Part shown: positions 1 through 64,000 of the stretch, piece by piece
How positions within the stretch are numbered: position 1 is the stretch's first letter
How the letters are laid out: each line of letters starts with the position of its first letter
NCBI GenBank assembly: GCA_025963725.1
Contig: JAOQAE010000002.1
Coordinates: 124,001 to 188,000 of the forward strand
Source of the DNA: Bacteroidota bacterium
GTDB taxonomy: Bacteria; Bacteroidota; Bacteroidia; 2-12-FULL-35-15
Direction of reading: 5' to 3'
DNA length: 64,000 nt
Notes under the pieces: model-generated
The model's database searches: none
Seen by the model: only the letters and a program-made list of their open reading frames with translations
What the model was told of the DNA's origin: nothing
Made by a program: the position numbers and the translations under genes

Positions 1-494
1 CTGTAATGCACCGAATCCTTCACCGAGCTGATGAAATAGCCTTTGTTGTTGAGGAAGGATTTGACCTGCCTTGCGGATTTATCGGCCAGCAGCGAATCAT
101 AGATCACCGGCGGCTCGCCGATATTCAGCAGCCATTCCCCGAATAGCTGGCGGTCTTTCTTCTTCGGCTTTTTCCCTTTTGCAACGCGGCGGCTGTTCTT
201 CCGCTCCATTTTTTTGTCGTACACGATGCGTTTCCGCTTCACGCGCTCCTCGTTCGCCTGGTTGTACAGCCAGAGGTGAAAGCGGATGAACAGGAGGATC
301 TTCCTGTTCGGCTTTTGCTTGATGTAGCTCTCTATGTCGTTGTTGTCGAGCTTTGTATCCTTGTTGATAATGTGGTTCTTATGAAGCAGGTGCTCATCGC
401 TTCTCAGTTTTTTGGCGGGGTTACAGGCAAACAATAAAAGGGGCAGGAGAAGTACCGGCAGAATGGATCGTATGTGGAAGCGCTGTTTTATCAA
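1..494 (-). CDS. tamL: TamL-like BamA/TamA-family outer membrane lipoprotein (5' part, cut by window edge)
   Basis: Only the first ~164 codons are in the window; the rest lies beyond position 1. The frame opens with a signal peptide and lipobox (LLLFAC, Cys at about residue 24) followed by a short AKKLRSDEHLL segment and a Y-I-K-Q-K-P-N motif near residue 55. This layout (Cys, ~7 residues, E-x-LL-x-K, then Y-x-Q-K-P-N) is typical of Bacteroidota TamL, the lipoprotein form of the TamA beta-barrel assembly factor, whose POTRA domains and barrel follow. A very basic linker rich in K and R runs around residues 80-110. I chose the TTG start at 494 because it gives a signal peptide of normal length; an in-frame GTG at 521 is possible. 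It is divergent from the methylase gene at 560. Family assignment is from the N-terminus only. Confidence 0.7.
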   Translation of the reverse strand, partial: MIKQRFHIRSILPVLLLPLLLFACNPAKKLRSDEHLLHKNHIINKDTKLDNNDIESYIKQKPNRKILLFIRFHLWLYNQANEERVKRKRIVYDKKMERKNSRRVAKGKKPKKKDRQLFGEWLLNIGEPPVIYDSLLADKSARQVKSFLNNKGYFISSVKDSVHY

Positions 495-529
495 TTTGCC
501 GTTGCCGTTTTTAAGGGGCACTAAATTAG

Positions 530-537
530 TACATTTG
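530..537 (+). promoter_or_regulatory. -7 element (TACATTTG) of the TrmH-family gene
   Basis: TACATTTG matches the Bacteroidota consensus TAnnTTTG exactly and lies 22 nt before the ATG at 560. No clear TTG -33 box is seen 19 nt upstream. Confidence 0.45.
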
Positions 538-559
538 TCGAAATAAAATCCAATTTAAG

Positions 560-1330
560 ATGCTCTCCAAAAACCAGATCAAGTTTGTAAATTCCCTCAG
601 GCAGAAAAAATACCGCGAAGAGCATAACCTGTTTATTGCGGAGGGAGCAAAGATTGTTCCCGAGCTGCTCGCTTCCGGAATTAAGGTAAAGCAGGTGTTT
701 GCCACCTCCGCCTTTTTAAGGCAGCACCAGCTCGATGCCGCCATCGAGCGCTTTGAGATCAAGGAGGCGGAGCTCGAGCGCATCTCCACGCTTATGACGC
801 CTAATGAGGCGCTGGCGCTGTGCGAGATCCCGGCGTATGAGCTGGATGCGAATGCCTTAAAGGATAATTTAACACTGGTGCTCGACGAGATCAAAGACCC
901 GGGAAACATGGGAACCATTATCCGGATCGCCGACTGGTTCGGGATCGGGAACATTGTGTGCAGCCCTACTTCCGTGGATGTGTTCAACCCGAAAGTGGTG
1001 CAGGCTACGATGGGGTCCATTGCAAGAATCAAGATCCATTTTCTTGAGCTTGCCGCTTTTATAGAGGAGCAAAAGAAAGTAAACGCAGTGCCGGTATTCG
1101 GCGCCCTGCTGGAAGGGGAAAGCATTTACTCGAAGCAATTGCCTTCCAAAGGCCTGATCGTGATCGGGAATGAATCGAAAGGCATTTCGGAAGAGCTTCA
1201 GCAGCTGATCACCGACCGGATCAGCATCCCATCCTTTTCACATTTCAGCCAAAGCGGTGGTGAGGCCGAGTCGCTGAATGCGGCTATCGCAACGGCTATT
1301 ATTTGCTCGGAGTTCAGGAGAGGGCAGTAG
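560..1330 (+). CDS. TrmH/SpoU-family RNA 2'-O-ribose methyltransferase
   Basis: A 256-residue SPOUT methylase that transfers a methyl group from SAM to a ribose 2'-OH in rRNA or tRNA. An N-terminal SpoU substrate-binding domain (residues ~1-95, starting SKNQIKFVNSLRQKKYR) is followed by the knotted catalytic domain: motif 1 around EIKDPGNMGTIIRIADWFG (residues ~113-131), motif 2 around IVIGNESKGIS (~200) and motif 3 with SLNAAIATAI near the C-terminus. Length and motif order match the two-domain family that includes 23S rRNA Gm2251-type enzymes; the exact target base cannot be told. It is the last core gene before the accessory island and is divergent from the TamL-like gene. Confidence 0.88.
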   Translation: MLSKNQIKFVNSLRQKKYREEHNLFIAEGAKIVPELLASGIKVKQVFATSAFLRQHQLDAAIERFEIKEAELERISTLMTPNEALALCEIPAYELDANALKDNLTLVLDEIKDPGNMGTIIRIADWFGIGNIVCSPTSVDVFNPKVVQATMGSIARIKIHFLELAAFIEEQKKVNAVPVFGALLEGESIYSKQLPSKGLIVIGNESKGISEELQQLITDRISIPSFSHFSQSGGEAESLNAAIATAIICSEFRRGQ

Positions 1331-1340
1331 TCACATCCCT

Positions 1341-1464
1341 GGCGTACCACCCCAACCCTCCTACGAGGAGGGAGCCGATCCTGCTAAAAATGTTCATTAT
1401 TATTTTGCTAAATGCTCTCGCATGCAGGATGCATTCCCCTCCTTCCAGGAGGGATTAGGGGGTG
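1341..1464. repeat. REP-like palindromic element, intact copy
   Basis: The element starts with ACCACCCCAACCCTCCT and ends with AGGAGGGATTAGGGGGTGGT, which are imperfect inverted repeats. Positions 1341-1447 are repeated almost exactly at 1716-1822 (offset 375 bp, two or three mismatches). A further short relative (CCCTCCTAAAGGAGGG) lies near 1495. This copy is uninterrupted and serves as the reference empty site for the island insertion in the second copy. Confidence 0.8.
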
Positions 1465-1715
1465 GTTTACATCTGTCGTGTTGTACTACCCAAACCCTCC
1501 TAAAGGAGGGAGCTGATATTGCTAAGGATTAAAAAAATCTTTATTTTAAAATTTCAGCTTAATATTTTTAGCAATAAAGTAATCACGGAGGCGCGCGTGA
1601 GGCCTGAAAGCCTGCGATGCCGTGTTGCCTGTGGGGAGGGATCAGGCTTTCTTGTCCGCCTAGGCGGATTGTTTCTTTTTTATCAAGAAAAAAGAAAAGG
1701 AGAAGTACAATCTGA

Positions 1716-1822
1716 GGCGTACCACCCCAACCCTCCTACGAGGAGGGAGCCGATACTGCTGAAAATGTTCATTATTATTTTGCTAAATGCTCTCGCATGC
1801 AGGATGCATTCCCCTCCTTCCA
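1716..1822. repeat. REP-like element, second copy, split by the island (left part)
   Basis: The sequence repeats 1341-1447 and stops after CCCCTCCTTCCA, where the island begins. Its missing right part (TTCCAGGAGGGATTAGGGGG) resumes at 13201 on the far side of the island. Confidence 0.85.
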
Positions 1823-1837
1823 TCTAAATTACGCAAC
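1823..1837 (+). repeat. Left terminal inverted repeat of the island
   Basis: TCTAAATTACGCAAC is the perfect reverse complement of 13186-13200. It directly follows the TTCCA target copy at 1818-1822. Confidence 0.85.
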
Positions 1838-1857
1838 GGCCAAGGCTGTTTAAAATC

Positions 1858-1893
1858 AAAAGGCCAGATATTTCTAGAAATATCTGGCCTTTT
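1858..1893. terminator. 36-bp perfect palindrome, probable bidirectional terminator
   Basis: AAAAGGCCAGATATTTC, TA/GA at the centre and its exact complement form an 18-bp stem capable of a strong hairpin with A and T runs on both sides. It lies 20 bp inside the left island end and downstream of the minus-strand DUF4365 gene (stop at 2037). It could stop transcription in both directions and insulate the island; a role at the transposon end is also possible. Confidence 0.65.
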
Positions 1894-2036
1894 TGACTTA
1901 CCTGTTAAGATTTTTGTAAAATTCTTGATTTTGCTAAACCTAAGGGGATTATGTGATTTAAACACGTTGTATCACATATTCGAGCTAAAGTTCAAGTAAG
2001 AGTCTTATCTTTAAAAAGCGTTTGTATAATATTTGC

Positions 2037-2930
2037 TTAATACTGATATGGCAATTGTCCATCATCGCCAATATTTATAACGTAATTAAATAAGGAGATA
2101 TTTTTAGTCAACCAGTAATCCATTTCATTATGAACAAATTCTTTTATTTGTTTCAAAATTTCGGTAGTTTTAGGATCAAGCATTGTTACGAGTTCTGTCG
2201 CATCATGCTCATAAAAATCTTCACGCCCGTTAGGAAATTTAATTTTTGACTTTCGTTTCAATTCCTCAAAACTATCTATTTTCCATTCCAGCCTAAAATA
2301 GCGACATAAGAATTCATAGTTCCGATGCATAGATTCTAAATATATCAAATCTAGCCCCTCCAATGCCAAATGAAAATCCCTTCCAGAATGCTCTTCTATA
2401 TAGTCTTGGTGGTGCTGTACATTTGATAAAAAAAACAAGAACTCGCTTTCAAATCGCTCCCGATAAAATTCATAATAAAAACGAGTTTTAAAATCTGTCT
2501 CACTAAAGACAAGAGATTTTTTTATTATATAATAGAATTCTTCTTGCTTTTCATAATTAATATAGTTTTGCCTTATGTATTGATCTACAGGAATGCAATA
2601 CATTTCCTGTGCTTTAATATCTGTTAAAAAAAGAAACACTGGAACTTGAAAATGATACCAATAATTAGTGGTACTTATTTTAACGTCTCGAATTGTAAAC
2701 TTATCTTCTTTAGTCCATGATATTGACTCTTTAGATTTTAGTTGGCATAAGACAAGATGCCCAGTTAAAGTACCATTGTCATTTACAATTTCGACATAAC
2801 AATCTATCCCATAATCTCTCTCTGTCACCTGCCGAACAATCCATTTTCTCGGAATTTTATCATTGAACAGTTTAAAAGAATCTGACTCCGAGATATGTTG
2901 CGAAGCTCTTATAGGCATTTCCCTTTCCAT
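2037..2930 (-). CDS. DUF4365 domain protein, predicted nuclease-like
   Basis: A 297-residue protein whose first ~150 residues match the DUF4365 pattern: a conserved basic N-terminus (RASQHISESDS), then Y-G-I-D-C-Y-V-E (residues ~41-48) and CQLKSK (~63-68), followed by a Y-W-x(4)-VPVFLF-T-D segment near 98. The acidic G-I-D plus Q-x-K arrangement resembles the PD-(D/E)xK nuclease core, a relation proposed for this family; catalysis is inference. The C-terminal ~140 residues are helical and unrecognised. It is the first gene inside the left end and is divergent from a small gene at 3000. Two start codons are possible (ATG 2930 or ATG 2918). Codon use is AT-rich like the rest of the island. Confidence 0.7.
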   Translation of the reverse strand: MEREMPIRASQHISESDSFKLFNDKIPRKWIVRQVTERDYGIDCYVEIVNDNGTLTGHLVLCQLKSKESISWTKEDKFTIRDVKISTTNYWYHFQVPVFLFLTDIKAQEMYCIPVDQYIRQNYINYEKQEEFYYIIKKSLVFSETDFKTRFYYEFYRERFESEFLFFLSNVQHHQDYIEEHSGRDFHLALEGLDLIYLESMHRNYEFLCRYFRLEWKIDSFEELKRKSKIKFPNGREDFYEHDATELVTMLDPKTTEILKQIKEFVHNEMDYWLTKNISLFNYVINIGDDGQLPYQY

Positions 2931-2999
2931 AAATATTAAGCTCGTATAATAATTTTTACTATTTATATCAAATCTTCTTTTTCTTCCATATTTATCAAC

Positions 3000-3254
3000 A
3001 TGGAAGAGTTCAAACCAAATATTGAGACAGTTGCCTTACTAAGCAGCTTCGATACACGAGAATACTCACGTTTAAATCAAATCCGCGAAATTATGCAGCT
3101 TGGGCAACTGATAACTGATAAAAGCAAGTTATATGAGATCAAGCGCATTCTGAATGAGTCAATGATAGATTACGTAGAGGTTGGAAAGCAAACTAATCCT
3201 AAATATTATCAGGATTTTCCAATTCAAAAACTTCTTTTTCCAGAAGTTTCCTAA
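3000..3254 (+). CDS. Small hypothetical protein (84 aa)
   Basis: An 84-residue frame starting MEEFKPNIETVALLSSFD. It is mostly helical, with no signal peptide or membrane segment, and matches no family I recognise. It is divergent from the DUF4365 gene and its last 56 bp overlap the 3' end of the minus-strand gene at 3199-3546. Such a long convergent overlap means one of the two calls could be wrong. Composition and the complete start-to-stop frame in an otherwise empty stretch favour a real gene. Confidence 0.45.
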   Translation: MEEFKPNIETVALLSSFDTREYSRLNQIREIMQLGQLITDKSKLYEIKRILNESMIDYVEVGKQTNPKYYQDFPIQKLLFPEVS

Positions 3255-3546
3255 CGTAAACATTTTTCCAGATACCCTTTTGGTTAATGGGGTCCGCAGG
3301 TAAGCTTTGAAGGCCATATTTACATGCTTCTTTTTTTACTTCTCTTGCGGCTTCTAAATCGAGTGTTTCTTCAAAGAAAACAATGTCTTTATACTGTTCA
3401 TTATACTTCCACTGAAGTTCCTTCTCATTTGCATCTGTTATCCCAATCCCATACAACCTGAAGCGCTCCTGATTACCAAGAGTACTCAGAATATTCATTA
3501 CAACAACATTAGCATCGAAAAGAGGAGGATCAAAATTCATATTCAT
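3199..3546 (-). CDS. Hypothetical protein (115 aa) with a G-(I/L)-W-(K/R) C-terminal motif
   Basis: A 115-residue soluble protein starting MNMNFDPPLFDANVVV. It is not recognised. Its C-terminal stretch KGIWKNVYVRKLLEKE resembles NGLWRDVLLRQLREEN at the C-terminus of the 61-residue protein at 5462-5647 on the other side of the transposase gene, so the two may share a short interaction or fold element. It overlaps the plus-strand gene at 3000-3254 tail to tail by 56 bp. Confidence 0.5.
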   Translation of the reverse strand: MNMNFDPPLFDANVVVMNILSTLGNQERFRLYGIGITDANEKELQWKYNEQYKDIVFFEETLDLEAAREVKKEACKYGLQSLPADPINQKGIWKNVYVRKLLEKEVFELENPDNI

Positions 3547-3642
3547 TTTATTTCAATAAAGATACATATCAAATTAAAATACACAAATGTCGGATAGCCC
3601 ATTTCTTTTGAAAATGAGCAAATAGTTCTCCACAGAATCACA

Positions 3643-4950
3643 TCACATTATTTTTTCATAAGGTATACCTATATCATCAAAACAAAATACTTCATTCAAG
3701 AAGTGACACGTTACAGTAATAAAAACACGTCTAAACTTGTTTAATCGCAAGTTTCCAAGCTTTAATTCTGGAAGTTTTTCAGCAAGAACTTTTAAGACTC
3801 CTTGATAAATATTGTTCGCTAAAGCTGAAATCACAAAAAAGACCATATTTTGGTTTAAGAAAGAAAATGGAGGGTAGTTCCAATTATAATGTTTTTTGAG
3901 CACATGAAAGTTATGTTCCATAGTCGCCCTATGATTGCTAAAGGTCAAAATCTCACTTATAGAACTCTCAAAATCATTTGTAAGCACTAATTTATATGCG
4001 TATTCCCCTCGCTTTATCCATTTTGATGGCCGCTTTCTTTGTGCAACTGAAGTACGAATGACAACCATGCGAAATTCAGTCGTATCGTGAGCGAATGTAT
4101 AGGGTATGCTTGTACACTCGCAATCCCAACCAATTTTTTGAGTTTTATAAGTAATTGGTTCCCACACAGCATTCTTCCTTAAGCGCTCGTAAACCAAAGG
4201 ACTACTCTTTCCACCTACATAAAATTGTATATTTTGGTCATGGAGATAGTTCAGAGCTTTTATACTAAAACCCGCAGCATCCATTCTCACTTTACCAACC
4301 GTTATCTTGTTTTTTTTCAGTAATTCAATAGAGTTTTCTAAGCAGTCTTTGATTTCAGAACTTGGTGCGACATTCCCTCCACGCATACTAATATATACGG
4401 GTAGCTTTCCAATAAAACTCACCATAGGGAAGAAACCGTAATTTCTAAGGTAATTTTTTTCCGCTTCATAACACTCAGTTAGAATTTCTGTAGCATCCAT
4501 ATCCAAGCAGTATGATTCATTCTCTTTTAATAAACCAGTACATTTAGTTCCTTTAATTAGAAGGTCATTCATCAAAAGGTTCTCGTTATATTTTCCATAG
4601 GTAAGTTTCTTTCCATTTCCTTTTCCTGTTCCTGGCTTTGCAATAGTATCTGTGGCAAGACCTTTCATTACACGACCAAATGTATCGTGACTGCAAACTT
4701 TAATATTCAAATCCGAAAGAATATTGAGGCTTCTTCCAATTTTTGTAACATGTTCTAGTCTTTTAGCACCACAATAATTTGCGAGCATCCATGAGATAAT
4801 AACATCTTCGTATTTATATTTAGCTCTATAATTTCGTTGTCCTAAGCAGTCACGAATAGTATTAGCCACTTGGAAATTGTCTATGATTTGCATCATAGGC
4901 ACGATACCTCCGTGTGGTGTACTTTTAATATTCGATCTTTCAGCTTTCAT
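3643..4950 (-). CDS. IS1380-family DDE transposase
   Basis: A 435-residue transposase of the DDE group 1 type. Visible motifs include the first acidic signature D-M-D-A-T-E, then Y-x(4)-GFFPMVSF and RGGNV, V-R-M-D-A-A-G-F carrying the second Asp, and a C-terminal N-H-R-A-T-M-E-H-N-F-x(3)-K segment carrying the Glu, followed by F-x-N-Q-N. This order is typical of IS1380. The gene is full-length and uninterrupted. I prefer the ATG at 4950 (MKAERSNIKS); an in-frame TTG exists at 4971. I could not find convincing inverted repeats directly around the gene, so it may belong to the larger island rather than to a separate insertion sequence. Confidence 0.88.
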   Translation of the reverse strand: MKAERSNIKSTPHGGIVPMMQIIDNFQVANTIRDCLGQRNYRAKYKYEDVIISWMLANYCGAKRLEHVTKIGRSLNILSDLNIKVCSHDTFGRVMKGLATDTIAKPGTGKGNGKKLTYGKYNENLLMNDLLIKGTKCTGLLKENESYCLDMDATEILTECYEAEKNYLRNYGFFPMVSFIGKLPVYISMRGGNVAPSSEIKDCLENSIELLKKNKITVGKVRMDAAGFSIKALNYLHDQNIQFYVGGKSSPLVYERLRKNAVWEPITYKTQKIGWDCECTSIPYTFAHDTTEFRMVVIRTSVAQRKRPSKWIKRGEYAYKLVLTNDFESSISEILTFSNHRATMEHNFHVLKKHYNWNYPPFSFLNQNMVFFVISALANNIYQGVLKVLAEKLPELKLGNLRLNKFRRVFITVTCHFLNEVFCFDDIGIPYEKIM

Positions 4951-4997
4951 CTGTTTCCCTTGTTGGTTCAAGATTGTAGGGATGGATGTAAAAAAAA

Positions 4998-5441
4998 TTA
5001 TTTCGAATTATCCTTTCTTCTTTTTTGAACAACAAGGAGAATATTTTGGGCGATATGCATGCCTATGGAGTCTTCATTCAGAACATTTCCACCTCCATAA
5101 TAGATTGTATCCTGCCCACCAGAAACGTCAAAGCAAAAACACAATTCCCTTGGACTTAACTGAAAAAAATCTGTCACGGCTGCAACTGTTGATTCATTTA
5201 CATCCATATCCACAAGGATGGGATCAAGATTAGAATTTAAGGACCAGGAATCATTAAACAGCATGCATAATTCCCAGAAGATGTAGTCATGGCATCTGAT
5301 CTCATAATGCAACCTTACATTTGAGTCCAGCTCCACAATATTATAAGTGGAGATAACGCCATGTTCTGGATGGTCGTTGATAAGGGATATGTGTTGGGCG
5401 AATAATAAGAGTCTTGTATTATAAAGTAATTGATCTTTCAT
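4998..5441 (-). CDS. Hypothetical protein (147 aa)
   Basis: A 147-residue protein starting MKDQLLYNTRLLLFAQH, with no signal peptide or membrane segment. A central block (HYEIRCHDYIFWELCML) and a later F-C-F-D-V-S-G-G-Q-D stretch look like an alternating beta/alpha fold, but no family is recognised. It lies 20 bp downstream of the minus-strand 61-residue gene and just upstream of the transposase, so the two small genes probably form one transcript. Confidence 0.55.
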   Translation of the reverse strand: MKDQLLYNTRLLLFAQHISLINDHPEHGVISTYNIVELDSNVRLHYEIRCHDYIFWELCMLFNDSWSLNSNLDPILVDMDVNESTVAAVTDFFQLSPRELCFCFDVSGGQDTIYYGGGNVLNEDSIGMHIAQNILLVVQKRRKDNSK

Positions 5442-5461
5442 CTGATTTAAGTTTTAAAGGG

Positions 5462-5647
5462 TTAGTTAAAGTTTTCTTCTCTCAATTGACGCAGGAGAAC
5501 ATCTCTCCAAAGGCCATTAGGGACTTGTTTAGGATTACGGTTTTGTGTGTTGGAGAGGTAGTACTTTGATCCTCTGGTTCGGTGCGAAGTGAATTGCTGC
5601 CAGATGTAGTCATCAAACAGCATACGTCTGAGTTTTCTTTTTTTCAT
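5462..5647 (-). CDS. Small basic hypothetical protein (61 aa)
   Basis: A 61-residue, strongly basic protein (MKKRKLRRMLFDDYIWQQ) ending in NGLWRDVLLRQLREEN, a motif shared in outline with the end of the protein at 3199-3546. It is followed after 20 bp by the 147-residue gene at 4998-5441. The function is unknown. It lacks Cys clusters, so a zinc-binding role is unlikely; its charge would suit nucleic-acid or protein binding. Confidence 0.45.
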   Translation of the reverse strand: MKKRKLRRMLFDDYIWQQFTSHRTRGSKYYLSNTQNRNPKQVPNGLWRDVLLRQLREENFN

Positions 5648-6044
5648 TTTGGGTTGTTTTAAGGTCCCGCTCCAAGGGAGTGAAAAAATCCCCCGATCTT
5701 ACTCACTCTGCGAAGTGAATGGTAAAGCATTTCATTTGGCACTGAAATACTATTCACATCACTTCACAAGACTTTAGGTCTCCTTGTGATTGGGATGGTT
5801 AAAAAGTGTTCAGGCCCTGTGAAGGGTGAACAGAAATTCAATACATTTGATTAAGATTGGCCTCGATCTCCAGTGCCAGGAGAAAGAGTATATATGTGGG
5901 GGAAAATAAATTCTTTTTAAAATAACACCTCAAAAGGTGCATCTTTAATGATGCTTTTAACGAAGTGATTTAAAGAAAGATTCAAAAAATGTAACTTTTT
6001 TTGCAAATTGATTATAATTATCTGAAAATCAATAAAATAAATTC
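5648..6044. other. Non-coding stretch with small hairpins between divergent genes
   Basis: No convincing gene is seen in these 397 bp. They hold two adjacent short hairpins, CACCT/AGGTG (5926-5939) and GCATC/GATGC (5939-5954, followed by TTTT), and a CACT/AGTG palindrome near 5706. The distal part is very AT-rich and probably holds the promoter of the XRE-PIN pair. Confidence 0.4.
6008..6032. promoter_or_regulatory. Possible operator upstream of the XRE-PIN pair
   Basis: TTGATT (6008-6013) and AATCAA (6027-6032) form an inverted repeat with a 13-bp spacer that ends 12 bp before the ATG of the XRE gene at 6045. Auto-repression by the XRE protein would be usual for such a pair; binding is inference. 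Confidence 0.35.
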
Positions 6045-6263
6045 ATGGAAGACGATATTTATTTAAAGAAATTGGGGGAATTAATTGTTAAAATCAGGTC
6101 TGAAAAGGGAGTTACGCAGATGGAATTGTCTCGTAAAATAAATTCAACTAATACACACTTGCGACGGATTGAACGAGGAGAAACGAATGTAACGCTACTT
6201 ACCATGCGTCATATCGCTGACGCATTATCAGTTTCTCTTTCGGAATTAATTGATGTAGAGTAA
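6045..6263 (+). CDS. XRE-family helix-turn-helix regulator
   Basis: A 72-residue protein that is almost entirely one lambda-repressor-like HTH domain: G-E-L-I-V-K-I-R-S-E-K-G-V-T-Q-M-E-L-S-R, then a recognition helix around NTHLRRIERGETN (residues ~36-48) and TLLTMRHIADALSVSLSELI. It has no other domain. The stop codon is followed after 1 bp by the ATG of the PIN-domain gene, so the two are almost certainly co-transcribed and probably translationally coupled. The arrangement resembles a toxin-antitoxin or auto-regulated nuclease module with this protein as repressor or antidote. Confidence 0.85.
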   Translation: MEDDIYLKKLGELIVKIRSEKGVTQMELSRKINSTNTHLRRIERGETNVTLLTMRHIADALSVSLSELIDVE

Positions 6264-6264
6264 C

Positions 6265-7368
6265 ATGATTGATAAAAACATAAATAATATTTCATTAGAT
6301 ACTACTTTTTTTGAGGAGCAGAATTTTCTTTCAGGAGCCAAACTGCAGGAAATAGGTAAGCTTTCAAAAGAAGGCGTGATTAAAGCTTATATAACTGATA
6401 TTGTATTTAGGGAAGTGCTTTCCAGGTTTGAAAAGGGCTTAAAAACAACTGATGAAAAAATCAAGAAACCTAAGTCAATGTTGGAAGGTAATGCGAGATT
6501 ATTGAAGAATTTTTCACAATACAAGTCTTACTTTGATTTGCCATCAGTTGACGTGACTGTATTATATAAAGAGTTCGCTAACCAGTTCGAGACGTGGATT
6601 AAGAAAAGTAAGTTTATAATAATCAAGACTGACCATATCACAATTGCTAGTGTTATGCAAAATTATTTTTCCAACAAACCACCCTTTAAAGAAGGCGAAA
6701 AAAAACATGAGTTTCCCGATGCATTTACTCTGCAGGCACTCAGTGAATATTTTAGCAAGTTAAATGAAAGATCGTATGTTCTTTCGCGTGATAAGGATTT
6801 ACTTACCTTCAAAAGTGATGCTTTAATTCCAATATCTGACAGTACAGAGATAATAGATGCAATAATAAGAGCACAAAAAGAAAAAGAAACGAGAAGCACT
6901 ATTCAATTCATTGAAAAAGTTTTTGATAAAGAGCGAGATAAATTAGGTGATGAAATAGCCCTTGAGTTGGAAGAGTCGATTTCAGATGAGTTAACTTATA
7001 ATGATTTCTATAATGATGCCAATAATCTCACGTTTGACTACGTGGAATTTGTGGATATTAGTAATGTAACTATTCATCCCTTTTCGATTATCTATCTCAA
7101 CAATACTGACGCAAAACTTGAAGCAGATGTTACTTTTCAACTAAATGCAAAGTTTTACATGATTGATGATTCACATGCATGGTTTGATAAAGAAAGTAAT
7201 ATGTGGTATGGAAGGGACAGTGTAGAGAAGATAATCAATGAGTCAATTACAACTTCTGTTACATTTAATATAGATCATAACCCAAAGGCTGGAAAAGACT
7301 ATGCATCAGTCGAATTTGATGAAATTAATAATGGAAAGGAATTTAATATCTGGTCCTATGTTAGATAA
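6265..7368 (+). CDS. PIN-domain (DUF4935-like) nuclease with C-terminal extension
   Basis: A 367-residue protein. Residues ~8-200 show the PIN pattern of acidic residues: S-L-D-T-T (Asp12), F-R-E (Glu50), E-F-P-D-A-F (Asp152) and S-R-D-K-D (Asp176/178), matching the DUF4935 subgroup of PIN-like RNases. The last ~170 residues are rich in beta-strand-forming residues and have no recognised name; this may be a sensor or substrate domain. It follows the XRE gene by 1 bp. Its stop codon (7366-7368) touches the stop of the convergent Gp37/Gp68 gene (7369) with no gap, so the two modules are packed tail to tail. RNase activity is inferred from the family; all four acidic positions look intact. Confidence 0.75.
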   Translation: MIDKNINNISLDTTFFEEQNFLSGAKLQEIGKLSKEGVIKAYITDIVFREVLSRFEKGLKTTDEKIKKPKSMLEGNARLLKNFSQYKSYFDLPSVDVTVLYKEFANQFETWIKKSKFIIIKTDHITIASVMQNYFSNKPPFKEGEKKHEFPDAFTLQALSEYFSKLNERSYVLSRDKDLLTFKSDALIPISDSTEIIDAIIRAQKEKETRSTIQFIEKVFDKERDKLGDEIALELEESISDELTYNDFYNDANNLTFDYVEFVDISNVTIHPFSIIYLNNTDAKLEADVTFQLNAKFYMIDDSHAWFDKESNMWYGRDSVEKIINESITTSVTFNIDHNPKAGKDYASVEFDEINNGKEFNIWSYVR

Positions 7369-8073
7369 TCATACTGGCATTGCATCATAAGTTTTGCCCT
7401 CTAACGTTCGTCCTGTTGTGCTTTTGCGTACTCCACCCCATTGTTTAAAAAAGAAAGCAGTTCCTGCTTCTTCGCATTGATTCCGAAGATCAATAACCCA
7501 TTCTTTTTTCATCGGCCTTGCTCCAGGACCTGATTCGCCACCTACAATAACCCAATCAATTTTTTTTAGATTTAAATTAGGAAGGGGCCCTAACAAAGGC
7601 TCTAAAGAGAGGAATTTAGTCATTGCTTTTGTTCTACGAAGAAATGCAATTCTATCCACAACTTTTTCATTTTCGACTGAAACTCCCATCCAGATATTAG
7701 GTGTCCATGTCAAATGTTTATTATATTCCAAAAGAAGGTCTGCTCTTTTAGTGAGAACTTGATAAGTATGCTGAGGAGTTTCATTCATTACCTTAAAAAC
7801 CTGTTGAATATACTCCAGTGGAACATCTTTATGAAAAAGGTCACTCATGGAATTGACAAAAACTAATTGGGGCTTTTTCCAGGTATAAGGTATCTTCAAA
7901 GTCGCAGGATGAACTGTGAGTTTAAAACCATTCGCATATTTTTTTTGACGCATGGCTTTTAACCTTTTCGACATGACTTCAGCGTAACAGAACTTACAAC
8001 CCGCTGTAAGCTTGTTACAGCCTGTGGTTGGGTTCCATGTCATTTCAGTCCATTCTATGCTTGATTGTGCCAT
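7369..8073 (-). CDS. Phage Gp37/Gp68 (DUF5131) family three-Cys-motif protein
   Basis: A 234-residue protein of the family first named from phage Gp37/Gp68. The N-terminus has W-N-P-T-T-G-C-x(6)-C-x2-C-Y-A (Cys19, Cys26, Cys29), the three-Cys motif, which probably holds a metal or a 4Fe-4S cluster in a radical-SAM-like barrel. Further family signatures are V-F-V-N-S-M-S-D-L-F (~70), Y-Q-V-L-T-K-R, W-M-G-V-S-V-E-N and V-I-V-G-G-E-S-G-P-G-A-R (~178-189). It lies 7 bp downstream of the tcmP gene, the usual genomic partner. The biochemical reaction is not established. The length (~234 aa) is close to the family's usual size and all three cysteines are present. Confidence 0.85.
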   Translation of the reverse strand: MAQSSIEWTEMTWNPTTGCNKLTAGCKFCYAEVMSKRLKAMRQKKYANGFKLTVHPATLKIPYTWKKPQLVFVNSMSDLFHKDVPLEYIQQVFKVMNETPQHTYQVLTKRADLLLEYNKHLTWTPNIWMGVSVENEKVVDRIAFLRRTKAMTKFLSLEPLLGPLPNLNLKKIDWVIVGGESGPGARPMKKEWVIDLRNQCEEAGTAFFFKQWGGVRKSTTGRTLEGKTYDAMPV

Positions 8074-8080
8074 AATTTTA

Positions 8081-9235
8081 TTAAGGAAATTTTACTATAC
8101 AGGCATTTGCTAATGTCAAGACCCCTTTATTCTTTCTTCTATCTTTTGCAAGCGGGGTAACCGCCACTATATTATCTTTCTCCAACTGCTTCAGAGCTTC
8201 TTTATAATTTCTCGCAAGATAGGGTTTATTTATATGATGTTCTTCTATAACGGCAGCGACAGTTAAGGTTTTTCCTTTAAAATGCTGTAAAAGCTCATTT
8301 TTCAAATGCTTCATTCTACCTGCTGGTTTGAACGATTCATCATCACCAAAAAGACTCAGCTGAGGAGATGCAGCCTCTCCGCTATTTACCCTTTCAATAT
8401 GATATTCCAAATATGGAATACCATCTGCATCCGAAAGAGAATACTTTCCCATGATTTCCTTCATCATCGTATATCCTTTTTGATGCTTACTGATGAAGAT
8501 CAAGTGATGTGAAGTCTTGTTATCCTCATCCTTCCAAAACTTAAACGGAAGGAAATATTCACCGCCCTTTTCTTTTATTGAAACCCGCAATGCTTCCAAG
8601 ATCATGGACTCACGTTCTTGAGGATTGTTGCTTTTTGCATATCGCGCTCTCAAATCGTTGAATCGTGCTTTACCAAATAAACTTGTCATATAATCCTCAA
8701 CCTTAGGGTTTGTGATTGCCATGTTAATACGATTATAATTGAAGAAAAAAACACAATCGCATCCCCAATCCTTGAACAAAGCAGATAATAGTTTCAGCGA
8801 TAATCCTTTATAACCAAATGGATCAACAAATACCAACGAAGGGACAATATTTACGTTTTGAAACATCTCGGCTATAGTGTCCTCTATTTCATCATTATTG
8901 TAAGTAATATTATCCGCAATATTTTTGATGTTTTCTAAGCGATCTATCTCCTGCTGCAGCCGCTCTATGTTTGCCTTTTCCTTATCATTGAAGCTTAGTA
9001 CAAGCTTCTTACTCAGCGTAGGGCTATTGATGGCTTTTGTGATGATCTGTAGCGGAGTAGAATGAGTTCCATCATTGTAAACGCCAGGGCCGCAGTATAA
9101 GTCAATATATGCGATCTTATCAACGTTCTTGTTTGACAGGATGATGCTTGACCATACCGAAAAATATTCACTTACAATTGCTGCCTTTGTTTTCGATGCT
9201 TCTGAAGCTTCATCGAAAAAATTCTGAGTTGCCAT
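8081..9235 (-). CDS. tcmP: Three-Cys-motif partner protein TcmP
   Basis: A 384-residue protein defined by its pairing with the Gp37/Gp68 family. Residues 43-51 (Y-I-D-L-Y-C-G-P-G) look like the SAM-binding loop of a Rossmann methyltransferase and residues 138-142 (D-P-F-G-Y) lie where such enzymes carry D/N-P-P-Y. The C-terminal ~80 residues look like a winged helix (LLQHFKGKTLTVAAVIEEH... then LKQLEKDNIVAV), which suggests nucleic-acid contact. It is the promoter-proximal gene of a two-gene minus-strand operon with the three-Cys protein 7 bp downstream. Methyltransferase activity is inferred from motifs only. Confidence 0.85.
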   Translation of the reverse strand: MATQNFFDEASEASKTKAAIVSEYFSVWSSIILSNKNVDKIAYIDLYCGPGVYNDGTHSTPLQIITKAINSPTLSKKLVLSFNDKEKANIERLQQEIDRLENIKNIADNITYNNDEIEDTIAEMFQNVNIVPSLVFVDPFGYKGLSLKLLSALFKDWGCDCVFFFNYNRINMAITNPKVEDYMTSLFGKARFNDLRARYAKSNNPQERESMILEALRVSIKEKGGEYFLPFKFWKDEDNKTSHHLIFISKHQKGYTMMKEIMGKYSLSDADGIPYLEYHIERVNSGEAASPQLSLFGDDESFKPAGRMKHLKNELLQHFKGKTLTVAAVIEEHHINKPYLARNYKEALKQLEKDNIVAVTPLAKDRRKNKGVLTLANACIVKFP

Positions 9236-9321
9236 TTATTGGATTTGGTTTTCAAATATACGAATTTTTAATGCCTTAAAATCATAACACGATGAATATC
9301 AGCCACAAAGACGCTTAGGCA

Positions 9322-9927
9322 TTAATGATTCTTCTTCCAAACAGGATTATTATAATCACTATCGGTCACCTTTTCAAAAGCGACCCTACCTGCAAGTAAG
9401 GGGGTTGTTGGCAGTAATTGATAGAAATACCCCTCAATTTTTTGAACATCTCCCTTGTCTGCTATAATCGTTGCTGTGCAGTAGCCTTTTTTGACAATAC
9501 TATGATCTATCATTTCATACTCCATATTAAATTGTGTCTTATCATGTACATAAATCCAGATAGAGTTCCATGGAATAATTTCATTTCCTTTAAAATCGTT
9601 ACAATTCCACGCATGTTTTACTGTATCATAAATGTCTTTCCACATTCTTTCTCCCCGCAATTGAAGTGCACCATTATCTTGCTTAATGACTTCAAAGCGC
9701 CCACCGTGCTGATATAAGTCATTGTAGTCTGTACAAACATACTTCCACCTACCCTCAATGCTCAAATTTCTCACATTTTGTAATTGTGCTTCTGTAGGAG
9801 TTTTAGGAGGTGAGGCAATATAGGTCGTTACAATACCTGAAATAGCTGTTATGATTGCGATAATAACAGCTTTCCATGTGTCAATTTTTGCAATCCTAAT
9901 TGGTCTTGGGATGTTCTGTTTGGCCAT
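9322..9927 (-). CDS. Membrane-anchored beta-rich protein, possibly Cap15-like
   Basis: A 201-residue protein with one predicted membrane helix (residues ~19-37, AVIIAIITAISGIVTTYIA) after a short basic N-terminus, then a linker rich in Pro and Thr and a domain of alternating strands. Features include I-E-G-R-W-K-Y, GGRFEVI, L-Q-L-R-G-E-R and a late K-I-E-G-Y-F-Y. A short TM unit followed by a small barrel-like domain with G-x-W-x-Y recalls the S-2TM-beta effectors of CBASS (Cap15), but only one helix is seen and no cyclase gene is nearby, so this is tentative. I chose the ATG at 9927 over an in-frame TTG at 9957. It is transcribed alone, 86 bp downstream of the tcmP start. Confidence 0.55.
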   Translation of the reverse strand: MAKQNIPRPIRIAKIDTWKAVIIAIITAISGIVTTYIASPPKTPTEAQLQNVRNLSIEGRWKYVCTDYNDLYQHGGRFEVIKQDNGALQLRGERMWKDIYDTVKHAWNCNDFKGNEIIPWNSIWIYVHDKTQFNMEYEMIDHSIVKKGYCTATIIADKGDVQKIEGYFYQLLPTTPLLAGRVAFEKVTDSDYNNPVWKKNH

Positions 9928-10098
9928 AAGTTTGAGGTTGATTTGCCGCAAGTTCAATCAAAATAACGTTATTTCCATGGACACTTTTGAGCTTCTGTGA
10001 CATTCTTTTAGGGTCTAGTCACTAAAAACTTAAAAACTCTTTACTTTATTTTGCCTTTATGTTACTTTTTAAATTAGGCGAACTATATCCAATTCAAT

Positions 10099-10368
10099 AT
10101 GACAGGGGGAACACATTTTGTTGATGCTAGAACAGGCTTCATATATCAAGGAAGAGATGAAAGTTATATAGATAATACGGAGGAAGTATTATATGAAATT
10201 CACGGGGAGATATTCGAACAGAATACTCACTCCATGATGAGTGTTGACTATTGCTTTAAACAACTATCTGATGCAAATGAATATCTAGATCAACTTGCAG
10301 AGAGGTTTCCTCTTTCGTTAATCACGATAACAAAAAAAGTTAATCGGTTATGCAGATTCAGAGGTTAA
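10099..10368 (+). CDS. Small hypothetical protein (89 aa)
   Basis: An 89-residue soluble protein starting MTGGTHFVDARTGFIYQGRD and acidic in its middle. It has no signal peptide, membrane segment or recognised domain. Its 3' end overlaps the convergent gene at 10348-10863 by 21 bp. AT-rich codon use matches the island. Confidence 0.45.
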   Translation: MTGGTHFVDARTGFIYQGRDESYIDNTEEVLYEIHGEIFEQNTHSMMSVDYCFKQLSDANEYLDQLAERFPLSLITITKKVNRLCRFRG

Positions 10369-10863
10369 AAAATCCGCATCTTCATAGTCCTTCTTTGATA
10401 TACAGACGTAAATGAAATAGGCTGAAGCTTTTCCATCTGGCCCTTCTCCACCAGGACGCTTATTACCCACTAAAATTGGATTGTCAACTAGATTGTGAAG
10501 GTAGGCTATCGCATCTATTTCCATTTGCTTGATATCTTCAACATTGTCCATTCGGCAGAGCACAAACATTTTCTCATAATCTACACTGTGAGCTACGGAT
10601 TCTTTAATTAATTGCTGGTCAATTTCATAAATACGGGCCATGATATGAGATAACATTGGTGGATAGACCGCTGTGTTATAATTGTTTCTAAAGCGACCAC
10701 ACGGATTTACACTTTGTCCTACATATAACCTCTTGTTGGGATATAACTTTTGAATGGTTATCAGTTTTAACATTATGTGTTCAATGGTGCAGAAGGATAA
10801 TGCAGAAAAATATTGAAAAGATACAGTATCCTCACATTGAAATTTTTGTTCCGTTTTCGCCAT
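10348..10863 (-). CDS. Hypothetical protein with a possible degenerate GIY-YIG domain
   Basis: A 171-residue protein. Residues ~45-62 read K-R-L-Y-V-G-Q-S-V-N-P-C-G-R-F-R, close to the second half of a GIY-YIG nuclease (Y-V-G-x-S-x-N-x2-x-R), and a later M-E-I-D-A-I-A-Y-L-H plus N-K-R-P-G-G-E-G fits the catalytic Glu and the terminal N...GG of the family. The preceding GIY strand is not recognisable, so the domain is either divergent or a chance match. It lies between unrelated small genes and overlaps the gene at 10099-10368 by 21 bp. Confidence 0.5.
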   Translation of the reverse strand: MAKTEQKFQCEDTVSFQYFSALSFCTIEHIMLKLITIQKLYPNKRLYVGQSVNPCGRFRNNYNTAVYPPMLSHIMARIYEIDQQLIKESVAHSVDYEKMFVLCRMDNVEDIKQMEIDAIAYLHNLVDNPILVGNKRPGGEGPDGKASAYFIYVCISKKDYEDADFLTSESA

Positions 10864-10957
10864 TTTCTATTTTTTAAGTAACGCTAAAATAAATCAAAAA
10901 AATAAGCCTCCCAAAAATTGTGAGGCTCAAGTTGCAGGGTGTTTTAACATTACACAA

Positions 10958-11248
10958 TTATCTCTTCCACCTGGCAGGTTGTGAGTCATAAGCACATTTC
11001 TTTGAACAGTAGCCATATCCAGACCAGGATGTCTGCTCAAACTGTTCTCCTCCCACAGTGCTCCAGCCATTTCCTGAAAAAGATGCATTACACAGGCCAC
11101 ACTTGTGTTCCCCACTATCACTTGAAGTGCTAGAGGAGGCCGTTGCTGGTCCATTGATCCCTCTGTAGATTAGACCACCAAGAATTAACACCCCAAAGAA
11201 ACCTACGATGGAGTAGCGTTTTAATGTCTTAATAACTGATTCTTTCAT
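10958..11248 (-). CDS. Small membrane protein with a possible zinc-binding tail
   Basis: A 96-residue protein with a basic N-terminus, one membrane helix (residues ~13-29, IVGFFGVLILGGLIYRG), a Ser/Thr-rich linker and a C-terminal domain holding C-x2-C (K-C-G-L-C-N) and C-x3-C (Y-C-S-K-K-C), which could bind zinc. No family is recognised. It is 12 bp downstream of the lipoprotein gene pair (11261-12318) on the same strand and so is probably the third gene of that transcript. Confidence 0.6.
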   Translation of the reverse strand: MKESVIKTLKRYSIVGFFGVLILGGLIYRGINGPATASSSTSSDSGEHKCGLCNASFSGNGWSTVGGEQFEQTSWSGYGYCSKKCAYDSQPARWKR

Positions 11249-11260
11249 TTTGTTTGGGTT

Positions 11261-11752
11261 TTAGTTTATAATAAAGCCTTTTGAATAATTTTCTGTTGCT
11301 GAATCTGTTGGACAAAATGTGCTGTAAATGTTAGAAATGCTGCTTCTGAGTGATATAATCCCATCTTCATTCACAACCCACTTTGCCATTAAGCTTCCAC
11401 TATACACTTCCAAAAAAGTGGTGTCCTGAGTGCTGATCTTAAGCGCCCTTACCAGGTTGGGAACAAATGATCCTGCACATAACGCAGAATCCGTTGGAGT
11501 AACAATCCCCGCTGCTTGTGAATTCAGATACATTGTATCAAGACTTATCCCTTGACATTCCGTTATTAGATACGGAGCTGAGAATGAGCCAGGATAAGCC
11601 CCATTTTGAACATCCAATAGGTAGATGTCCAGGTTTACTGTTGTGTCTGCTACAATTGCCCTTGGAGGAGATGTAGAAGGTATTATTTCTTCATCCCTCT
11701 TGCAGGAATATAAACCGAACAGAATTATAGCGATTAATGATAGTTGTCTCAT
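11261..11752 (-). CDS. Lipoprotein, paralogue of the upstream gene (163 aa)
   Basis: A 163-residue protein with a lipoprotein signal (L-Y-S-C, Cys17). The mature part begins with an acidic, Pro-rich linker and contains N-L-D-I-Y-L-L-D, T-E-C-Q-G-I-S-L-D-T and V-P-N-L-V-R. The same blocks occur in the same order in the upstream gene at 11749-12318 (D-L-E-I-Y-L-L-D, T-R-C-N-G-V-M-L-D-S, M-P-N-I-I-E), so the two arose by tandem duplication. The start overlaps the upstream stop by 4 bp (ATGA), indicating coupled translation. The function is unknown; the predicted location is the periplasm or outer membrane. Confidence 0.7.
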   Translation of the reverse strand: MRQLSLIAIILFGLYSCKRDEEIIPSTSPPRAIVADTTVNLDIYLLDVQNGAYPGSFSAPYLITECQGISLDTMYLNSQAAGIVTPTDSALCAGSFVPNLVRALKISTQDTTFLEVYSGSLMAKWVVNEDGIISLRSSISNIYSTFCPTDSATENYSKGFIIN

Positions 11753-12318
11753 AGAGTTGTCAGTGTTTTAAATGAATGTTCAGCTGTTAGGTAACTTCTT
11801 GCAGATACAGCATTATCAGTTACCTCTCCATAAATGCCATACGGACCAACAAGGAAGGTTGCCAGCTTTACCTTATGACCAATGATATCTGTGTTCCATA
11901 TTTCCAGTGAGGTTGTATGATTTCTATTGATCCGTACATCCTCAATGATATTGGGCATGCAATACGTCAACACATTATTAAATGAGAAATCAGGAGTGGA
12001 ATCCACAGGATTCATGTTCAGGGAGTAGACAGAATCAGCATATGTTAAGGCAAAGCTATCCAGCATCACCCCGTTGCACCTGGTGATTCCATAAGAGGAA
12101 TAAAAATTATTGGTGTTTTGATAATTGAATACATGGTGGCCTGCAGCATTCACATTTCCAAGGTCAATGGAGTCGTAATCCAGCAAATAAATCTCCAGGT
12201 CAACTGAATCAATGTCTTTCACTTCTGCTACTTGATTTATAACAATAGAAGTTTCTTTCCTGCAAGAGAAAAGGCTTACAGCGATTATAAATGCAAATAA
12301 TGGAGTTGTCAGCTTCAT
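11749..12318 (-). CDS. Lipoprotein, paralogue of the downstream gene (189 aa)
   Basis: A 189-residue protein with a lipoprotein signal (S-L-F-S-C, Cys19). It shares several conserved blocks with the 163-residue lipoprotein that overlaps its 3' end, including two Cys positions (in the T-x-C-x-G block and the C-M-P-N block) that may form a disulfide. It is the first gene of a minus-strand operon (two lipoproteins plus the 96-residue membrane protein) and is divergent from an XRE regulator at 12449, with operator-like palindromes in the shared intergenic region. No family is recognised. Confidence 0.7.
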   Translation of the reverse strand: MKLTTPLFAFIIAVSLFSCRKETSIVINQVAEVKDIDSVDLEIYLLDYDSIDLGNVNAAGHHVFNYQNTNNFYSSYGITRCNGVMLDSFALTYADSVYSLNMNPVDSTPDFSFNNVLTYCMPNIIEDVRINRNHTTSLEIWNTDIIGHKVKLATFLVGPYGIYGEVTDNAVSARSYLTAEHSFKTLTTL

Positions 12319-12351
12319 GAAAACATCTTCTTTTCAGTAGCTAATATACAA

Positions 12352-12374
12352 AAAGTATGCAATATACATACTTT
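12352..12374. promoter_or_regulatory. Operator-like inverted repeat AAAGTATG-N7-CATACTTT
   Basis: A perfect 8-bp inverted repeat with a 7-bp spacer lies 33 bp upstream of the lipoprotein start. The half-site AAAGTAT recurs in a second palindrome at 12425-12443, next to the regulator gene. Confidence 0.6.
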
Positions 12375-12424
12375 AACGAAAATAATACATCGCAATAGTA
12401 TTTTATTCGTAGAAAGGATAGGTA

Positions 12425-12443
12425 ATACTTTTATCTAAAGTAT
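12425..12443. promoter_or_regulatory. Operator-like inverted repeat ATACTTT-N5-AAAGTAT
   Basis: A perfect 7-bp inverted repeat with a 5-bp spacer ends 5 bp before the ATG of the XRE gene at 12449. It uses the same heptamer as the palindrome at 12352-12374 with the half-sites swapped in order, consistent with binding of the XRE protein to its own promoter. Confidence 0.6.
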
Positions 12444-12448
12444 ATATC

Positions 12449-12754
12449 ATGAAAACTTTAGGCGATAAAATCAGGTACTGCAGGACTCTTAAGGGATGGA
12501 GCCAGGAAGAAATGAGTGATAAATTGGAATTATCCTTGCCCGCCTATTCGAAAATTGAAAGAAATATCACAGACGTAGGCTTTAAACGCCTCACCCAAAT
12601 TGCCAAAGTATTCGGGATGACAGTTATTGAGTTGCTGTCTGTTCCAAATAAGCCTGCAGATCAGTCCGATTTAAATAAAGCGCTGGTTGAAAGGGATCAG
12701 GAGATTAATCGGCTGCAAAAGAAGATTATTGATCTGCTGGAGAAGAAAAAATAA
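12449..12754 (+). CDS. XRE-family regulator with C-terminal coiled coil
   Basis: A 101-residue protein. Residues ~5-62 are a lambda-repressor-like HTH (G-D-K-I-R-Y-C-R-T-L-K-G-W-S-Q-E-E-M, recognition helix LSLPAYSKIERNITD). The last ~35 residues (ALVERDQEINRLQKKIIDLLEKKK) form a clear heptad coiled coil for dimerisation. This short HTH-plus-coil form is common in Bacteroidota. It is divergent from the lipoprotein operon, and the intergenic region carries two palindromes with the same half-site, one next to each start, so it probably controls both transcripts. Confidence 0.85.
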   Translation: MKTLGDKIRYCRTLKGWSQEEMSDKLELSLPAYSKIERNITDVGFKRLTQIAKVFGMTVIELLSVPNKPADQSDLNKALVERDQEINRLQKKIIDLLEKKK

Positions 12755-12859
12755 TTTTTTTATCGTTCTGCAACTATATAAAACATTGATAATAAATAAG
12801 TTGTGCGTCAAAATAAATAAAAAGCCCTAATTTATAAAGACCTTGACTTTCTCCTGACC

Positions 12860-12884
12860 TTTGGGAAAATCTAAAATTCCCAAA
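12860..12884. promoter_or_regulatory. Inverted repeat TTTGGGAA-N9-TTCCCAAA before a small gene
   Basis: A perfect 8-bp inverted repeat (12860-12867 and 12877-12884) ends 4 bp before the ATG at 12889. It could be an operator or an mRNA hairpin that hides the start region. Confidence 0.45.
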
Positions 12885-12888
12885 TACA

Positions 12889-13143
12889 ATGAACTTCGAA
12901 GAAGCTAAACAAAGCAAAGCCAACATTGGAAACACCAGTGAGGTAATGGACGAGCCAGGACGTGTTACTGTAACCCCAACTCAACCCGATGATTTTGAAA
13001 AATACAAGGAACATGTCTTCAATGAATGGCCTTTTCCTGTATCAGATGAAGATGCAAAACTATTTTGCAGGAACAATATCTATCGGGTTAGGGCTCTAAC
13101 AATGCATGAAAGTAGTAACACAATTGTGTGGAAAGATTTATAG
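12889..13143 (+). CDS. Small hypothetical protein (84 aa)
   Basis: An 84-residue acidic soluble protein starting MNFEEAKQSKANIGNTSEV and ending in IVWKDL. No domain is recognised. It is the last gene before the right island end (13200) and follows the XRE regulator on the same strand after 134 bp. A perfect inverted repeat lies just before its ATG. Confidence 0.5.
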   Translation: MNFEEAKQSKANIGNTSEVMDEPGRVTVTPTQPDDFEKYKEHVFNEWPFPVSDEDAKLFCRNNIYRVRALTMHESSNTIVWKDL

Positions 13144-13185
13144 GCCATATCAGTGCTTTTTGCCCCTAATTTATCTTGTTAAGCT

Positions 13186-13200
13186 GTTGCGTAATTTAGA
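13186..13200 (-). repeat. Right terminal inverted repeat of the island
   Basis: GTTGCGTAATTTAGA is the exact reverse complement of 1823-1837 and is followed by the second TTCCA target copy (13201-13205) and the rest of the interrupted REP element. Confidence 0.85.
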
Positions 13201-13229
13201 TTCCAGGAGGGATTAGGGGGGCTGCTATT

Positions 13230-14057
13230 CTAAAACATCCCCGGGTTATTCTCCGCAGGCATGGCCGTTCCCGGTTCACCCGGCAGCACAATATCGGCAT
13301 CCCTGTTAGCTTTCATTCCAAAGAACAGGTAGCCGAGCGAGATCGCCATACAAAGGAAGCTCCAGCCGGTGAAGTCGATATCGAAATATCCCAGCAGCTT
13401 ATTGATCACGAATGCCGGTGTAATGGCAAGGATCGTGAGCCTGTAGATGGCCTGGAAGGACAGCTGTGTTCCGAGGATGGCCTGGAAGATGAGCCCCACG
13501 AGCGAATACACCAAAGCCTGTGTGATCCGGTATAGGAACATGCAGGGCACGATCAGCAGGTAGAGGAAGATCGAAATAACCTTACCCCAGGATGCCCATG
13601 AAAGGATCTTTTCATGCGTGAGTGAAAAATCGCTGATATTGGAAAATGAGTATTCGCGGGTCTCGAACTTATCCTTGATGTAGATCAGCCTCGTGCCGGT
13701 CACCAGCATCTGCGCCTCGGTATTTTCCAGGGAGGTGTATTGACCGGAATCGTCAAAAATGATCGCGTCCTTCCCTTTATCATCCTTCAGGATATAGGGT
13801 GAAGGCCTGTCGAAGCTGGCAACGCCGTTGTGGATCTCCACCACGGGAAGGCGCTCCACAAAAACCGGCAGCTCCACGTTGATGAACGTCAGCAGTTTTA
13901 CATGCACTTTAATGATCTCGGGGATCCAGAAGAGCGCCAGCAGCAGGAGCAGGTACCGGAAGCCGAGCCTGTTGATCTCCACTTTTCCTGTATGAATGTA
14001 TACATCCTTGTTATAGAAGGAATGGATGATCTTTTTGAAGAACGGGTATTTAGTCAT
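13230..14057 (-). CDS. DUF1189-like integral membrane protein
   Basis: A 275-residue protein beginning with the F-F-K-K-I-I-H-S-F-Y-N-K-D-V-Y motif typical of DUF1189 proteins. It has a first membrane helix at residues ~33-50, a large non-membrane domain (~55-150) and about four helices in the C-terminal half (residues ~157-250). The C-terminus is a short Pro-rich tail. It overlaps the 3' end of rsmE by 8 bp on the same strand, so it is the downstream gene of an rsmE operon. It is the first core gene to the right of the island. The function is unknown. Confidence 0.72.
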   Translation of the reverse strand: MTKYPFFKKIIHSFYNKDVYIHTGKVEINRLGFRYLLLLLALFWIPEIIKVHVKLLTFINVELPVFVERLPVVEIHNGVASFDRPSPYILKDDKGKDAIIFDDSGQYTSLENTEAQMLVTGTRLIYIKDKFETREYSFSNISDFSLTHEKILSWASWGKVISIFLYLLIVPCMFLYRITQALVYSLVGLIFQAILGTQLSFQAIYRLTILAITPAFVINKLLGYFDIDFTGWSFLCMAISLGYLFFGMKANRDADIVLPGEPGTAMPAENNPGMF

Positions 14058-14760
14058 TGTTTAATAAGTTAATGGTGGTGCATGCATACAGTGCTGCTGT
14101 TTCTGTCCTCAGGCGGCTGCTTCCCAGGCTGATCTCTATAAAGCCATTTTCCACCGCAAGCCGTACTTCCTCCGCAGAAAAATCGCCTTCGGGCCCGATC
14201 AGTACAAGCGCATCTCCTTTGGTGAACCTGCTTTTCAGGTGCGGCAGCTGTTCCCGTGAATGGCAATGCGCAATGAATTTCTGCATTTGCAGTTCTTTTG
14301 TGCTGCTGATGAATTTCTTAAAGCCGCTCATTTCATGGATCTGCGGAAGGTAAGCTTTCAGGCTTTGCTTGATCGCCGCAATGGCCACCTTTTGCAGGCG
14401 CTCGGTCTTTACCACGGTGCGCTCGCTGTTATCGCAATCCAGCAGGCTGATCTCATCAATGCCGATCTCCGTAGCTTTTTCCACGAACCATTCGGTGCGG
14501 TCGTTGCTTTTTGTAGGCGCTATGGCAATGTGCAGCCGATGTAAGCGCTTGTCAAACTCTTTCTGGGAGGCGGTCACCCTCACGCTGCAATGCTTCTGGT
14601 GGGCATCCATGATCTCCGCCGTGTAAAAGCCTCCTTTGCCGTCGATCAGCCGGATAATGTCACCCGCTTCCAGCCTCAGCACGCGTACGGCGTGCCGGCT
14701 TTCTTCCTCGTTCAGCGTATAGGCAGTGCCGCTTATGTCGGGTGTGTAAAAGAGATGCAT
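14050..14760 (-). CDS. rsmE: 16S rRNA (uracil1498-N3)-methyltransferase RsmE
   Basis: A 236-residue SPOUT methylase that methylates N3 of U1498 in the decoding region of 16S rRNA using SAM. An N-terminal PUA-like domain (residues ~1-70, with EEESRHAVRVLRLEAGD) precedes the knotted catalytic domain with I-A-P-T-K-S-N-D-R-T-E-W (~83), V-L-I-G-P-E-G-D-F-S (~185) and S-L-G-S-S-R-L-R-T-E-T-A (~208). All three signature blocks are intact and the length is normal. The downstream DUF1189-like gene overlaps its end by 8 bp. Confidence 0.93.
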   Translation of the reverse strand: MHLFYTPDISGTAYTLNEEESRHAVRVLRLEAGDIIRLIDGKGGFYTAEIMDAHQKHCSVRVTASQKEFDKRLHRLHIAIAPTKSNDRTEWFVEKATEIGIDEISLLDCDNSERTVVKTERLQKVAIAAIKQSLKAYLPQIHEMSGFKKFISSTKELQMQKFIAHCHSREQLPHLKSRFTKGDALVLIGPEGDFSAEEVRLAVENGFIEISLGSSRLRTETAALYACTTINLLNND

Positions 14761-15092
14761 GGGGGTAAAAGTAGTAAAAAGTAGGGAGATGGAGGTGGGA
14801 GCTGGGAGAAAGGAGGGCGATGCTTGTTAGAGTGTTTTTTTGATTTTAGCAGAAGTTATCGTCATACCGTGCTACGAGACGGTATCTCTACGGAATTATG
14901 CTGCGTGCAAGATACAAGTGCAGGTGGAATTCTATACATACAGCTCTGCGTTCTCCGCGCCTCTGCGAGAAGCTCTGCAAGCTTCAAGATTGCGCAGAGA
15001 TGCCGTGTCGTGGCACGGCATGACGGAACAGATGGGCTTGGAATGACATACGTAACCCTCTGCGTTCTCCGCGCCTCTGCGAGAAACACAAA
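14761..15092. other. Repeat-filled intergenic region
   Basis: No gene is seen. It holds a REP family A element (14860-15026) and two copies of CTCTGCGTTCTCCGCGCCTC (near 14944 and 15059), an anonymous repeat that also appears in part near 28540 and 53450. Confidence 0.6.
14860..15026. repeat. REP family A element (two hairpins in inverted orientation)
   Basis: The left half CGTCATACCGTGCTACGAGACGGTAT and the right half ATGCCGTGTCGTGGCACGGCATGACG are each palindromic and are inverted relative to each other. Other members lie at 21147-21250, 54387-54418, 55406-55486 and 60327-60408. In this copy the hairpin arms have changed in a compensating way (CCGTG becomes GCCGTG with its partner changed too). 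Confidence 0.7.
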
Positions 15093-15119
15093 TAAAAATG
15101 CCCCGATAAACCGGGGCAT
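15093..15119 (-). terminator. Rho-independent terminator of pckA
   Basis: ATGCCCCG (15098-15105) pairs with CGGGGCAT (15112-15119). Read on the minus strand the stem is followed by a T run (complement of 15093-15098). It lies 32 bp past the pckA stop. Confidence 0.75.
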
Positions 15120-15150
15120 CTCTATAAATAATTAACAACCTTAATTAAAC

Positions 15151-16764
15151 CTAAGCATTCACAGCAGCTTTTGGAGCGGCAGCCATGATCTCTTCATTTG
15201 CAGCATTTGCATACTGCTCAAAATTCTTGATGAACGAAGCTGCCAATTTGTTGGCGGTAGCATCGTACGCATCCTTGTCTTTCCAGGTAGCGCGCGGGTT
15301 CAGGATCTCTGCAGGAACGCCCGGGCATTCCGTTGGCATCTGCAATCCAAACACAGGCAATGTATCATATTTCACCCCATCCAGCTTGCCGGTTAATGCG
15401 GCAGTGATCATGGAGCGGGTGTACGACAGCTTCATGCGGCTTCCTGTTCCGAATGCTCCGCCTGACCAGCCGGTGTTCACCAGCCAAACGTTCACTTTAT
15501 TGTCTTTTAATTTTTTACCCAGCAGCTCCGCATATTTGGTAGGGTGCAGCGGTAAAAACACTTTTCCGAAGCAGGCCGAGAAGGTGAGTGTTGGCTCCGT
15601 GATGCCCATTTCGGTTCCGGCAACCTTGGCGGTATAGCCTGAAATGAAATGATACATGGCCTGTCCCGGGGTTAATTTGGAGATCGGAGGCAATACGCCG
15701 TACGCATCGCAGGTAAGGAAGAAGATGTTCTTTGGTACGTTACCAACAGAAGGCTCAACGGCATTCTGGATGTAATGGATCGGGTAGCTTACGCGGGTAT
15801 TCTCCGTTTTGGAGATGTTCGAGAAATCAACGGTGGAGGTGTTCTCGTAATATTCAATGTTTTCGAGCAGGGAGCCAAACTTCACGGCAGCCCAGATCTC
15901 CGGTTCTTTCTCTTTGGTGAGGTCTACACATTTCGCGTAGCATCCGCCTTCGAAGTTGAACACGCCTTTGTCGCTCCAGCCATGCTCATCGTCACCGATC
16001 AGTCCGCGGTTAGGGTCGGCTGAAAGGGTGGTTTTTCCTGTTCCCGAAAGCCCGAAGAATACGGCAGTATCGCCATCCTTGCCAATGTTGGCGGAGCAGT
16101 GCATGGAAAGCACGTTCTTTTCGTGCGGTAAAATATAGTTCAATAAAGAGAAGATTCCTTTTTTGATCTCGCCGGTATAGCCGGAACCACCGATCAGGAC
16201 AACCTTCTTTGTCATATTAAGAATGGTGAAATTGTGCTGGCGGGTACCGTCGATCTCAGGCACGGCACGAAAGCCGGGAGCGCAGATGATGGTCCATTCC
16301 GGATCAAAGTTCATGATCTCGTCGAGGGTGGGACGGAGGAACAGGTTATTGGCAAACAGGTTCGACCATGGGTATTCGGTAACTACGCGGATGTTGAGGC
16401 GGAATTCCGGTGCGGCGCAGGCGTATGAATCGCGTACGTACACTTCTTTTCCTGCCAGGTAAGCGGCAACGCGGTTATAAAGCGTATCAAATTTATCGGC
16501 ATCAAATTTAAAATTAACATCGCTCCACCAGATCGTATCCTTTGTTTTTTCATCAAGCACAATGAATTTATCCTTTGGTGAGCGCCCGGTGAATTCGCCG
16601 GTATCAACAGCTAATGCCCCGGTATCTGTAAGCATTCCTTCTCCACGTACGATCGTTTCTTCAACAAGCTCTGCAGCATTCAAATTCCAGTATGCAGCAG
16701 AAACATTTCCTAAACCTAAACTTGCAATGCTTGCATTTTTGGCTTTAATTCCAAATTCGTTCAT
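15151..16764 (-). CDS. pckA: Phosphoenolpyruvate carboxykinase (ATP)
   Basis: A 537-residue enzyme that converts oxaloacetate and ATP to phosphoenolpyruvate, ADP and CO2, the committed step of gluconeogenesis. Key signatures are G-R-S-P-K-D-K-F (residues 60-67), the kinase-1a P-loop G-L-S-G-T-G-K-T (238-245), the metal-binding D-D-E-H-G-W (258-263) and the adenine-binding region near W-L-V-N-T-G-W-S-G-G (~430). Length agrees with the ATP-type family (~530-540 aa) and not with the GTP-type. It is a single-gene unit with its own terminator and a 200-bp AT-rich promoter region upstream. Confidence 0.97.
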   Translation of the reverse strand: MNEFGIKAKNASIASLGLGNVSAAYWNLNAAELVEETIVRGEGMLTDTGALAVDTGEFTGRSPKDKFIVLDEKTKDTIWWSDVNFKFDADKFDTLYNRVAAYLAGKEVYVRDSYACAAPEFRLNIRVVTEYPWSNLFANNLFLRPTLDEIMNFDPEWTIICAPGFRAVPEIDGTRQHNFTILNMTKKVVLIGGSGYTGEIKKGIFSLLNYILPHEKNVLSMHCSANIGKDGDTAVFFGLSGTGKTTLSADPNRGLIGDDEHGWSDKGVFNFEGGCYAKCVDLTKEKEPEIWAAVKFGSLLENIEYYENTSTVDFSNISKTENTRVSYPIHYIQNAVEPSVGNVPKNIFFLTCDAYGVLPPISKLTPGQAMYHFISGYTAKVAGTEMGITEPTLTFSACFGKVFLPLHPTKYAELLGKKLKDNKVNVWLVNTGWSGGAFGTGSRMKLSYTRSMITAALTGKLDGVKYDTLPVFGLQMPTECPGVPAEILNPRATWKDKDAYDATANKLAASFIKNFEQYANAANEEIMAAAPKAAVNA

Positions 16765-16803
16765 TTCTTTTGTTTTTGGTTAATTTTTTTGATTTTAAGG
16801 ACA

Positions 16804-16811
16804 CAAATTTA
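16804..16811 (-). promoter_or_regulatory. -7 element (TAAATTTG) upstream of pckA
   Basis: On the minus strand TAAATTTG matches TAnnTTTG and lies 39 nt before the pckA ATG. No clear -33 TTG at the standard spacing is seen. Confidence 0.45.
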
Positions 16812-16981
16812 AAAAATATTGAGCAATCGGGGCTTATTAATATTTTTAAACGGGTTATAAACACCGATATTTTTAAAAAATGTATAATTTAATTGAATGA
16901 TTGTTAATTAATTATAAATTATATGTAAAGTTACAATATAGTTAAAAGTGTTAATAATTAACAGCGTGATCGGCTTCGGTT

Positions 16982-17386
16982 TTATTCTTTTTTAAATGCC
17001 GAAAAGCCTGTCAGCAGCCAGCCTGCGATCAGGAAAACCCCGCCGAGGGGTGTTACCGGGCCAAGCCAGCGCATAGTGCCCAAGCCCATAAGCCCCGCCG
17101 TGGAAAGCAGGTACAAAGAGCCGGAGAACAGCACAATGCCCGCCATAAAGCAATACCCCGCCTTCGGGATCAGCCTGCTGTTCAGCTTGTCGGATAAAAG
17201 CGCAAGGCAGAGCAGCGCCAGGCTGTGATAGATCTGGTAGCGGGCTCCCGTTTCAAATGCCTGCAGCTCATTCGCGGTAATAGCGCCGCTTTCCATCTTG
17301 GTTTTCAGGAAGTGCGCCGCCATGGCCCCGAGGGCAACACCTATGGCCCCCGAAATTCCAGCAAACCGGATCAGTCGTTTTTGCAT
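16982..17386 (-). CDS. DUF423 small integral membrane protein
   Basis: A 134-residue protein with four predicted membrane helices. The N-terminus contains F-A-G-I-S-G-A-I-G-V-A-L-G-A-M-A-A-H, followed by E-T-G-A-R-Y-Q-I-Y-H-S-L-A-L (~45-58) and a C-terminal T-P-L-G-G-V-F-L-I-A-G-W, the conserved blocks of DUF423 (YgdD/YwdK type). Length is typical. The cellular role is unknown. It is divergent from the helical-repeat gene at 17508 and separate from pckA. Confidence 0.88.
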   Translation of the reverse strand: MQKRLIRFAGISGAIGVALGAMAAHFLKTKMESGAITANELQAFETGARYQIYHSLALLCLALLSDKLNSRLIPKAGYCFMAGIVLFSGSLYLLSTAGLMGLGTMRWLGPVTPLGGVFLIAGWLLTGFSAFKKE

Positions 17387-17507
17387 GGCTTAAAGTTATT
17401 AAAAATGTGTGCCCGCGATCCGGAATACCATAAAAAATTCAAATGAAAGTATTTGCTATTTTTACAGAATGCCTGCCACAGGCCGATGTACGCATAAACA
17501 GGAAAGC

Positions 17508-18998
17508 ATGAACAAGCATTTATATGAGTCGTACCGGAAGCTGAACGATACCGAGCGTGCCGAATTTGCCGGCAGGTTCAAAAATTCCCCTACGGTTGTG
17601 AAGTTCATAAAGTTTGTGGAGCGCAGCACGGTGCCCGGTTTCAAAACGTCCGCCGCCATTGATTCGGTGTATGCCGACGAGAAGGGACAGACTGCTTACA
17701 GCGTGCTCGAGAACCGCTTCTTCAAGCTCCGGAAAAAGATGCTGGATGAGCTGGAAGGGATGAAGAAGAACGACAGCTCACTTGTCCATACCGAAGAAGA
17801 GCTGAAATTCCTCGCGGCAAAGCAGCTGATCGCCTCCGAAAACAAGGAAGCGGCATACAGGCAGCTGGCCGAGCTGGAAAGAACCTGCTGGGAGCGGAAC
17901 ATTTTCGAGTTGCTTCCCGCTGTGATCGACCAGATGATCTTCTGCAACCAGTCCTTTAACCGCATCGAAAACAACAGGGAGCTGTTCAGCCGCCAGGAAA
18001 AAGCCATCGGGCTGCTGAACGATATCAGCATCTGCGGCATGACCACCCGGAAGATCTACGAGATTAATTTTACGAAAGGCGTTAAATACGCTGCGAAGGA
18101 GCTGGCCCTGATGCGCGGCCTGGCAACAAAGCATAAGCAATACCCGCGCTTTTTAATGTGCTACCACCACGTTTCGGCCTATTACAAGCTCGGCTCCAAG
18201 GATTATGAGAATGATGTGCAGGTGCTGAGCCGCCACCTGTCCGCTTTCAAAAAGCTGCATGCCGCCCATCCCATGGTGCCGCTCATGAATTACAAGGTGA
18301 ACTATGTGCAGCAGCAGCACATGCACTTTAGCCAGATGATCATCGCCTTCCATTTCCGCCGCTGCGAGTTTGAAGAGGCTTACGAGGTGATGAAGGATGT
18401 GTGGGAGCTGATCAACCGGGAAGGCTCCATCCTTAAAATGTACAAAACGGAAGCTTCCTATTACAACATGATCACCGCGCAAAGCATGGCGCACCGCTAC
18501 ACCGAGGCGCTGGATACGATCAACGATTTTATGGCCTACCTCAAAACCAATCACCAAACCGACAAGCTGGTGCTGGCGAATGTGCTGAAGGCAAGGATCT
18601 ATGCCGATGTGTACCCGCAGTCGTATAAGATGGATCCCGCTTTTCTCTTAGAGCAGGTGGATGAATACCTGAAAGTGTTGAAGAGGTCGGACAACCGGAT
18701 GATCTCGCTCGACCAGACACTGGTGCTAAAAGCAAAGCTGCTTGTATTCAAAGGCAGCTACGAAAAGGCGCTGAAGGTGCTTTCCGATCCTGTTGCGCAG
18801 GAATATCTGTCGGGGCTCCGGCTGCTGGATGCTACCACGGAGCTCATCCGCATCCTGCAGGAAAACGCTGCCCATAAAAGCAAAAAGCTGGGCGAGCTGG
18901 CAAAGTCGGTGCAGTCGGCAAAGCACAAAGCTTCCACGCCGGCGGAGTTCATGCACATTTACTGGATGCAGCATTACCTGAAACATCTCCTCCGCTAA
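17508..18998 (+). CDS. Alpha-helical repeat (TPR-like) hypothetical protein
   Basis: A 496-residue soluble protein, almost wholly alpha-helical, with degenerate TPR-like helix pairs from about residue 90 to the end (for example E-L-K-F-L-A-A-K-Q-L-I-A-S-E-N-K-E-A-A-Y and Y-N-M-I-T-A-Q-S-M-A-H-R-Y-T-E-A-L). No signal peptide is seen. I chose the ATG at 17508 because it follows AGGAAAG at proper spacing; the frame stays open upstream to a GTG at 17409. The family is seen widely in Bacteroidota but its function is unknown; a scaffold role is likely for such folds. It is followed by the saccharopine dehydrogenase-like gene after 53 bp. Confidence 0.75.
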   Translation: MNKHLYESYRKLNDTERAEFAGRFKNSPTVVKFIKFVERSTVPGFKTSAAIDSVYADEKGQTAYSVLENRFFKLRKKMLDELEGMKKNDSSLVHTEEELKFLAAKQLIASENKEAAYRQLAELERTCWERNIFELLPAVIDQMIFCNQSFNRIENNRELFSRQEKAIGLLNDISICGMTTRKIYEINFTKGVKYAAKELALMRGLATKHKQYPRFLMCYHHVSAYYKLGSKDYENDVQVLSRHLSAFKKLHAAHPMVPLMNYKVNYVQQQHMHFSQMIIAFHFRRCEFEEAYEVMKDVWELINREGSILKMYKTEASYYNMITAQSMAHRYTEALDTINDFMAYLKTNHQTDKLVLANVLKARIYADVYPQSYKMDPAFLLEQVDEYLKVLKRSDNRMISLDQTLVLKAKLLVFKGSYEKALKVLSDPVAQEYLSGLRLLDATTELIRILQENAAHKSKKLGELAKSVQSAKHKASTPAEFMHIYWMQHYLKHLLR

Positions 18999-19051
18999 GC
19001 GCAGAATTACAATAAATAGTTTTAATTTCGCCAATTAATAAATCAGTGGCA

Positions 19052-20383
19052 ATGAAAAACATTTTGGTAATAGGAGCGGGGCGTTCATCATCATCTCTCA
19101 TTAAGTATCTGTTGGACAATTCGGACAAGGAAGGCTGGAGCGTGACGGTAGCGGACGTTTCGCTGGAGGCGGTAATGCAGAAAACGCAGGGCCATCCCAA
19201 TAGCAGGGCCATCGAATTCGATATCAACAACGAGCAGCAGCGCGCGGAAGAGATCAGCTATGCCGACCTTGTGATCTCCATGCTTCCCGCCTTTATGCAC
19301 ATGAATGTGGCCAGCGACTGCCTTCGCTTTAAAAAGCACCTCGCCACAGCTTCCTATGTATCCAAAGAAATGGCAGACATGCACGTGGCCGCCCAGGAAG
19401 CAGGCATTGTGCTGCTGAATGAAACAGGCCTCGATCCGGGGATCGACCATGCTTCCGCGATGAAGGTGATCGATGAGATCTATGAGAAAAAAGGGCAGAT
19501 CACTTTATTCAAATCATACTGCGGAGGGCTGGTGGCTCCCGAAAGCAACACCAACCCATGGGGCTATAAATTTTCATGGAACCCGCGGAATGTGATCCTG
19601 GCAGGACAAGGCACAGCCCAGTACATTGAAAAAGGACAATACAAATACATTCCGTACAACCGCTTGTTCACCCAGATCGATACCATTGACATTGATGGCC
19701 TCGGCAAGTTCGATGCGTATGCGAACCGTGATTCATTATCATACCGCCATCTGTACCGCATCGACAATATCCCCACCATGCTGCGCGGCACCCTGCGCAT
19801 GCCCGGCTACTGCAGGGCATGGAACGTGTTTGTGAAGCTGGGCTTAACCGATGATACCTATAAGATCGAAGCCTCCGACAAGCTAACCTATCCCGAGCTG
19901 CTCGATGCCTATCTGCCGGAAGGCACACAAAGCACCAAAGAGAAGCTGAGGAACTTCATGGGAAAGGAAATGGATGAGGAGATCATGGCAAAGATCGAAT
20001 GGCTTGGAGTGTTCGAGCCTGTGCAGATAGGAATTCCGAACGCCTCTCCCGCACAGATCCTGCAGCACCTGCTGGAAGAAAAATGGAAGCTGGAGGAGCA
20101 CGACAAGGACATGATCGTGATGCAGCACCAATTCACCTATACAACAGCTGAAAAGAAAACAAAAACGATCCTTTCCTCGCTTGTTGTGCAAGGGGAGGAC
20201 CAGGTACATACCGCAATGGCAAAAACAGTGGGCCTCCCGCTGGCCATCACCGCAAAGCTGATCCTGCAAGGGAAGATCCTGGCGCGCGGCGTGGTGATCC
20301 CTACAAGCAAAGAGATCTACATTCCACTTTTGGAAGAGCTCGAAACGCTGGGCGTACGCTTCGAGGAAAAAGAAATCGACTGA
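19052..20383 (+). CDS. Saccharopine dehydrogenase-family protein
   Basis: A 443-residue NAD(P)-dependent enzyme. The N-terminus is a Rossmann fold (I-L-V-I-G-A-G-R-S-S-S-S-L, residues ~4-16) with A-D-V-S at the end of strand 2, then the family block N-E-T-G-L-D-P-G-I-D-H-A-S-A (~120-133), and a C-terminal catalytic-like domain. It is related to saccharopine reductases of the lysine pathway; the exact substrate in Bacteroidota (lysine degradation or another amino-acid derivative) cannot be told here. I chose the ATG at 19052; a GTG two codons earlier is also in frame. Confidence 0.88.
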   Translation: MKNILVIGAGRSSSSLIKYLLDNSDKEGWSVTVADVSLEAVMQKTQGHPNSRAIEFDINNEQQRAEEISYADLVISMLPAFMHMNVASDCLRFKKHLATASYVSKEMADMHVAAQEAGIVLLNETGLDPGIDHASAMKVIDEIYEKKGQITLFKSYCGGLVAPESNTNPWGYKFSWNPRNVILAGQGTAQYIEKGQYKYIPYNRLFTQIDTIDIDGLGKFDAYANRDSLSYRHLYRIDNIPTMLRGTLRMPGYCRAWNVFVKLGLTDDTYKIEASDKLTYPELLDAYLPEGTQSTKEKLRNFMGKEMDEEIMAKIEWLGVFEPVQIGIPNASPAQILQHLLEEKWKLEEHDKDMIVMQHQFTYTTAEKKTKTILSSLVVQGEDQVHTAMAKTVGLPLAITAKLILQGKILARGVVIPTSKEIYIPLLEELETLGVRFEEKEID

Positions 20384-20433
20384 TGTAAAATATCCGTTTC
20401 TTTTGCGCGTTCAAAGGCATCTATCCAATCACG

Positions 20434-21111
20434 GTGATCAGAACCCTCTTCCGCTATTTCTTCAGGGCCCTGCTGGGCATTATTGCATTTATTCTTCTCT
20501 GGCTGGTTTTAGCGGTTGCACTGCCTTACATTCATTACGGCTATAAGGCTCAGCAGGAAGATCCATCCATCACCATCTTTATTGAATCGAACGGTGTGCA
20601 CACCGATTTTGTGATGCCTGTAAAAACCATGCAATGGGACTGGAGCAAAAAGATCCCGTATTCCGATTTTGAAGTGGCGGGGCCTTCGCATGAATACGTT
20701 TCTGTTGGCTGGGGAGATAAAGGCTTTTTTATCGGTACGCCTACCTGGGACGACCTTACGTTTTCAACTGCCTTTAACGCCGCTTTCGGGCTCAGCAGCA
20801 CCGCCATGCACGTTACGTACAAGCGTTTTCAGCCGAAGGAGGGTGAAAAATGCAAGCAGATGAGGATCACTTCCTCACAATACAGGATGCTGATCGGCTA
20901 TATTGAAAGCTCGTTCCAAAGCAAAGAGGGGAAGTACATGATGATCGATCATCCCGGTTATACCGACCACGACCGCTTTTACGAAGCAAAGGGAACTTAC
21001 AGCCTTTTCAATACCTGCAATGTGTGGACGGCTGCGGGGCTGAGGTGTATCGGTATAAGCACCGGAATGTGGACGCCTTTGGCTGGTGGGGTGATGCAGA
21101 ATCTGGAGTAG
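20434..21111 (+). CDS. DUF2459 (TIGR02117) family membrane-anchored protein
   Basis: A 225-residue protein with one N-terminal membrane helix (residues ~9-32) and a periplasmic domain with I-E-S-N-G-V-H-T-D-F (~50-59), V-G-W-G-D-K-G-F-F and F-N-T-C-N-V-W-T-A-A-G-L-R (~193-205). The last block resembles the T-C-N-T-W motif of TIGR02117 proteins, found beside urease genes in other bacteria; no urease genes are here. The Cys and His in conserved blocks suggest an enzyme of NlpC/P60-like type, but this is inference. The start is GTG at 20434; no in-frame ATG lies upstream. Confidence 0.75.
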   Translation: MIRTLFRYFFRALLGIIAFILLWLVLAVALPYIHYGYKAQQEDPSITIFIESNGVHTDFVMPVKTMQWDWSKKIPYSDFEVAGPSHEYVSVGWGDKGFFIGTPTWDDLTFSTAFNAAFGLSSTAMHVTYKRFQPKEGEKCKQMRITSSQYRMLIGYIESSFQSKEGKYMMIDHPGYTDHDRFYEAKGTYSLFNTCNVWTAAGLRCIGISTGMWTPLAGGVMQNLE

Positions 21112-21146
21112 TAAGTAAGGAATATATGAGTTATACCTTCGTGTTT

Positions 21147-21250
21147 GTCATCCCGTGCTCCGACACGGGATCTCTACGCAATCTAAATACCGGCAGATTC
21201 AGAACACCTTGTGATTAGAGAGCGATGCCGTGTCGTGGCACGGCATGACG
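21147..21250. repeat. REP family A element
   Basis: The left half GTCATCCCGTGCTCCGACACGGGATCT and right half GATGCCGTGTCGTGGCACGGCATGACG are inverted relative to each other. It lies between a plus-strand gene end and a minus-strand gene end (convergent), a position common for REP elements. Confidence 0.75.
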
Positions 21251-21254
21251 ATGT

Positions 21255-22475
21255 CTACTGCACGATCAGCTTCCCCGAAGCAACCATCTTCCCATCCGCG
21301 ATCAGCTTATAAATGTACATTCCCGCAGGCATCCGGTCACGCTCGATCGTAAACTCAGCTGCATCCAGCTGCTCAATATTCTTCAGCTGCCTTCCGCTGA
21401 TATCGAAGAGCATAAACGAGATCTTGCTGAACGCTTCCAGCGATGCAGAATTAAAGCTGAACGTGGCAGCGCTTTGCATCGGATTTGGGTACACTTTCAG
21501 GCTCGACCTCAGTTTGTCCATTTCGATCACGCCGTTGGACAAAGGATCGTAGCGCCAGAGGTCTTTTTGCGGAAGGGTATCATAGCCTGTTGCGAGGTAG
21601 CCGTAGCTCCCGATGGCGAAGGAAACTGCATTCGATCGTGCGCTTCCTGCAAAGTCGGTGATCGCCACCCAGGTGTTGAGAATGGAATTGTATTTCCAGA
21701 AATCTTTCCGGTTCGATAAGGTGTTGTCGTATCCCGTGCCTACGTAGCCGTCGGTGCCGATCGTAAATGCGGTGGCCCCGTAGCGTGGTGTTCCGCCATA
21801 ATTAGGGATGGCAGACCATGTATTTGCTGCTGCATCGTATTTATAAAAATCCTTTTTGAAGGTGCCATCGTCGCCGGTGCCCACATACGCGATGTTGCTG
21901 ATCACGAAAGCAACCGGCAAACGCCTCGGTGTGCCTGGGAAAGCAGCCTTTGCTGTCCATGAGTTTGTTGCAGGGTCGTACATCCAAAGGTCGTTCTTTA
22001 AGCTGCTGATGTCCTGCCCGCAGGTGATATATCCTTTGCTGTTCGCGGCGAAACCAACGGCGGAGCGCCTTGCGGTTCCTCCAAAATCCGCTTTTTGTGT
22101 CCAGGTATCGTTGCCGGCATCATACTCCCAGAGGTCTTTCAGATAAGGATTGGAGCCTTGTCCCGTGCCGATGTACGCCTTGTTGCCGATCACAAATACG
22201 GTCGCTGCATTTCTCGATAAGCCCGAGCCGGTAGTGCCGCCCATGCTTTGGATCTGTGTCCAGCTGTCGGTGATCTGGTTATACGAACTGAAATTACGGC
22301 GGTAGGAAGAGCTGTCGAAGCCGGTGCCCACAAATCCGCCGGTGCCTACGGTAAAGCCGACAGCAGCAGTGCGACCCGAAAGATTGGCGTCCGCTTTCCT
22401 GTACCACCAGCCCTGTGCCGGAAGCGTTAAGGAAAATGAACATAAGAGAACGAGTGAGTAAATTATTTTTTTCAT
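21255..22475 (-). CDS. Kelch-repeat protein with T9SS type A sorting domain
   Basis: A 406-residue secreted protein with a signal peptide (to about residue 20), six or so kelch-like blades of about 48 residues (each with G-x-x-G-T-G and a W-x(4)-D-x(3)-N-x-W-T-x-K pattern), and a C-terminal sorting domain of about 80 residues: L-K-V-Y-P-N-P-M-Q, then an M-P-A-G-M-Y-I-Y-K-L turn and K-L-I-V-Q. The tail should direct it through the type IX secretion system. It is the third of three tandem paralogues on the minus strand, 10 bp after its neighbour. Confidence 0.88.
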   Translation of the reverse strand: MKKIIYSLVLLCSFSLTLPAQGWWYRKADANLSGRTAAVGFTVGTGGFVGTGFDSSSYRRNFSSYNQITDSWTQIQSMGGTTGSGLSRNAATVFVIGNKAYIGTGQGSNPYLKDLWEYDAGNDTWTQKADFGGTARRSAVGFAANSKGYITCGQDISSLKNDLWMYDPATNSWTAKAAFPGTPRRLPVAFVISNIAYVGTGDDGTFKKDFYKYDAAANTWSAIPNYGGTPRYGATAFTIGTDGYVGTGYDNTLSNRKDFWKYNSILNTWVAITDFAGSARSNAVSFAIGSYGYLATGYDTLPQKDLWRYDPLSNGVIEMDKLRSSLKVYPNPMQSAATFSFNSASLEAFSKISFMLFDISGRQLKNIEQLDAAEFTIERDRMPAGMYIYKLIADGKMVASGKLIVQ

Positions 22476-22485
22476 AATTCTGAAA

Positions 22486-23721
22486 TTATTGAATGATCAG
22501 TTTTTGTGATGCGATGTATGTTCCTTCCGTTTTTATGCGCAGCAGGTACATCCCCGGAGGAAGGCCGTTGCGTTGTACTGTAAATGATGCGCCTTCAATT
22601 TCATCCGACCGGGTTTCCCCTCCGCGGATGTCGCTCAGCTCCCAGGAAAGCTTTTCGTAGCGCATCATCACATCTGCGGAAAGCACGACCGTTGCTTCCG
22701 AATGCAGCGGGTTCGGATAAATGGAAGAGATCAGGTTTGCATCAATTTCTTCAATGCCAATGACAGGCGCTGCGGAGTATTCATAAAAATCGCGGTGTGT
22801 TCCTGAATAGCCTTTGCCTGTGCCTGCATACGCTTTGCTGCCGATGGTAAAGGCAACACCGGATCTTCTTTCGCCGTTAGGGTAGGAGGCTTTCACCGAC
22901 CAGTAATCCGTAAGCGGGTTGTATTCCCAGAGCTCATCCTTGTATCCGCCATCGGTGCCGAAAACAAGATAGCCGCGGCCGGAAAGCGTGAAGGCGCTGC
23001 AGGCGAATCTGCCGGCGCCCGGGAATGTAGCTATGGCCGACCATGTATTGGTTGCCGGAGTGTATTTATAAAAGTCCTGCGTAAGAATATTTTCATCCGT
23101 TCCCGTGCCGTAATATCCCGCCGTGCCAATGGTAAAGGCAGCGCCGCCATAGCGTACCCCGCCGGGGAAAGGGGCTTTCGGTGTCCATGTGTTGCTGGCC
23201 GGGTTGTATTCCCACAGCTCCGTGGAATAGCTGGAAGCGCCTCTTTTTCCGCAGCAGAAATAGCCTTTGCCGGAAACAGCGAACCCCGTTGCATAATAGA
23301 TCCCTCCGCCGGAATTGCCAGGGTAGGGCGCTTTTGCGGTCCATACGTTGGTGGCAGGATTGTATTCCCAGAAATCGGAAAGCGGTGTGCCCGCGAAGGC
23401 ATCCGCATTGTTCATGCCTGTGCCAACATAGCCTTTGCCGCCTGTTGCAAAGGCTGCAGCATCGCGCCTTGCTACGCCGGGAAAGTTTGCTTTCTGTGTC
23501 CAGGAGTTGGTGCCCGGGTCAAATTCCCAGAGGTCGCTCAGCATCTGGTTGATCGTATCCTGCCCGAGGGCCACATAGCCGCGGCTGCCTATCGAAAAGC
23601 CGACAGCGCGTTCACGCTTCGATCCGCCAACGGATTCGCGCTTGTCCCAGATGTTCTGGGCGCCTGCAAAGCTGCAGAAAACAGCAATGAAAGCGAAGAG
23701 TATGAGGTGCTTCTTTATCAT
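22486..23721 (-). CDS. Kelch-repeat protein with T9SS type A sorting domain
   Basis: A 411-residue protein built like its neighbour at 21255-22475: a signal peptide, a kelch beta-propeller of about six blades (blade signature Y-G-T-G or Y-F-C-C-G followed by D-x-W-E-Y-N-P) and a C-terminal sorting domain (I-Y-P-N-P-L-H-S, then L-P-P-G-M-Y-L-L-R-I and Q-K-L-I-I-Q). The ATG overlaps the stop of the upstream 523-residue paralogue by 4 bp, so translation is coupled. The propeller probably forms a cell-surface binding module. Confidence 0.88.
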   Translation of the reverse strand: MIKKHLILFAFIAVFCSFAGAQNIWDKRESVGGSKRERAVGFSIGSRGYVALGQDTINQMLSDLWEFDPGTNSWTQKANFPGVARRDAAAFATGGKGYVGTGMNNADAFAGTPLSDFWEYNPATNVWTAKAPYPGNSGGGIYYATGFAVSGKGYFCCGKRGASSYSTELWEYNPASNTWTPKAPFPGGVRYGGAAFTIGTAGYYGTGTDENILTQDFYKYTPATNTWSAIATFPGAGRFACSAFTLSGRGYLVFGTDGGYKDELWEYNPLTDYWSVKASYPNGERRSGVAFTIGSKAYAGTGKGYSGTHRDFYEYSAAPVIGIEEIDANLISSIYPNPLHSEATVVLSADVMMRYEKLSWELSDIRGGETRSDEIEGASFTVQRNGLPPGMYLLRIKTEGTYIASQKLIIQ

Positions 23722-25289
23722 TCCGCAATGAATTTACCGGTTGCTCTTGTGGTTGAATTGATGATCAGCTCGTAGAAATACATTCCTTTCGCCATCGAGG
23801 ACCTGTCTACAGAGAATTCATATTCCGAAATGTGCGGGATGGTTTTTACCACCTGCCCCGAAATATTCATCAGCGTTAAGCTCGCGTCGTTCAGCTGCAG
23901 GTTGCGCGGAATGGAGAATGTGATCTTTTCATTGAAAGGGTTGGGAAATGTTTTAATGGAAACTACAGCAGCTTCCTCGATGCTGTTGAGGTTGCCGTAT
24001 TCCCAGAGGTCGTTATAATTGGTGCCGCTGGTGCCGAACACGCCGTACGCCCTTGCGCCGATCACAAATGTGCTCATGTAGCGCCTTGCCGCCCCGCTGA
24101 AATTAACGATCTGCAGCCATGAATTGCTGGCCGGGTCATAGCGGTAAAAGTCATCGAAGTTGTTCCCGCTCTGTGCATCTGCGCCTGTGCCGATGTAGCC
24201 GTAGCCGCCCAGCTCGAAGCCTGCAGCTTCCATACGCGCCGGCCCTATGTTCAGCGCCGCTTTGGTGGTCCATGTGTTTGTTGCCGGATTGTATTCGTAA
24301 AAATCGATGTTAGGTCCGCCGGTATCCCCGGTGCCTACATATCCTTTATTGCCTATGGCAAAGGCGGCGGCGGAGATCCGTCCCGGACCCGGGACTGGAG
24401 CTTTTGCAGCCCATGCGTTGGTTACGGGATTGTATTCATAAAAGCTGGTGCCATAGCTTCCCGTGCCAATATAGCCTTTGCCGTTCACCGCGAAGGCAAC
24501 TGCGCCTCTTCGTCCTCCGCCGGGCATGGGTGTCATCATCGCCCAGCTGTTGGTGGACGGATCATAACGGTACAGGTCGTTCTGCTCAGTTCCGCCGTTG
24601 TCCCTGCCGGTACCAACGTATCCGTAGTTCCCGATGGTAAAGCCGCAGGCGTGCATCCTTGGCCCGGGAGGAAAGCTTGCTTTTTGTGTCCAGCTGTTGG
24701 TTCCCGGATCGTATTCCCACCAGTCGTCAAATAAAATATCGGTGATGGCATTGATATGGCCCAGCCCTGCGTAGCCCCTGCTGCCGATGTTCAGTCCAAC
24801 CCCGCGGTGGCGGCCGGAAGCAGGAACGCTTGCTTTCTGTACCCATGCGTAAGGCGGCGGCGGTGGAGGCGGTGGCGGGCATGCGCCGCAGGAAATGGTG
24901 GCGGACCAGCCGATATCGGTGGTGATGAAATCGGAAGTGAAAGCCAATGTTAAGCAGCCTGTATGCGAAGTGATCAGCCCGGGTGAAAAGCTTCCGCTGA
25001 AAGGGCTTCCGGGCACCTGCGGCGATGAGGTGTTAGGCCCGTCATAGATCGCAAGGAAGTCGTATCCCGTTTCCAGCCCGAAAGAGGTGAAGCTGAGCGA
25101 TACGCAGTTGCCTGCACTGGAGCAAAGTGTTTGGGTGAATACAGAATTATCCACGTAGTTAGCGCTGCCGCCCGGATCGAGGTAGGTTCCCGAGCATACA
25201 TTCATGGTGCTGTTGCTCATGACGATGGTCTGGCAATCAGCCAGCAGCGGTAAGGTCAGGAAAGCGGGAACAAGTAGTTTTTTTATCAT
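23718..25289 (-). CDS. CUB-like plus kelch protein with T9SS type A sorting domain
   Basis: A 523-residue secreted protein. Behind the signal peptide lies a CUB-like domain (residues ~25-130, with Y-D-F-L-A-I-Y-D-G-P-N and four Cys), then a run of prolines (~138-146), a kelch propeller of about six blades and a T9SS tail (K-T-F-P-N-P-F-N, M-A-K-G-M-Y-F-Y-E-L). The CUB domain and Pro linker are absent from the two downstream paralogues, so this is the largest form. It starts 6 bp after the DUF4907 gene and overlaps the next gene by 4 bp. Confidence 0.87.
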   Translation of the reverse strand: MIKKLLVPAFLTLPLLADCQTIVMSNSTMNVCSGTYLDPGGSANYVDNSVFTQTLCSSAGNCVSLSFTSFGLETGYDFLAIYDGPNTSSPQVPGSPFSGSFSPGLITSHTGCLTLAFTSDFITTDIGWSATISCGACPPPPPPPPPYAWVQKASVPASGRHRGVGLNIGSRGYAGLGHINAITDILFDDWWEYDPGTNSWTQKASFPPGPRMHACGFTIGNYGYVGTGRDNGGTEQNDLYRYDPSTNSWAMMTPMPGGGRRGAVAFAVNGKGYIGTGSYGTSFYEYNPVTNAWAAKAPVPGPGRISAAAFAIGNKGYVGTGDTGGPNIDFYEYNPATNTWTTKAALNIGPARMEAAGFELGGYGYIGTGADAQSGNNFDDFYRYDPASNSWLQIVNFSGAARRYMSTFVIGARAYGVFGTSGTNYNDLWEYGNLNSIEEAAVVSIKTFPNPFNEKITFSIPRNLQLNDASLTLMNISGQVVKTIPHISEYEFSVDRSSMAKGMYFYELIINSTTRATGKFIAE

Positions 25290-25295
25290 GGGCTG

Positions 25296-25679
25296 TTATT
25301 TTAGTACACCTAAGCTGTCGAGCTCCCGGATGCTGAGTGTGGGGAAGGAGCCGCTCTTCTGCATTTTGCCGATCGCGTAATTTCCTGTATGGCTTGCGTC
25401 CTCCTCCGTTTTAAAGGCGCTGATCCCTGAAACTGCAGGGATGTTGGGCTGGTGAATGGTGCGCGTGCTGTCTACATAAATATCGTAGCCCCAGCCCTGT
25501 GCAGTTCCCGAGCTGTCCGTTACCTCAAACGTTTTCAGGTAATACGAATGCGAATAAGGCGCAGCTGCGCTGTCATGCGCTGCTCCTGCATCAGTGGACG
25601 TTTCTTTTTCATTGCTGCATGAAAATGCCATCAGCAGGGCGAATATTCCGGGTAAATAAAATGGTAAGGATTTGATCAT
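25296..25679 (-). CDS. DUF4907-like lipoprotein
   Basis: A 127-residue protein with a lipoprotein signal (A-F-S-C-S-N, Cys ~22), an Asp/Ala-rich linker and a compact domain with W-G-Y-D-I-Y-V-D, I-H-Q-P-N-I-P-A-V and a C-terminal L-S-I-R-E-L-D-S-L-G, matching DUF4907. Small proteins of this type are often encoded with T9SS kelch proteins in Bacteroidota. It is the first gene of the four-gene operon that continues with the three kelch proteins. I chose the ATG at 25679 instead of an in-frame TTG at 25694, supported by the promoter match at 25702-25732. Confidence 0.75.
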   Translation of the reverse strand: MIKSLPFYLPGIFALLMAFSCSNEKETSTDAGAAHDSAAAPYSHSYYLKTFEVTDSSGTAQGWGYDIYVDSTRTIHQPNIPAVSGISAFKTEEDASHTGNYAIGKMQKSGSFPTLSIRELDSLGVLK

Positions 25680-25701
25680 GATCTGTTCACACAAAAGAAA
25701 A

Positions 25702-25732
25702 CTAAATTAATACTATTTTTCTGTTTGTCAAA
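25702..25732 (-). promoter_or_regulatory. Promoter of the kelch operon (TTTG-N19-TAATTTAG)
   Basis: On the minus strand TTTG (25729-25732) is followed by exactly 19 bp and then TAATTTAG (25702-25709), one mismatch from TAnnTTTG. Spacing equals the Bacteroidota standard. The start codon lies 22 nt further on. Confidence 0.6.
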
Positions 25733-25755
25733 TAATATATGACCACAAACATTTA

Positions 25756-25857
25756 GCGTCAGTTCGAGTAACGAGGCACGAGTGATCGAGAACAGGCCCA
25801 CGCACCTTCTCGATACTCTCCCTTCGGTCGACCCGATAGCTATCGGGACGAAATGAC
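25756..25857. repeat. TCGAG-rich repeat (family B)
   Basis: The sequence GCGTCAGTTCGAGTAACGAGG... ending CTCTCCCTTCGGTCGA... is shared with 32493-32582 and in part with 35546-35646. It lies between divergent genes and contains short self-complementary arms such as CCCGATAGCTATCGGG. Confidence 0.65.
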
Positions 25858-25941
25858 CTGCACACTGCCTTAAAAAATTATACACATTTCATTGCTTTTT
25901 GATCTTTTTTGTTGTTATTTTACATTAAATTAAGATGTTAG

Positions 25942-26418
25942 GTGAAAACTTTCAGGTTAACATATTTGTTTTTCTATCTGTTTGCTCTTGCTTCTTTATG
26001 CGGGTATTCTCAAAATAACGAAGCAACGGTTACCATTGTGGGAACTCCCGTGGATAACGACCCTGCAGGCAATCAGTACTCCAACGTCAATTACCAGACA
26101 AACGCCCCTCCACCGCCTGCACAGCAGCAACTGGCACCCATTAACGAAAACATTGAGCCTACGCTGGAAAATGGCTTCCACATGCGTTTCCAGATCGAAA
26201 GCCCGGGCTCGGTAGAGCGCCTGAGCGGGGTGGGCGGATCGGCACCTTCGTCAGGATCGTATTATGCAGCGGGCTCCGGCGGCGGAAGCGGCGCAAAAGT
26301 GAGGAAGCGCGCGGTTACCATGACCCAGCGCTCCTTCAACTTCAAAAAGAAGCTGAAAAGCTGGATGCCGAAACGGAAGAAAAAATACCATCCTACGCTC
26401 TGCGAAAAATTCAGATAA
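25942..26418 (+). CDS. Secreted basic hypothetical protein (158 aa)
   Basis: A 158-residue protein with a signal peptide (to ~residue 23, ending C-G-Y-S-Q), a Pro/Gln-rich middle (A-P-P-P-P-A-Q-Q-Q), a Gly/Ser-rich stretch (~108-118) and a very basic C-terminus (K-K-K-L-K-S-W-M-P-K-R-K-K-K-Y-H) ending C-E-K-F-R. No domain is recognised. The start is GTG at 25942. It is followed after 108 bp by the TPR-PD40 gene on the same strand. Confidence 0.6.
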   Translation: MKTFRLTYLFFYLFALASLCGYSQNNEATVTIVGTPVDNDPAGNQYSNVNYQTNAPPPPAQQQLAPINENIEPTLENGFHMRFQIESPGSVERLSGVGGSAPSSGSYYAAGSGGGSGAKVRKRAVTMTQRSFNFKKKLKSWMPKRKKKYHPTLCEKFR

Positions 26419-26482
26419 TTCCGTTTTTATTCCTTTAATAAATCTATTCGTCTGTTAAAAGTATTCATTCATTGCTTTTTTT

Positions 26483-26490
26483 TATCTTTG
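26483..26490 (+). promoter_or_regulatory. -7 element (TATCTTTG) of the TPR-PD40 gene
   Basis: TATCTTTG matches TAnnTTTG exactly and lies 36 nt before the ATG at 26527. No -33 TTG at the standard spacing is seen. Confidence 0.45.
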
Positions 26491-26526
26491 TGCCCCATTC
26501 ACAAAAACGTAAAGAACAGACACGCA

Positions 26527-28128
26527 ATGAAAAAATTACTATCCCTTGTATGCACGCTCCTGCTGCTCATTTCTGCCAGCCTGCTGAACGCGCAGGAAGA
26601 TGCCGACAGAAAGGTTGATCCTTATGATGCAGATAAAAAATTCCTGCAGGGTAATTATGAAGCGGCGCTGGATGATTACCTCGTGCTGCTGGACAAGGAT
26701 CCGAAAAGCGATAAGTACAATTACAACATCGCCATCTGCTACCTGAATACGAACATCAATAAATCAAAGGCGATCCCTTACCTGGAGATCCTTACCCATA
26801 AGCCGAAGTTCGATCCCAACGCCATGTACCTGCTCGGCAGGGCGTATCATTATGCCAACCGCTTCGATGATGCCGTGAAAGCCTACAATGTATTCAAGCA
26901 GACAGGCAGGGGAAATGCGGACAACTTAGCGGATGTTGACAGGCAGATCCAGTTTTGCATCAATGCAAAAGAGCTGATGAAATTTCCGCTGAACGTGACC
27001 TTCGAGAACCTGGGAAACAGCGTGAATTCACCCTATGCCGATTATTACCCTTTTGTGCCAAGCGACGAATCGTTCATTATTTACAATACAAGAAGGCCGG
27101 ATGAAGGCGCTGAGCAGGCAAAAGAAGACGGCACTTATCCTTCGGCGATCTATGTTTCAAAAGTAACCGAAGGCGCATTCGCGAAAGCAAAGAACATCGG
27201 GCCGCCGATCTCGAAAAAGGACGGCGAGCAGGAAATTATCGGGCTGTCGGCTTCCGGCGAGATCATGCTGCTGTACTATACCAACCTGAAAGGCGTGGGT
27301 GATATTTACATCACCAATACCGACAAGAACAAAAGTTTTAAAACGGCAGATAAGCTGGCCGACAATATCAATTCGCCGAAAGCGGAGGAGATCGCGGCAT
27401 GTATCAGCAACGACGGCAGCATGCTGTATTTTGCGAGCAACCGCGATGGCGGAATGGGCGGCACCGACCTGTATGTGAGCCGCAAGCTGCCCAACGGCAC
27501 CTGGGGGCCTCCGCAGAACATGGGCGCGGAGATCAACACACCTTTCGATGAGGATTTTCCGAATGTGACCAACGATGGAAAGGCATTGTATTTCAGCTCG
27601 AACGGGCATACCAGCATGGGCGGATATGATATTTTCAAGGCGGAAATGAATGAGGCGACGCACCAGTTCGCTAACCCGAAAAATGTGGGTTACCCGATCA
27701 ACACCACGGAGGATAATTACAATTTCCGCTTATCGAACAACGGCCGTTTTGGCTACATGGCGGCTGTGCGCGACGGCGGCCTTGGCGACCTCGATATTTA
27801 CCGCGTTACCTTCAACGAGGTGGAGCCGCAGTATTCCGTTATGAAAGGAAATATCACTTCAGCTGACAGCACACAAAAATTAAACTATTCGGATATCTTC
27901 ATCTCTGTTACCAATTCCAAAACACAAGAGATCGTTGGGAATTACCTTCCTAACCCGAACACCGGAAAATATGTGATGGTGCTTTCACCCGGCAATTACG
28001 AGGTGAGCATTGAAGCAAACGGTTTCCAGGCAGTAACTGAAAAAGTAGCGATCCTCGATAAAGGCTCTTACAAATTCGAGATCACGAAGGATATTCAGCT
28101 GAAGCCGGAAGGCTATCCGGGGAAGTAG
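26527..28128 (+). CDS. TPR plus PD40 (WD40-like) periplasmic protein
   Basis: A 533-residue exported protein. After a signal peptide (to ~residue 22) come two or three TPR units (residues ~30-125), then a PD40-type beta-propeller (~150-430) with repeated D-G-x-M-L-Y-F-A-S-N-R-D-G-G and G-G-Y-D-I-F motifs, and a C-terminal beta-sandwich of carboxypeptidase-regulatory type (~440-520). It resembles the N-terminal two thirds of PorE, the T9SS lipoprotein, but lacks an OmpA domain and a lipobox, so it cannot be PorE itself. It may anchor or modulate envelope complexes. I chose the ATG at 26527 since the frame upstream has no signal peptide. Confidence 0.78.
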   Translation: MKKLLSLVCTLLLLISASLLNAQEDADRKVDPYDADKKFLQGNYEAALDDYLVLLDKDPKSDKYNYNIAICYLNTNINKSKAIPYLEILTHKPKFDPNAMYLLGRAYHYANRFDDAVKAYNVFKQTGRGNADNLADVDRQIQFCINAKELMKFPLNVTFENLGNSVNSPYADYYPFVPSDESFIIYNTRRPDEGAEQAKEDGTYPSAIYVSKVTEGAFAKAKNIGPPISKKDGEQEIIGLSASGEIMLLYYTNLKGVGDIYITNTDKNKSFKTADKLADNINSPKAEEIAACISNDGSMLYFASNRDGGMGGTDLYVSRKLPNGTWGPPQNMGAEINTPFDEDFPNVTNDGKALYFSSNGHTSMGGYDIFKAEMNEATHQFANPKNVGYPINTTEDNYNFRLSNNGRFGYMAAVRDGGLGDLDIYRVTFNEVEPQYSVMKGNITSADSTQKLNYSDIFISVTNSKTQEIVGNYLPNPNTGKYVMVLSPGNYEVSIEANGFQAVTEKVAILDKGSYKFEITKDIQLKPEGYPGK

Positions 28129-28236
28129 GTTTTAGTTGGTAGTTTGGAGTTGGTAATTCGGAGAGGGATCTCAAACTGGACTGTCATCCCTTGCTGCGAC
28201 GGGGAATCTGCTTCATTTAGTACCAACGCTTCGCTC

Positions 28237-28464
28237 GTTCTCGACTCCGCTCGAACTGACAACCACACAGATTCGTACATTCGTAATGATTCGCGATTCG
28301 TACCAAGAGATTGCTTCGTCGTACCTCCTCGCAATGACTATACACTAATGCATCCTTTATGTCATCCTGAGCGAAGCGAATGGATCTTACCAGCTACATT
28401 CGGTTCACCGTAAGAAAATTCTTCGCTGTACCGCGCTCGTTCTCGACTCCGCTCGAACTGACAG
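28237..28464. repeat. Dispersed ~230-bp repeat, copy 1
   Basis: The copy runs from GTTCTCGACTCCGCTCGAAC to the same motif ~225 bp later. It matches 28739-28967 closely (a few mismatches and short indels). Both copies end with a second TCTCGACTCCGCTCGAACTG block, so the unit has direct repeats at its ends. Confidence 0.8.
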
Positions 28465-28738
28465 CACACCGTCCACGTCTTTTCTCGATACATTTTTCCG
28501 AAAAGGAAAAACACTCGAAATGACGCCAAACAATACTCTGCGCCTCTGCGAGAAATAATTCAGCATTCGCCCCTATAATTTAAGCTTCCCTACGTTCTCG
28601 ACTTCGCTCGAACTGACAACGCACACGCAGTACTTCAATCATAAGCCATCGTAAGCGTCGAAGACGATCATTTTTTATCATAAAGATCTGTGAAGATCAG
28701 CGTACCATTTCACACAGCTTGGGTCAGTGGCGTCCCAC

Positions 28739-28967
28739 GTTCTCGACTCCGCTCGAACTGACAACCACACAGATTCGTACATTCGTAATGATTCGCGATC
28801 CGTACCAAGAGATTGCTTCGTCGTGCCTCCTCGCAATGACTATACACTTAATGCATCCTTTATGTCATCCTGAGCGAAGCGAATGGATCTTAGCCAGCTA
28901 CCCGGTTCACCTGAAGAAAATTCTTCGCTGTACCGCGCTCGCTCTCGACTCCGCTCGAACTGACAAC
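28739..28967. repeat. Dispersed ~230-bp repeat, copy 2
   Basis: A near-identical copy of 28237-28464, offset ~502 bp. A third, partial copy continues to about 29052 with its ATTCGTACATTCGTAATG core. The shared block ends CAATGAC or AAATGAC, as in the other REP-like families here. Confidence 0.8.
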
Positions 28968-29117
28968 CCACGGGTGCCACACAGATTCGTACATTCGTAA
29001 TGATTCGCGATCCGTACCATAAATTGCTTCGTTGTCCCTCCCCGAAATGACGGTGCTGTCGCATTTTCAGCACCCTTCATCTGGCATAAATTTTTTACCT
29101 TTTTTATGATTTAATCG

Positions 29118-29125
29118 TAATTTTG
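29118..29125 (+). promoter_or_regulatory. -7 element (TAATTTTG) of the NADH dehydrogenase gene
   Basis: TAATTTTG matches TAnnTTTG and lies 18 nt before the ATG at 29144. This also argues against an upstream TTG start at 29123, which would fall inside the box. Confidence 0.5.
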
Positions 29126-29143
29126 ATAAAAATTTCCATCCTT

Positions 29144-30448
29144 ATGAAAGCAAACATTGCCGAAACAAATAAAAAAAGGATTGTAATTGTCGGCGGAGGG
29201 TTTGCCGGACTGCAGCTTGCCCGTACTCTTTCTGATTCCGATTTCCAGGTTGTGCTGATCGATAAGAACAACTATCACCAGTTCCAGCCTTTGTTTTACC
29301 AGGTGGCAACTGCCGGATTGGAGCCTAGCACCATCTCTTTCCCTTTCAGAAAAATATTTCAGAATAAAAAGAATGTACATATCCGCGTTGCCGAAGTGCA
29401 GAAGGTGGATGCTGCAAACAGCCAGCTTGAGACCAGTATCGGTATTGTGCATTACCATTACCTCGTGATCGCCATCGGTGCCGATACCAATTTCTTCGGC
29501 AACAAGAAGCTGATGGAATTATCATACCCGATGAAGTCGGTAAGCGAAGCGCTCACGCTGCGCAACAGGATCCTCGAGAATTACGAAAAGGCGCTTACGG
29601 AAACCGACCGCGAAAAAAGAAAAACGCTGATGAACATCGTGGTAGTTGGCGGAGGGCCCACCGGCGTTGAGGTTTCGGGCACGCTTGCCGAAATGAAAAA
29701 AACGATCCTGCCCAAGGATTATCCTGAGCTCGATTTTAAAATGATGCAGGTGTACCTGCTCGAAGGCTCACCGAAAGTGCTGAATGTGATGTCGGAGAAC
29801 GCTTCAAAAAAGGCGCATGAATATTTGACCGACCTTGGTGTGAATGTGTTTTTGAATTCACGCGTGAAAGATTATGATGGCGAGAATGTGTTCCTCGAAG
29901 GAGGTAAAGCGATCCCCACAAACACGCTGGTATGGGCTGCAGGCGTAACCGGTAACAGGCTGGAAGGCCTTGATCCGGCAGTGATCGGAAGGGCGGGGCG
30001 CATCATCGTAGACAGGCAGAACAAAGTAAAAGGCAGTTCCAATATTTTCGCGATCGGCGATATTGCATACATGACGGAGGAGAAGTTTCCCGACGGGCAT
30101 CCGCAGGTAGCGCAGGTGGCGATCCAGCAAGCCAAGCTGCTTGCGAAGAATTTTAAGAACATGGATGAAAAGAAAGAACTGAAAGAATTCTTCTACAAAG
30201 ACCTCGGCTCCATGGCAACAGTAGGACGCAACAAGGCTGTAGCTGATTTTCCGAAATGGAAATTTGCCGGCTTCTTTGCGTGGCTCATCTGGATGTTCAT
30301 TCACCTCATGTCGATAGTCGGCGGGAAGAACCGCTTATTTGCCTTTATCAACTGGGCATGGAGCTATGTTACGTTCGACCAGTCGCTTCGCCTCATTATG
30401 AAGCCTAAAACAAGAAAAGAGATCAGTTCGGAGCGGATGGCATCCTGA
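29144..30448 (+). CDS. ndh: Type II NADH:quinone oxidoreductase (NDH-2)
   Basis: A 434-residue FAD enzyme that oxidises NADH and reduces quinone at the inner membrane without pumping protons. It has the FAD-binding G-G-G-F-A-G-L-Q-L (residues ~16-24), a second Rossmann motif V-V-G-G-G-P-T-G-V-E (~168-177) for NADH, and A-I-G-D-I-A-Y (~307-313). The C-terminal ~80 residues hold a hydrophobic amphipathic helix (W-L-I-W-M-F-I-H-L) for membrane binding. The family also includes some dihydrolipoamide-like and sulfide:quinone enzymes; the conserved motif order favours NDH-2. Confidence 0.88.
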   Translation: MKANIAETNKKRIVIVGGGFAGLQLARTLSDSDFQVVLIDKNNYHQFQPLFYQVATAGLEPSTISFPFRKIFQNKKNVHIRVAEVQKVDAANSQLETSIGIVHYHYLVIAIGADTNFFGNKKLMELSYPMKSVSEALTLRNRILENYEKALTETDREKRKTLMNIVVVGGGPTGVEVSGTLAEMKKTILPKDYPELDFKMMQVYLLEGSPKVLNVMSENASKKAHEYLTDLGVNVFLNSRVKDYDGENVFLEGGKAIPTNTLVWAAGVTGNRLEGLDPAVIGRAGRIIVDRQNKVKGSSNIFAIGDIAYMTEEKFPDGHPQVAQVAIQQAKLLAKNFKNMDEKKELKEFFYKDLGSMATVGRNKAVADFPKWKFAGFFAWLIWMFIHLMSIVGGKNRLFAFINWAWSYVTFDQSLRLIMKPKTRKEISSERMAS

Positions 30449-30481
30449 GCTTCTGCGCGCTCAGGCCAACCAAAAAAATAT

Positions 30482-30489
30482 TATCTTTG
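30482..30489 (+). promoter_or_regulatory. -7 element (TATCTTTG), 4 nt before the rhomboid start
   Basis: TATCTTTG matches TAnnTTTG exactly and ends 4 nt before the ATG at 30494. If used, the transcript would start at or next to the A of the ATG. Confidence 0.45.
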
Positions 30490-30493
30490 AACC

Positions 30494-31111
30494 ATGATCA
30501 CCCTTATCATCATTGCTATTACTGTTATTGTTTCCATTGCCGCCATGGAAAATTATACGCTGAAGAACAAGCTCATGTTCAATGCATATATGATCAATCA
30601 TAATAAGGAAGGCTACCGCTTTATTTCCAATGGCTTGATCCATGCCGACTGGCTTCACCTGATCTTTAATATGTATGCCTTGTGGATGTTCGGGCAGGGA
30701 GTTGAAAAAATGTACGGCGCGGTATATGGCGGAAAAGGAATGTTCTTCTTTATCCTGCTGTATGTGGGCGGTTTGGTAATGTCATCCCTTTATTCGTACG
30801 AAAAGCACAAGGAGAATATTCATTACAATGCATTGGGAGCTTCAGGCGCAGTATCGGCCGTGGTGTTTGCATTCATTGTGCTGAATCCCACGGTACCATT
30901 GGGTTTGATCATTATCCCCGGAATTCATGTGCCGGCATACCTTTTCGGGATCCTGATGCTGGGAATTGAGCATTACCTGAGTAGGAGAGGCAATACCGGC
31001 ATTGCGCACGATGCGCATTTCTGGGGATCCATCTTCGGGGTGCTGTTTACAATTGCCCTGAAGCCAAGCCTGGCGATGGATTTCATTCATAAGATCCAGG
31101 GAGTTTACTAA
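30494..31111 (+). CDS. Rhomboid-family intramembrane serine protease
   Basis: A 205-residue protein with six predicted membrane helices. The catalytic Ser lies in G-A-S-G (Ser117) and the His in H-D-A-H-F-W-G (His172/His175); the early H-A-D-W-L-H-L-I-F-N-M (residues 50-60) is the conserved rhomboid N-terminal block. It cleaves within or next to the membrane helix of a substrate protein. The HAD phosphatase gene starts directly after its stop (31112), so the two are co-transcribed. The only expected family loss would be the W-R loop, which is replaced here. Confidence 0.88.
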   Translation: MITLIIIAITVIVSIAAMENYTLKNKLMFNAYMINHNKEGYRFISNGLIHADWLHLIFNMYALWMFGQGVEKMYGAVYGGKGMFFFILLYVGGLVMSSLYSYEKHKENIHYNALGASGAVSAVVFAFIVLNPTVPLGLIIIPGIHVPAYLFGILMLGIEHYLSRRGNTGIAHDAHFWGSIFGVLFTIALKPSLAMDFIHKIQGVY

Positions 31112-31591
31112 ATGAACAAAGCGATCTTTTTAGACAGGGACGGCGTGATAAATACCGAACGCGGATACACTCACCGGCTCGCCGATTTTGTGATCCTTCC
31201 CGATCTCTACGAAAATTTAAAGCTCTACCTCAAAAAAGGTTACCTGCTGATCGTGATCTCCAACCAGAGCGGGATCGCCAAAGGATTGTACACACAGGCC
31301 GAAGTGGAAGTGATCCATTCATTCCTTACAAATGAGCTGGTGAAGAACGGCATCCAGCTTTCCGAGATTTATTACTGCGTGCATCACCCGGATGTAAGCA
31401 GGTGCATCTGCCGCAAGCCCGATTCATTGTTCGTGGAGAAGGCGCTGGCGAGGTTCAACATCGATCCGTCAAAGTCGTATTTCATCGGCGATAAGGACCG
31501 GGACGTGGAAGCCGCGGAAAAGGCGGGAGTAAAGGGGATCCTGATCGAGGCAAACAGCCCGCTCAGATTAATTTCACATATAATAGAATAG
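31112..31591 (+). CDS. HAD-IIIA phosphatase, D-glycero-D-manno-heptose bisphosphatase-like
   Basis: A 159-residue HAD enzyme. Motif I is F-L-D-R-D-G-V-I-N (Asp8, Asp10), motif II I-S-N-Q-S-G-I (~49-55) and motif III/IV F-I-G-D-K-D-R-D (~129-136). A C-x-H-H-P...C-x-C-R-K-P cluster (~90-104) can bind zinc as in GmhB and related histidinol phosphatases. GmhB removes the 7-phosphate of heptose bisphosphate for LPS core synthesis; the exact sugar cannot be told here. It directly follows the rhomboid gene. Confidence 0.88.
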   Translation: MNKAIFLDRDGVINTERGYTHRLADFVILPDLYENLKLYLKKGYLLIVISNQSGIAKGLYTQAEVEVIHSFLTNELVKNGIQLSEIYYCVHHPDVSRCICRKPDSLFVEKALARFNIDPSKSYFIGDKDRDVEAAEKAGVKGILIEANSPLRLISHIIE

Positions 31592-31595
31592 TGCT

Positions 31596-31603
31596 TATTT
31601 TTG
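31596..31603 (+). promoter_or_regulatory. -7 element (TATTTTTG), 12 nt before the aminotransferase start
   Basis: TATTTTTG matches TAnnTTTG and ends 12 nt before the ATG at 31616. The frame's upstream TTG (31601) lies inside the box and is therefore an unlikely start. Confidence 0.45.
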
Positions 31604-31615
31604 CAGGCGAATCCT

Positions 31616-32461
31616 ATGCAGCAATTCATCAATCATAACGGCGTAATGATCCCCAGTGATCAGCCCTCTGTAAGTCACACCAACAGGGCTTTCCGCTATG
31701 GCGATGCCTTGTTTGAAACGGTCCGGATCGTGAAAGGCAAGCCTGTATTCTTACAGGAACATGTGAACCGGCTGCTCGAAGGCCTGCGTGTGATGAAGAT
31801 GCAGACGCCGATCAACCTGAATACCGACATCATGCAGCGCCTCATCGCGGAGCTGTGCCAGAAGAACGGCATCCTGTCCGACGGCAGGGCGCGCTTCACC
31901 GTATACCGCAACAACGGCGGCTTTTATACGCCTACCGACAACCAGGTTTCTTTTCTCCTTGAAGTATATCCCATTGAAGAGGAAGGTTATCATCTCAATC
32001 AGAAAGGGCTCATCGTTGACCTTTTCACTGATTTTAAAAAGGCGCTCAACCCGCTTGCATCCATCAAATCCGCCAACAGCGCCATTTATGTGATGGCGGG
32101 TGTTTACAAAACGCAGCACCAGCTCGACGATTGCGTGCTCGTGAATGACAAAAGCCAGATCATCGAATCCATCAGCTCCAATATTTTTGCAGTGAAGAAC
32201 GGTGTGCTGTACACGCCTCCGGTTTCCGATGGCTGCGTGAACGGCGTGATGCGCAAAAAAGTGATCGAGATCGCAGCGGCAAATAAAATTGCGGTGTATG
32301 AAAATTCCATCACGCAAAGTGTATTGCTTGGCGCAGATGAATTATTCCTCACCAATACCATCAAAGGAATCCAGTGGGTGGTAGCTTATAAGCAGAAGCG
32401 TTATTTTAACACTACTTCGAAAAAGCTGGTGGAGAAATTGAATGAGATGGTGGATAGTTAG
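31616..32461 (+). CDS. Class IV aminotransferase (BCAT/ADC lyase-like)
   Basis: A 281-residue PLP enzyme of fold type IV. Family features are R-A-F-R-Y-G-D-A-L-F-E-T (residues ~25-36), the PLP Lys in S-I-K-S-A-N (~146), and E-S-I-S-S-N-I-F-A-V (~181-190) with T-N-T-I-K-G-I near the end. Related enzymes include branched-chain amino-acid aminotransferase, D-alanine transaminase and aminodeoxychorismate lyase (PabC); the short length and sequence do not decide between them. It follows the HAD gene by 24 bp with its own -7 box. Confidence 0.85.
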   Translation: MQQFINHNGVMIPSDQPSVSHTNRAFRYGDALFETVRIVKGKPVFLQEHVNRLLEGLRVMKMQTPINLNTDIMQRLIAELCQKNGILSDGRARFTVYRNNGGFYTPTDNQVSFLLEVYPIEEEGYHLNQKGLIVDLFTDFKKALNPLASIKSANSAIYVMAGVYKTQHQLDDCVLVNDKSQIIESISSNIFAVKNGVLYTPPVSDGCVNGVMRKKVIEIAAANKIAVYENSITQSVLLGADELFLTNTIKGIQWVVAYKQKRYFNTTSKKLVEKLNEMVDS

Positions 32462-32492
32462 TCCGGAGTTCGATTTTTGGCAGTGGTTCACA

Positions 32493-32582
32493 GCGTCAGT
32501 TCGAGTAGCGAGGTACGAGCATATCGAGAACAAGCCCGCACGCTTTCTCGATACTCTCCCTTCGGTCGAACTCGAAATGACG
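32493..32582. repeat. TCGAG-rich repeat (family B)
   Basis: The sequence GCGTCAGTTCGAGTAGCGAGG... and CTCGATACTCTCCCTTCGGTCGAA... matches 25756-25857 except for a few changes. It lies between the aminotransferase and pdxH. Confidence 0.65.
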
Positions 32583-32633
32583 CGCGCGCAGATTCGTAAT
32601 TAGCCGATTAGTATAGATTCGTAATTCGCAATA

Positions 32634-33281
32634 ATGGATGATATCAGGAATTATATAAACAGCCTCCGCCACGACTTCTTAAAGGAAAGCCTGGATGAAA
32701 AGGATGTGCACAAAAATCCGGTGACACAGTTCTCGAAATGGTTTCGTGAAGCGGTGGATGCTAAGGTAAATGAGCCGAATGCAATGTCGCTGAGCACGGT
32801 TTCGGCTGAAGGGAAGCCTTCTTCGAGGATCGTGCTGCTGAGGAACTTTGATGAGAGCGGCTTTGTTTTTTATACGAATTACACAAGCAGGAAAGGAGAG
32901 GAGATCATGGCCAACCCGAATGCTGCGCTGTTGTTCTTCTGGCCGGAGCTGGAGCGTCAGGTGCGCATAGAAGGCGTTTTGAAAAAGCAGACCGAAGCGG
33001 ATTCCGACCTTTATTTTAATTCACGTCCGCGCGGCAGCAGGCTTGGTGCATGGACGTCCACGCAAAGCAAGGTGATCGCCAACAGAACGGTGCTGGATGA
33101 GGAATATGCGAAGCTGGATAAGAAATATCGCGGCGAAGTGCCGCGGCCACCGCATTGGGGCGGTTATGTATTGGCTCCCCGGTCTATTGAGTTCTGGCAG
33201 GGAAGGCCGAGCCGCCTGCACGACAGGATCCTGTATACGCTTGAAAACGACGATTGGAAGATAGAGCGGCTGGCGCCATAA
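32634..33281 (+). CDS. pdxH: Pyridoxamine 5'-phosphate oxidase
   Basis: A 215-residue FMN enzyme that makes pyridoxal 5'-phosphate from pyridoxine or pyridoxamine phosphate with O2. Typical motifs are S-S-R-I-V-L-L-R (~62-70), Y-T-N-Y-T-S-R-K-G (~80-88), A-L-L-F-F-W-P-E-L-E-R-Q-V-R-I-E-G, S-R-P-R-G-S-R-L-G-A-W-T-S-x-Q-S and a C-terminal S-I-E-F-W-Q-G-R-P-S-R-L-H-D-R. Length is normal for the family and all blocks are present. A bidirectional terminator follows. Confidence 0.96.
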   Translation: MDDIRNYINSLRHDFLKESLDEKDVHKNPVTQFSKWFREAVDAKVNEPNAMSLSTVSAEGKPSSRIVLLRNFDESGFVFYTNYTSRKGEEIMANPNAALLFFWPELERQVRIEGVLKKQTEADSDLYFNSRPRGSRLGAWTSTQSKVIANRTVLDEEYAKLDKKYRGEVPRPPHWGGYVLAPRSIEFWQGRPSRLHDRILYTLENDDWKIERLAP

Positions 33282-33283
33282 AT

Positions 33284-33318
33284 AAAAAAATCCCTCTGCA
33301 ATTTGCAGGGGGATTTTT
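33284..33318. terminator. Bidirectional rho-independent terminator
   Basis: ATCCCTCTGCAA pairs with TTGCAGGGGGAT (one T-G wobble), with an A run before and a T run after. It lies between the convergent genes pdxH (plus) and Thx (minus). Confidence 0.8.
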
Positions 33319-33338
33319 CATTAAAAGAGTTCTGAAAA

Positions 33339-33515
33339 TTATTCTGCTTTTTTAGCAGCTTTCTTAGGAGCGGCTTTTTTAGCAGGTGCAGCAGCTTTCT
33401 TAGCAACACCGGCTTTTTTAGCAGCAGCTTTTTTTACACTTTTTTTTGGACGGCTCACACCATGCGAACCCATTGCAATTTTGCCTTTGCGGCTTTTTTT
33501 ATCACCTTTTCCCAT
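33339..33515 (-). CDS. 30S ribosomal protein Thx with a Lys/Ala-rich tail
   Basis: A 58-residue protein too short for most gene callers. The first ~25 residues read M-G-K-G-D-K-K-S-R-K-G-K-I, then M-G-S-H-G-V-S-R-P-K-K, the Bacteroidota form of ribosomal protein Thx. The rest is a histone H1-like run of A-K-K and A-A-P-K-K units. Such tails are found on Bacteroidota Thx proteins. The nucleotide sequence of the tail is repetitive (GCTGCT and AAAAAA units) and may vary in length between strains. It is convergent with pdxH across a shared terminator. Confidence 0.8.
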   Translation of the reverse strand: MGKGDKKSRKGKIAMGSHGVSRPKKSVKKAAAKKAGVAKKAAAPAKKAAPKKAAKKAE

Positions 33516-33743
33516 AATTAATTTATTTAGTTTTTAATTGGTAGTACAAACCTACATTATTTTTGTTTAATATCAAATACTGATCGCGAACGAAATTCGC
33601 TACACACCCCTAACCCCTCTTCCTTCGGCTGCGCTCAGGATAAACCGGGGAACAGCTCCTGGGCTACTTTTTAATTATAGTTTTGATTCAAAACCTCCGT
33701 CATAAAGTTAACCGTCTACAAACTCCCAACTCCCGACTCCCGG

Positions 33744-34415
33744 CTAAAAACCCTTCTTCATCATATAATCCTTCTCGATCAGCTCCACCCTTGAAATGGA
33801 TTTACGCAGCCAGTGGAGGCGCAGCTCGTCTTTTTCATCTTCAGCAAGGTGCCAGTTATCGTGTGTTACATGCAGCTTTTCCACGAGGCTGTGCAGGCAC
33901 AATGCGGCGGTAACGGAAATGTTGAAGCTTTCGGTGAAGCCGTACATCGGGATCGCGACAAACTCATCGGCATGCTCGCGCACCGTGTCGGAAATGCCCG
34001 TGAGCTCGGTGCCGAAGATCAGCGCAAGCGGCTTGTCCACCGGAAGGTCCTTCAGCTCGTAGCCGTTCTTATGCGGCGAGGTGGCCACTATCCGGTAGCC
34101 TTTTGCTTTCAGCTTCGTGATGCAGTCGAGGGTGTTGTTCTCGCTCTTGCGGTACTTGTGCAGGTTCAGCCATTTCGGCGAGCCCATGGCAATGTCGCGG
34201 TTTACCGTGTATGCATTCTTGTTCTCGATGATGTGAATATCCTGCACCCCGAAAATATCGCAGGAGCGGAGCACGGCGCTTGCATTGTGCGGCTGGTAAA
34301 GGTCTTCCAGCGCAATGGTGATGTGGCGCGTGCGGTAATTGAGCACCTGCTCGAATTTCTCCCTGCGCGTTTCCGATATGAATTGCGATAAATAGCTGAT
34401 TAACTCTTTCGTCAT
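33744..34415 (-). CDS. trmH: TrmH-family tRNA (guanosine-2'-O)-methyltransferase
   Basis: A 223-residue SPOUT methylase. Its features are H-N-A-S-A-V-L-R-S-C-D-I-F-G (residues ~43-56), the S-P-K-W-L-N block, L-A-L-I-F-G-T-E-L-T-G-I (~130-141) and I-P-M-Y-G-F-T-E-S-F-N-I-S-V-T-A-A-L-C-L (~154-173), which match TrmH/SpoU enzymes that methylate G18 in tRNA. Unlike the gene at 560 it has no N-terminal substrate-binding domain, and it carries the C-terminal extension typical of tRNA enzymes. It starts 2 bp after the stop of the agmatinase gene, so the two are co-transcribed. Confidence 0.9.
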   Translation of the reverse strand: MTKELISYLSQFISETRREKFEQVLNYRTRHITIALEDLYQPHNASAVLRSCDIFGVQDIHIIENKNAYTVNRDIAMGSPKWLNLHKYRKSENNTLDCITKLKAKGYRIVATSPHKNGYELKDLPVDKPLALIFGTELTGISDTVREHADEFVAIPMYGFTESFNISVTAALCLHSLVEKLHVTHDNWHLAEDEKDELRLHWLRKSISRVELIEKDYMMKKGF

Positions 34416-34417
34416 TT

Positions 34418-35473
34418 TTAAGCTCTCTTGTTCGACTTCGCCACCAGGTTAGCGATCCTGTACAGCATGCGTGCACCTACGTTGGCATCCCATTCATCTT
34501 TCCCCGGGGCCACTTCGTTGATGTCGAACGCAATGATCGTTTTTTTACTTTCTACTATCTTCTGCACAAGGAACAGGATCTGCTCCGTCTCAAATCCGCC
34601 GGATACAGGCGTTCCCGTATTAGGGCATAATTTCGGGTCCAGCCCGTCGATGTCGAAGCTCAGGTAGATCTTGTCAGGCAACTCCTTAATGATCTTTTCA
34701 CAGATCTTCGCCCATGACTTTCCTTCGTACTGCGCATGCTTGATGTCGCGGTCATAAAAGGAAACAACCCTTCCCTTTGATTTCTTTACAACATCGTATT
34801 CCGCTTCGCAGTAGTCGCGGATGCCCACCTGCACAAGCTTTGACACCTGCTTTATTTTGAGCGCATTGAACATGATGGAAGCATGTGAGAATTCAAATCC
34901 TTCATAGGCATCGCGCAGGTCGGCATGCGCATCGATCTGTAAAATTCCGTACGACTTATGCTTCTCTGCAAGCGCCTGCATCATCCCGTAAGGCGTGCTG
35001 TGGTCGCCGCCCAACAATGCCACCACTTTCTTTTTGTTCATGAAATGCAATACGCGTTCCTTCACCCATGCGTTCATTTCCTTGCATGCTGCATTCACTT
35101 CCGTTTGTATGCTTTTCATCACGGGGTTGCTCTCCGGCGATTTGCCATCCTCCAGCATCCCGATATAAGTTTCCGCTTTCTTGCGGAGCGAAGCGCTTTT
35201 CTTTTCAATAGAGGCAGGGATCTCATCCATCGCCAGCCCGATCTTCCATGCATCCTTGATGTTCGGGTCGAACAGGTCCACCTGGAAAGATGCATCAAAC
35301 ACGGCAGCAGGGCCTTTGGCTGTTCCTGCGGCATACGATACGGTAACTTCCCATGGTACGGGAACGATCACCACTTCCGCTTCATCCGTTGTGAAAGGCA
35401 ATCCAAATATGTTTGCATTTTTATCGCCGAGGTTATTCGGATCGAAATTTTTTATTTTATCGGCTTTGCTCAT
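34418..35473 (-). CDS. Agmatinase/arginase-family ureohydrolase
   Basis: A 351-residue manganese enzyme of the ureohydrolase superfamily. The metal ligands are in L-L-G-G-D-H-S (~155), I-D-A-H-A-D-L (~180-186) and L-S-F-D-I-D-G-L-D-P (~272-281). A C-terminal E-V-A-P-G-K-D-E-W-D-A-N-V-G block completes the fold. Family members act on arginine, agmatine or formiminoglutamate; a long insert (residues ~90-130) is common in the formiminoglutamase/agmatinase group of Bacteroidota. The substrate is not settled. It heads a two-gene transcript with trmH. Confidence 0.87.
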   Translation of the reverse strand: MSKADKIKNFDPNNLGDKNANIFGLPFTTDEAEVVIVPVPWEVTVSYAAGTAKGPAAVFDASFQVDLFDPNIKDAWKIGLAMDEIPASIEKKSASLRKKAETYIGMLEDGKSPESNPVMKSIQTEVNAACKEMNAWVKERVLHFMNKKKVVALLGGDHSTPYGMMQALAEKHKSYGILQIDAHADLRDAYEGFEFSHASIMFNALKIKQVSKLVQVGIRDYCEAEYDVVKKSKGRVVSFYDRDIKHAQYEGKSWAKICEKIIKELPDKIYLSFDIDGLDPKLCPNTGTPVSGGFETEQILFLVQKIVESKKTIIAFDINEVAPGKDEWDANVGARMLYRIANLVAKSNKRA

Positions 35474-35510
35474 GAGGTTCTTGTTTGTGGCTGCGAAAAT
35501 ACTAAAAATA

Positions 35511-35545
35511 AAAAAGCCTTTCAGAATAATTCCGAAAGGCTTTTT
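35511..35545 (-). terminator. Rho-independent terminator of the adhesin operon
   Basis: AAAAAGCCTTTC (35511-35522) pairs with GAAAGGCTTTTT (35534-35545). It lies 115 bp past the adhesin stop on the minus strand, beyond a family B repeat. Confidence 0.75.
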
Positions 35546-35646
35546 GTCAGTTCCAGTGGCTTGTTCTCGATACGCTCGTACCTCGCACTCGAACTGACGC
35601 TAATGTCACTTCCAGTGCGAAACGCAGTGGAGCGTATCGAGAAGTG
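35546..35646. repeat. TCGAG-rich repeat (family B), rearranged copy
   Basis: It contains TTCTCGATACGCTCGTACCTCGCACTCGAACTGACGC, the inverted form of the family B core, plus a second TCGATAC-type arm. It lies between the adhesin gene and its terminator. Confidence 0.55.
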
Positions 35647-35659
35647 TTTGAACGAAACA

Positions 35660-38600
35660 TTACCGCATGATCATAAAGCTGCCGTTCTGGTGATACTCCT
35701 TTCCGGTTGCGCCTTTCGCATCGAGCATATAGAAGTAGGTGCCATCAGAAACTTCCACGCCTGCCGTGGTGCGGCCATCCCAGGAGCCGTGCACACCGTC
35801 AAACTCATACATCTTCAATCCCCACCTGTCGTAAATGGCAACATGCAGCTCGGTAAGCCCGTGGCCAAGGATCGTGAAGGAATCGTTGCTGCCATCATTG
35901 TTCGGTGTAAAGATATTCGGAACAGTGAATGTGACTTCGCCGTCGGCAAAAATGCTGAGCGCAGTAGTATCGGTACAGCCGCTTTCATCGTCGATAGCGA
36001 TCATCGTGATCGCGTAATTGCCTTCTGCCGTAAATATATAAGAGGGGCTGTAAGCTGTGGAGAACGGGCTTCCGTTGATGCTCCAGGTGTAGCTGTCGCT
36101 GCCGTCGACGCCGCTGCTCGAGTTGGTAAAGGAAACATTCAGCGGGATGAATCCCGAAACAGGGCTTGCGCCTGCAGCCGCCACGATGTTGTAATTGGAA
36201 GCGCCTGCCGTTGAAATGCTGCTTGTACATCCATTCACGTCCGTGGAAATGATGTAATACGTTGCCGATGTATTAAGCGGCAATGAAGGCGAGTAGGTGC
36301 TGCCTGTTTGAACCAGCGTTGTGAGTGCCGGATCGCTGTACCAGCTGATGGTGCCTGTGCCGCTTGCAGATAAGAGCAGCGTATCGCCAACGCAGGTGGT
36401 ATCGCTGGTTGCAAGTGGGGCGTTAGGCGACTGGTTCACCAGCAATGTAACCATTGCCGTATCGGCACAGCCCGCGCTGTTCGTAACGATCACGGTGTAG
36501 GTTCCGCTGTTGCCGGTTGTGCTGCCTGTGATCGATGGATTCTGCACGGTTGATGTAAATGTTCCGGGGCCTGTCCAGCTGTAGCTGCCGCCGCCTGTTG
36601 CGCCCAGGTTAACGGTGTTCCCGGAGCAAACCGTATCTGTGCTGATACTTGCTGTAGCTGTTGGATTTGCATTCACGGTAACTGTTACGGTGGAAGCAAC
36701 GCTGAAGCAGCTTCCTGCCGATGCGATCACGGTGTAAGTGCCGCTTGCCGCTACCGTAGCCCCGGTAAGCGTTGGGTTCTGCGAGCCGGAGATGTATCCG
36801 TTAGGGCCATTCCAGCTGTAGGACGTGGCGCCTGTAGAAGTGGAAGAGAAGAGGAGGTTCTGTCCTTCGCAAACGTTGGATGCATTCACATTTGCAACAG
36901 GAGCCGCCGGTGTAGGGTTCACAAGAATGGAAACGCTTGCCGTATCGGAGCAGCCTGCCGCATTGGACACTGTGACAATGTAAGTGCCGCTGTTGCTTAC
37001 TGCCGCCGTTGCAATCACAGGATTTTGTGCTCCTGAAATGTAGCCGCCCGGGCCAGTCCAGCTGTACGATGTGCCGCCAGCTGAGCTTAAGCTAAGCGAT
37101 GTTCCCGAGCAGATCACTGTTCCGCTGCTTCCTGCCGTTGCTGCAGGATTTGCATTCACGGTAACGTTAACAGTGGTGCCGGAGCTGCTGCAGCCTGTTG
37201 ATGAAGCCGTAACCACGTAGCTTCCGCTTTGGATCACCGAGGAAGAAGTGATGGAAGGATTCTGCGCGGATGAGGTATAACCGTTTGGCCCTGTCCAGCT
37301 GTACGATGTTGCGCCTGCAGAGGAAGATGTGAACGAGATCGTTTGGCCTTCGCATACATTCGCCGCAGCTGCGCTTGCCGTAGGGGCAGGTGGTGTTTGA
37401 TTCACAAGCAGGCTGGTGGTATCGCCTGACGTACAGCCGTTGGCATCGGTCACGGTTACGGAGTAGGTTCCGCTCATGCCAACTGTTGCCGGATTAATAG
37501 TTGGGTTCTGTTGCGTTGACGAGTATCCCGATGGCCCGCTCCAGCTGTAGCCTGTTCCGCCCGAAGCGACAAGCGAGATGGTATCGCCGCTGCAATAAAC
37601 GGAACCTGCTGCGTTTGTTGCATTCGCAAGCGGCAATGCATTCACAATAACATTTACGAGATGTGGTGCGCTTGTACAGCCGCTGGATGTAACGGTTACG
37701 GCGTATGTTCCTGCATCGCCCGCTGTTGCGGAGGAGATACTGAGCGTGGAAGTGCTGCTGCTTGAAGATGGGCCTGTCCAGCTGAATGCCGGTGATGGTG
37801 CGCCCGAGGAAGCAGTAAGTGTAAAGGCTTCGCCAGCGCAGAGCACTGTGTCCGTTGCTGTAACCGTAGGCATTGCCGGTGCTCCGGGGTTGGTAATGCT
37901 GTATGGGCCGAATACGGAATTACATCCGTTGGCATCGGTCACCGTTAAATTATAAACGCCGGCTGGCTGGCTCGTAAGGTTTGCCGTTGTGCCGACCACT
38001 GCGTTGGAGGCATTGGTCCAGGAATAGCTCAATGTGCCGCTTCCGCTTGCAACGGCTCCTGTGAGGGCGCCGGTGGCAACCCCGCAATTGGACGGAGAAG
38101 AAGTTGGCGCAGTGCTGATCACCGGAACATTGTTCACAGTAACGGAAGCGACCGCAGTGTTCGAGCAGGAATTGCCATCTGTCCCGGTAACGGTATAGCT
38201 TGTGCTACCCGACGGGCTAACGCTGATCGCAGGGCCGCTTGCACCGGTGTTCCAGCTGTAGGTGTTTCCGCCGCTCGCTGTCAGCGTGATGTTTTGTCCG
38301 CTGCAAATAGTGTTTGAATTTACTGCGATCGCAGGCAATGCATTCACGGTAACTGTTGAAACGGCGGTATTGGTGCAGCTGTTGGCGGCAGTTCCTGTAA
38401 CTGTATAGCTGGTTGGCGATGCAGGCGAAACTGAAATAGTGTTCACGCTGTTGGTGCCGTTGCTCCAGGTATAAGAAGAGGTTGTAGATGCTCCATTCGC
38501 CGTTAATACAGCTGTTTGCCCGTTACAAATGGTCGCTGAGTTCACGGTGATGGTTGGCAATGTATTCACAGTAACGGTTGCAACGGCAGTGTTCGTACAT

Positions 38601-41600
38601 CCATTCGCGGCTGTTCCCGTTACGGTATAGCTTGTAAGCGTGCCTGGCGAAACGCTGATGGTATTGGTTCCGCTTGTGCCGTTGCTCCAGCTGTAGCTGC
38701 TTGTTGTTGCGCCGCCTGCCGCCGTAAGTGTTGCAGGTTGTCCGAAACAGGTAGAAGGCGAATTAACGCTGACCGTTGGCAATGTGTTTACGGTAACGCT
38801 TGCCACTGCCGTATTTGTACAGCCGTTCGCAGCCGTTCCGGTTACGGTGTAGCTTGTGGAGGAAGCAGGTGAAACGGAGATCGTATTGGTCGAATTTGTT
38901 CCGTTGCTCCAGGTGTAGCTGGCCGCGGAAGCTGCTCCTGCTGCCGTAAGCACAGCAGTTTGTCCGCTGCAGATAGTTGTAGAATTTACGGTCACCGATG
39001 GCAATGTGTTCACGGTAACGTTGGCAACAGCGGTATTTGTACAGCCATTCGCTGCGGTTCCCGTTACTGTGTAGCTTGTGGAAGAAGCAGGTGAAACTGA
39101 AATGCTGTTCGTTCCGGATGTCCCGTTGCTCCAGCTGTACGCGGTTGCGGAAGATGCGCCGTTCGAGTTCAGCGTGGCTGTTTGCCCGCTACAGATGGTT
39201 TGTGAGTTAACTGTAACCGTTGGCAATGCATTTACCGTAACGCTTGCAACGGCTGTGTTGGTGCATCCGTTCGCTGCTGTTCCTGTAACGGTATAGCTTG
39301 TTGCGGATGCAGGCGACACGCTGATGGTGTTTGTTCCGCTTGTGCCATTGCTCCATGAATAGGAAGCTGTGGTCGCTGCTCCGCCGGAAGTAAGCACCGC
39401 AGGCTGTCCGGCACAGATGGTTGCAGAGTTCACGGTGACTGCCGGCTGCGACAGGACGGTAACGCTGGTAGTGGATGTTGCCACGCAGCCGTTCGCATCT
39501 GTTCCTGTTACGGTGTAGGTAGTATTGCTCGTTGGGCTTACGCTGATGCTGGCGCTTGTCGGGCCTGTATTCCAGGAATAGCTTGTTGCGCCTGATGCGG
39601 TTAAGGTAACGCTCGAATTGTTGCACACGCTTACCGGGCTTCCTGAATTAATGGAAACGGTTGGCAGCGGATTCACGGTAACAGTTTTTGTGAGTGTTTG
39701 CTTGTAGCCGCAAACGCCTTCTGCAACGCATGTGTAAGTAGTGGTTGTGCTTGGCGCATCGGTGATCACCTGGGTGGTTTGTCCGCCGGGGAACCATTCA
39801 TAGCTCGTAGCTCCTGCAGGCCCTGTGAGGGTTACAGGCGAAGAGCCTGCGCAGACCGAAGTGGCGGAAGCGGTGATCGCAGGAAATGAAACGCCGGAGT
39901 TGGCCGTGATCGTGTAATTACAAATGTCGCCTGCAAACCCATCCACCATGAGGTAATAGTTTTGCCCGACAGTTAAGCCTACGGCTGTGATCGAAAATCC
40001 TGTGGAGTTTTCCTTAAAATCGGAAACAGGAATAAAGCTGCAGCAATTGGTTCCGGAGAAGATCTGCATCTGGATGCCGCCGGAAGGATAGCTGCCTACC
40101 CAGCAGTTCCCGATGGTTACGTTCAGGGTTGCTGTGGTTGCCGCAGCAGTAAAGCGGATCCAGGAATTGTTGTTGATGTTCACATCGAAGAAAGGAGCGC
40201 CTGTGCCCCATGCGCCGCCCTGTCCGAAGATCCCGCCGGTATTGGTGCCGTCGGGCTGGTCAACGCCGGCCGCATTTTCATTGTTGCCTACCATATTGCA
40301 GGGACGGTCGGGCGTATATGCTGCGCTCGTAGAAGCGCTGTAGCCGTTGATGTCGCAAATGTAAAGCGCATTAGAGCAAAGGTCGTTCGTGGGTGAAGAA
40401 ACACACAGCCCGAAATTTCCGGAAGAGGATCCGTAGCCCCAGTAGCGCAGGTAAACCGTTGCGCCCGGAGTTAATCCCGTTGCCGCAATGTAAGGCTTAA
40501 GGTCGTTTGCGGAGCCCGGATAATTGTTGTCGTCCGAGCAGCTGATCTGCGTAAGCGCCCCGCAGGTCCCCGAATACAGCGCCATTACACCGTCGGCAAT
40601 GCCGTACCCCGGTTGTGGCGTGATATATAAATTTCCTGTTGCCGGAACGGTGATGCTGAACCATACATCTTTCGATGTGGCGGAAAAGCCGCCGATAAAA
40701 GGCGTTGAGCCCCCGCAGGAAGCTGGAGTCGGCGCAGTGGCTGTGGATGCTGTTGCGCCGGTGGTTGTAAAATTAAGATAGTTGCAGGCGGATGTGACAG
40801 CGGGCAATGCAATGGCAGAGCAGGGCTCATCGTTGGTGGGAACAGCTGTCGGCGTGCCTGTTACGCAGATGTCGAATGCGGCGCCGCCCGTTGCATTGTA
40901 ATAGTCGTACACCCTGATAAAATACGTGCTTCCGGGAGTAAGCCCCACGGCATTGATCACTTCATTCCCGTTGGTAAACCCGTTATCCATGCAGTACAGC
41001 GATGTGAGCGATGCGCAGGTCCCTGAATACATTTGCACAACGGCATCCATGTTAATGGAAGGATTTACCGTGATCGTTTGCACGGAGTTGGTCGCGGTAA
41101 AAGAGTACCATACGTCGTCATCGGCAGTTCCGGCGCAGCCTACTACCGATTGTGTGGCGCCCACGGTTGTTCCCGCAGTGGTCACACATCCGGCGTTCAC
41201 GCTGAGGCTGATGGCGCCGCCGCAGTTGTTATTGGCCGGAGGCGGCGGAGGCGTTGTTACGCAGATGGTAAAAGTGGAAGAGCCTGAGCCAGCTCCGTAA
41301 TGGTAAACGCGAATGGTATATGTTGTTCCGATGGTTAACCCGGTTGCGTAAATGTTTTCGGTGATGCCGTTCCCGCCAAGATCCTGGCAGTTAATGGTGG
41401 TGAGCGTTGAGCAGGTGCCGGAGAAGAACTGCACCACGGGATCGAAGGTGGCTGATGGGATCACGGTGATCTGGTGGCTTGTTGCGGTGGCAACGAATTT
41501 ATACCATACATCGTCATCGGCATTTCCAACGCAGCCGGAGATGCTTGGGCCTGCGCCTGCAGTTGTTCCTGAAACAGGGGTACAGCCGGCAGTTACGCTC

Positions 41601-41695
41601 AGCGTTGTGGCGGAAGAGCAATTGTCGGACTGTGAATATGCATCAAAGCATAAAAGCACACTTGCCGCAAGAGCAAGCTTTTTGATCAATCTCAT
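35660..41695 (-). CDS. Giant secreted adhesin with gliding motility-associated C-terminal domain (T9SS type B)
   Basis: A 2011-residue protein. After a signal peptide come three lectin-like N-terminal modules of ~125 residues (residues ~22-430, each with D-D-V-W-Y-x-F and L-x-S-G-T-C) and a related module to about 590. Next are 8 Ig-like repeats of ~75 residues (~600-1190, signature S-V-S-P-A-S-x-T-S-Y-T-V-T-G-T-A-A-N-G-C-T-N), a SprB-like repeat, and about six Ig-like repeats of a second type (~1260-1680, signature S-Y-S-W-T-G-P-x-G-Y). A PKD domain follows near 1790 and the gliding motility C-terminal domain (F-T-P-N-N-D-G-S-N-D-S-F, I-Y-D-R-W-G, S-W-D-G) ends the protein. It should be secreted by T9SS and displayed on the cell surface. 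It follows a small secreted-protein gene by 12 bp. Confidence 0.9.
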   Translation of the reverse strand: MRLIKKLALAASVLLCFDAYSQSDNCSSATTLSVTAGCTPVSGTTAGAGPSISGCVGNADDDVWYKFVATATSHQITVIPSATFDPVVQFFSGTCSTLTTINCQDLGGNGITENIYATGLTIGTTYTIRVYHYGAGSGSSTFTICVTTPPPPPANNNCGGAISLSVNAGCVTTAGTTVGATQSVVGCAGTADDDVWYSFTATNSVQTITVNPSINMDAVVQMYSGTCASLTSLYCMDNGFTNGNEVINAVGLTPGSTYFIRVYDYYNATGGAAFDICVTGTPTAVPTNDEPCSAIALPAVTSACNYLNFTTTGATASTATAPTPASCGGSTPFIGGFSATSKDVWFSITVPATGNLYITPQPGYGIADGVMALYSGTCGALTQISCSDDNNYPGSANDLKPYIAATGLTPGATVYLRYWGYGSSSGNFGLCVSSPTNDLCSNALYICDINGYSASTSAAYTPDRPCNMVGNNENAAGVDQPDGTNTGGIFGQGGAWGTGAPFFDVNINNNSWIRFTAAATTATLNVTIGNCWVGSYPSGGIQMQIFSGTNCCSFIPVSDFKENSTGFSITAVGLTVGQNYYLMVDGFAGDICNYTITANSGVSFPAITASATSVCAGSSPVTLTGPAGATSYEWFPGGQTTQVITDAPSTTTTYTCVAEGVCGYKQTLTKTVTVNPLPTVSINSGSPVSVCNNSSVTLTASGATSYSWNTGPTSASISVSPTSNTTYTVTGTDANGCVATSTTSVTVLSQPAVTVNSATICAGQPAVLTSGGAATTASYSWSNGTSGTNTISVSPASATSYTVTGTAANGCTNTAVASVTVNALPTVTVNSQTICSGQTATLNSNGASSATAYSWSNGTSGTNSISVSPASSTSYTVTGTAANGCTNTAVANVTVNTLPSVTVNSTTICSGQTAVLTAAGAASAASYTWSNGTNSTNTISVSPASSTSYTVTGTAANGCTNTAVASVTVNTLPTVSVNSPSTCFGQPATLTAAGGATTSSYSWSNGTSGTNTISVSPGTLTSYTVTGTAANGCTNTAVATVTVNTLPTITVNSATICNGQTAVLTANGASTTSSYTWSNGTNSVNTISVSPASPTSYTVTGTAANSCTNTAVSTVTVNALPAIAVNSNTICSGQNITLTASGGNTYSWNTGASGPAISVSPSGSTSYTVTGTDGNSCSNTAVASVTVNNVPVISTAPTSSPSNCGVATGALTGAVASGSGTLSYSWTNASNAVVGTTANLTSQPAGVYNLTVTDANGCNSVFGPYSITNPGAPAMPTVTATDTVLCAGEAFTLTASSGAPSPAFSWTGPSSSSSTSTLSISSATAGDAGTYAVTVTSSGCTSAPHLVNVIVNALPLANATNAAGSVYCSGDTISLVASGGTGYSWSGPSGYSSTQQNPTINPATVGMSGTYSVTVTDANGCTSGDTTSLLVNQTPPAPTASAAAANVCEGQTISFTSSSAGATSYSWTGPNGYTSSAQNPSITSSSVIQSGSYVVTASSTGCSSSGTTVNVTVNANPAATAGSSGTVICSGTSLSLSSAGGTSYSWTGPGGYISGAQNPVIATAAVSNSGTYIVTVSNAAGCSDTASVSILVNPTPAAPVANVNASNVCEGQNLLFSSTSTGATSYSWNGPNGYISGSQNPTLTGATVAASGTYTVIASAGSCFSVASTVTVTVNANPTATASISTDTVCSGNTVNLGATGGGSYSWTGPGTFTSTVQNPSITGSTTGNSGTYTVIVTNSAGCADTAMVTLLVNQSPNAPLATSDTTCVGDTLLLSASGTGTISWYSDPALTTLVQTGSTYSPSLPLNTSATYYIISTDVNGCTSSISTAGASNYNIVAAAGASPVSGFIPLNVSFTNSSSGVDGSDSYTWSINGSPFSTAYSPSYIFTAEGNYAITMIAIDDESGCTDTTALSIFADGEVTFTVPNIFTPNNDGSNDSFTILGHGLTELHVAIYDRWGLKMYEFDGVHGSWDGRTTAGVEVSDGTYFYMLDAKGATGKEYHQNGSFMIMR

Positions 41696-41707
41696 GGAGC
41701 GGGAAAT

Positions 41708-42076
41708 TTAGTTTTCTGTGAATGACTCTTCCTGGGTTAATTCAAGAGGAGTGAGCTGGCTTTGGATGATGGCCTTTTTCAGGTCGCGGATATCGAACTG
41801 CCAGTCGCCTTCGAGCGTGCGCTCCTTCTCGATCACCACTACAATGATCTGGCCCATGCCTTTTTCGGCTTTGTATTCCGACTTCACTTCGGAAACGCCT
41901 TTCAGGAACGATACGTTTTGTTTCAGCGTTGCGATCTGCGATTCGGAGCTTACATTTTCAAAGGAATAGAAGAATGTTTTTTTGACCTCGCGCGGAACAA
42001 CAGGGTTCTGTGCATTGAGGGGAATGGAAATGCAGGCAATGAATGCCAGCAGGATAGAGGAGTAGAGTCGTTTCAT
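41708..42076 (-). CDS. Small secreted hypothetical protein, partner of the adhesin
   Basis: A 122-residue protein with a signal peptide (to ~residue 22, ending L-N-A-Q) and a single small beta-alpha-beta-type domain with S-F-E-N-V-S-S-E-S-Q-I-A-T-L-K and G-M-G-Q-I-I-V-V-V-I-E. The pattern recalls HMA/ferredoxin-like folds, but no C-x-x-C is present. It starts 12 bp upstream of the giant adhesin on the same strand, which points to a shared transcript and maybe a role in its secretion or surface assembly. Confidence 0.6.
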   Translation of the reverse strand: MKRLYSSILLAFIACISIPLNAQNPVVPREVKKTFFYSFENVSSESQIATLKQNVSFLKGVSEVKSEYKAEKGMGQIIVVVIEKERTLEGDWQFDIRDLKKAIIQSQLTPLELTQEESFTEN

Positions 42077-42097
42077 GCAATGCTGTATTGGTATCTA

Positions 42098-42105
42098 CAA
42101 AAATA
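42098..42105 (-). promoter_or_regulatory. -7 element (TATTTTTG) of the adhesin operon
   Basis: On the minus strand TATTTTTG matches TAnnTTTG and lies 21 nt before the ATG at 42076. Confidence 0.45.
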
Positions 42106-42143
42106 TAATAATTTTTCGATATGAATTTACAGTAAGCATAAAT

Positions 42144-42171
42144 AAAAAAGTCCCGCGGAAACCGCGGGACT
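42144..42171 (-). terminator. Rho-independent terminator of the HU gene
   Basis: AGTCCCGCGG (42149-42158) pairs with CCGCGGGACT (42162-42171) with a 3-nt loop. Read on the minus strand the stem is followed by a T run (42148-42144). It lies 24 bp past the HU stop. Confidence 0.85.
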
Positions 42172-42194
42172 CTTTATTTCAACTTAGTTGATGA

Positions 42195-42470
42195 CTATTT
42201 GTTAACTGTTTTAGCTAACTCAGCACCAGCTTTAAATTTAGCTACTTTTTTAGCAGCGATTTTAATAGCTTTACCAGTCTGTGGGTTACGGCCAGTTCTT
42301 GCAGCTCTTTTAGAGATAGAGAAAGATCCGAAACCTACTAACGCAACGCGGTCACCTTTTTTCAGTGCTTTTGTTGTAGCGTTAACGAATGCATCTAATG
42401 CACGCTGTGCATCTGCTTTAGTCAATTTTGTTTCTGCTGCGATAGCATCAACTAATTCTGCTTTGTTCAT
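42195..42470 (-). CDS. hup: HU-family DNA-binding protein
   Basis: A 91-residue histone-like protein that bends and compacts DNA as a dimer. It begins with the usual helical part ([11 protein letters not shown]), has [11 protein letters not shown] and the DNA-binding arm motif [11 protein letters not shown] (residues ~54-64), and ends with F-K-A-G-A-E-L. Length and composition are typical. It has its own promoter (near-ideal spacing) and terminator, so it is a strong stand-alone gene. Confidence 0.97.
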
Positions 42471-42518
42471 TTGATTAGTTTTTAAGGGTTAAACATTAAT
42501 TATTTACTTGAACAGGAG

Positions 42519-42548
42519 CAAAATTAGTCGGAATAGCCTACTATGCAA
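42519..42548 (-). promoter_or_regulatory. Promoter of the HU gene (TTG-N19-TAATTTTG)
   Basis: On the minus strand TTG (42546-42548) is followed by exactly 19 bp and then TAATTTTG (42519-42526), a full match to the Bacteroidota -7 TAnnTTTG. The ATG is 48 nt downstream, so the 5' leader would be ~40 nt. Confidence 0.7.
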
Positions 42549-42599
42549 CATACCGGGCTAAAAAAGTGTGATATTGTTGATAAATCGCCTTTTTGTTAA

Positions 42600-42712
42600 T
42601 AACTACGGCTGAAAGGGCATATATAGTTATGTTTCAGGGAAAGCAGGCCTTGAACCTATATTTATACTGCATATTCAGGGCTTTCACGCCCTGTATCATC
42701 CGCCGTTGTGGA
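42600..42712. repeat. Imperfect inverted repeat between fmt and HU
   Basis: ACTACGGCTGAAAGGGC near 42601 and GGGCTTTCACGCCCTG...CCGCCGTTG near 42679-42711 are partly complementary and bracket an AT-rich middle. It may be a decayed palindromic repeat or a small insertion remnant. No gene is seen. Confidence 0.35.
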
Positions 42713-42741
42713 ATAATTTATTTTGCCAGGTTCTTGTTTGT

Positions 42742-43707
42742 TCATAGTGCTTTCCAGCCTTTGCCGATCTGGAAACCTCTGAGGAATTCGGTTACAGGCA
42801 TCCGCTTTTTACCTGCCAGCTGAAGCTCCGTTATTTTAATAAACCCGTCTTCTGCAGCCACTTTCAGATAGGTCTTGGAATCGCTGAAAATGCTGCCAAC
42901 AGGGTGATTGTGGCTGACGATCTCTTTCTCCGCCTCGAAAATTTTCATGGAAACAGGCTTATCATCCGTTGAGATGAGCTCTGTAAATGCCGCAGGATAA
43001 GGGCTTAAGCCGCGCACCTGGTTGTGGATCCTGTCAGCTTTCTCCTGCCAGCTGATCCTGCAATCCTCCTTGAAGATCTTTGGTGCATGCTTCACCTGCT
43101 CGCCCCGTGCAATGAGCTCCGACTGGTCCACCTGCGGATAATTGTTTTGCTCAATGGCCTGGACGGTCTTTAAAACAAGGCTTGCGCCGATGTGCATCAG
43201 CCTGTCGTGAATGGCGCCCGCATTCTCATTTTCAGCGATCGGTGTCTTTTCGCGAAAGATAATTTTCCCTGTATCGATCTCCTGCTGCAGGAAAAAAGTG
43301 CTCACGCCGGTTTCCGTATCGCCGTTGATCACCGCCCAGTTGATGGGCGCTGCGCCGCGGTATTGGGGCAGGAGAGAGCCATGCAGGTTGAAGGTGCCAA
43401 GGCGTGGCATGCTCCATACCACTTCCGGCAGCATGCGGAAAGCGACCACGATCTGCAGGTCGGCTTTTAACGCGCGAAGCTCATTCAGGAATTCTTCCGC
43501 CTTTAATTTTTCCGGCTGAAGAATGTGCAGCCCTTTTTCGAGCGCGTATTTTTTCACCGCCGACTGCTGCAGCTGCTGTCCGCGGCCTGCCGGCTTATCC
43601 GGCACCGTGATCACGCCAACGATGTTGTAATTGTTCCGTACAAGTATATCAAGCGACGCCACCGCGAATTCCGGCGTGCCCATAAATATGATCCTCAGCT
43701 CCTTCAT
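42742..43707 (-). CDS. fmt: Methionyl-tRNA formyltransferase
   Basis: A 321-residue enzyme that formylates the amino group of Met-tRNAfMet using 10-formyl-THF. It begins L-R-I-I-F-M-G-T-P-E-F-A-V, has the catalytic block F-N-L-H-G-S-L-L-P-Q-Y-R-G-A-A-P-I (residues ~107-123) with N-W-A-V-I-N-G-D next to it, and carries the C-terminal tRNA-binding domain (V-R-G-L-S-P-Y-P-A-A, ~235). Length is normal for the family. Its ATG overlaps the stop of the upstream lipoprotein gene by 4 bp, so translation is coupled. Confidence 0.96.
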   Translation of the reverse strand: MKELRIIFMGTPEFAVASLDILVRNNYNIVGVITVPDKPAGRGQQLQQSAVKKYALEKGLHILQPEKLKAEEFLNELRALKADLQIVVAFRMLPEVVWSMPRLGTFNLHGSLLPQYRGAAPINWAVINGDTETGVSTFFLQQEIDTGKIIFREKTPIAENENAGAIHDRLMHIGASLVLKTVQAIEQNNYPQVDQSELIARGEQVKHAPKIFKEDCRISWQEKADRIHNQVRGLSPYPAAFTELISTDDKPVSMKIFEAEKEIVSHNHPVGSIFSDSKTYLKVAAEDGFIKITELQLAGKKRMPVTEFLRGFQIGKGWKAL

Positions 43708-44042
43708 TTTCTTAATTCAATATGTGTGATGTTCACCATTTCCCCGGCCATGCAAATTCCCATTCCGCCTTTTTTTATTTCGTAGGTGATCCACACCTGC
43801 AGCTTGTCTTTCTGATAGTCCGGCTTCAGCTCCGCCGGCTGTAATTTCTTTCCGTCTTCAAGCTCAAGCATCCATGTGCAGCCGTCCACCTTATAATCGA
43901 TCACTGTTGCCTTTGTGTAGCCGTTCCAGGCTTTTTCAGCTACTCCCGGATGCGCCCTGTCACCATAGCCGCAGGAAAGTAATTGCGTTAAAAAAGCAAA
44001 CACAATTGCAATTCCGGTAATATGTTTAAGTTTGTTTTGCAT
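43704..44042 (-). CDS. Small lipoprotein upstream of fmt
   Basis: A 112-residue protein with a lipoprotein signal (Q-L-L-S-C-G, Cys24) and a short mature domain with W-M-L-E-L-E-D-G-K-K-L-Q-P and a C-terminal G-M-G-I-C-M-A-G-E-M-V-N. Three further cysteines are present. No family is recognised. The stop overlaps the ATG of fmt by 4 bp, an arrangement seen by chance or by operon fusion. It is divergent from the DASS transporter. Confidence 0.6.
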   Translation of the reverse strand: MQNKLKHITGIAIVFAFLTQLLSCGYGDRAHPGVAEKAWNGYTKATVIDYKVDGCTWMLELEDGKKLQPAELKPDYQKDKLQVWITYEIKKGGMGICMAGEMVNITHIELRK

Positions 44043-44083
44043 TGCAGAAAATTTACTCCTGCAAAACTAAATTTTTAAATTGA

Positions 44084-45550
44084 ATGGATTATTCAAAAAA
44101 TATAAAATTGCTGCTGGGCCCATTGCTGGCTGCGATCATTTATCTGTGCTTCGATCTTGTTCCCGGTAATCCGCTCGCTACGCGCATGGCAGCAGTCGCC
44201 ATCTGGATGGCCGTATGGTGGCTCACCGAAGTGGTGCACCTCGCGGTAACCGCATTGCTGCCTGTGATCTTAATGCCCCTGCTCGGGATCGCCGATTCAA
44301 AAACAACGGCGTTCCAGTACATGGACCCGATCATCTTTTTGTTCATCGGCGGCTTCATCATTGCTTTTGCAATAGAGCGCTGGAACCTGCACCAGCGCAT
44401 CGCGCTAAAGATACTCATGATCGTAGGCACGAGCCCTTCACGCATCCTCTTCGGCGTCATGCTCACATCCTTCCTCATCTCGATGTGGATCTCCAATACC
44501 GCTACCGTAATGATGCTGATCTCTGCAGTGCTTGCAGTGATCGTGCAGATCGAAAAACATTTTAAGGAAGAGCAGCACTCGCACCGGATGGCTTCCGCAT
44601 TGCTTATCGGCCTTGCGTATTCCGCAACCATCGGCGGCATGGCTACGCTCGTAGGAACGCCCACCAACATGATCTTCCTGCGGGAGTACTCCGAAAAATT
44701 TCCGCAGAACCATGATATGAATTTTCTTTCCTGGTTCGTGATCGGCTTCCCCATTGCGCTTGTATTTTTGCTGATCGCATTTTTTGTTCTGAAAAAAATG
44801 TTCATCAGAAAAGATGCGGAGCTGGTGATCGATAAAAAATATTTTCACGATGCTTACCTGCGCCTGGGCAAGATGAGCTACGAGGAAAAGGTAGTGTCTG
44901 TTGTGTTCTGCCTTACGGCTATCCTCTGGTTCACCCGCGAGGATATTGATCTCGGCGCTTTCGTGATCAGGGGCTGGAGCAATTTATTTCCCTATAAGAA
45001 TTATCTCAGCGACAGCACCGTGGCTATTTTTATGGCGCTGATCCTCTTCCTGATCCCGGCGCGTTCGGAAAAGAAAAGGGCGATCATCACCTGGGAGGAT
45101 GTTACAAGGCTGCCTTACGACATTGTGCTGCTCTTCGGCGGCGGCTTTGCAATGGCGAAGGGCTTCGAGATCTCGGGGCTGAGCAGCTGGTTTGCGCAGC
45201 AGCTGAAGTTCGATTCCACCACCAACATTTACCTGCTCATCTTCGGCCTTTGCATTCTCATTACCATTATTTCCGAGTTCGCTTCCAACGTGGCCTGCAT
45301 CCAGCTGATGCTCCCGATCCTTATTGCCATCCAGAAAACAATGGACGTGCATCCGCTCATGCTCATGATCCCGGCAACGCTTGCGGCATCGCTCGGCTTC
45401 ATGCTCCCGGTGGCAACCGCGCCCAATACCATTGTGTTCGGCAGCAACCGGCTGAAGGTGCGGGATATGCTGCGCGCAGGGCTTGTGCTGGATGTGATCG
45501 GCATCCTGCTCATCACCATTGCTTCGTACTTTATTGACAGGTCATTTTGA
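44084..45550 (+). CDS. DASS (SLC13) family anion:sodium symporter
   Basis: A 488-residue transporter with about 11-12 membrane helices. The first signature S-N-T-A-T-V-M-M-L-I (residues ~139-148) is the N-terminal sodium/substrate loop of the SLC13/DASS family, followed by G-T-P-T-N-M-I (~193), and the second repeat has S-N-V-A-C-I-Q-L-M-L-P-I-L (~401-413) and P-V-A-T-A-P-N-T-I-V-F-G-S (~439-451). It probably imports C4-dicarboxylates or a related anion with Na+. It is divergent from the fmt operon. Confidence 0.92.
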   Translation: MDYSKNIKLLLGPLLAAIIYLCFDLVPGNPLATRMAAVAIWMAVWWLTEVVHLAVTALLPVILMPLLGIADSKTTAFQYMDPIIFLFIGGFIIAFAIERWNLHQRIALKILMIVGTSPSRILFGVMLTSFLISMWISNTATVMMLISAVLAVIVQIEKHFKEEQHSHRMASALLIGLAYSATIGGMATLVGTPTNMIFLREYSEKFPQNHDMNFLSWFVIGFPIALVFLLIAFFVLKKMFIRKDAELVIDKKYFHDAYLRLGKMSYEEKVVSVVFCLTAILWFTREDIDLGAFVIRGWSNLFPYKNYLSDSTVAIFMALILFLIPARSEKKRAIITWEDVTRLPYDIVLLFGGGFAMAKGFEISGLSSWFAQQLKFDSTTNIYLLIFGLCILITIISEFASNVACIQLMLPILIAIQKTMDVHPLMLMIPATLAASLGFMLPVATAPNTIVFGSNRLKVRDMLRAGLVLDVIGILLITIASYFIDRSF

Positions 45551-45611
45551 TTTCAGCGGAATTGTTCTAACTTTATTAGATCAATTCATGTCTAACTAAA
45601 ACCTCAGACCC

Positions 45612-46028
45612 ATGTTCCAGAACTTTTTACAACAGACAAATTACCCCGCGATCCTTGTTTCTGCGGTCGTTTATTTTGCGCTCGGCGCGCTGTGGTATTC
45701 ACCGGTATTGTTCCAAAAGCCCTGGGCGGCGAATGTTGGCCGTACCGATGAGCAGCTGCGAAGCGGCAATAAGATCGTTTTTCTTTACACGTTCCTTGCG
45801 CTTTTAGCGGTCTGCTTTGTGACCTCCTTCTTTACATGGGCATTGCAAACGGCATCCTGCATGGCGGCGATAAGGCTTGGCTTGTTCATCAGCCTTGGCT
45901 ATACAGCCACTGTGATCGCGATCAACAACTGGTACGGACAAAGAGGGGCGAAGCTCACATTGATCGATGCAGGATACCACGTGGCTGGAATTGTGCTCGC
46001 CACCATAATCATGTCGGTGTGGAAATAA
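45612..46028 (+). CDS. DUF1761 membrane protein
   Basis: A 138-residue protein with four predicted membrane helices. Motifs such as Y-F-A-L-G-A-L-W-Y-S-P-V-L-F (residues ~21-34) and I-D-A-G-Y-H-V (~119-125) match DUF1761. The function is unknown. It lies 61 bp after the transporter on the same strand and 31 bp before an outer membrane protein gene, so the three may be loosely linked. Confidence 0.85.
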   Translation: MFQNFLQQTNYPAILVSAVVYFALGALWYSPVLFQKPWAANVGRTDEQLRSGNKIVFLYTFLALLAVCFVTSFFTWALQTASCMAAIRLGLFISLGYTATVIAINNWYGQRGAKLTLIDAGYHVAGIVLATIIMSVWK

Positions 46029-46059
46029 TCTTTAATTTAGCGGCGATAAACGATCAGAT

Positions 46060-46719
46060 ATGAAAAAGATACTACTCAGCGTTGCTGCAATTGCACTGTT
46101 TTTAAGCGCTGCGAAAGCGCAGGATAAAGCATTTAAAAAAGGAGATATCACAGTCGATCTCGGTGCCGGCCTCGATATTTACGGAACCCAGATCCACCAG
46201 GAGATATTCGGCTACAGTTTTGACACCACGGATGCGGCCGGCGGCTCTCATTTTCCGCTGAAAGCGGAGTATGGCGTTACCAACTGGCTTGGCGTCGGCG
46301 CCCGTTTTAACTTCTCGAATTTTGTTGAAGAAACGGATTCGATCACTAAGATCAAGCCTACTACACGCGGCTTCGATGCAGGGCTGGTTGTAAATTTCCA
46401 CCTTGTAAAAAGCAGGCGCTTTGATATGCCGCTCAGCTTAACATTCGGGTATTCCCACTTCAGCATTCACTCGAACGATACTGCCAACACACTCGCGAAA
46501 TCGAAAGGGCTCGGCTATGGCATCAGCCTGATGCCGCGGATCTATTTTGGCGATCACATAGGCATGTTCTTCAATGTGGGATACATGGGCTACAGCTACC
46601 CGGATTTCAGGTATTCGAACAACAGGTATTCCGACCTTAATGAGCTCTGGGGCGATGCCAAGGTGTCGATAAAAGCCAACGGCATGAACATCGGCATCGG
46701 TGTGATCGGGAAATTTTAA
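46060..46719 (+). CDS. Outer membrane beta-barrel protein
   Basis: A 219-residue protein with a signal peptide (to ~residue 21, A-K-A-Q) and alternating amphipathic strands with aromatic residues at the ends (G-V-G-A-R-F-N-F-S-N-F, N-I-G-I-G-V-I-G-K-F at the C-terminus). The pattern and C-terminal Phe fit an eight- to ten-strand outer membrane barrel. The specific role is unknown. A terminator follows 18 bp past the stop. Confidence 0.75.
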   Translation: MKKILLSVAAIALFLSAAKAQDKAFKKGDITVDLGAGLDIYGTQIHQEIFGYSFDTTDAAGGSHFPLKAEYGVTNWLGVGARFNFSNFVEETDSITKIKPTTRGFDAGLVVNFHLVKSRRFDMPLSLTFGYSHFSIHSNDTANTLAKSKGLGYGISLMPRIYFGDHIGMFFNVGYMGYSYPDFRYSNNRYSDLNELWGDAKVSIKANGMNIGIGVIGKF

Positions 46720-46737
46720 TGAATGGATTTAATAATG

Positions 46738-46772
46738 GCGCTTATCTTCAGCAGAAGATAGGCGCTGTTTTT
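46738..46772 (+). terminator. Rho-independent terminator after the outer membrane barrel gene
   Basis: GCGCTTATCTTC (46738-46749) pairs with GAAGATAGGCGC (46754-46765) with one wobble and is followed by TGTTTTTT. Confidence 0.85.
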
Positions 46773-46783
46773 TACAGCAGCCA

Positions 46784-47230
46784 ATGAAGATAAGGCCGGT
46801 ACATCTTTTTCTTTTGTTAACAGTTCTCGCTGTTGCGCTCGCCTTCCTGATGCGTGCTTCCCAAATGGATATTGCCATTCACGATACGTATTTCATTATT
46901 GACTACACGTACTTTTTTATCCCCATTGCTTTTTTTTCTACAGTAACAGCCCTGTGTTATTTCCTGATGGACAAGCTTGGGCGGCCGGTCTCCATTAAAA
47001 CGGGCTTTTGGCATTTCGGGTTGATCACCGCCGGATTATTTTTGTCGCTAAACACCTTTACAACGTTGCAGTTGCTCTTCGGATCAAATGCTCCGGATAC
47101 CACAGCCTTTGGCGGCAGCATCGTTTTTCTGCTGATAGTTAGTGCGGGGCCTTTGCTGTTATTGGCTGGTGCGGTGGTTTTTGTTGTGGGAATGATAAGA
47201 GCGTTCAGGCGGAAAAATAAGGAAGTTTGA
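46784..47230 (+). CDS. Four-helix membrane protein with a cytochrome oxidase-like H-D-T-Y motif
   Basis: A 148-residue integral membrane protein with four predicted helices (residues ~5-23, ~40-60, ~78-95, ~108-138). Near residue 28 it reads M-D-I-A-I-H-D-T-Y-F-I-I, like the H-D-T-Y-F-V-V segment of cytochrome c oxidase subunit I, but it lacks the oxidase's other haem ligands. It is not an oxidase subunit in its full sense; a relation to the terminal-oxidase assembly proteins is possible but unproven. It starts 12 bp past a terminator. Confidence 0.6.
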   Translation: MKIRPVHLFLLLTVLAVALAFLMRASQMDIAIHDTYFIIDYTYFFIPIAFFSTVTALCYFLMDKLGRPVSIKTGFWHFGLITAGLFLSLNTFTTLQLLFGSNAPDTTAFGGSIVFLLIVSAGPLLLLAGAVVFVVGMIRAFRRKNKEV

Positions 47231-47297
47231 AAAAACAGGACTTCGTTTTATATTAGTACTATCTGAATAGACGAGGAAGTTGAACAATACTAACAAA

Positions 47298-47867
47298 ATG
47301 AGAGATCCGATTATCATATCCTTTATTTTTTTCGCTTTGTTTACCTCTTCCTGTTCCACCGTTAATTTATCGGCGAGAAAAGGGAAGGACCTTTCATTAA
47401 ATTCAAACGACTATTTAAAACTAAAAGGAACATATTCAAATCTCGCGCTTGATACAAACAGAGCCACTTTTAAAAGAACCTTGTTTGAGAATTTCACCCT
47501 CGATACGCTTGGAAGAAGCCAAACAGGATTTTATTCAGAGCTTATTCCGATTGATAATAAAACATTGACAGTAAACTTTTATAAACATAACAAGCTTTAC
47601 GCTAAGGACGAACTTGTTAAAAGTGTAACATTGAAAGGAAAGTTCAAAGACGGGTACTTTAAAATAAAACGAAAATATCCGGTAAGATTTATTGCCGGGC
47701 CCTTGCTTTGGGTATTAGGGGAGCGGCAAAGCTATGTCGGGCTGACAAACGATAATAACATAGTTATTTTAGACTCCAGAGGAAAAGGTGTTTTGTTTTT
47801 CATCGTTTTGCCTTTTTTTGTTGCCGGTGGTGACAAGCACGATTATGAATATACAAGAAACAAGTAA
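47298..47867 (+). CDS. Lipoprotein (189 aa), hypothetical
   Basis: A 189-residue protein with a lipoprotein signal (T-S-S-C-S-T, Cys ~19). The mature part is rich in beta-strand residues with Y-L-K-L-K-G-T-Y-S-N and a hydrophobic C-terminal stretch (G-V-L-F-F-I-V-L-P-F-F-V-A-G-G). It is AT-rich relative to the core genes nearby. No family is recognised. I chose the ATG at 47298 because the in-frame TTG at 47280 would lengthen the n-region beyond normal. Confidence 0.6.
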   Translation: MRDPIIISFIFFALFTSSCSTVNLSARKGKDLSLNSNDYLKLKGTYSNLALDTNRATFKRTLFENFTLDTLGRSQTGFYSELIPIDNKTLTVNFYKHNKLYAKDELVKSVTLKGKFKDGYFKIKRKYPVRFIAGPLLWVLGERQSYVGLTNDNNIVILDSRGKGVLFFIVLPFFVAGGDKHDYEYTRNK

Positions 47868-47885
47868 AACAGTCACATATATATA

Positions 47886-48524
47886 ATGAGCCACAACATT
47901 AACATCAATTTTAAAGTCAAAAAACCGGAACTGATTTTAATAAGAACTACAAGGCGGTTTGCTTTTTTAGTGCTTCCCTTTTTTATATTTGCCTGCAATC
48001 GACCGCAAGGCGATAGTTCTGAGTCTGCGTCCAATCCAAATGCAGACAGCACATACTTCGTCCCTGCAGACAGCAATGATATTGTTTCGGACACGTCCTT
48101 TTCAGGTTATTCAATTAAAACAACCCTTTCTCCGATAAAAGGAAAATATACAAGCGTGTATCGTACTGATCTTGAAAAGCTGGAAAAAATATACTATCGC
48201 GATTACACGTTGCAGATCAGGATCACAAACAAGGATGGTTCCTCAATAGATAAGCAGATAAGCAAAAATGAGTTCAAATCCATTCTAACAGATAAAACGC
48301 CCCGCATTGGCGACGGCTACTATATGCGGAAAGTAAGATTCGCGGGGTACGACAACAATGAATTCCGCTTCGACATTATAATTTTAACCGAGCTATATGA
48401 CACCGAAGCCGACCCGAAAGCAATCATTAAGTACTTTATCTCTCAGGATGGTAAGTTCAGATTTGAAGATTATCCGCAATCCAATTACGACTCTTTAAAA
48501 ACAGAGCGGGAGCGGCCAAAATAA
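47886..48524 (+). CDS. Lipoprotein (212 aa), DUF4738-like
   Basis: A 212-residue protein with a lipoprotein signal (F-F-I-F-A-C-N, Cys ~37, after a long basic n-region), a Ser/Asn-rich linker and a domain with [12 protein letters not shown] and [11 protein letters not shown]. The spacing of strands recalls DUF4738, but I am not certain. It follows the previous lipoprotein by 18 bp on the same strand and is also AT-rich, so the pair is probably co-transcribed. Confidence 0.6.
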
Positions 48525-48573
48525 ATTTCCTTACCGGAGCAAGTACCGGCTATTAATATTAAATTTAAGGTTA

Positions 48574-48939
48574 ATGAAAACGTCCGACACACACGATCAA
48601 CGCATTGCAACAATGTCCTTCGCTACAGTTTATCCATTGTATCTAACCAAAGTGGAAAAGAAAGGCAGAACAAAGGAAGAATTGCACCAGGTCATCGAAT
48701 GGCTTACCGGCTTTGATAATAAGAAGCTGCAGGAGCTGATAAAGGAAAAGGTAACGTTTGAAACGTTCTTCCAGCGCGCATCGCTGAACCCGAATGCATT
48801 GCTTATCACAGGAGTGATCTGCGGATATCGCGTGGAAGAAATCGAGAATCCGCTGACGCAGCAGGTGCGGTACCTTGACAAGCTGGTGGATGAGCTGGCA
48901 AAGGGGAGAAAGATGGAGAAGATCCTGCGGAGCCTGTAA
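48574..48939 (+). CDS. DUF2200 domain protein
   Basis: A 121-residue soluble protein. The sequence [20 protein letters not shown] and the later V-I-E-W-L-T-G-F match DUF2200, a small family of unknown role common in Bacteroidota and Firmicutes. Length is typical. The start codon is preceded by an AT-rich stretch with AAGGT at proper distance. Confidence 0.88.
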
Positions 48940-49006
48940 CTATAATATCCCGGAACATAAATAAATATTACATTAGGGGAACTAATTTGTTTCCAATACT
49001 ACACTC

Positions 49007-49555
49007 ATGGACAGAACCCTTAAAGTCTATTCTTCAACACAGCACCTGTTTGCTGAATTTGTATTCAGCTACGATCAAGCCCGCCAGGCATCCGCACATT
49101 ATATCCAATACCGCCGGCTTTATGATGATAACGAGGAGGATGATAATAAGTCGGTGTATCCCTCCATGGATATGGATGTTTACCTTTCGTTCAGGCAGTT
49201 CAATTCAATCGATGAGATCAAAGCGCATGACATAGATGTAGTGAAAAAGCAACTGGGCCGGGATATGAAAGGCGAGTACACTTATGTGTACGAGCCGGCA
49301 CCCATCCAGCAGCGCTATGTGGCTGAACATCGTAACGGGCTTGTCGGCCTTGTAAACATCATGTACAGCTTCATCGACAACACAAAGGAAGTCAAGTTCC
49401 TTTCCGGCACAAATCCACGCTTCGATTTCGAGATCTCTTCCAACAGCCTCGAAACAAACCTCAGCTGCATACTCCGCATCCCCGTTTACCGCGAAAGGGA
49501 AGAGCCCGGCGAGATCAGTATTCACGACCTGAAAAAGCTGCCGCCCTGGTATTAG
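49007..49555 (+). CDS. Hypothetical protein (182 aa)
   Basis: A 182-residue soluble protein starting MDRTLKVYSSTQHLFAEF. It has an acidic patch (D-D-N-E-E-D-D-N) near residue 44 and ends with K-L-P-P-W-Y. No signal peptide, membrane segment or recognised domain is seen. It lies alone, between the DUF2200 and CotH-domain genes. Confidence 0.6.
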   Translation: MDRTLKVYSSTQHLFAEFVFSYDQARQASAHYIQYRRLYDDNEEDDNKSVYPSMDMDVYLSFRQFNSIDEIKAHDIDVVKKQLGRDMKGEYTYVYEPAPIQQRYVAEHRNGLVGLVNIMYSFIDNTKEVKFLSGTNPRFDFEISSNSLETNLSCILRIPVYREREEPGEISIHDLKKLPPWY

Positions 49556-49573
49556 GAGCCTGACGACATAATT

Positions 49574-49604
49574 TTTGCAAACGATCTGTTTTTTAGTATC
49601 TTAG
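49574..49604 (+). promoter_or_regulatory. Promoter of the CotH-domain gene (TTTG-N19-TATCTTAG)
   Basis: TTTG (49574-49577) is followed by exactly 19 bp and then TATCTTAG, one mismatch from TAnnTTTG. The ATG at 49640 is 35 nt further on. The same -7 variant ending TTAG occurs at the kelch operon promoter (25702-25732). Confidence 0.6.
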
Positions 49605-49639
49605 TGAAGTTATTTCAGACCTAACTTAATTTATTTTTC

Positions 49640-52141
49640 ATGCATTTGAAAAATTACCTTCAGCACGCATCGCTTGCTTTCCTGATCTGCCTGCTTTCGC
49701 TGCAAGCCGGCGCACAGGTATTGATCAATGAGTATTCGGGCGCCAATGTTTCCACCATCACCGATAATTTCGGCGATACTCCCGACTGGGTGGAGATCTA
49801 TAATTCAAGCGCAGCCCCGGTAAGCCTTTCGGGTTATTACCTCAGCGACAAGATCAGCAACCCTACAAAATGGACGATCCCGGCAGGCGTTTCAGTCCCT
49901 GCCAACGGCTTTCTCCTTATCTGGTGCTCGGGGAAAAATACGGTTGCCGGCACAAATGTGCATGCCGGATTTTCACTCACGCAAACAAAGCCCGAAGCCA
50001 TCATTTTTTCAGATGCTTCCGGAAGCTTCATCGATTCAATGACCATTAATCCCAGCCAGGCAAACCATTCAAGGGGACGCACCACCAACGGCGGCCCTGT
50101 TTGGGGCGTGTTCACAACGCCGACTCCCGGCGCCTCCAATACCAGCCCGAAGCAGGATTATGCAACCACACCCGCAATGAACGTGGAAGCGGGCTTTTAC
50201 CCCGGTGCACAAACAGTGACCATTTCCTCGCCCGATGCGGGAGTAAGCATTTACTACACAACAAACGGATCGGTTCCCACCACCAGCTCTACATTGTACA
50301 CGGCGCCGGTCAGCGTTGCGTCCACGGAGGTGCTGCGTGCCCGCGCATTCAGCTCCAATCCTGCCATTCCGGCCAGCTTTGTAAAAAGCAATACGTATTT
50401 TATCAATGCCACGCATACCACCCCGGTGGTGTCGATCTTCGGCGACCAGACCATGACATTGCTGAACGGCACGCAGATCTACCCGGAAACGGGGCTCGAA
50501 TATTTTGATGAAACAAAGGCGATCGTTGCCGAGACCGACGGCGAAGCCAACGAGCACGGGAATGATTCATGGTCGTACAGCCAGCGCGGATTCGATTATG
50601 TGTCGAAGGATGAGTTCGGCTACAACTACGGGCTGAACTATAAAGTCTTCAGCAATAAAGCCCGCAAATCGTTCCAGAGGATCATCTTCAAGGCGGCTGC
50701 AAATGATAATTATCCTTTTGAATCGGGTGGTGCGCACATCCGCGATTCCTATGCGCACACGCTTTCGCAGCGCGGGAACCTGAACCTCGATGCACGTACC
50801 TGGAAACCTGCTGTTCTATACGTGAACGGGCAGTATTGGGGTGTTTACGACATCCGCGAAAAGGTGGACGACAGCGATTTTACCGATTATTACTACGGCC
50901 AGAACGACCCGAACGTGGAGTTCCTGCAAACCTGGGGCGGCACCTGGGAAGCGTATACGCCTTCGCCGGGAACGGCTACTGCCGACTGGAACTCGATCCG
51001 GAATTACATTACCTCCAACAATATGGCGGTGCAAGCCAATTATGATTATGTAGACAGCATCTTCAATACAAAAAGCTTTGTGGATTATTTTGTGTTCAAC
51101 TCCTGGCTGGTAACAATGGACTGGCTGAACTGGAACACCGCATGGTGGAGAGGGCTTGATCCAACGGGCGATAAAAAGAAATGGCGCTACACGCTCTGGG
51201 ACCTTGATGCGATCATGGGTCATTATGTGAATTACACGGGCATTCCCGATGAGTCGTCGCAGGCTGATCCCTGTAATGTGGAAACACTGCCGGATCCGGG
51301 CGGACAAGGCCATACGCAGATCCTGAACGCGCTGATGGCGAACCCGGGATTCAAGCAATATTATGAAGCCAGATACATCGACCTGATGAACACGTCCCTG
51401 AGCTGCGATTTTGCATTGCCGCTGTACGACAGCATGATCGCGGTGATCCAGCCGGAGATGACCGGCCAGGTTACGAAATGGGGAGGCTCTTTCAGTGCAT
51501 GGCAGGCAAATGCGCAGCGCTTCCGCGATTCCATCGATGCACGCTGTACGGCGCTCACACAGGGTTTGATCGATTGCTACAATCTTACCGGCCCTTATGC
51601 GATCACTTACGACGTTTCACCGGCAGGAGCAGGGGAGATCAAGATCAACAGCATCACACCTGCAAATTACATTTACACCGGGAATTATTTTGGCGGCATT
51701 GTCACCAAATTAAAAGCGACACCTTCCAGCTCCGCCTATGTGTTCGATCACTGGCAGATGGACAATCACTCGCCATCTCCCGGATCCAACAGCGATTCGG
51801 CAGAAGTAAGCTATACGCAGTCGGATAATGTGGTGGCCGTTTTCAGGCGCATCGGCGAGCCTCCCGGCGGCGAGGAAGTGGGCATTCCAAGCGCCTTTTC
51901 ACCGAACGGGGATGGCAACAACGACTTATTGTTCATACTGGGAAGCATCACCGATATCGATTTTACGATCTATAACCGCTGGGGACAGCAGGTATTCAAA
52001 ACCAACGACCGCTCCGAAGGATGGGACGGGAAATTCAACGGCACAGCCCTGAACCCGGGTGTTTTTGCTTATCACCTGAGCGGCAAGCTGCCTGATGGCG
52101 GTTTTGTAGAGCGGAAGGGGAATGTAACATTGGTGAGGTGA
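49640..52141 (+). CDS. Lamin-tail, chitobiase-C and CotH-domain protein with T9SS type B domain
   Basis: An 833-residue secreted protein. After a signal peptide (to ~residue 28) it has a lamin-tail domain (residues ~30-150, I-N-E-Y-S-G-A-N then D-W-V-E-I-Y-N-S), a chitobiase/beta-hexosaminidase C-terminal domain (~180-250, I-Y-Y-T-T-N-G-S-V-P), a CotH kinase-like domain (~270-600, with K-K-W-R-Y-T-L-W-D-L-D), a beta-repeat region and a gliding motility C-terminal domain (F-S-P-N-G-D-G-N-N-D, Y-N-R-W-G, G-W-D-G). CotH proteins phosphorylate Ser in spore coat and other secreted proteins. The PorP/SprF gene downstream fits the usual pairing with type B sorting domains. Confidence 0.9.
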   Translation: MHLKNYLQHASLAFLICLLSLQAGAQVLINEYSGANVSTITDNFGDTPDWVEIYNSSAAPVSLSGYYLSDKISNPTKWTIPAGVSVPANGFLLIWCSGKNTVAGTNVHAGFSLTQTKPEAIIFSDASGSFIDSMTINPSQANHSRGRTTNGGPVWGVFTTPTPGASNTSPKQDYATTPAMNVEAGFYPGAQTVTISSPDAGVSIYYTTNGSVPTTSSTLYTAPVSVASTEVLRARAFSSNPAIPASFVKSNTYFINATHTTPVVSIFGDQTMTLLNGTQIYPETGLEYFDETKAIVAETDGEANEHGNDSWSYSQRGFDYVSKDEFGYNYGLNYKVFSNKARKSFQRIIFKAAANDNYPFESGGAHIRDSYAHTLSQRGNLNLDARTWKPAVLYVNGQYWGVYDIREKVDDSDFTDYYYGQNDPNVEFLQTWGGTWEAYTPSPGTATADWNSIRNYITSNNMAVQANYDYVDSIFNTKSFVDYFVFNSWLVTMDWLNWNTAWWRGLDPTGDKKKWRYTLWDLDAIMGHYVNYTGIPDESSQADPCNVETLPDPGGQGHTQILNALMANPGFKQYYEARYIDLMNTSLSCDFALPLYDSMIAVIQPEMTGQVTKWGGSFSAWQANAQRFRDSIDARCTALTQGLIDCYNLTGPYAITYDVSPAGAGEIKINSITPANYIYTGNYFGGIVTKLKATPSSSAYVFDHWQMDNHSPSPGSNSDSAEVSYTQSDNVVAVFRRIGEPPGGEEVGIPSAFSPNGDGNNDLLFILGSITDIDFTIYNRWGQQVFKTNDRSEGWDGKFNGTALNPGVFAYHLSGKLPDGGFVERKGNVTLVR

Positions 52142-52307
52142 TCGTTTGTCATTCTGAATGTAGCGCAGCGAAATGAAGAATCTTCACGAAGTTAACCCGG
52201 ATTAAATTCAGGAGGATCCATTCGCGGAGCCTGTCCTGAGCACAGCCGAAGGGCTCAGGATGACATAGTGCAAACAGATACAGATTAGGTTTAAACTGAT
52301 TAAAGAA

Positions 52308-53351
52308 TTGAAAAAGTCATTCAAATATATTTTCCTCAGCGCATTTGTATTTCTCTGCGCCTTCACATCGCATGCGCAGGATATCCACTTTTCCCAGTTC
52401 ACGGAAACGCCCCAGCTGCTCAATCCCGGAGCTACCGGTGTTTATAACGGGTACATGCGCGCCATCATCAATTACAAGAACCAATGGATGGCGATGGGCA
52501 AGGCCTTCAATACCGAAGCAGCCTCTTTCGATATTCCACTGTTCGATTACAATGAGCGCAAAGCCCATTTGGGTGCAGGGATCAACTTCTTTAACGACAG
52601 GGCAGGGGATTCGCAATTCGGCTTAACGCAAGGCAATTTATGCATTGCCGGCATCATCCCGGTAAGCCGTGAAAGCAAGCTCTCCATGGGCGTTTCCTTC
52701 GGCGGCGCACAGCACAAGGCAAACCTTACCGGGCTTTCCTGGGGAAACCAGTACAATGGCACCGGCTTCGACCCTTCTGTAAACTCCAATGAAACAACAC
52801 CAACAAATTCCTTTGTTTACCTCGATCTTGGCGCAGGCATCTATTATGAATATTTCAGCGGTAAGGCTACGCTCGACCGGAATGAAGCGAAACGCTTCGG
52901 ATTCGGAGCGGCATACTATCACATTAACCATCCTGTGCAGCGTTATTTCTCGGTGACCGAAAAATTATACGGCAAGCTGGTGCTTACCGCACACGGACAT
53001 TTTGATAAAACGGGAACAAAGCTTTCTATCCGTCCGTCTGCGATGTATGCCATGCAGGGGCCTTCCAGCGAGATCACGGTAGGATGCGCATTGCGTGTAC
53101 GCATCAAGAACGGAACAAAGATCACCGGCTTTATCAATGAATCGGGGATCTCGGTAGGATTGTCCTATCGCGTGAAAGATGCGATCATCCCGCAGGTATA
53201 TGTGGAGCTGGGCGACCTGGCCTTCGGTGTTTCGTATGACCTCAACCTCTCTTCCTACAAAAAAGCATCCCGCATGAACGGCGGCGCTGAAGTTTCCCTC
53301 AAATACTTTATCCAGAAGGGCCCGCTGTTCAAGCGGAAGAATATGCTTTAA
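52308..53351 (+). CDS. PorP/SprF-family T9SS-associated outer membrane protein
   Basis: A 347-residue protein with a signal peptide (to ~residue 24) and many short amphipathic strands of a beta-barrel. Family marks are the start of the mature part Q-D-I-H-F-S-Q-F-T-E-T-P-Q-L-L-N-P-G-A-T-G (residues ~24-44), K-N-Q-W (~57) and the C-terminal Y-D-L-N-L-S-S-Y. PorP/SprF proteins attach or export T9SS substrates with type B C-terminal domains. It follows the CotH-domain gene after 166 bp that include a short repeat. The start is TTG at 52308; no ATG lies nearby in frame. Confidence 0.88.
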   Translation: MKKSFKYIFLSAFVFLCAFTSHAQDIHFSQFTETPQLLNPGATGVYNGYMRAIINYKNQWMAMGKAFNTEAASFDIPLFDYNERKAHLGAGINFFNDRAGDSQFGLTQGNLCIAGIIPVSRESKLSMGVSFGGAQHKANLTGLSWGNQYNGTGFDPSVNSNETTPTNSFVYLDLGAGIYYEYFSGKATLDRNEAKRFGFGAAYYHINHPVQRYFSVTEKLYGKLVLTAHGHFDKTGTKLSIRPSAMYAMQGPSSEITVGCALRVRIKNGTKITGFINESGISVGLSYRVKDAIIPQVYVELGDLAFGVSYDLNLSSYKKASRMNGGAEVSLKYFIQKGPLFKRKNML

Positions 53352-53499
53352 TAAGTTTCCATTGGAACCTGCCATCCCGCGCGATGTCATTTCGAGCGAA
53401 GTCGAGAAAGTGTGTCGGCTATTCAGGCAAGCTGCAAGCCGCTGAATCTTTCTCGCAGAGGCGCAAAGCACGCAGAGTCCTCCATTGAAATCGGTCATC

Positions 53500-54326
53500 C
53501 CATACACAGAATCAATCGCGAAGCGATAAATCTGCGATAATAGTTAAGTGATAATCTGCGAATCTGCGGCTAAAAACTCTCAGGCTTTTAATTAAAAAGA
53601 TCCTTCGGCTTCATTTCATTCCGCTCAGGATGACATTCTGCTCCGGCAAAGCCACAGCAGTATCAAATCATAATTGATCATAGATCGCGCAAGCGATCAT
53701 TTTTCAAACATAAAAATCTTAAGAGATCTGTGTTCCATTACACACAGCAAAACATACCCGGAATCAATCGCGAAGCGATAAATCTGCGATAATGATTGAG
53801 CGGTAAATCTGCGAATCTGCGGCTAAAAACTCAGGTTTTAATTAAAAAGACCCTTCGGCTTCATTTCATTCCGCTCAGGATGACATTCTGCTCCGGCAAA
53901 GCCACAGCAGTATCAAATCATAATTGATCATAGATCGTGCAAGCGATCATTTTTCAAACATAAAATCTTAAGAGATCTGTGTTCCATTACACACAGCAAA
54001 ACACAGCCGGAATCAATCGCGAAGCGATAAATCTGCGATAATGATTGAGTGATAAATCTGCGAATCTGCGGCAAAAAAACTCTCAGGCTTTTAATTAGAA
54101 GATCCTTCGGCTTCATTTCATTCCGCTCAGGATGACATTCTGCTCCGGCAAAGCCACAGCAGTATCAAATCATAATTGATCATAGATCGCCAAGCGATCA
54201 TTTTTCAAACATAAAAATCTTAAGAGATCTGTGTTCCATTACGCACAGCAAAACACAGCCGAAATCAATCGCGAAGCGATAAATCTGCGATAATGATTGA
54301 GCGGTAAATCTGCGAATCTGCGGCAA
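53500..54326. repeat. Tandem repeat array, unit ~250 bp, about 3.3 copies
   Basis: Full units run roughly 53581-53831, 53832-54083 and 54084-54326, preceded by a partial unit from 53500. Each unit holds GATCCTTCGGCTTCATTTCATTCCGCTCAGGATGACATTCTG, ATCATAGATCG..CAAGCGATCA, AATCTTAAGAGATCTGTG and AATCGCGAAGCGATAAATC, several of which are self-complementary. Units differ only by a few bases, so the array is recent or is kept uniform. Confidence 0.85.
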
Positions 54327-54386
54327 AGTCCTTTAAAAATCAAACCATTATTGCGTTCCATTAATTTCGTTCACCGCATGGTAATT

Positions 54387-54418
54387 GCAGAGATCCCGTG
54401 TCGTGGCACGGGATGACG
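54387..54418. repeat. REP family A single hairpin
   Basis: GCAGAGATCCCGTGTCGTGGCACGGGATGACG is the right half of the family A element, without a left half. It lies 24 bp before the 3' end of the peptidase gene. Confidence 0.7.
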
Positions 54419-54442
54419 ATGATTGGACAGCGATAATAAAAA

Positions 54443-55369
54443 TCACAGCTTTTCCATCAATCCTTTATAAAGCGCAATCATTCCCTCGATATCCTTCCTG
54501 TGCACTTTCTCATCAGGCGTATGAACATTTTGCTCCGCTGCGCCTACAAAGCACCAGTCCCATGGAAATTCGGCCATTTGCAGTTCCTTGGCGTCGCTGC
54601 CGCCGCTGCCTTCCACTTCCAGCTGGTAAGCCAGCTTTTGCTTCTTTGCAATTTCAATGATCCTGTTCACGTAGCTCCGGCGCGGGATCAGGCTGTCGCG
54701 CATCGAGATCACCGGGCCTTTGCCGGGCTGTACGCCTTCCGTGATCCATGAAATATCGGAGATCAGCGCCTGGCTGATCTTATATTTTTCCTGCAGGAAC
54801 CGCTGGATAAATGAAACGGTGCCGCCGCCATGCTCCTCGTAGCAGCTGAATACGATGGCGCCATCCTTTAATGTTTCCGCTACTTTAAGTGCATTGTACA
54901 CACCAAGGCGGTTGTCCATGTAGCAGCACTGCACATACTCTTTATCTTCCCGCCAGTTCGGTTTGAACGTTAATTCCGTCCCTGTTTCAAGGTCACGTTT
55001 ATAAGCATATTCCAGCTTCACTTCCTTTGTTTTTTTATCTTCGGTCAGCTTCAGCTTCACTTCAGCTTTTCCTTTGCTGTCTTCCCCCACCAGCTCAAAG
55101 CCGTCGATCGTGCGCGGGCCGCCGATCTTTACCAGCTGCTTCCCGTAACGCACGGTGAAGCCGATGCTGTCGGTATGCGCAAAAATAGCCGTGCGCGGCT
55201 TGCCGAACACCAGCACAATGCAATCCTGGAAACCATCACCGGAATACACCTTCGGCTTCGATCTCCACGACTTTTTATTCTTTTTGATGTAGTCCAGCAA
55301 AAAAGCCGTCATCGCACCTTCGTTCCCCGAAGGAGCATGAATGGCGCACATTTCTTTTAATAATTTCAT
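54443..55369 (-). CDS. M42/M20-like metallopeptidase
   Basis: A 308-residue enzyme. The first His of the metal site is in A-I-F-A-H-T-D-S-I-G-F (~residue 68), with C-Y-M-D-N-R-L-G-V (~147-155) where the bridging Asp lies and Y-E-E-H-G-G-G-T-V (~177-185) with the catalytic Glu. Further ligands fit I-S-D-I-S-W and H-T-P-D-E-K-V (~284). This is the di-zinc peptidase fold of aminopeptidases (M42/M28/M20 clan). I chose the ATG at 55369; the frame runs upstream to 55426, but there it reads through REP DNA. Confidence 0.8.
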   Translation of the reverse strand: MKLLKEMCAIHAPSGNEGAMTAFLLDYIKKNKKSWRSKPKVYSGDGFQDCIVLVFGKPRTAIFAHTDSIGFTVRYGKQLVKIGGPRTIDGFELVGEDSKGKAEVKLKLTEDKKTKEVKLEYAYKRDLETGTELTFKPNWREDKEYVQCCYMDNRLGVYNALKVAETLKDGAIVFSCYEEHGGGTVSFIQRFLQEKYKISQALISDISWITEGVQPGKGPVISMRDSLIPRRSYVNRIIEIAKKQKLAYQLEVEGSGGSDAKELQMAEFPWDWCFVGAAEQNVHTPDEKVHRKDIEGMIALYKGLMEKL

Positions 55370-55405
55370 TGTATAGACTGATTTTATAACTATGATTTTT
55401 TTAAC

Positions 55406-55486
55406 CGTCATCCCGTGCCACGACACGGGATCTCATAAATGTTAGCAGTTTTATTAAACAGATCCCGTGTCGTGGCACGGGATGAC
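55406..55486. repeat. REP family A element, twin of 60327-60408 in opposite orientation
   Basis: The left half CGTCATCCCGTGCCACGACACGGGATCT and right half AGATCCCGTGTCGTGGCACGGGATGAC are perfect mirror images. The spacer reads CATAAATGTTAGCAGT...TTATTAAAC, and the same spacer reversed occurs in the element at 60327-60408, so the two are one element in opposite orientation. Confidence 0.8.
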
Positions 55487-55578
55487 AGTTCTAATTAGTA
55501 ACCATCGGCGAATTTACGAATCTAAGCGCAACTCACACACAGATTCGGAAATTCGTACACACCAGCGATCTGTACAAT

Positions 55579-56193
55579 TTAAATTGTCCGGAGATGATCA
55601 ATAGCCGAAACATTCATCTTCTTGAACAGGTCATACACCCTCACCGAATTAGTTTTCCTTACAGAAAAAACGAGCGAAGGGCTGAACTCAAAATCCTGCG
55701 AAAGCATTTCCAGCTTTTCATCCTTCATTATTTTCATCACATCATTCATCTGCAGGTAATCGAATTTCAGCTCATACACATCGTTCACCGTCCGCTCAAT
55801 GATGTGTGCATTCGCGATCGCATTGGCGGCAGCTTCCCTGTATGCCTGGATCAGTCCGCTTACACCCAGCAGCGTGCCTCCGAAATAGCGGACTACCACG
55901 ATCAGGATGTTGGTAAGGTCTTTCGACTGGATCTGCCCCAGGATAGGCTTTCCGGCAGTGTTTGCGGGCTCGCCGTCGTCGCTGGAGCGGAAGGCCGTTT
56001 TGTCGGCACCCAGCCTGAACGCATAGCAATGATGATTGGCGGAAGGATGTTCCTTGCGCAGGACGGCCTGGTGCTTTTTGATCTCATCTTCGTTCAGCAC
56101 AGGAAAAGCAAAGGAAATGAATTTGCTGCCCCTGTCCCTGAACGATCCTTCAGCAGCCCGTTCTATCGTGCGGTACGTATCTTCAAAAAGCAT
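55579..56193 (-). CDS. IMPACT/YigZ family protein
   Basis: A 204-residue protein. The first ~120 residues are the UPF0029 (IMPACT) domain: S-K-F-I-S-F-A-F-P-V, H-H-C-Y-A-F-R-L-G (residues ~54-62), D-D-G-E-P-A-N-T-A-G-K-P-I-L (~72-85) and V-V-V-R-Y-F-G-G-T-L-L-G-V-S-G-L (~99-114). The C-terminal half is a ferredoxin-like domain. Homologues bind RNA or ribosomes and affect translation; this one lacks the N-terminal RWD of eukaryotic IMPACT as expected. It has its -7 box 4 nt before the ATG. Confidence 0.9.
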   Translation of the reverse strand: MLFEDTYRTIERAAEGSFRDRGSKFISFAFPVLNEDEIKKHQAVLRKEHPSANHHCYAFRLGADKTAFRSSDDGEPANTAGKPILGQIQSKDLTNILIVVVRYFGGTLLGVSGLIQAYREAAANAIANAHIIERTVNDVYELKFDYLQMNDVMKIMKDEKLEMLSQDFEFSPSLVFSVRKTNSVRVYDLFKKMNVSAIDHLRTI

Positions 56194-56197
56194 GGGC

Positions 56198-56205
56198 CAA
56201 AGATA
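56198..56205 (-). promoter_or_regulatory. -7 element (TATCTTTG), 4 nt before the IMPACT gene start
   Basis: On the minus strand TATCTTTG matches TAnnTTTG and ends 4 nt before the ATG at 56193, the same layout as at the rhomboid gene. Confidence 0.45.
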
Positions 56206-56295
56206 AGTAAATTATATGGCGGAGCAGGGCGGCGTGAGGCATGAAGGGGGAGTTTTTGGACAATCCGGGGCACGAAAAAGAGGCCTCCGACTACT

Positions 56296-56303
56296 TAGTT
56301 TTG
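56296..56303 (+). promoter_or_regulatory. -7 element (TAGTTTTG) of the first anti-sigma-like gene
   Basis: TAGTTTTG matches TAnnTTTG and lies 69 nt before the ATG at 56373, giving a leader of ~60 nt. Confidence 0.4.
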
Positions 56304-56372
56304 GGTAAATTTTTATGCCATATTTTATTGCGTTTTATCTAAAAGTCAATACTTTAGCAAAAAATCAGAAAA

Positions 56373-56810
56373 ATGCTTATTGGTTATTTCGATATGGAGT
56401 CAGATGCCCAGCAGCTGGTATTGGAATCACGCCTCGAAAGTATCGGGGCGGTGGAAACCCTGATCTCGAAGGTGAAAGAGAAGCATTCTATTTCCGAAGA
56501 GAGCTGTAACGGCATCTGGATCGCGCTGAACGAAGCCGTGACCAACGCCATCAAGCATGGCAACAAGTATGATCCCGCAAAGAAAGTATGCCTCAGCATG
56601 GAAACAAAAGAGAACCGTTACCTCTGTTTTACCGTAAAAGATGAGGGCTGCGGCTTCGATCCGAACAGTGTTCCCGATCCTACAAGCCCCGAATGCCTTG
56701 AAGAGCCGAACGGCCGTGGTGTTTTCCTGATCAACAGGCTGGCTGACAAAGTCAACTTCTCAGGGAATGGCACCATTCTCGAAATGTGCTTCGACCTGTT
56801 CAAAAATTAA
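56373..56810 (+). CDS. Anti-sigma factor-like ATPase (HATPase_c, RsbW/SpoIIAB type), copy 1
   Basis: A 145-residue GHKL kinase-fold protein. Its N-box is W-I-A-L-N-E-A-V-T-N-A-I-K-H-G-N (residues ~49-64), G1 D-E-G-C-G-F-D (~90-96) and G2 G-R-G-V-F-L-I (~113-119). RsbW/SpoIIAB-type proteins bind sigma factors or phosphorylate an STAS antagonist. No sigma or STAS gene is nearby. A paralogue of the same length follows at 57043. An alternative ATG at 56394 would drop seven residues. Confidence 0.85.
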   Translation: MLIGYFDMESDAQQLVLESRLESIGAVETLISKVKEKHSISEESCNGIWIALNEAVTNAIKHGNKYDPAKKVCLSMETKENRYLCFTVKDEGCGFDPNSVPDPTSPECLEEPNGRGVFLINRLADKVNFSGNGTILEMCFDLFKN

Positions 56811-57042
56811 TTGCTTTTTTTTCAGCATTCGCCTTTTCATAAGATCTTATAAAATGTATAGTAAAAGTTTCAGCCTGAAAAATAGCTTGAAAAGTATTTT
56901 TTATACAAGATAAATAATTGATCTTAAGTTGCATGTAGTAAAATATTGCTTTTGGGTTTAGTATGAAATTTTGATTTTCAGGCATCCATTTTAAGTCAGG
57001 ATCAGTATATATACCCAGTTAGATCACTTAAACTGAAATGTC

Positions 57043-57480
57043 ATGCGCATCAATCCAATTCACCCGCAATACCATGCACAATCTTTTGCATTCCCATCGA
57101 GCCTTCAAAGCATCGATTCCTTAGAAATTTTACTGGATGAGATCAGGGAGCAGTTTGCATTATCGGAGCATGTGTACAGCTCCATCTGGGTATCACTTAA
57201 CGAAGCTATTTCGAATGCCATCATTCATGGCAACAGGCAGGATATGACCAAGAAAGTTCATTTGTCAGTTGAGCTGAAATGGGATAATTTCATCTGCTTC
57301 ACCGTAAGGGACGAAGGCGATGGTTTCGACTACGAGAGCCTTCCTGACCCTACCAGCCCAGAGCGGATCGATCAGCCCAACGGAAGAGGGGTTTTCCTAA
57401 TGAAGAAGCTGGCCGATCTGGCCTTGTTCTCCAATCACGGCACCACCGTTGACCTGTACTTCGACCTTACGAAGCCTTAA
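57043..57480 (+). CDS. Anti-sigma factor-like ATPase (HATPase_c, RsbW/SpoIIAB type), copy 2
   Basis: A 145-residue paralogue of the gene at 56373. The N-box is W-V-S-L-N-E-A-I-S-N-A-I-I-H-G-N, G1 D-E-G-D-G-F-D and G2 G-R-G-V-F-L-M. The two share the P-D-P-T-S-P-E block and overall size, so they arose by duplication, but the N-termini differ fully. It has its own 230-bp AT-rich upstream region. Its 3' end overlaps the convergent ribD gene by 4 bp. Confidence 0.85.
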   Translation: MRINPIHPQYHAQSFAFPSSLQSIDSLEILLDEIREQFALSEHVYSSIWVSLNEAISNAIIHGNRQDMTKKVHLSVELKWDNFICFTVRDEGDGFDYESLPDPTSPERIDQPNGRGVFLMKKLADLALFSNHGTTVDLYFDLTKP

Positions 57481-58523
57481 GCCTGGTTCCTGAAAATAAG
57501 GAGCTGGTCGCCCTCCACATCATGCTTTTCCGCAGGCCGCAGGTTCAGCCCAGGCGCATTCACGCCATCCTCGATGCTTTGAGCTGAAATAAACACGCGG
57601 GCCTCATCCCATAAGCCGTTATGCACAAAGCTGTTGATCAGCTTGGTGCCGCCTTCCACGATCAGCGACTGGATCTTTTTTTCATGCAACGTTTCAAGGA
57701 TCTGCGGAAGCAGCTCATCATCAAAGTTCAGCCTTTTGTATTCAAGGTTAGGCTCCGATGCCGCATCGGCAGAAGTAAAGATCAGCGTGGGCGTGCTTTT
57801 GTCAAGCAAAAAATAATTCTTCGGGATCGTCAGGTTCCTGTCGATCGCAATGCGAAGCGGGTTCTTCCCCGTAACCGTCCTTACTGTAAGCTGCGGGTTG
57901 TCGAATATCGCCGTCCGTTTTCCTACAATGATCGCCTGTTCAAGGCTTCTCCAGGTATGCGACAGGTGTACGGAAGCGTTGTTGCTGATGCGCAATGGCT
58001 TTTCAACGCCTTCTTCATTCCGGATAATATCAATAAAGCCATCCGATGTCTGGGCCCATTTTAAAATAATATAAGGGCGTTTTTTTTCATGATAGGTGAA
58101 AAAGCGCTTGTTGAGCTCCCTGCATTCTTCTTCCAGAACTCCCGTCCTTACATCGATCCCTGCTTTTGCCAGCTTTTCCATTCCGCGGCCGGATACTTCC
58201 GCATAGGTATCAACGCTGCCGATCACCACGTACGGGATCTTATGTTCAATGATCAGGTCGGCGCAGGGCGGTGTTTTTCCGAAGTGGGAGCAGGGCTCGA
58301 GGTTCACATACAGCGTTGCTTTTTTCAGCAGCGCTTTGTCGCTCACCGAATTGATCGCGTTCACTTCCGCATGTGCCTTTCCGTATTGCTCGTGGTAGCC
58401 TTCGCCGATCACCTTGCCGTCGAGCACTATCACACATCCCACCATTGGGTTAGGGGCCACGTTTCCTTCTCCTTTTTGAGCCAGTTCGAGGCATCGCCTC
58501 ATGTATTCTTCCGCTGTATCCAT
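57477..58523 (-). CDS. ribD: Bifunctional pyrimidine deaminase/reductase RibD
   Basis: A 348-residue enzyme for steps two and three of riboflavin synthesis (deamination, then NADPH reduction of the ribosyl side chain). The deaminase zinc site is H-A-E-V-N-A (His51, Glu53) with P-C-S-H-F-G-K-T-P-P-C (Cys78, Cys87). The reductase domain starts near residue 150 with P-Y-I-I-L-K-W-A-Q-T-S-D-G and has I-V-E-G-G-T-K-L near 270. I chose the ATG at 58523; the frame continues upstream over the divergent prmC gene start. The -7 box lies 8 nt before this ATG. Confidence 0.94.
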   Translation of the reverse strand: MDTAEEYMRRCLELAQKGEGNVAPNPMVGCVIVLDGKVIGEGYHEQYGKAHAEVNAINSVSDKALLKKATLYVNLEPCSHFGKTPPCADLIIEHKIPYVVIGSVDTYAEVSGRGMEKLAKAGIDVRTGVLEEECRELNKRFFTYHEKKRPYIILKWAQTSDGFIDIIRNEEGVEKPLRISNNASVHLSHTWRSLEQAIIVGKRTAIFDNPQLTVRTVTGKNPLRIAIDRNLTIPKNYFLLDKSTPTLIFTSADAASEPNLEYKRLNFDDELLPQILETLHEKKIQSLIVEGGTKLINSFVHNGLWDEARVFISAQSIEDGVNAPGLNLRPAEKHDVEGDQLLIFRNQA

Positions 58524-58531
58524 AATTCCTG

Positions 58532-58539
58532 CAAATGTA
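58532..58539 (-). promoter_or_regulatory. -7 element (TACATTTG), 8 nt before the ribD start
   Basis: On the minus strand TACATTTG matches TAnnTTTG. It lies back to back with the prmC box at 58560-58567, 20 bp apart. Confidence 0.45.
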
Positions 58540-58559
58540 CTAAAAGCCGCAGGGATTAT

Positions 58560-58567
58560 TAACTTTG
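58560..58567 (+). promoter_or_regulatory. -7 element (TAACTTTG), 5 nt before the prmC start
   Basis: TAACTTTG matches TAnnTTTG and ends 5 nt before the ATG at 58573. Confidence 0.45.
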
Positions 58568-58572
58568 CGGCA

Positions 58573-59448
58573 ATGAAAATAGCCTCCAATAAAATAAAGG
58601 ACATTGTCCGTTTTTTCAGGGATGAGCTGGGCGGCATTTATGAACCCGAAGAGCTGAATGCGGTCATCCGTTATTGCTTTGAGGAAGTTATGGCTATTAA
58701 AGGAGTTCAACTGGACATGCAGGATGAAAGAACCGTGAGCGAATCGGAGCTGCTGAAATTCAATTTTGCGGTGAAGGGCCTGAAAAAGGAAAAGCCGCTG
58801 CAATACATTTTCGGGAAGGCCGATTTTTACGGGATGAAATTCCTGGTGAATGAGCATGTGCTGATCCCACGCCCGGAAACAGAAGAGCTGGTGCATCAGC
58901 TAATCAACGATGTAAACGCTTCCGCTCTCCAACCTCCGTTCTCCATTCTCGACATCGGGACCGGCAGCGGCTGCATTCCCGTTACACTTAAAAAGCATCT
59001 TCCGCAAGCTGTTGTTTCGGCTCTCGATGTGTCGGAAGAAGCGCTGGCGCTGGCGAAGCGGAATGCGGAGCTGAATGCTGTAGAAGTGAGTTTTTTTAAG
59101 GAAGATATCCTTTCGCCCTCCGCGGAACTTTTCTCTTCCTCTTATGATATTATTGTTAGCAATCCTCCGTACATCTGCTTGTCGGAAAAGGAGCAGATGA
59201 AAAAGAATGTGCTGGATTACGAGCCGCATCTTGCCTTGTTTACAGCAGGTGAAGATGCGCTTTTGTTTTACAGGAAGATCTGCGATGCGGCATTGAAACT
59301 ACTGAAGCCGGGAGGCAAAGTTTACTTTGAGATCAATGCCGCTTTCGGCCCGGAAACGGAGCAATTGCTTGTGGCAAAAGGCTTTAAAAATGTAACGCTG
59401 CTAAAAGACATGAGCGATAAAAATCGTATCTTGCGTGGTGCGCTTTAA
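58573..59448 (+). CDS. prmC: Peptide chain release factor N5-glutamine methyltransferase
   Basis: A 291-residue SAM enzyme that methylates the Gln of the GGQ motif in release factors RF1 and RF2. An N-terminal helical domain (residues ~1-95) leads to I-P-R-P-E-T-E-E-L (~98-106), the SAM loop L-D-I-G-T-G-S-G-C-I (~126-135) and the catalytic S-N-P-P-Y (~196-200). All family motifs are present. I chose the ATG at 58573; the frame is open upstream to 58501, but that part overlaps the ribD start. It is divergent from ribD with only 49 bp between the starts. Confidence 0.95.
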   Translation: MKIASNKIKDIVRFFRDELGGIYEPEELNAVIRYCFEEVMAIKGVQLDMQDERTVSESELLKFNFAVKGLKKEKPLQYIFGKADFYGMKFLVNEHVLIPRPETEELVHQLINDVNASALQPPFSILDIGTGSGCIPVTLKKHLPQAVVSALDVSEEALALAKRNAELNAVEVSFFKEDILSPSAELFSSSYDIIVSNPPYICLSEKEQMKKNVLDYEPHLALFTAGEDALLFYRKICDAALKLLKPGGKVYFEINAAFGPETEQLLVAKGFKNVTLLKDMSDKNRILRGAL

Positions 59449-59496
59449 GGCCGGAGAATGAATGGAATCATCCCCTTTAACTTAAATACCTGATCA

Positions 59497-60288
59497 ATGA
59501 AAAAGAGTGTTTTTATTGTGTTGTTAATGCTTGCCTTCAGCGTCAGCTTTGCGCAAAATAGCTTTAACGTGGATGTGCTGCCTACCAACGTTGGCGGTAA
59601 GGAAGAATTCAGGCGCCTGTTCGATCAGGAGCTCATCTACCCGAAAGGCTCGCTGGCAAAGAAGGTGGATGGAAAGGTCACCATCTCCTTTATCGTGAAC
59701 AAGGACAGCACCGTGAGCGATGTGAAGGTCACGGAGTCGCCGGCGAAAGACATTGAAAAGGAAGCGCTGCGGATCTTTAAATTATACCAATGGGTGCCTG
59801 CCGTTAAGAACGGGCAGTTTGTAAGCACCGCATGGAGCGTAAGCTTTAATTTCGATTCGGGCAAATACCATAAGATCTGCAAGGAGCGCGGGTTCACGCA
59901 ATTCAAATACCTTCCGAAAATGAAGGTGGACACTTCGCTCATCATTTATAAATCTGCCGGGCAGATGCCGATGTACCAGAAAGGAACATTCGCCCTGCAG
60001 GATTTTATTAAAGAGAATTTAGAATATCCGCGCCAGGCGCAGCTTTCCAATATCCAGGGAACGGTGATGGTGCGCTTTGTGGTGGAGCCGAGCGGACTCC
60101 CTACAAACATCGGCATCGAAAGATCGGTAGGCGGCGGCTGCGACCAGGAAGCCCTGCGCATCATCCAGATGATCAAATGGTATCCTGCTAAAAACGGCGA
60201 TCAGCTCGTAAGGGCGCAAATGACCTTTCCCATTTATTTTGTGCTGAATGAGGATTTTAAGGATAATAGCGCAGGGGAGCAGAAGTAA
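59497..60288 (+). CDS. TonB C-terminal domain protein with two TonB_C domains
   Basis: A 263-residue exported protein with a signal peptide (to ~residue 19, S-F-A-Q). Two TonB_C-type domains follow: residues ~35-118 (D-G-K-V-T-I-S-F-I-V-N-K-D-S-T-V-S-D-V) and ~165-252 (Q-G-T-V-M-V-R-F-V-V-E-P-S-G, then G-C-D-Q-E-A-L-R-I-I). There is no N-terminal membrane anchor of TonB type and no Pro-rich linker, so it is probably a periplasmic relative rather than a normal energy transducer. It lies alone, 48 bp after prmC. Confidence 0.8.
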   Translation: MKKSVFIVLLMLAFSVSFAQNSFNVDVLPTNVGGKEEFRRLFDQELIYPKGSLAKKVDGKVTISFIVNKDSTVSDVKVTESPAKDIEKEALRIFKLYQWVPAVKNGQFVSTAWSVSFNFDSGKYHKICKERGFTQFKYLPKMKVDTSLIIYKSAGQMPMYQKGTFALQDFIKENLEYPRQAQLSNIQGTVMVRFVVEPSGLPTNIGIERSVGGGCDQEALRIIQMIKWYPAKNGDQLVRAQMTFPIYFVLNEDFKDNSAGEQK

Positions 60289-60326
60289 CGCGTTATGTTT
60301 TAGGAGCTTGTATGTTAATGTGGACT

Positions 60327-60408
60327 GTCATCCCGTGCCACGACACGGGATCTGTTAATTAAAGACTGCTAACATTTATGAGATCCCGTGTCGGAGCACG
60401 GGATGACG
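60327..60408. repeat. REP family A element, twin of 55406-55486 in opposite orientation
   Basis: The outer halves GTCATCCCGTGCCACGACACGGGATCT and AGATCCCGTGTCGGAGCACGGGATGACG frame a spacer that is the reverse complement of the spacer at 55406-55486, apart from a few changes. It lies between the TonB_C gene and ligA. Confidence 0.8.
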
Positions 60409-60449
60409 TTGTTAAAAAAATCCCATATTCGTATTTCGTAAATTCGTAA

Positions 60450-62513
<2,064 letters not shown>

Positions 62514-63080
62514 ATGTTTACAAAAATAAAAAAGTGGTTTGCAGGAAGCACACTGAAGAAGGAGCTGCTGAGCAACCCGCGTAAAATGCTTGCGAATAAA
62601 TTTAACTTTCACGGTGTACGCACCGTTGGGATGCTGTTCGACGCTTCCAACCCGGAAGATTACGAGCTGGTGAAGCGTTATGTGGTATACCTTCGCGAGC
62701 ATGCAAAAAAAGTAAAGGTGATGGGCTATTTCAGCAAAAAGCAGATCCCGGCGCTCACTTATTCAAAGCTGGAGTACGACTTTTTCTCCTCGAAGGAAAC
62801 CAACTGGTTCGGAAAGCCCACCACGCACATCATCGATAATTTTATAGAAGAAGAGTACGACCTGCTGATCGACCTCAACATCCACGATCATTTTTCGCTG
62901 AAGTACATTACCGCCTTATCAAAGGCAAAATTCAAAGTGGGAAAGTACAAGGAAGAGGATGAGCCGATTTACGATATGATGATCGATGCTGATAATACGC
63001 AAACGCTGAAGTATTTCCTGAGGCAGATCGATACGTACATCACCATGCTGAACAAGCAGCAGGAGATGAGCTTGAATTAA
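62514..63080 (+). CDS. DUF6913 domain protein
   Basis: A 188-residue soluble protein. The core reads R-T-V-G-M-L-F-D-A-S-N-P-E-D-Y (~36-50), V-M-G-Y-F-S-K-K-Q-I and Y-D-L-L-I-D-L-N-I-H-D-H-F-S-L-K-Y-I (~118-135), matching DUF6913, a Bacteroidota family. The N-terminal ~25 residues are basic. The function is unknown. Its ATG follows the ligA stop without a gap, so the two are co-transcribed and probably coupled. Confidence 0.8.
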   Translation: MFTKIKKWFAGSTLKKELLSNPRKMLANKFNFHGVRTVGMLFDASNPEDYELVKRYVVYLREHAKKVKVMGYFSKKQIPALTYSKLEYDFFSSKETNWFGKPTTHIIDNFIEEEYDLLIDLNIHDHFSLKYITALSKAKFKVGKYKEEDEPIYDMMIDADNTQTLKYFLRQIDTYITMLNKQQEMSLN

Positions 63081-63128
63081 CGTCATTGCGAGGGAAGTAT
63101 AACCGAAGCGATCTCACAAAGCGAGCAA

Positions 63129-63136
63129 TAAATTTG
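63129..63136 (+). promoter_or_regulatory. -7 element (TAAATTTG) of the GlmU-like gene
   Basis: TAAATTTG matches TAnnTTTG and ends 14 nt before the ATG at 63151. Confidence 0.45.
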
Positions 63137-63150
63137 TAAAAAATAGAACT

Positions 63151-64000
63151 ATGAATTACATCCTCTTCGACGACAACACCCGCAACAACCTGCTGCCGCT
63201 CACATTCACGCGCCCGGTAGCCGATATCCGTATCGGGATCCTAACCATCCGGGAAAAATGGGAGCGCATGCTGAATGCGGAAACTTCCACGAAAACAGAA
63301 GAGTACCTCAGCAAAAAATTCCCGCTTGAATTTGCGATCGATGTCGATAATGTATGGATCAACGGATCGGTTTGCCCGAACGCGAAGCTGCTGGAAGAGC
63401 TTAAATTGCTGCAGCCGTATCATGCGCTGCTTTCCGGGGAAACCGTGATAGCTGCCAACACCGGCTCCGATAAAAAATTCGACCTTGCCCTGAGCGATAA
63501 CTATACAAGATTCGAATCGCATGCAAAGGCCATGCACATCGAGCATCCCTGGGATATTTTTTCAAAGAACGGCGATGCCATCAGGGAGGATTTCGAGCTT
63601 GTTACCAAAGGCAGGATCTCGCTTGCGATCAGTTCCACCAACCAGGTGATCGGGCTGGAGAATATTTTTGTGGAGGAAGGCGCAAAAGTGCAGTGCTCGA
63701 TCCTTAACGCTTCTACAGGCCCTATCTACATTGGCAAAGACGCGGAGGTTATGGAAGGCTCCATCATCCGCGGCCCTTTTTCACTGGGAGAACATTCCGC
63801 CTTAAAGCTTGGCGCGAAGATCTATGGCCCTACAACCATTGGCCCCCACAGCAAAGTAGGAGGAGAGGTAAACAATTCGGTGATCTTCGGTTTCTCGAAC
63901 AAGGCGCACGACGGCTTTCTCGGGAATTCGGTCTTGGGCGAATGGTGCAACATCGGCGCCGACAGCAATAATTCCAACCTGAAAAATAATTATGCGGAAG
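63151..64000 (+). CDS. GlmU-like putative sugar nucleotidyltransferase (3' end beyond window)
   Basis: The first ~283 codons are in the window; the end lies beyond 64000. The N-terminus reads M-N-Y-I-L-F-D-D-N-T-R-N-N-L-L-P-L-T-F-T with R-P-V-A-D-I-R-I-G-I next to it, the start of the Bacteroidota GlmU-like family. From about residue 165 on it has hexapeptide-repeat character (I-F-V-E-E-G-A, I-Y-I-G-K-D-A, I-Y-G-P-T-T-I-G-P) typical of a left-handed beta-helix acyltransferase. It resembles GlmU but lacks the usual G-x-G-T-R-M loop, so it may be a divergent or inactive uridyltransferase. It follows DUF6913 after 70 bp and has a -7 box. Confidence 0.82.
   Translation, partial: MNYILFDDNTRNNLLPLTFTRPVADIRIGILTIREKWERMLNAETSTKTEEYLSKKFPLEFAIDVDNVWINGSVCPNAKLLEELKLLQPYHALLSGETVIAANTGSDKKFDLALSDNYTRFESHAKAMHIEHPWDIFSKNGDAIREDFELVTKGRISLAISSTNQVIGLENIFVEEGAKVQCSILNASTGPIYIGKDAEVMEGSIIRGPFSLGEHSALKLGAKIYGPTTIGPHSKVGGEVNNSVIFGFSNKAHDGFLGNSVLGEWCNIGADSNNSNLKNNYAE

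Follow-up and report, generated by a model that had tools for sequence, protein, structure and literature searches.

An island with an IS1380-like transposase and its cargo

The window, i.e. the whole 64,000-nt stretch of Bacteroidota DNA analysed here, contains an island of 11,378 bp (1823-13200) with one IS1380-like transposase gene. TTCCA is repeated directly at both flanks (1818-1822 and 13201-13205, both + strand), a 5-bp duplication that fits the 4-5 bp criterion for IS1380. The terminal inverted repeats (TCTAAATTACGCAAC[G/A]GC) are of the CC(T)-type expected of this family: the left repeat TCTAAATTACGCAACGGC (1823-1840, + strand) pairs over 18 bp with the right one (13183-13200, - strand; TCTAAATTACGCAACAGC when read inward). 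The two are identical at 17 of 18 positions, so the right end is not a poor, distant substitute of the ISEcp1 kind. A terminator-like palindrome with 16-bp arms (AAAAGGCCAGATATTT..., 1858-1893) lies just inside the left end.

The transposase gene (3643-4950, - strand) encodes a DDE transposase of 435 a.a., assigned by NF033539, alignments and a fold match; its start ATG at 4950 was set by alignment (the listed ORF begins at 4971). D152, D224 and E345 are invariant acidic residues in the alignments and would fit a DDE triad. The protein scores 179.5 bits against NF033539 (the IS1380 model; cut-off 180), its closest relatives score above the cut-off (199 for the one in genome G174 and 205 for the one in G386), and it groups with these two at SH-aLRT 99; its NCBIfam matches are IS1380 and, weakly, IS1634. 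On these similarities we file it as a putative divergent IS1380 member. The nearest folds to its AlphaFold model (mean pLDDT 81) are Tn5 (1muh, E 5e-9) and then piggyBac (6x67, E 7e-5), both solved structures and both with only ~10% identity. Tn5 and piggyBac make fixed duplications, of 9 bp and of TTAA, respectively. The 4.79-Mb genome has a single transposase copy of this kind. We rejected a nested IS within the island, given this single copy and the absence of a second IS1380-like end pair around the transposase gene (allowing up to 4 mismatches).

The cargo includes genes for a DUF4365 protein (2037-2930, - strand; a weak hit to an Argonaute-type defence-system REase), a small HTH regulator (6045-6263, + strand) adjoining a PIN-domain protein (PIN_12; 6265-7368, + strand), a DUF5131 radical-SAM-like protein (7369-8073, - strand; PADLOC candidate PDC-M41B/M30B), TcmP (three-Cys-motif partner; 8081-9235, - strand; PADLOC candidate PDC-M30A) and another HTH regulator (12449-12754, + strand). 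DUF5131 and TcmP together form the candidate defence pair PDC-M30/M41 in PADLOC, and the island probably carries anti-phage genes. The cargo of related elements is defence-like as well: the island in G386 encodes HEPN_AbiV, DUF4145, two putAbiC proteins and DUF3800. Two islands from distant genomes (L065 and L087 below) share DUF2130 and a Panacea/SocA antitoxin-type gene, which are perhaps a linked module.

The island splits a REP hairpin at its axis

The island is flanked by the two arms of a stem, CCCTCC (1812-1817, + strand) and GGAGGG (13206-13211, + strand), so that the occupied site reads CCCTCC TTCCA [1823-13200] TTCCA GGAGGG, with the left TTCCA as the hairpin loop. This hairpin, split exactly at its axis, is a member of a REP family. 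The family is real: CCTCCTNNNAGGAGG with at most one mismatch has 141 matches per strand in the genome, versus 18 for the reversed control. Its members are paired palindromes, usually ACCACCCC...CCTCCTnnnAGGAGG... and the inverse, 60-140 bp apart.

The paired REP unit also occurs intact, without an insertion, 375 bp upstream of the occupied one (1326-1464; 93% identical over 122 nt to 1701-1822). Its hairpin, CCTCCTTCCAGGAGG (1438-1452), can be drawn with the stem CCCTCC/GGAGGG and loop TTCCA, or with CCCTCCT/AGGAGGG and loop TCC. When the island is removed, the resulting site (...GCATTCCCCTCC TTCCA GGAGGGATTAGGGGGG...) is the same as the upstream copy across the hairpin and aligns almost base for base with 1326-1464 as far as the REP end; the empty site is therefore documented inside the window. 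A sequence-only reading of this DNA had placed the island in the loop of a REP hairpin, and the occupied and empty sites bear this out, stem and loop included; only the interval it gave, starting at 1437, began one base early. The REP hairpins have short stems of 6-7 bp, and folding energies are not striking compared with shuffled sequences (z = -1.0 for the window; z = -1.8 and -1.0 for the related elements L068 and L186).

Insertion at hairpin axes is confined to two clades

That reading had also proposed mapping other insertions of the same kind, and the mapping supports it. Both ends were mapped for 45 IS1380-type elements, 11 of which fall in two clades (SH-aLRT 99 and 100 in the transposase tree) and 34 elsewhere. 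Insertion at a hairpin axis was called for seven of the eight window-clade elements with both flanks, for 3/3 of the second clade and for 0/34 of the others. Searches of genome contigs with the single protein gave no match, and those with an alignment gave 10 loci; no relatives of the window transposase were found among viral contigs, and plasmids and phages held only relatives with 25-36% identity. Four loci (L067, L070, L092 and L093; truncated or decayed) were omitted as their ends were not found, and L074 was omitted since it abuts another copy. The sample is thus 11 elements only, mainly from draft metagenome assemblies. At L074 (G099:C51, 90-140 and 126-3934) an IS1380-type element of 3.8 kb is present twice, with TTATT alone between the ends of the copies (ATTTTAGA TTATT TCTAAAAT), an arrangement like a tandem dimer or a circle-junction intermediate.

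Two of the GC-rich palindromes used as targets were shown to be REPs, of the same kind and with repeated copies: that of the window and that of L068 (G013, 5.7 kb; CCCCTC TTGA GAGGGG), which has intact copies of its REP at 14026 and 14461, ~100 and 530 bp off. L065 (G174, 12.4 kb) is in another GC-rich palindrome, with complementary flanks and without a clean duplication (CCCCTTAGTA // TGATAAGGGG). Three window-clade elements are in terminators: L069 (G001, 8.2 kb; AAAAAAAGCTGAA CCATCTGG TTCAGCTTTTTTT), L087 (Fluviicola sp. NORP2, 12.0 kb; AAAAAAAGCC CTTAAAAAAG GACTTTTAA) and the G386 island (Flavobacteriales BRH_c54, 19.5 kb; AAAAAAACGCC TTGAATAATTCAA GGCGTTTTTTTTT). Other palindromes are used by L096, a 1.9-kb IS of the same clade (TTTAAGGTCA CAATTTG TGACCTTAAA), and by the small ISs of the second clade: L077 (ATCCCGAA TGCT TTCGGGAT), L186 (CCCGAT AGCT ATCGGG) and L137 (GATGGCGCGGATT TRCA AATCCGCGCCATC, with one mismatch, TACA/TGCA). 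The stems (CCCTCC, CCCCTC, CCCCTTA, GCTGAA, AAAAGCC, TTTAAGGTCA, ACGCC, ATCCCGAA, CCCGAT and GATGGCGCGGATT) have no common sequence, which suggests that the targets are recognised by shape, not letters. The idea that the REP as such is the target does not hold, as terminators and other palindromes are used equally; REPs are supported as one source of hairpins among several.

Copies in sequence without hairpin structure had been named as evidence that would refute hairpin targeting. Within the two clades there is one such element, L071 (G014, 3.1 kb), which has the 8-bp duplication AAACTGTT and no stem; it may be old and decayed, because its transposase gene has an in-frame stop (TGA). The G386 island was at first known by its right end only, and its right flank (TTGAATAATTCAAGGCGTTTTTTTTT) resembled one arm of a terminator. 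A search upstream for the complementary arm found AAAAAAACGCCTTGAATAATTCAA at a distance of 19.5 kb, with the left end that had been lacking (CCTTAATTACGCAAGTTT) directly after it. The element spans 19,534 bp (G386:C26, 38329-57862) with a 13-bp duplication; the left end predicted from the terminator arm was thus found.

Among the other IS1380 elements, L128 (G018), L130 (G050) and L143 (G225), with CCCAAATTACGC-type inverted repeats, have short AT-rich complementary flanks (TTTAT//ATAAA, AATAAA//TTTATT) without a clear duplication. They were not counted as hairpins because the flanking bases may be the element's own; these flanks may be either element bases or a small palindromic target. Hairpin targeting is not tied to cargo size: L072 (12.8 kb) and L073 (8.5 kb) belong to neither clade, and both lack a hairpin and are flanked by 5-bp duplications.

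In 8 of the 11 two-clade elements, the 120-bp empty site has its strongest dyad axis exactly where the duplication is centred (offset 0.0; for L137, without an exact duplication, the axis was compared with the junction); in L065 and L186 it is the second-strongest axis that lies there. A perfect stem of at least 6 bp directly beside the duplication is found in 7/11 two-clade versus 1/34 other elements (Fisher p = 5e-5; the one exception is L130), and in 7/9 versus 0/16 if only duplication-bearing elements are considered (p = 7e-5). The rate of such stems is about 6e-4 (about 0.06%) at random positions (binomial 9e-21 for 7/11) and 0.26% when flanks are re-paired between elements. Chance palindromes can be ruled out on the 7/11 versus about 6e-4 comparison and the exact axis match. 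On the transposase tree the hairpin trait requires three changes, against a mean of 8.0 on shuffling (0/500 shuffles as low). The yes/no label used for the tree includes our own judgement for the imperfect stems of L065, L087 and L137, and the clades were delimited after the pattern had been seen; the strict stem count is independent of how the imperfect stems were judged. The tree predates the discovery of the G386 left end, and the G386 transposase (row L066) was counted in it as one without ends. A looser test, in which any pairing between the two arms of the predicted fold counts, distinguishes the groups only weakly (10/11 versus 15/34, p = 0.012); since loose pairing is also seen in 15 of the 34 others, it is exact adjacency and centring that carry the contrast. 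Overall, targeting of hairpin axes by the two clades is strongly supported.

The elements also have hairpins at their own ends. Perfect palindromes with arms of at least 11 bp occur within 150 bp of nine of 16 window-clade ends, versus 1/68 ends of other IS1380 elements; ~1% of random windows contain one. These palindromes (the one at 1858-1893 in the window, and those in L068, L069, L071, L096 and the G386 island) are often terminator-like, several of them with A and T tracts.

The length of the duplication varies within the window clade

Seven window-clade duplications are exact: TTGA, TTCCA, CAATTTG, CCATCTGG, AAACTGTT, CTTAAAAAAG and TTGAATAATTCAA, i.e. 4, 5, 7, 8, 8, 10 and 13 bp, and in all seven the outermost bases are complementary to each other. 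The 7-13 bp cases exceed the family norm of 4-5 bp (PMC12116815). In the comparison group 14 of 16 duplications are 5 bp long, one is 4 bp and one is 7 bp. In the second clade L077 and L186 have 4-bp duplications. The G386 and L087 transposases are 81% identical, and their elements made duplications of 13 and 10 bp.

Where the duplication is long and lies within a palindrome, it is formally also possible that a shorter duplication is extended by bases from the ends of the element. A target origin of the extra bases is the simpler reading of these sequences, because they vary from one element to the next and correspond to the host stem in every case.

Comparison with known systems

IS1272 and TnSha1 (IS1182 family, Staphylococcus) likewise use inverted repeats and terminator hairpins without consensus and can carry cargo, but they delete the target stem-loop and make no target duplication (PMC5678879, PMC4923244). 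The two clades meet the IS1272 criterion of a target stem-loop without primary consensus; no stem-loop deletion of the IS1272 type is observed in them, and their transposases are IS1380-like, not of the IS1182 family. The present elements keep both arms and duplicate the loop: an exact duplication is found in 9/11, both arms are retained in eight of those nine (the ninth is L071, without a stem), and L065 and L137 retain both arms without an exact duplication. A loop-duplicating branch has been drawn only as a hypothetical pathway in the IS1272 paper (Fig 13, pathway c; PMC5678879); our elements would be a natural case of a pathway that has so far existed on paper.

Insertion into REP palindromes, exactly at the axis for ISRm22, is known for other ISs: a 2006 survey (PMC1525189) lists IS1397, ISKpn1 and ISPsy8 (IS3 family), IS621, ISPa11, ISPpu9/10 and ISRm19 (IS110), ISRm22 (IS4), ISRm5 (IS256) and ISNm1106 (IS5), with IS1380 absent. 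Those ISs pick a particular REP, whereas the window clade uses hairpins of unrelated sequence. Within the IS1380 family, ISEcp1/ISEc9 and the Bacteroides elements IS942/IS612/IS613 share the transposase family, CC(T)-type repeats, a single transposase and kilobases of passenger DNA, and make 4-5 bp duplications (PMC12116815, PMC2887853); the Bacteroides and Persicobacter IS1380 copies that we examined (ISEcp1 was not among them) show no hairpin insertion. We found no open-access paper on IS1380 elements with hairpin or palindrome target sites (subscription papers and ISfinder were outside our scope), and priority for this finding is not established.

Proposed mechanism and alternative explanations

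We consider it probable that these elements are IS1380-type cut-and-paste transposons with a transposase that favours palindromes of any sequence in extruded form, as cruciforms or hairpins, and that their insertion duplicates the loop. With less assurance, leaning only somewhat in its favour, we propose that the loop of the cruciform, and not the transposase, sets the length of the duplication. Both strands of the palindrome would be extruded (extrusion was not observed and is inferred), and each transposon end would be joined at the 5' side of a loop, one per strand, at an inferred cut position. Repair of the gaps would then duplicate the loop and weakly paired adjoining stem bases on both sides, leaving a duplication centred on the dyad with a length that follows the loop. 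The usual hairpins would be REP palindromes and intrinsic terminators in intergenic DNA, and hence low-damage sites for defence-type cargo. By inference, the terminator-like end hairpins of the element may replace the terminator that it splits. That the transposase itself chooses the target is inferred too.

A transposase dimer with two-fold symmetry could instead prefer symmetric sites in B-form duplex without any extrusion; we hold this unlikely, although it cannot be set aside. Symmetric target preference is common among DDE transposases, as ISRm22 (IS4 family) illustrates by inserting at the axis of palindromy (PMC1525189); the predicted fold resembles those of Tn5 and piggyBac, and the second-clade duplications are of a fixed length (4 bp). 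But duplex recognition would leave conserved base positions, and there are none: the arms complement each other without a consensus, more than 20 bp out in L069. A fixed stagger is also at odds with duplications of 4 to 13 bp in one clade, including those made by the 81% identical transposases.

Random insertion followed by survival in harmless intergenic REPs and terminators is very improbable. All mapped insertions of the two clades do lie between predicted ORFs (a doubtful 104-aa ORF reaches the end of L096), but selection cannot set a duplication exactly on a dyad axis, and hairpins are not where the other IS1380 elements, subject to the same selection, are found; this explanation is largely refuted. 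We give hardly any credence to the possibility that the complementary flanks belong to the transposon (as transduced DNA or an extension of its terminal repeats): palindromy within several of the direct repeats does formally allow the boundary of the element to be drawn further out, but intact empty copies of the hairpin exist near both the window island and L068, the flanks differ by element while the internal ends (CCTTAATTACGCAAGTCT-like, CC(T)-type) are conserved, and where the flanks form a terminator, their outer sides carry host-like A and T tracts. Equally implausible is recognition of a conserved REP sequence, as by the known REP-targeting ISs, which could still apply within a sub-lineage (the REPs occupied by the window island and L068 are of one kind, and the GC-rich palindrome at L065 is similar) but is contradicted at the level of the clade by L069, L087, L096 and the G386 island, in terminators and palindromes of unrelated sequence.

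Loop-duplicating transposition into cruciforms remains the best but an unproven mechanism. The length of the target duplication is normally a fixed property of the transposase, and a length that varies with the target hairpin would break that rule. If the mechanism is true, such elements would serve as genetic reporters of cruciforms being extruded in vivo, and it would account for the entry of large defence-gene cargo into genomes at little cost in damage: terminators and REPs are plentiful and intergenic, and because hairpins need no common sequence, species barriers could be crossed without a conserved attachment site.

Other repeats in the window

A second dispersed palindrome family (GATCCCGTGTCGTGGCACGGGATGAC) has at least six copies in the window (14991, 21216, 54384, 55401, 55453 and 60374). 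Four tandem repeats of ~250 bp lie between genes at 53501-54333. A 2011-aa ORF with 222-nt internal repeats (35660-41695) probably encodes a repetitive surface or secreted protein.
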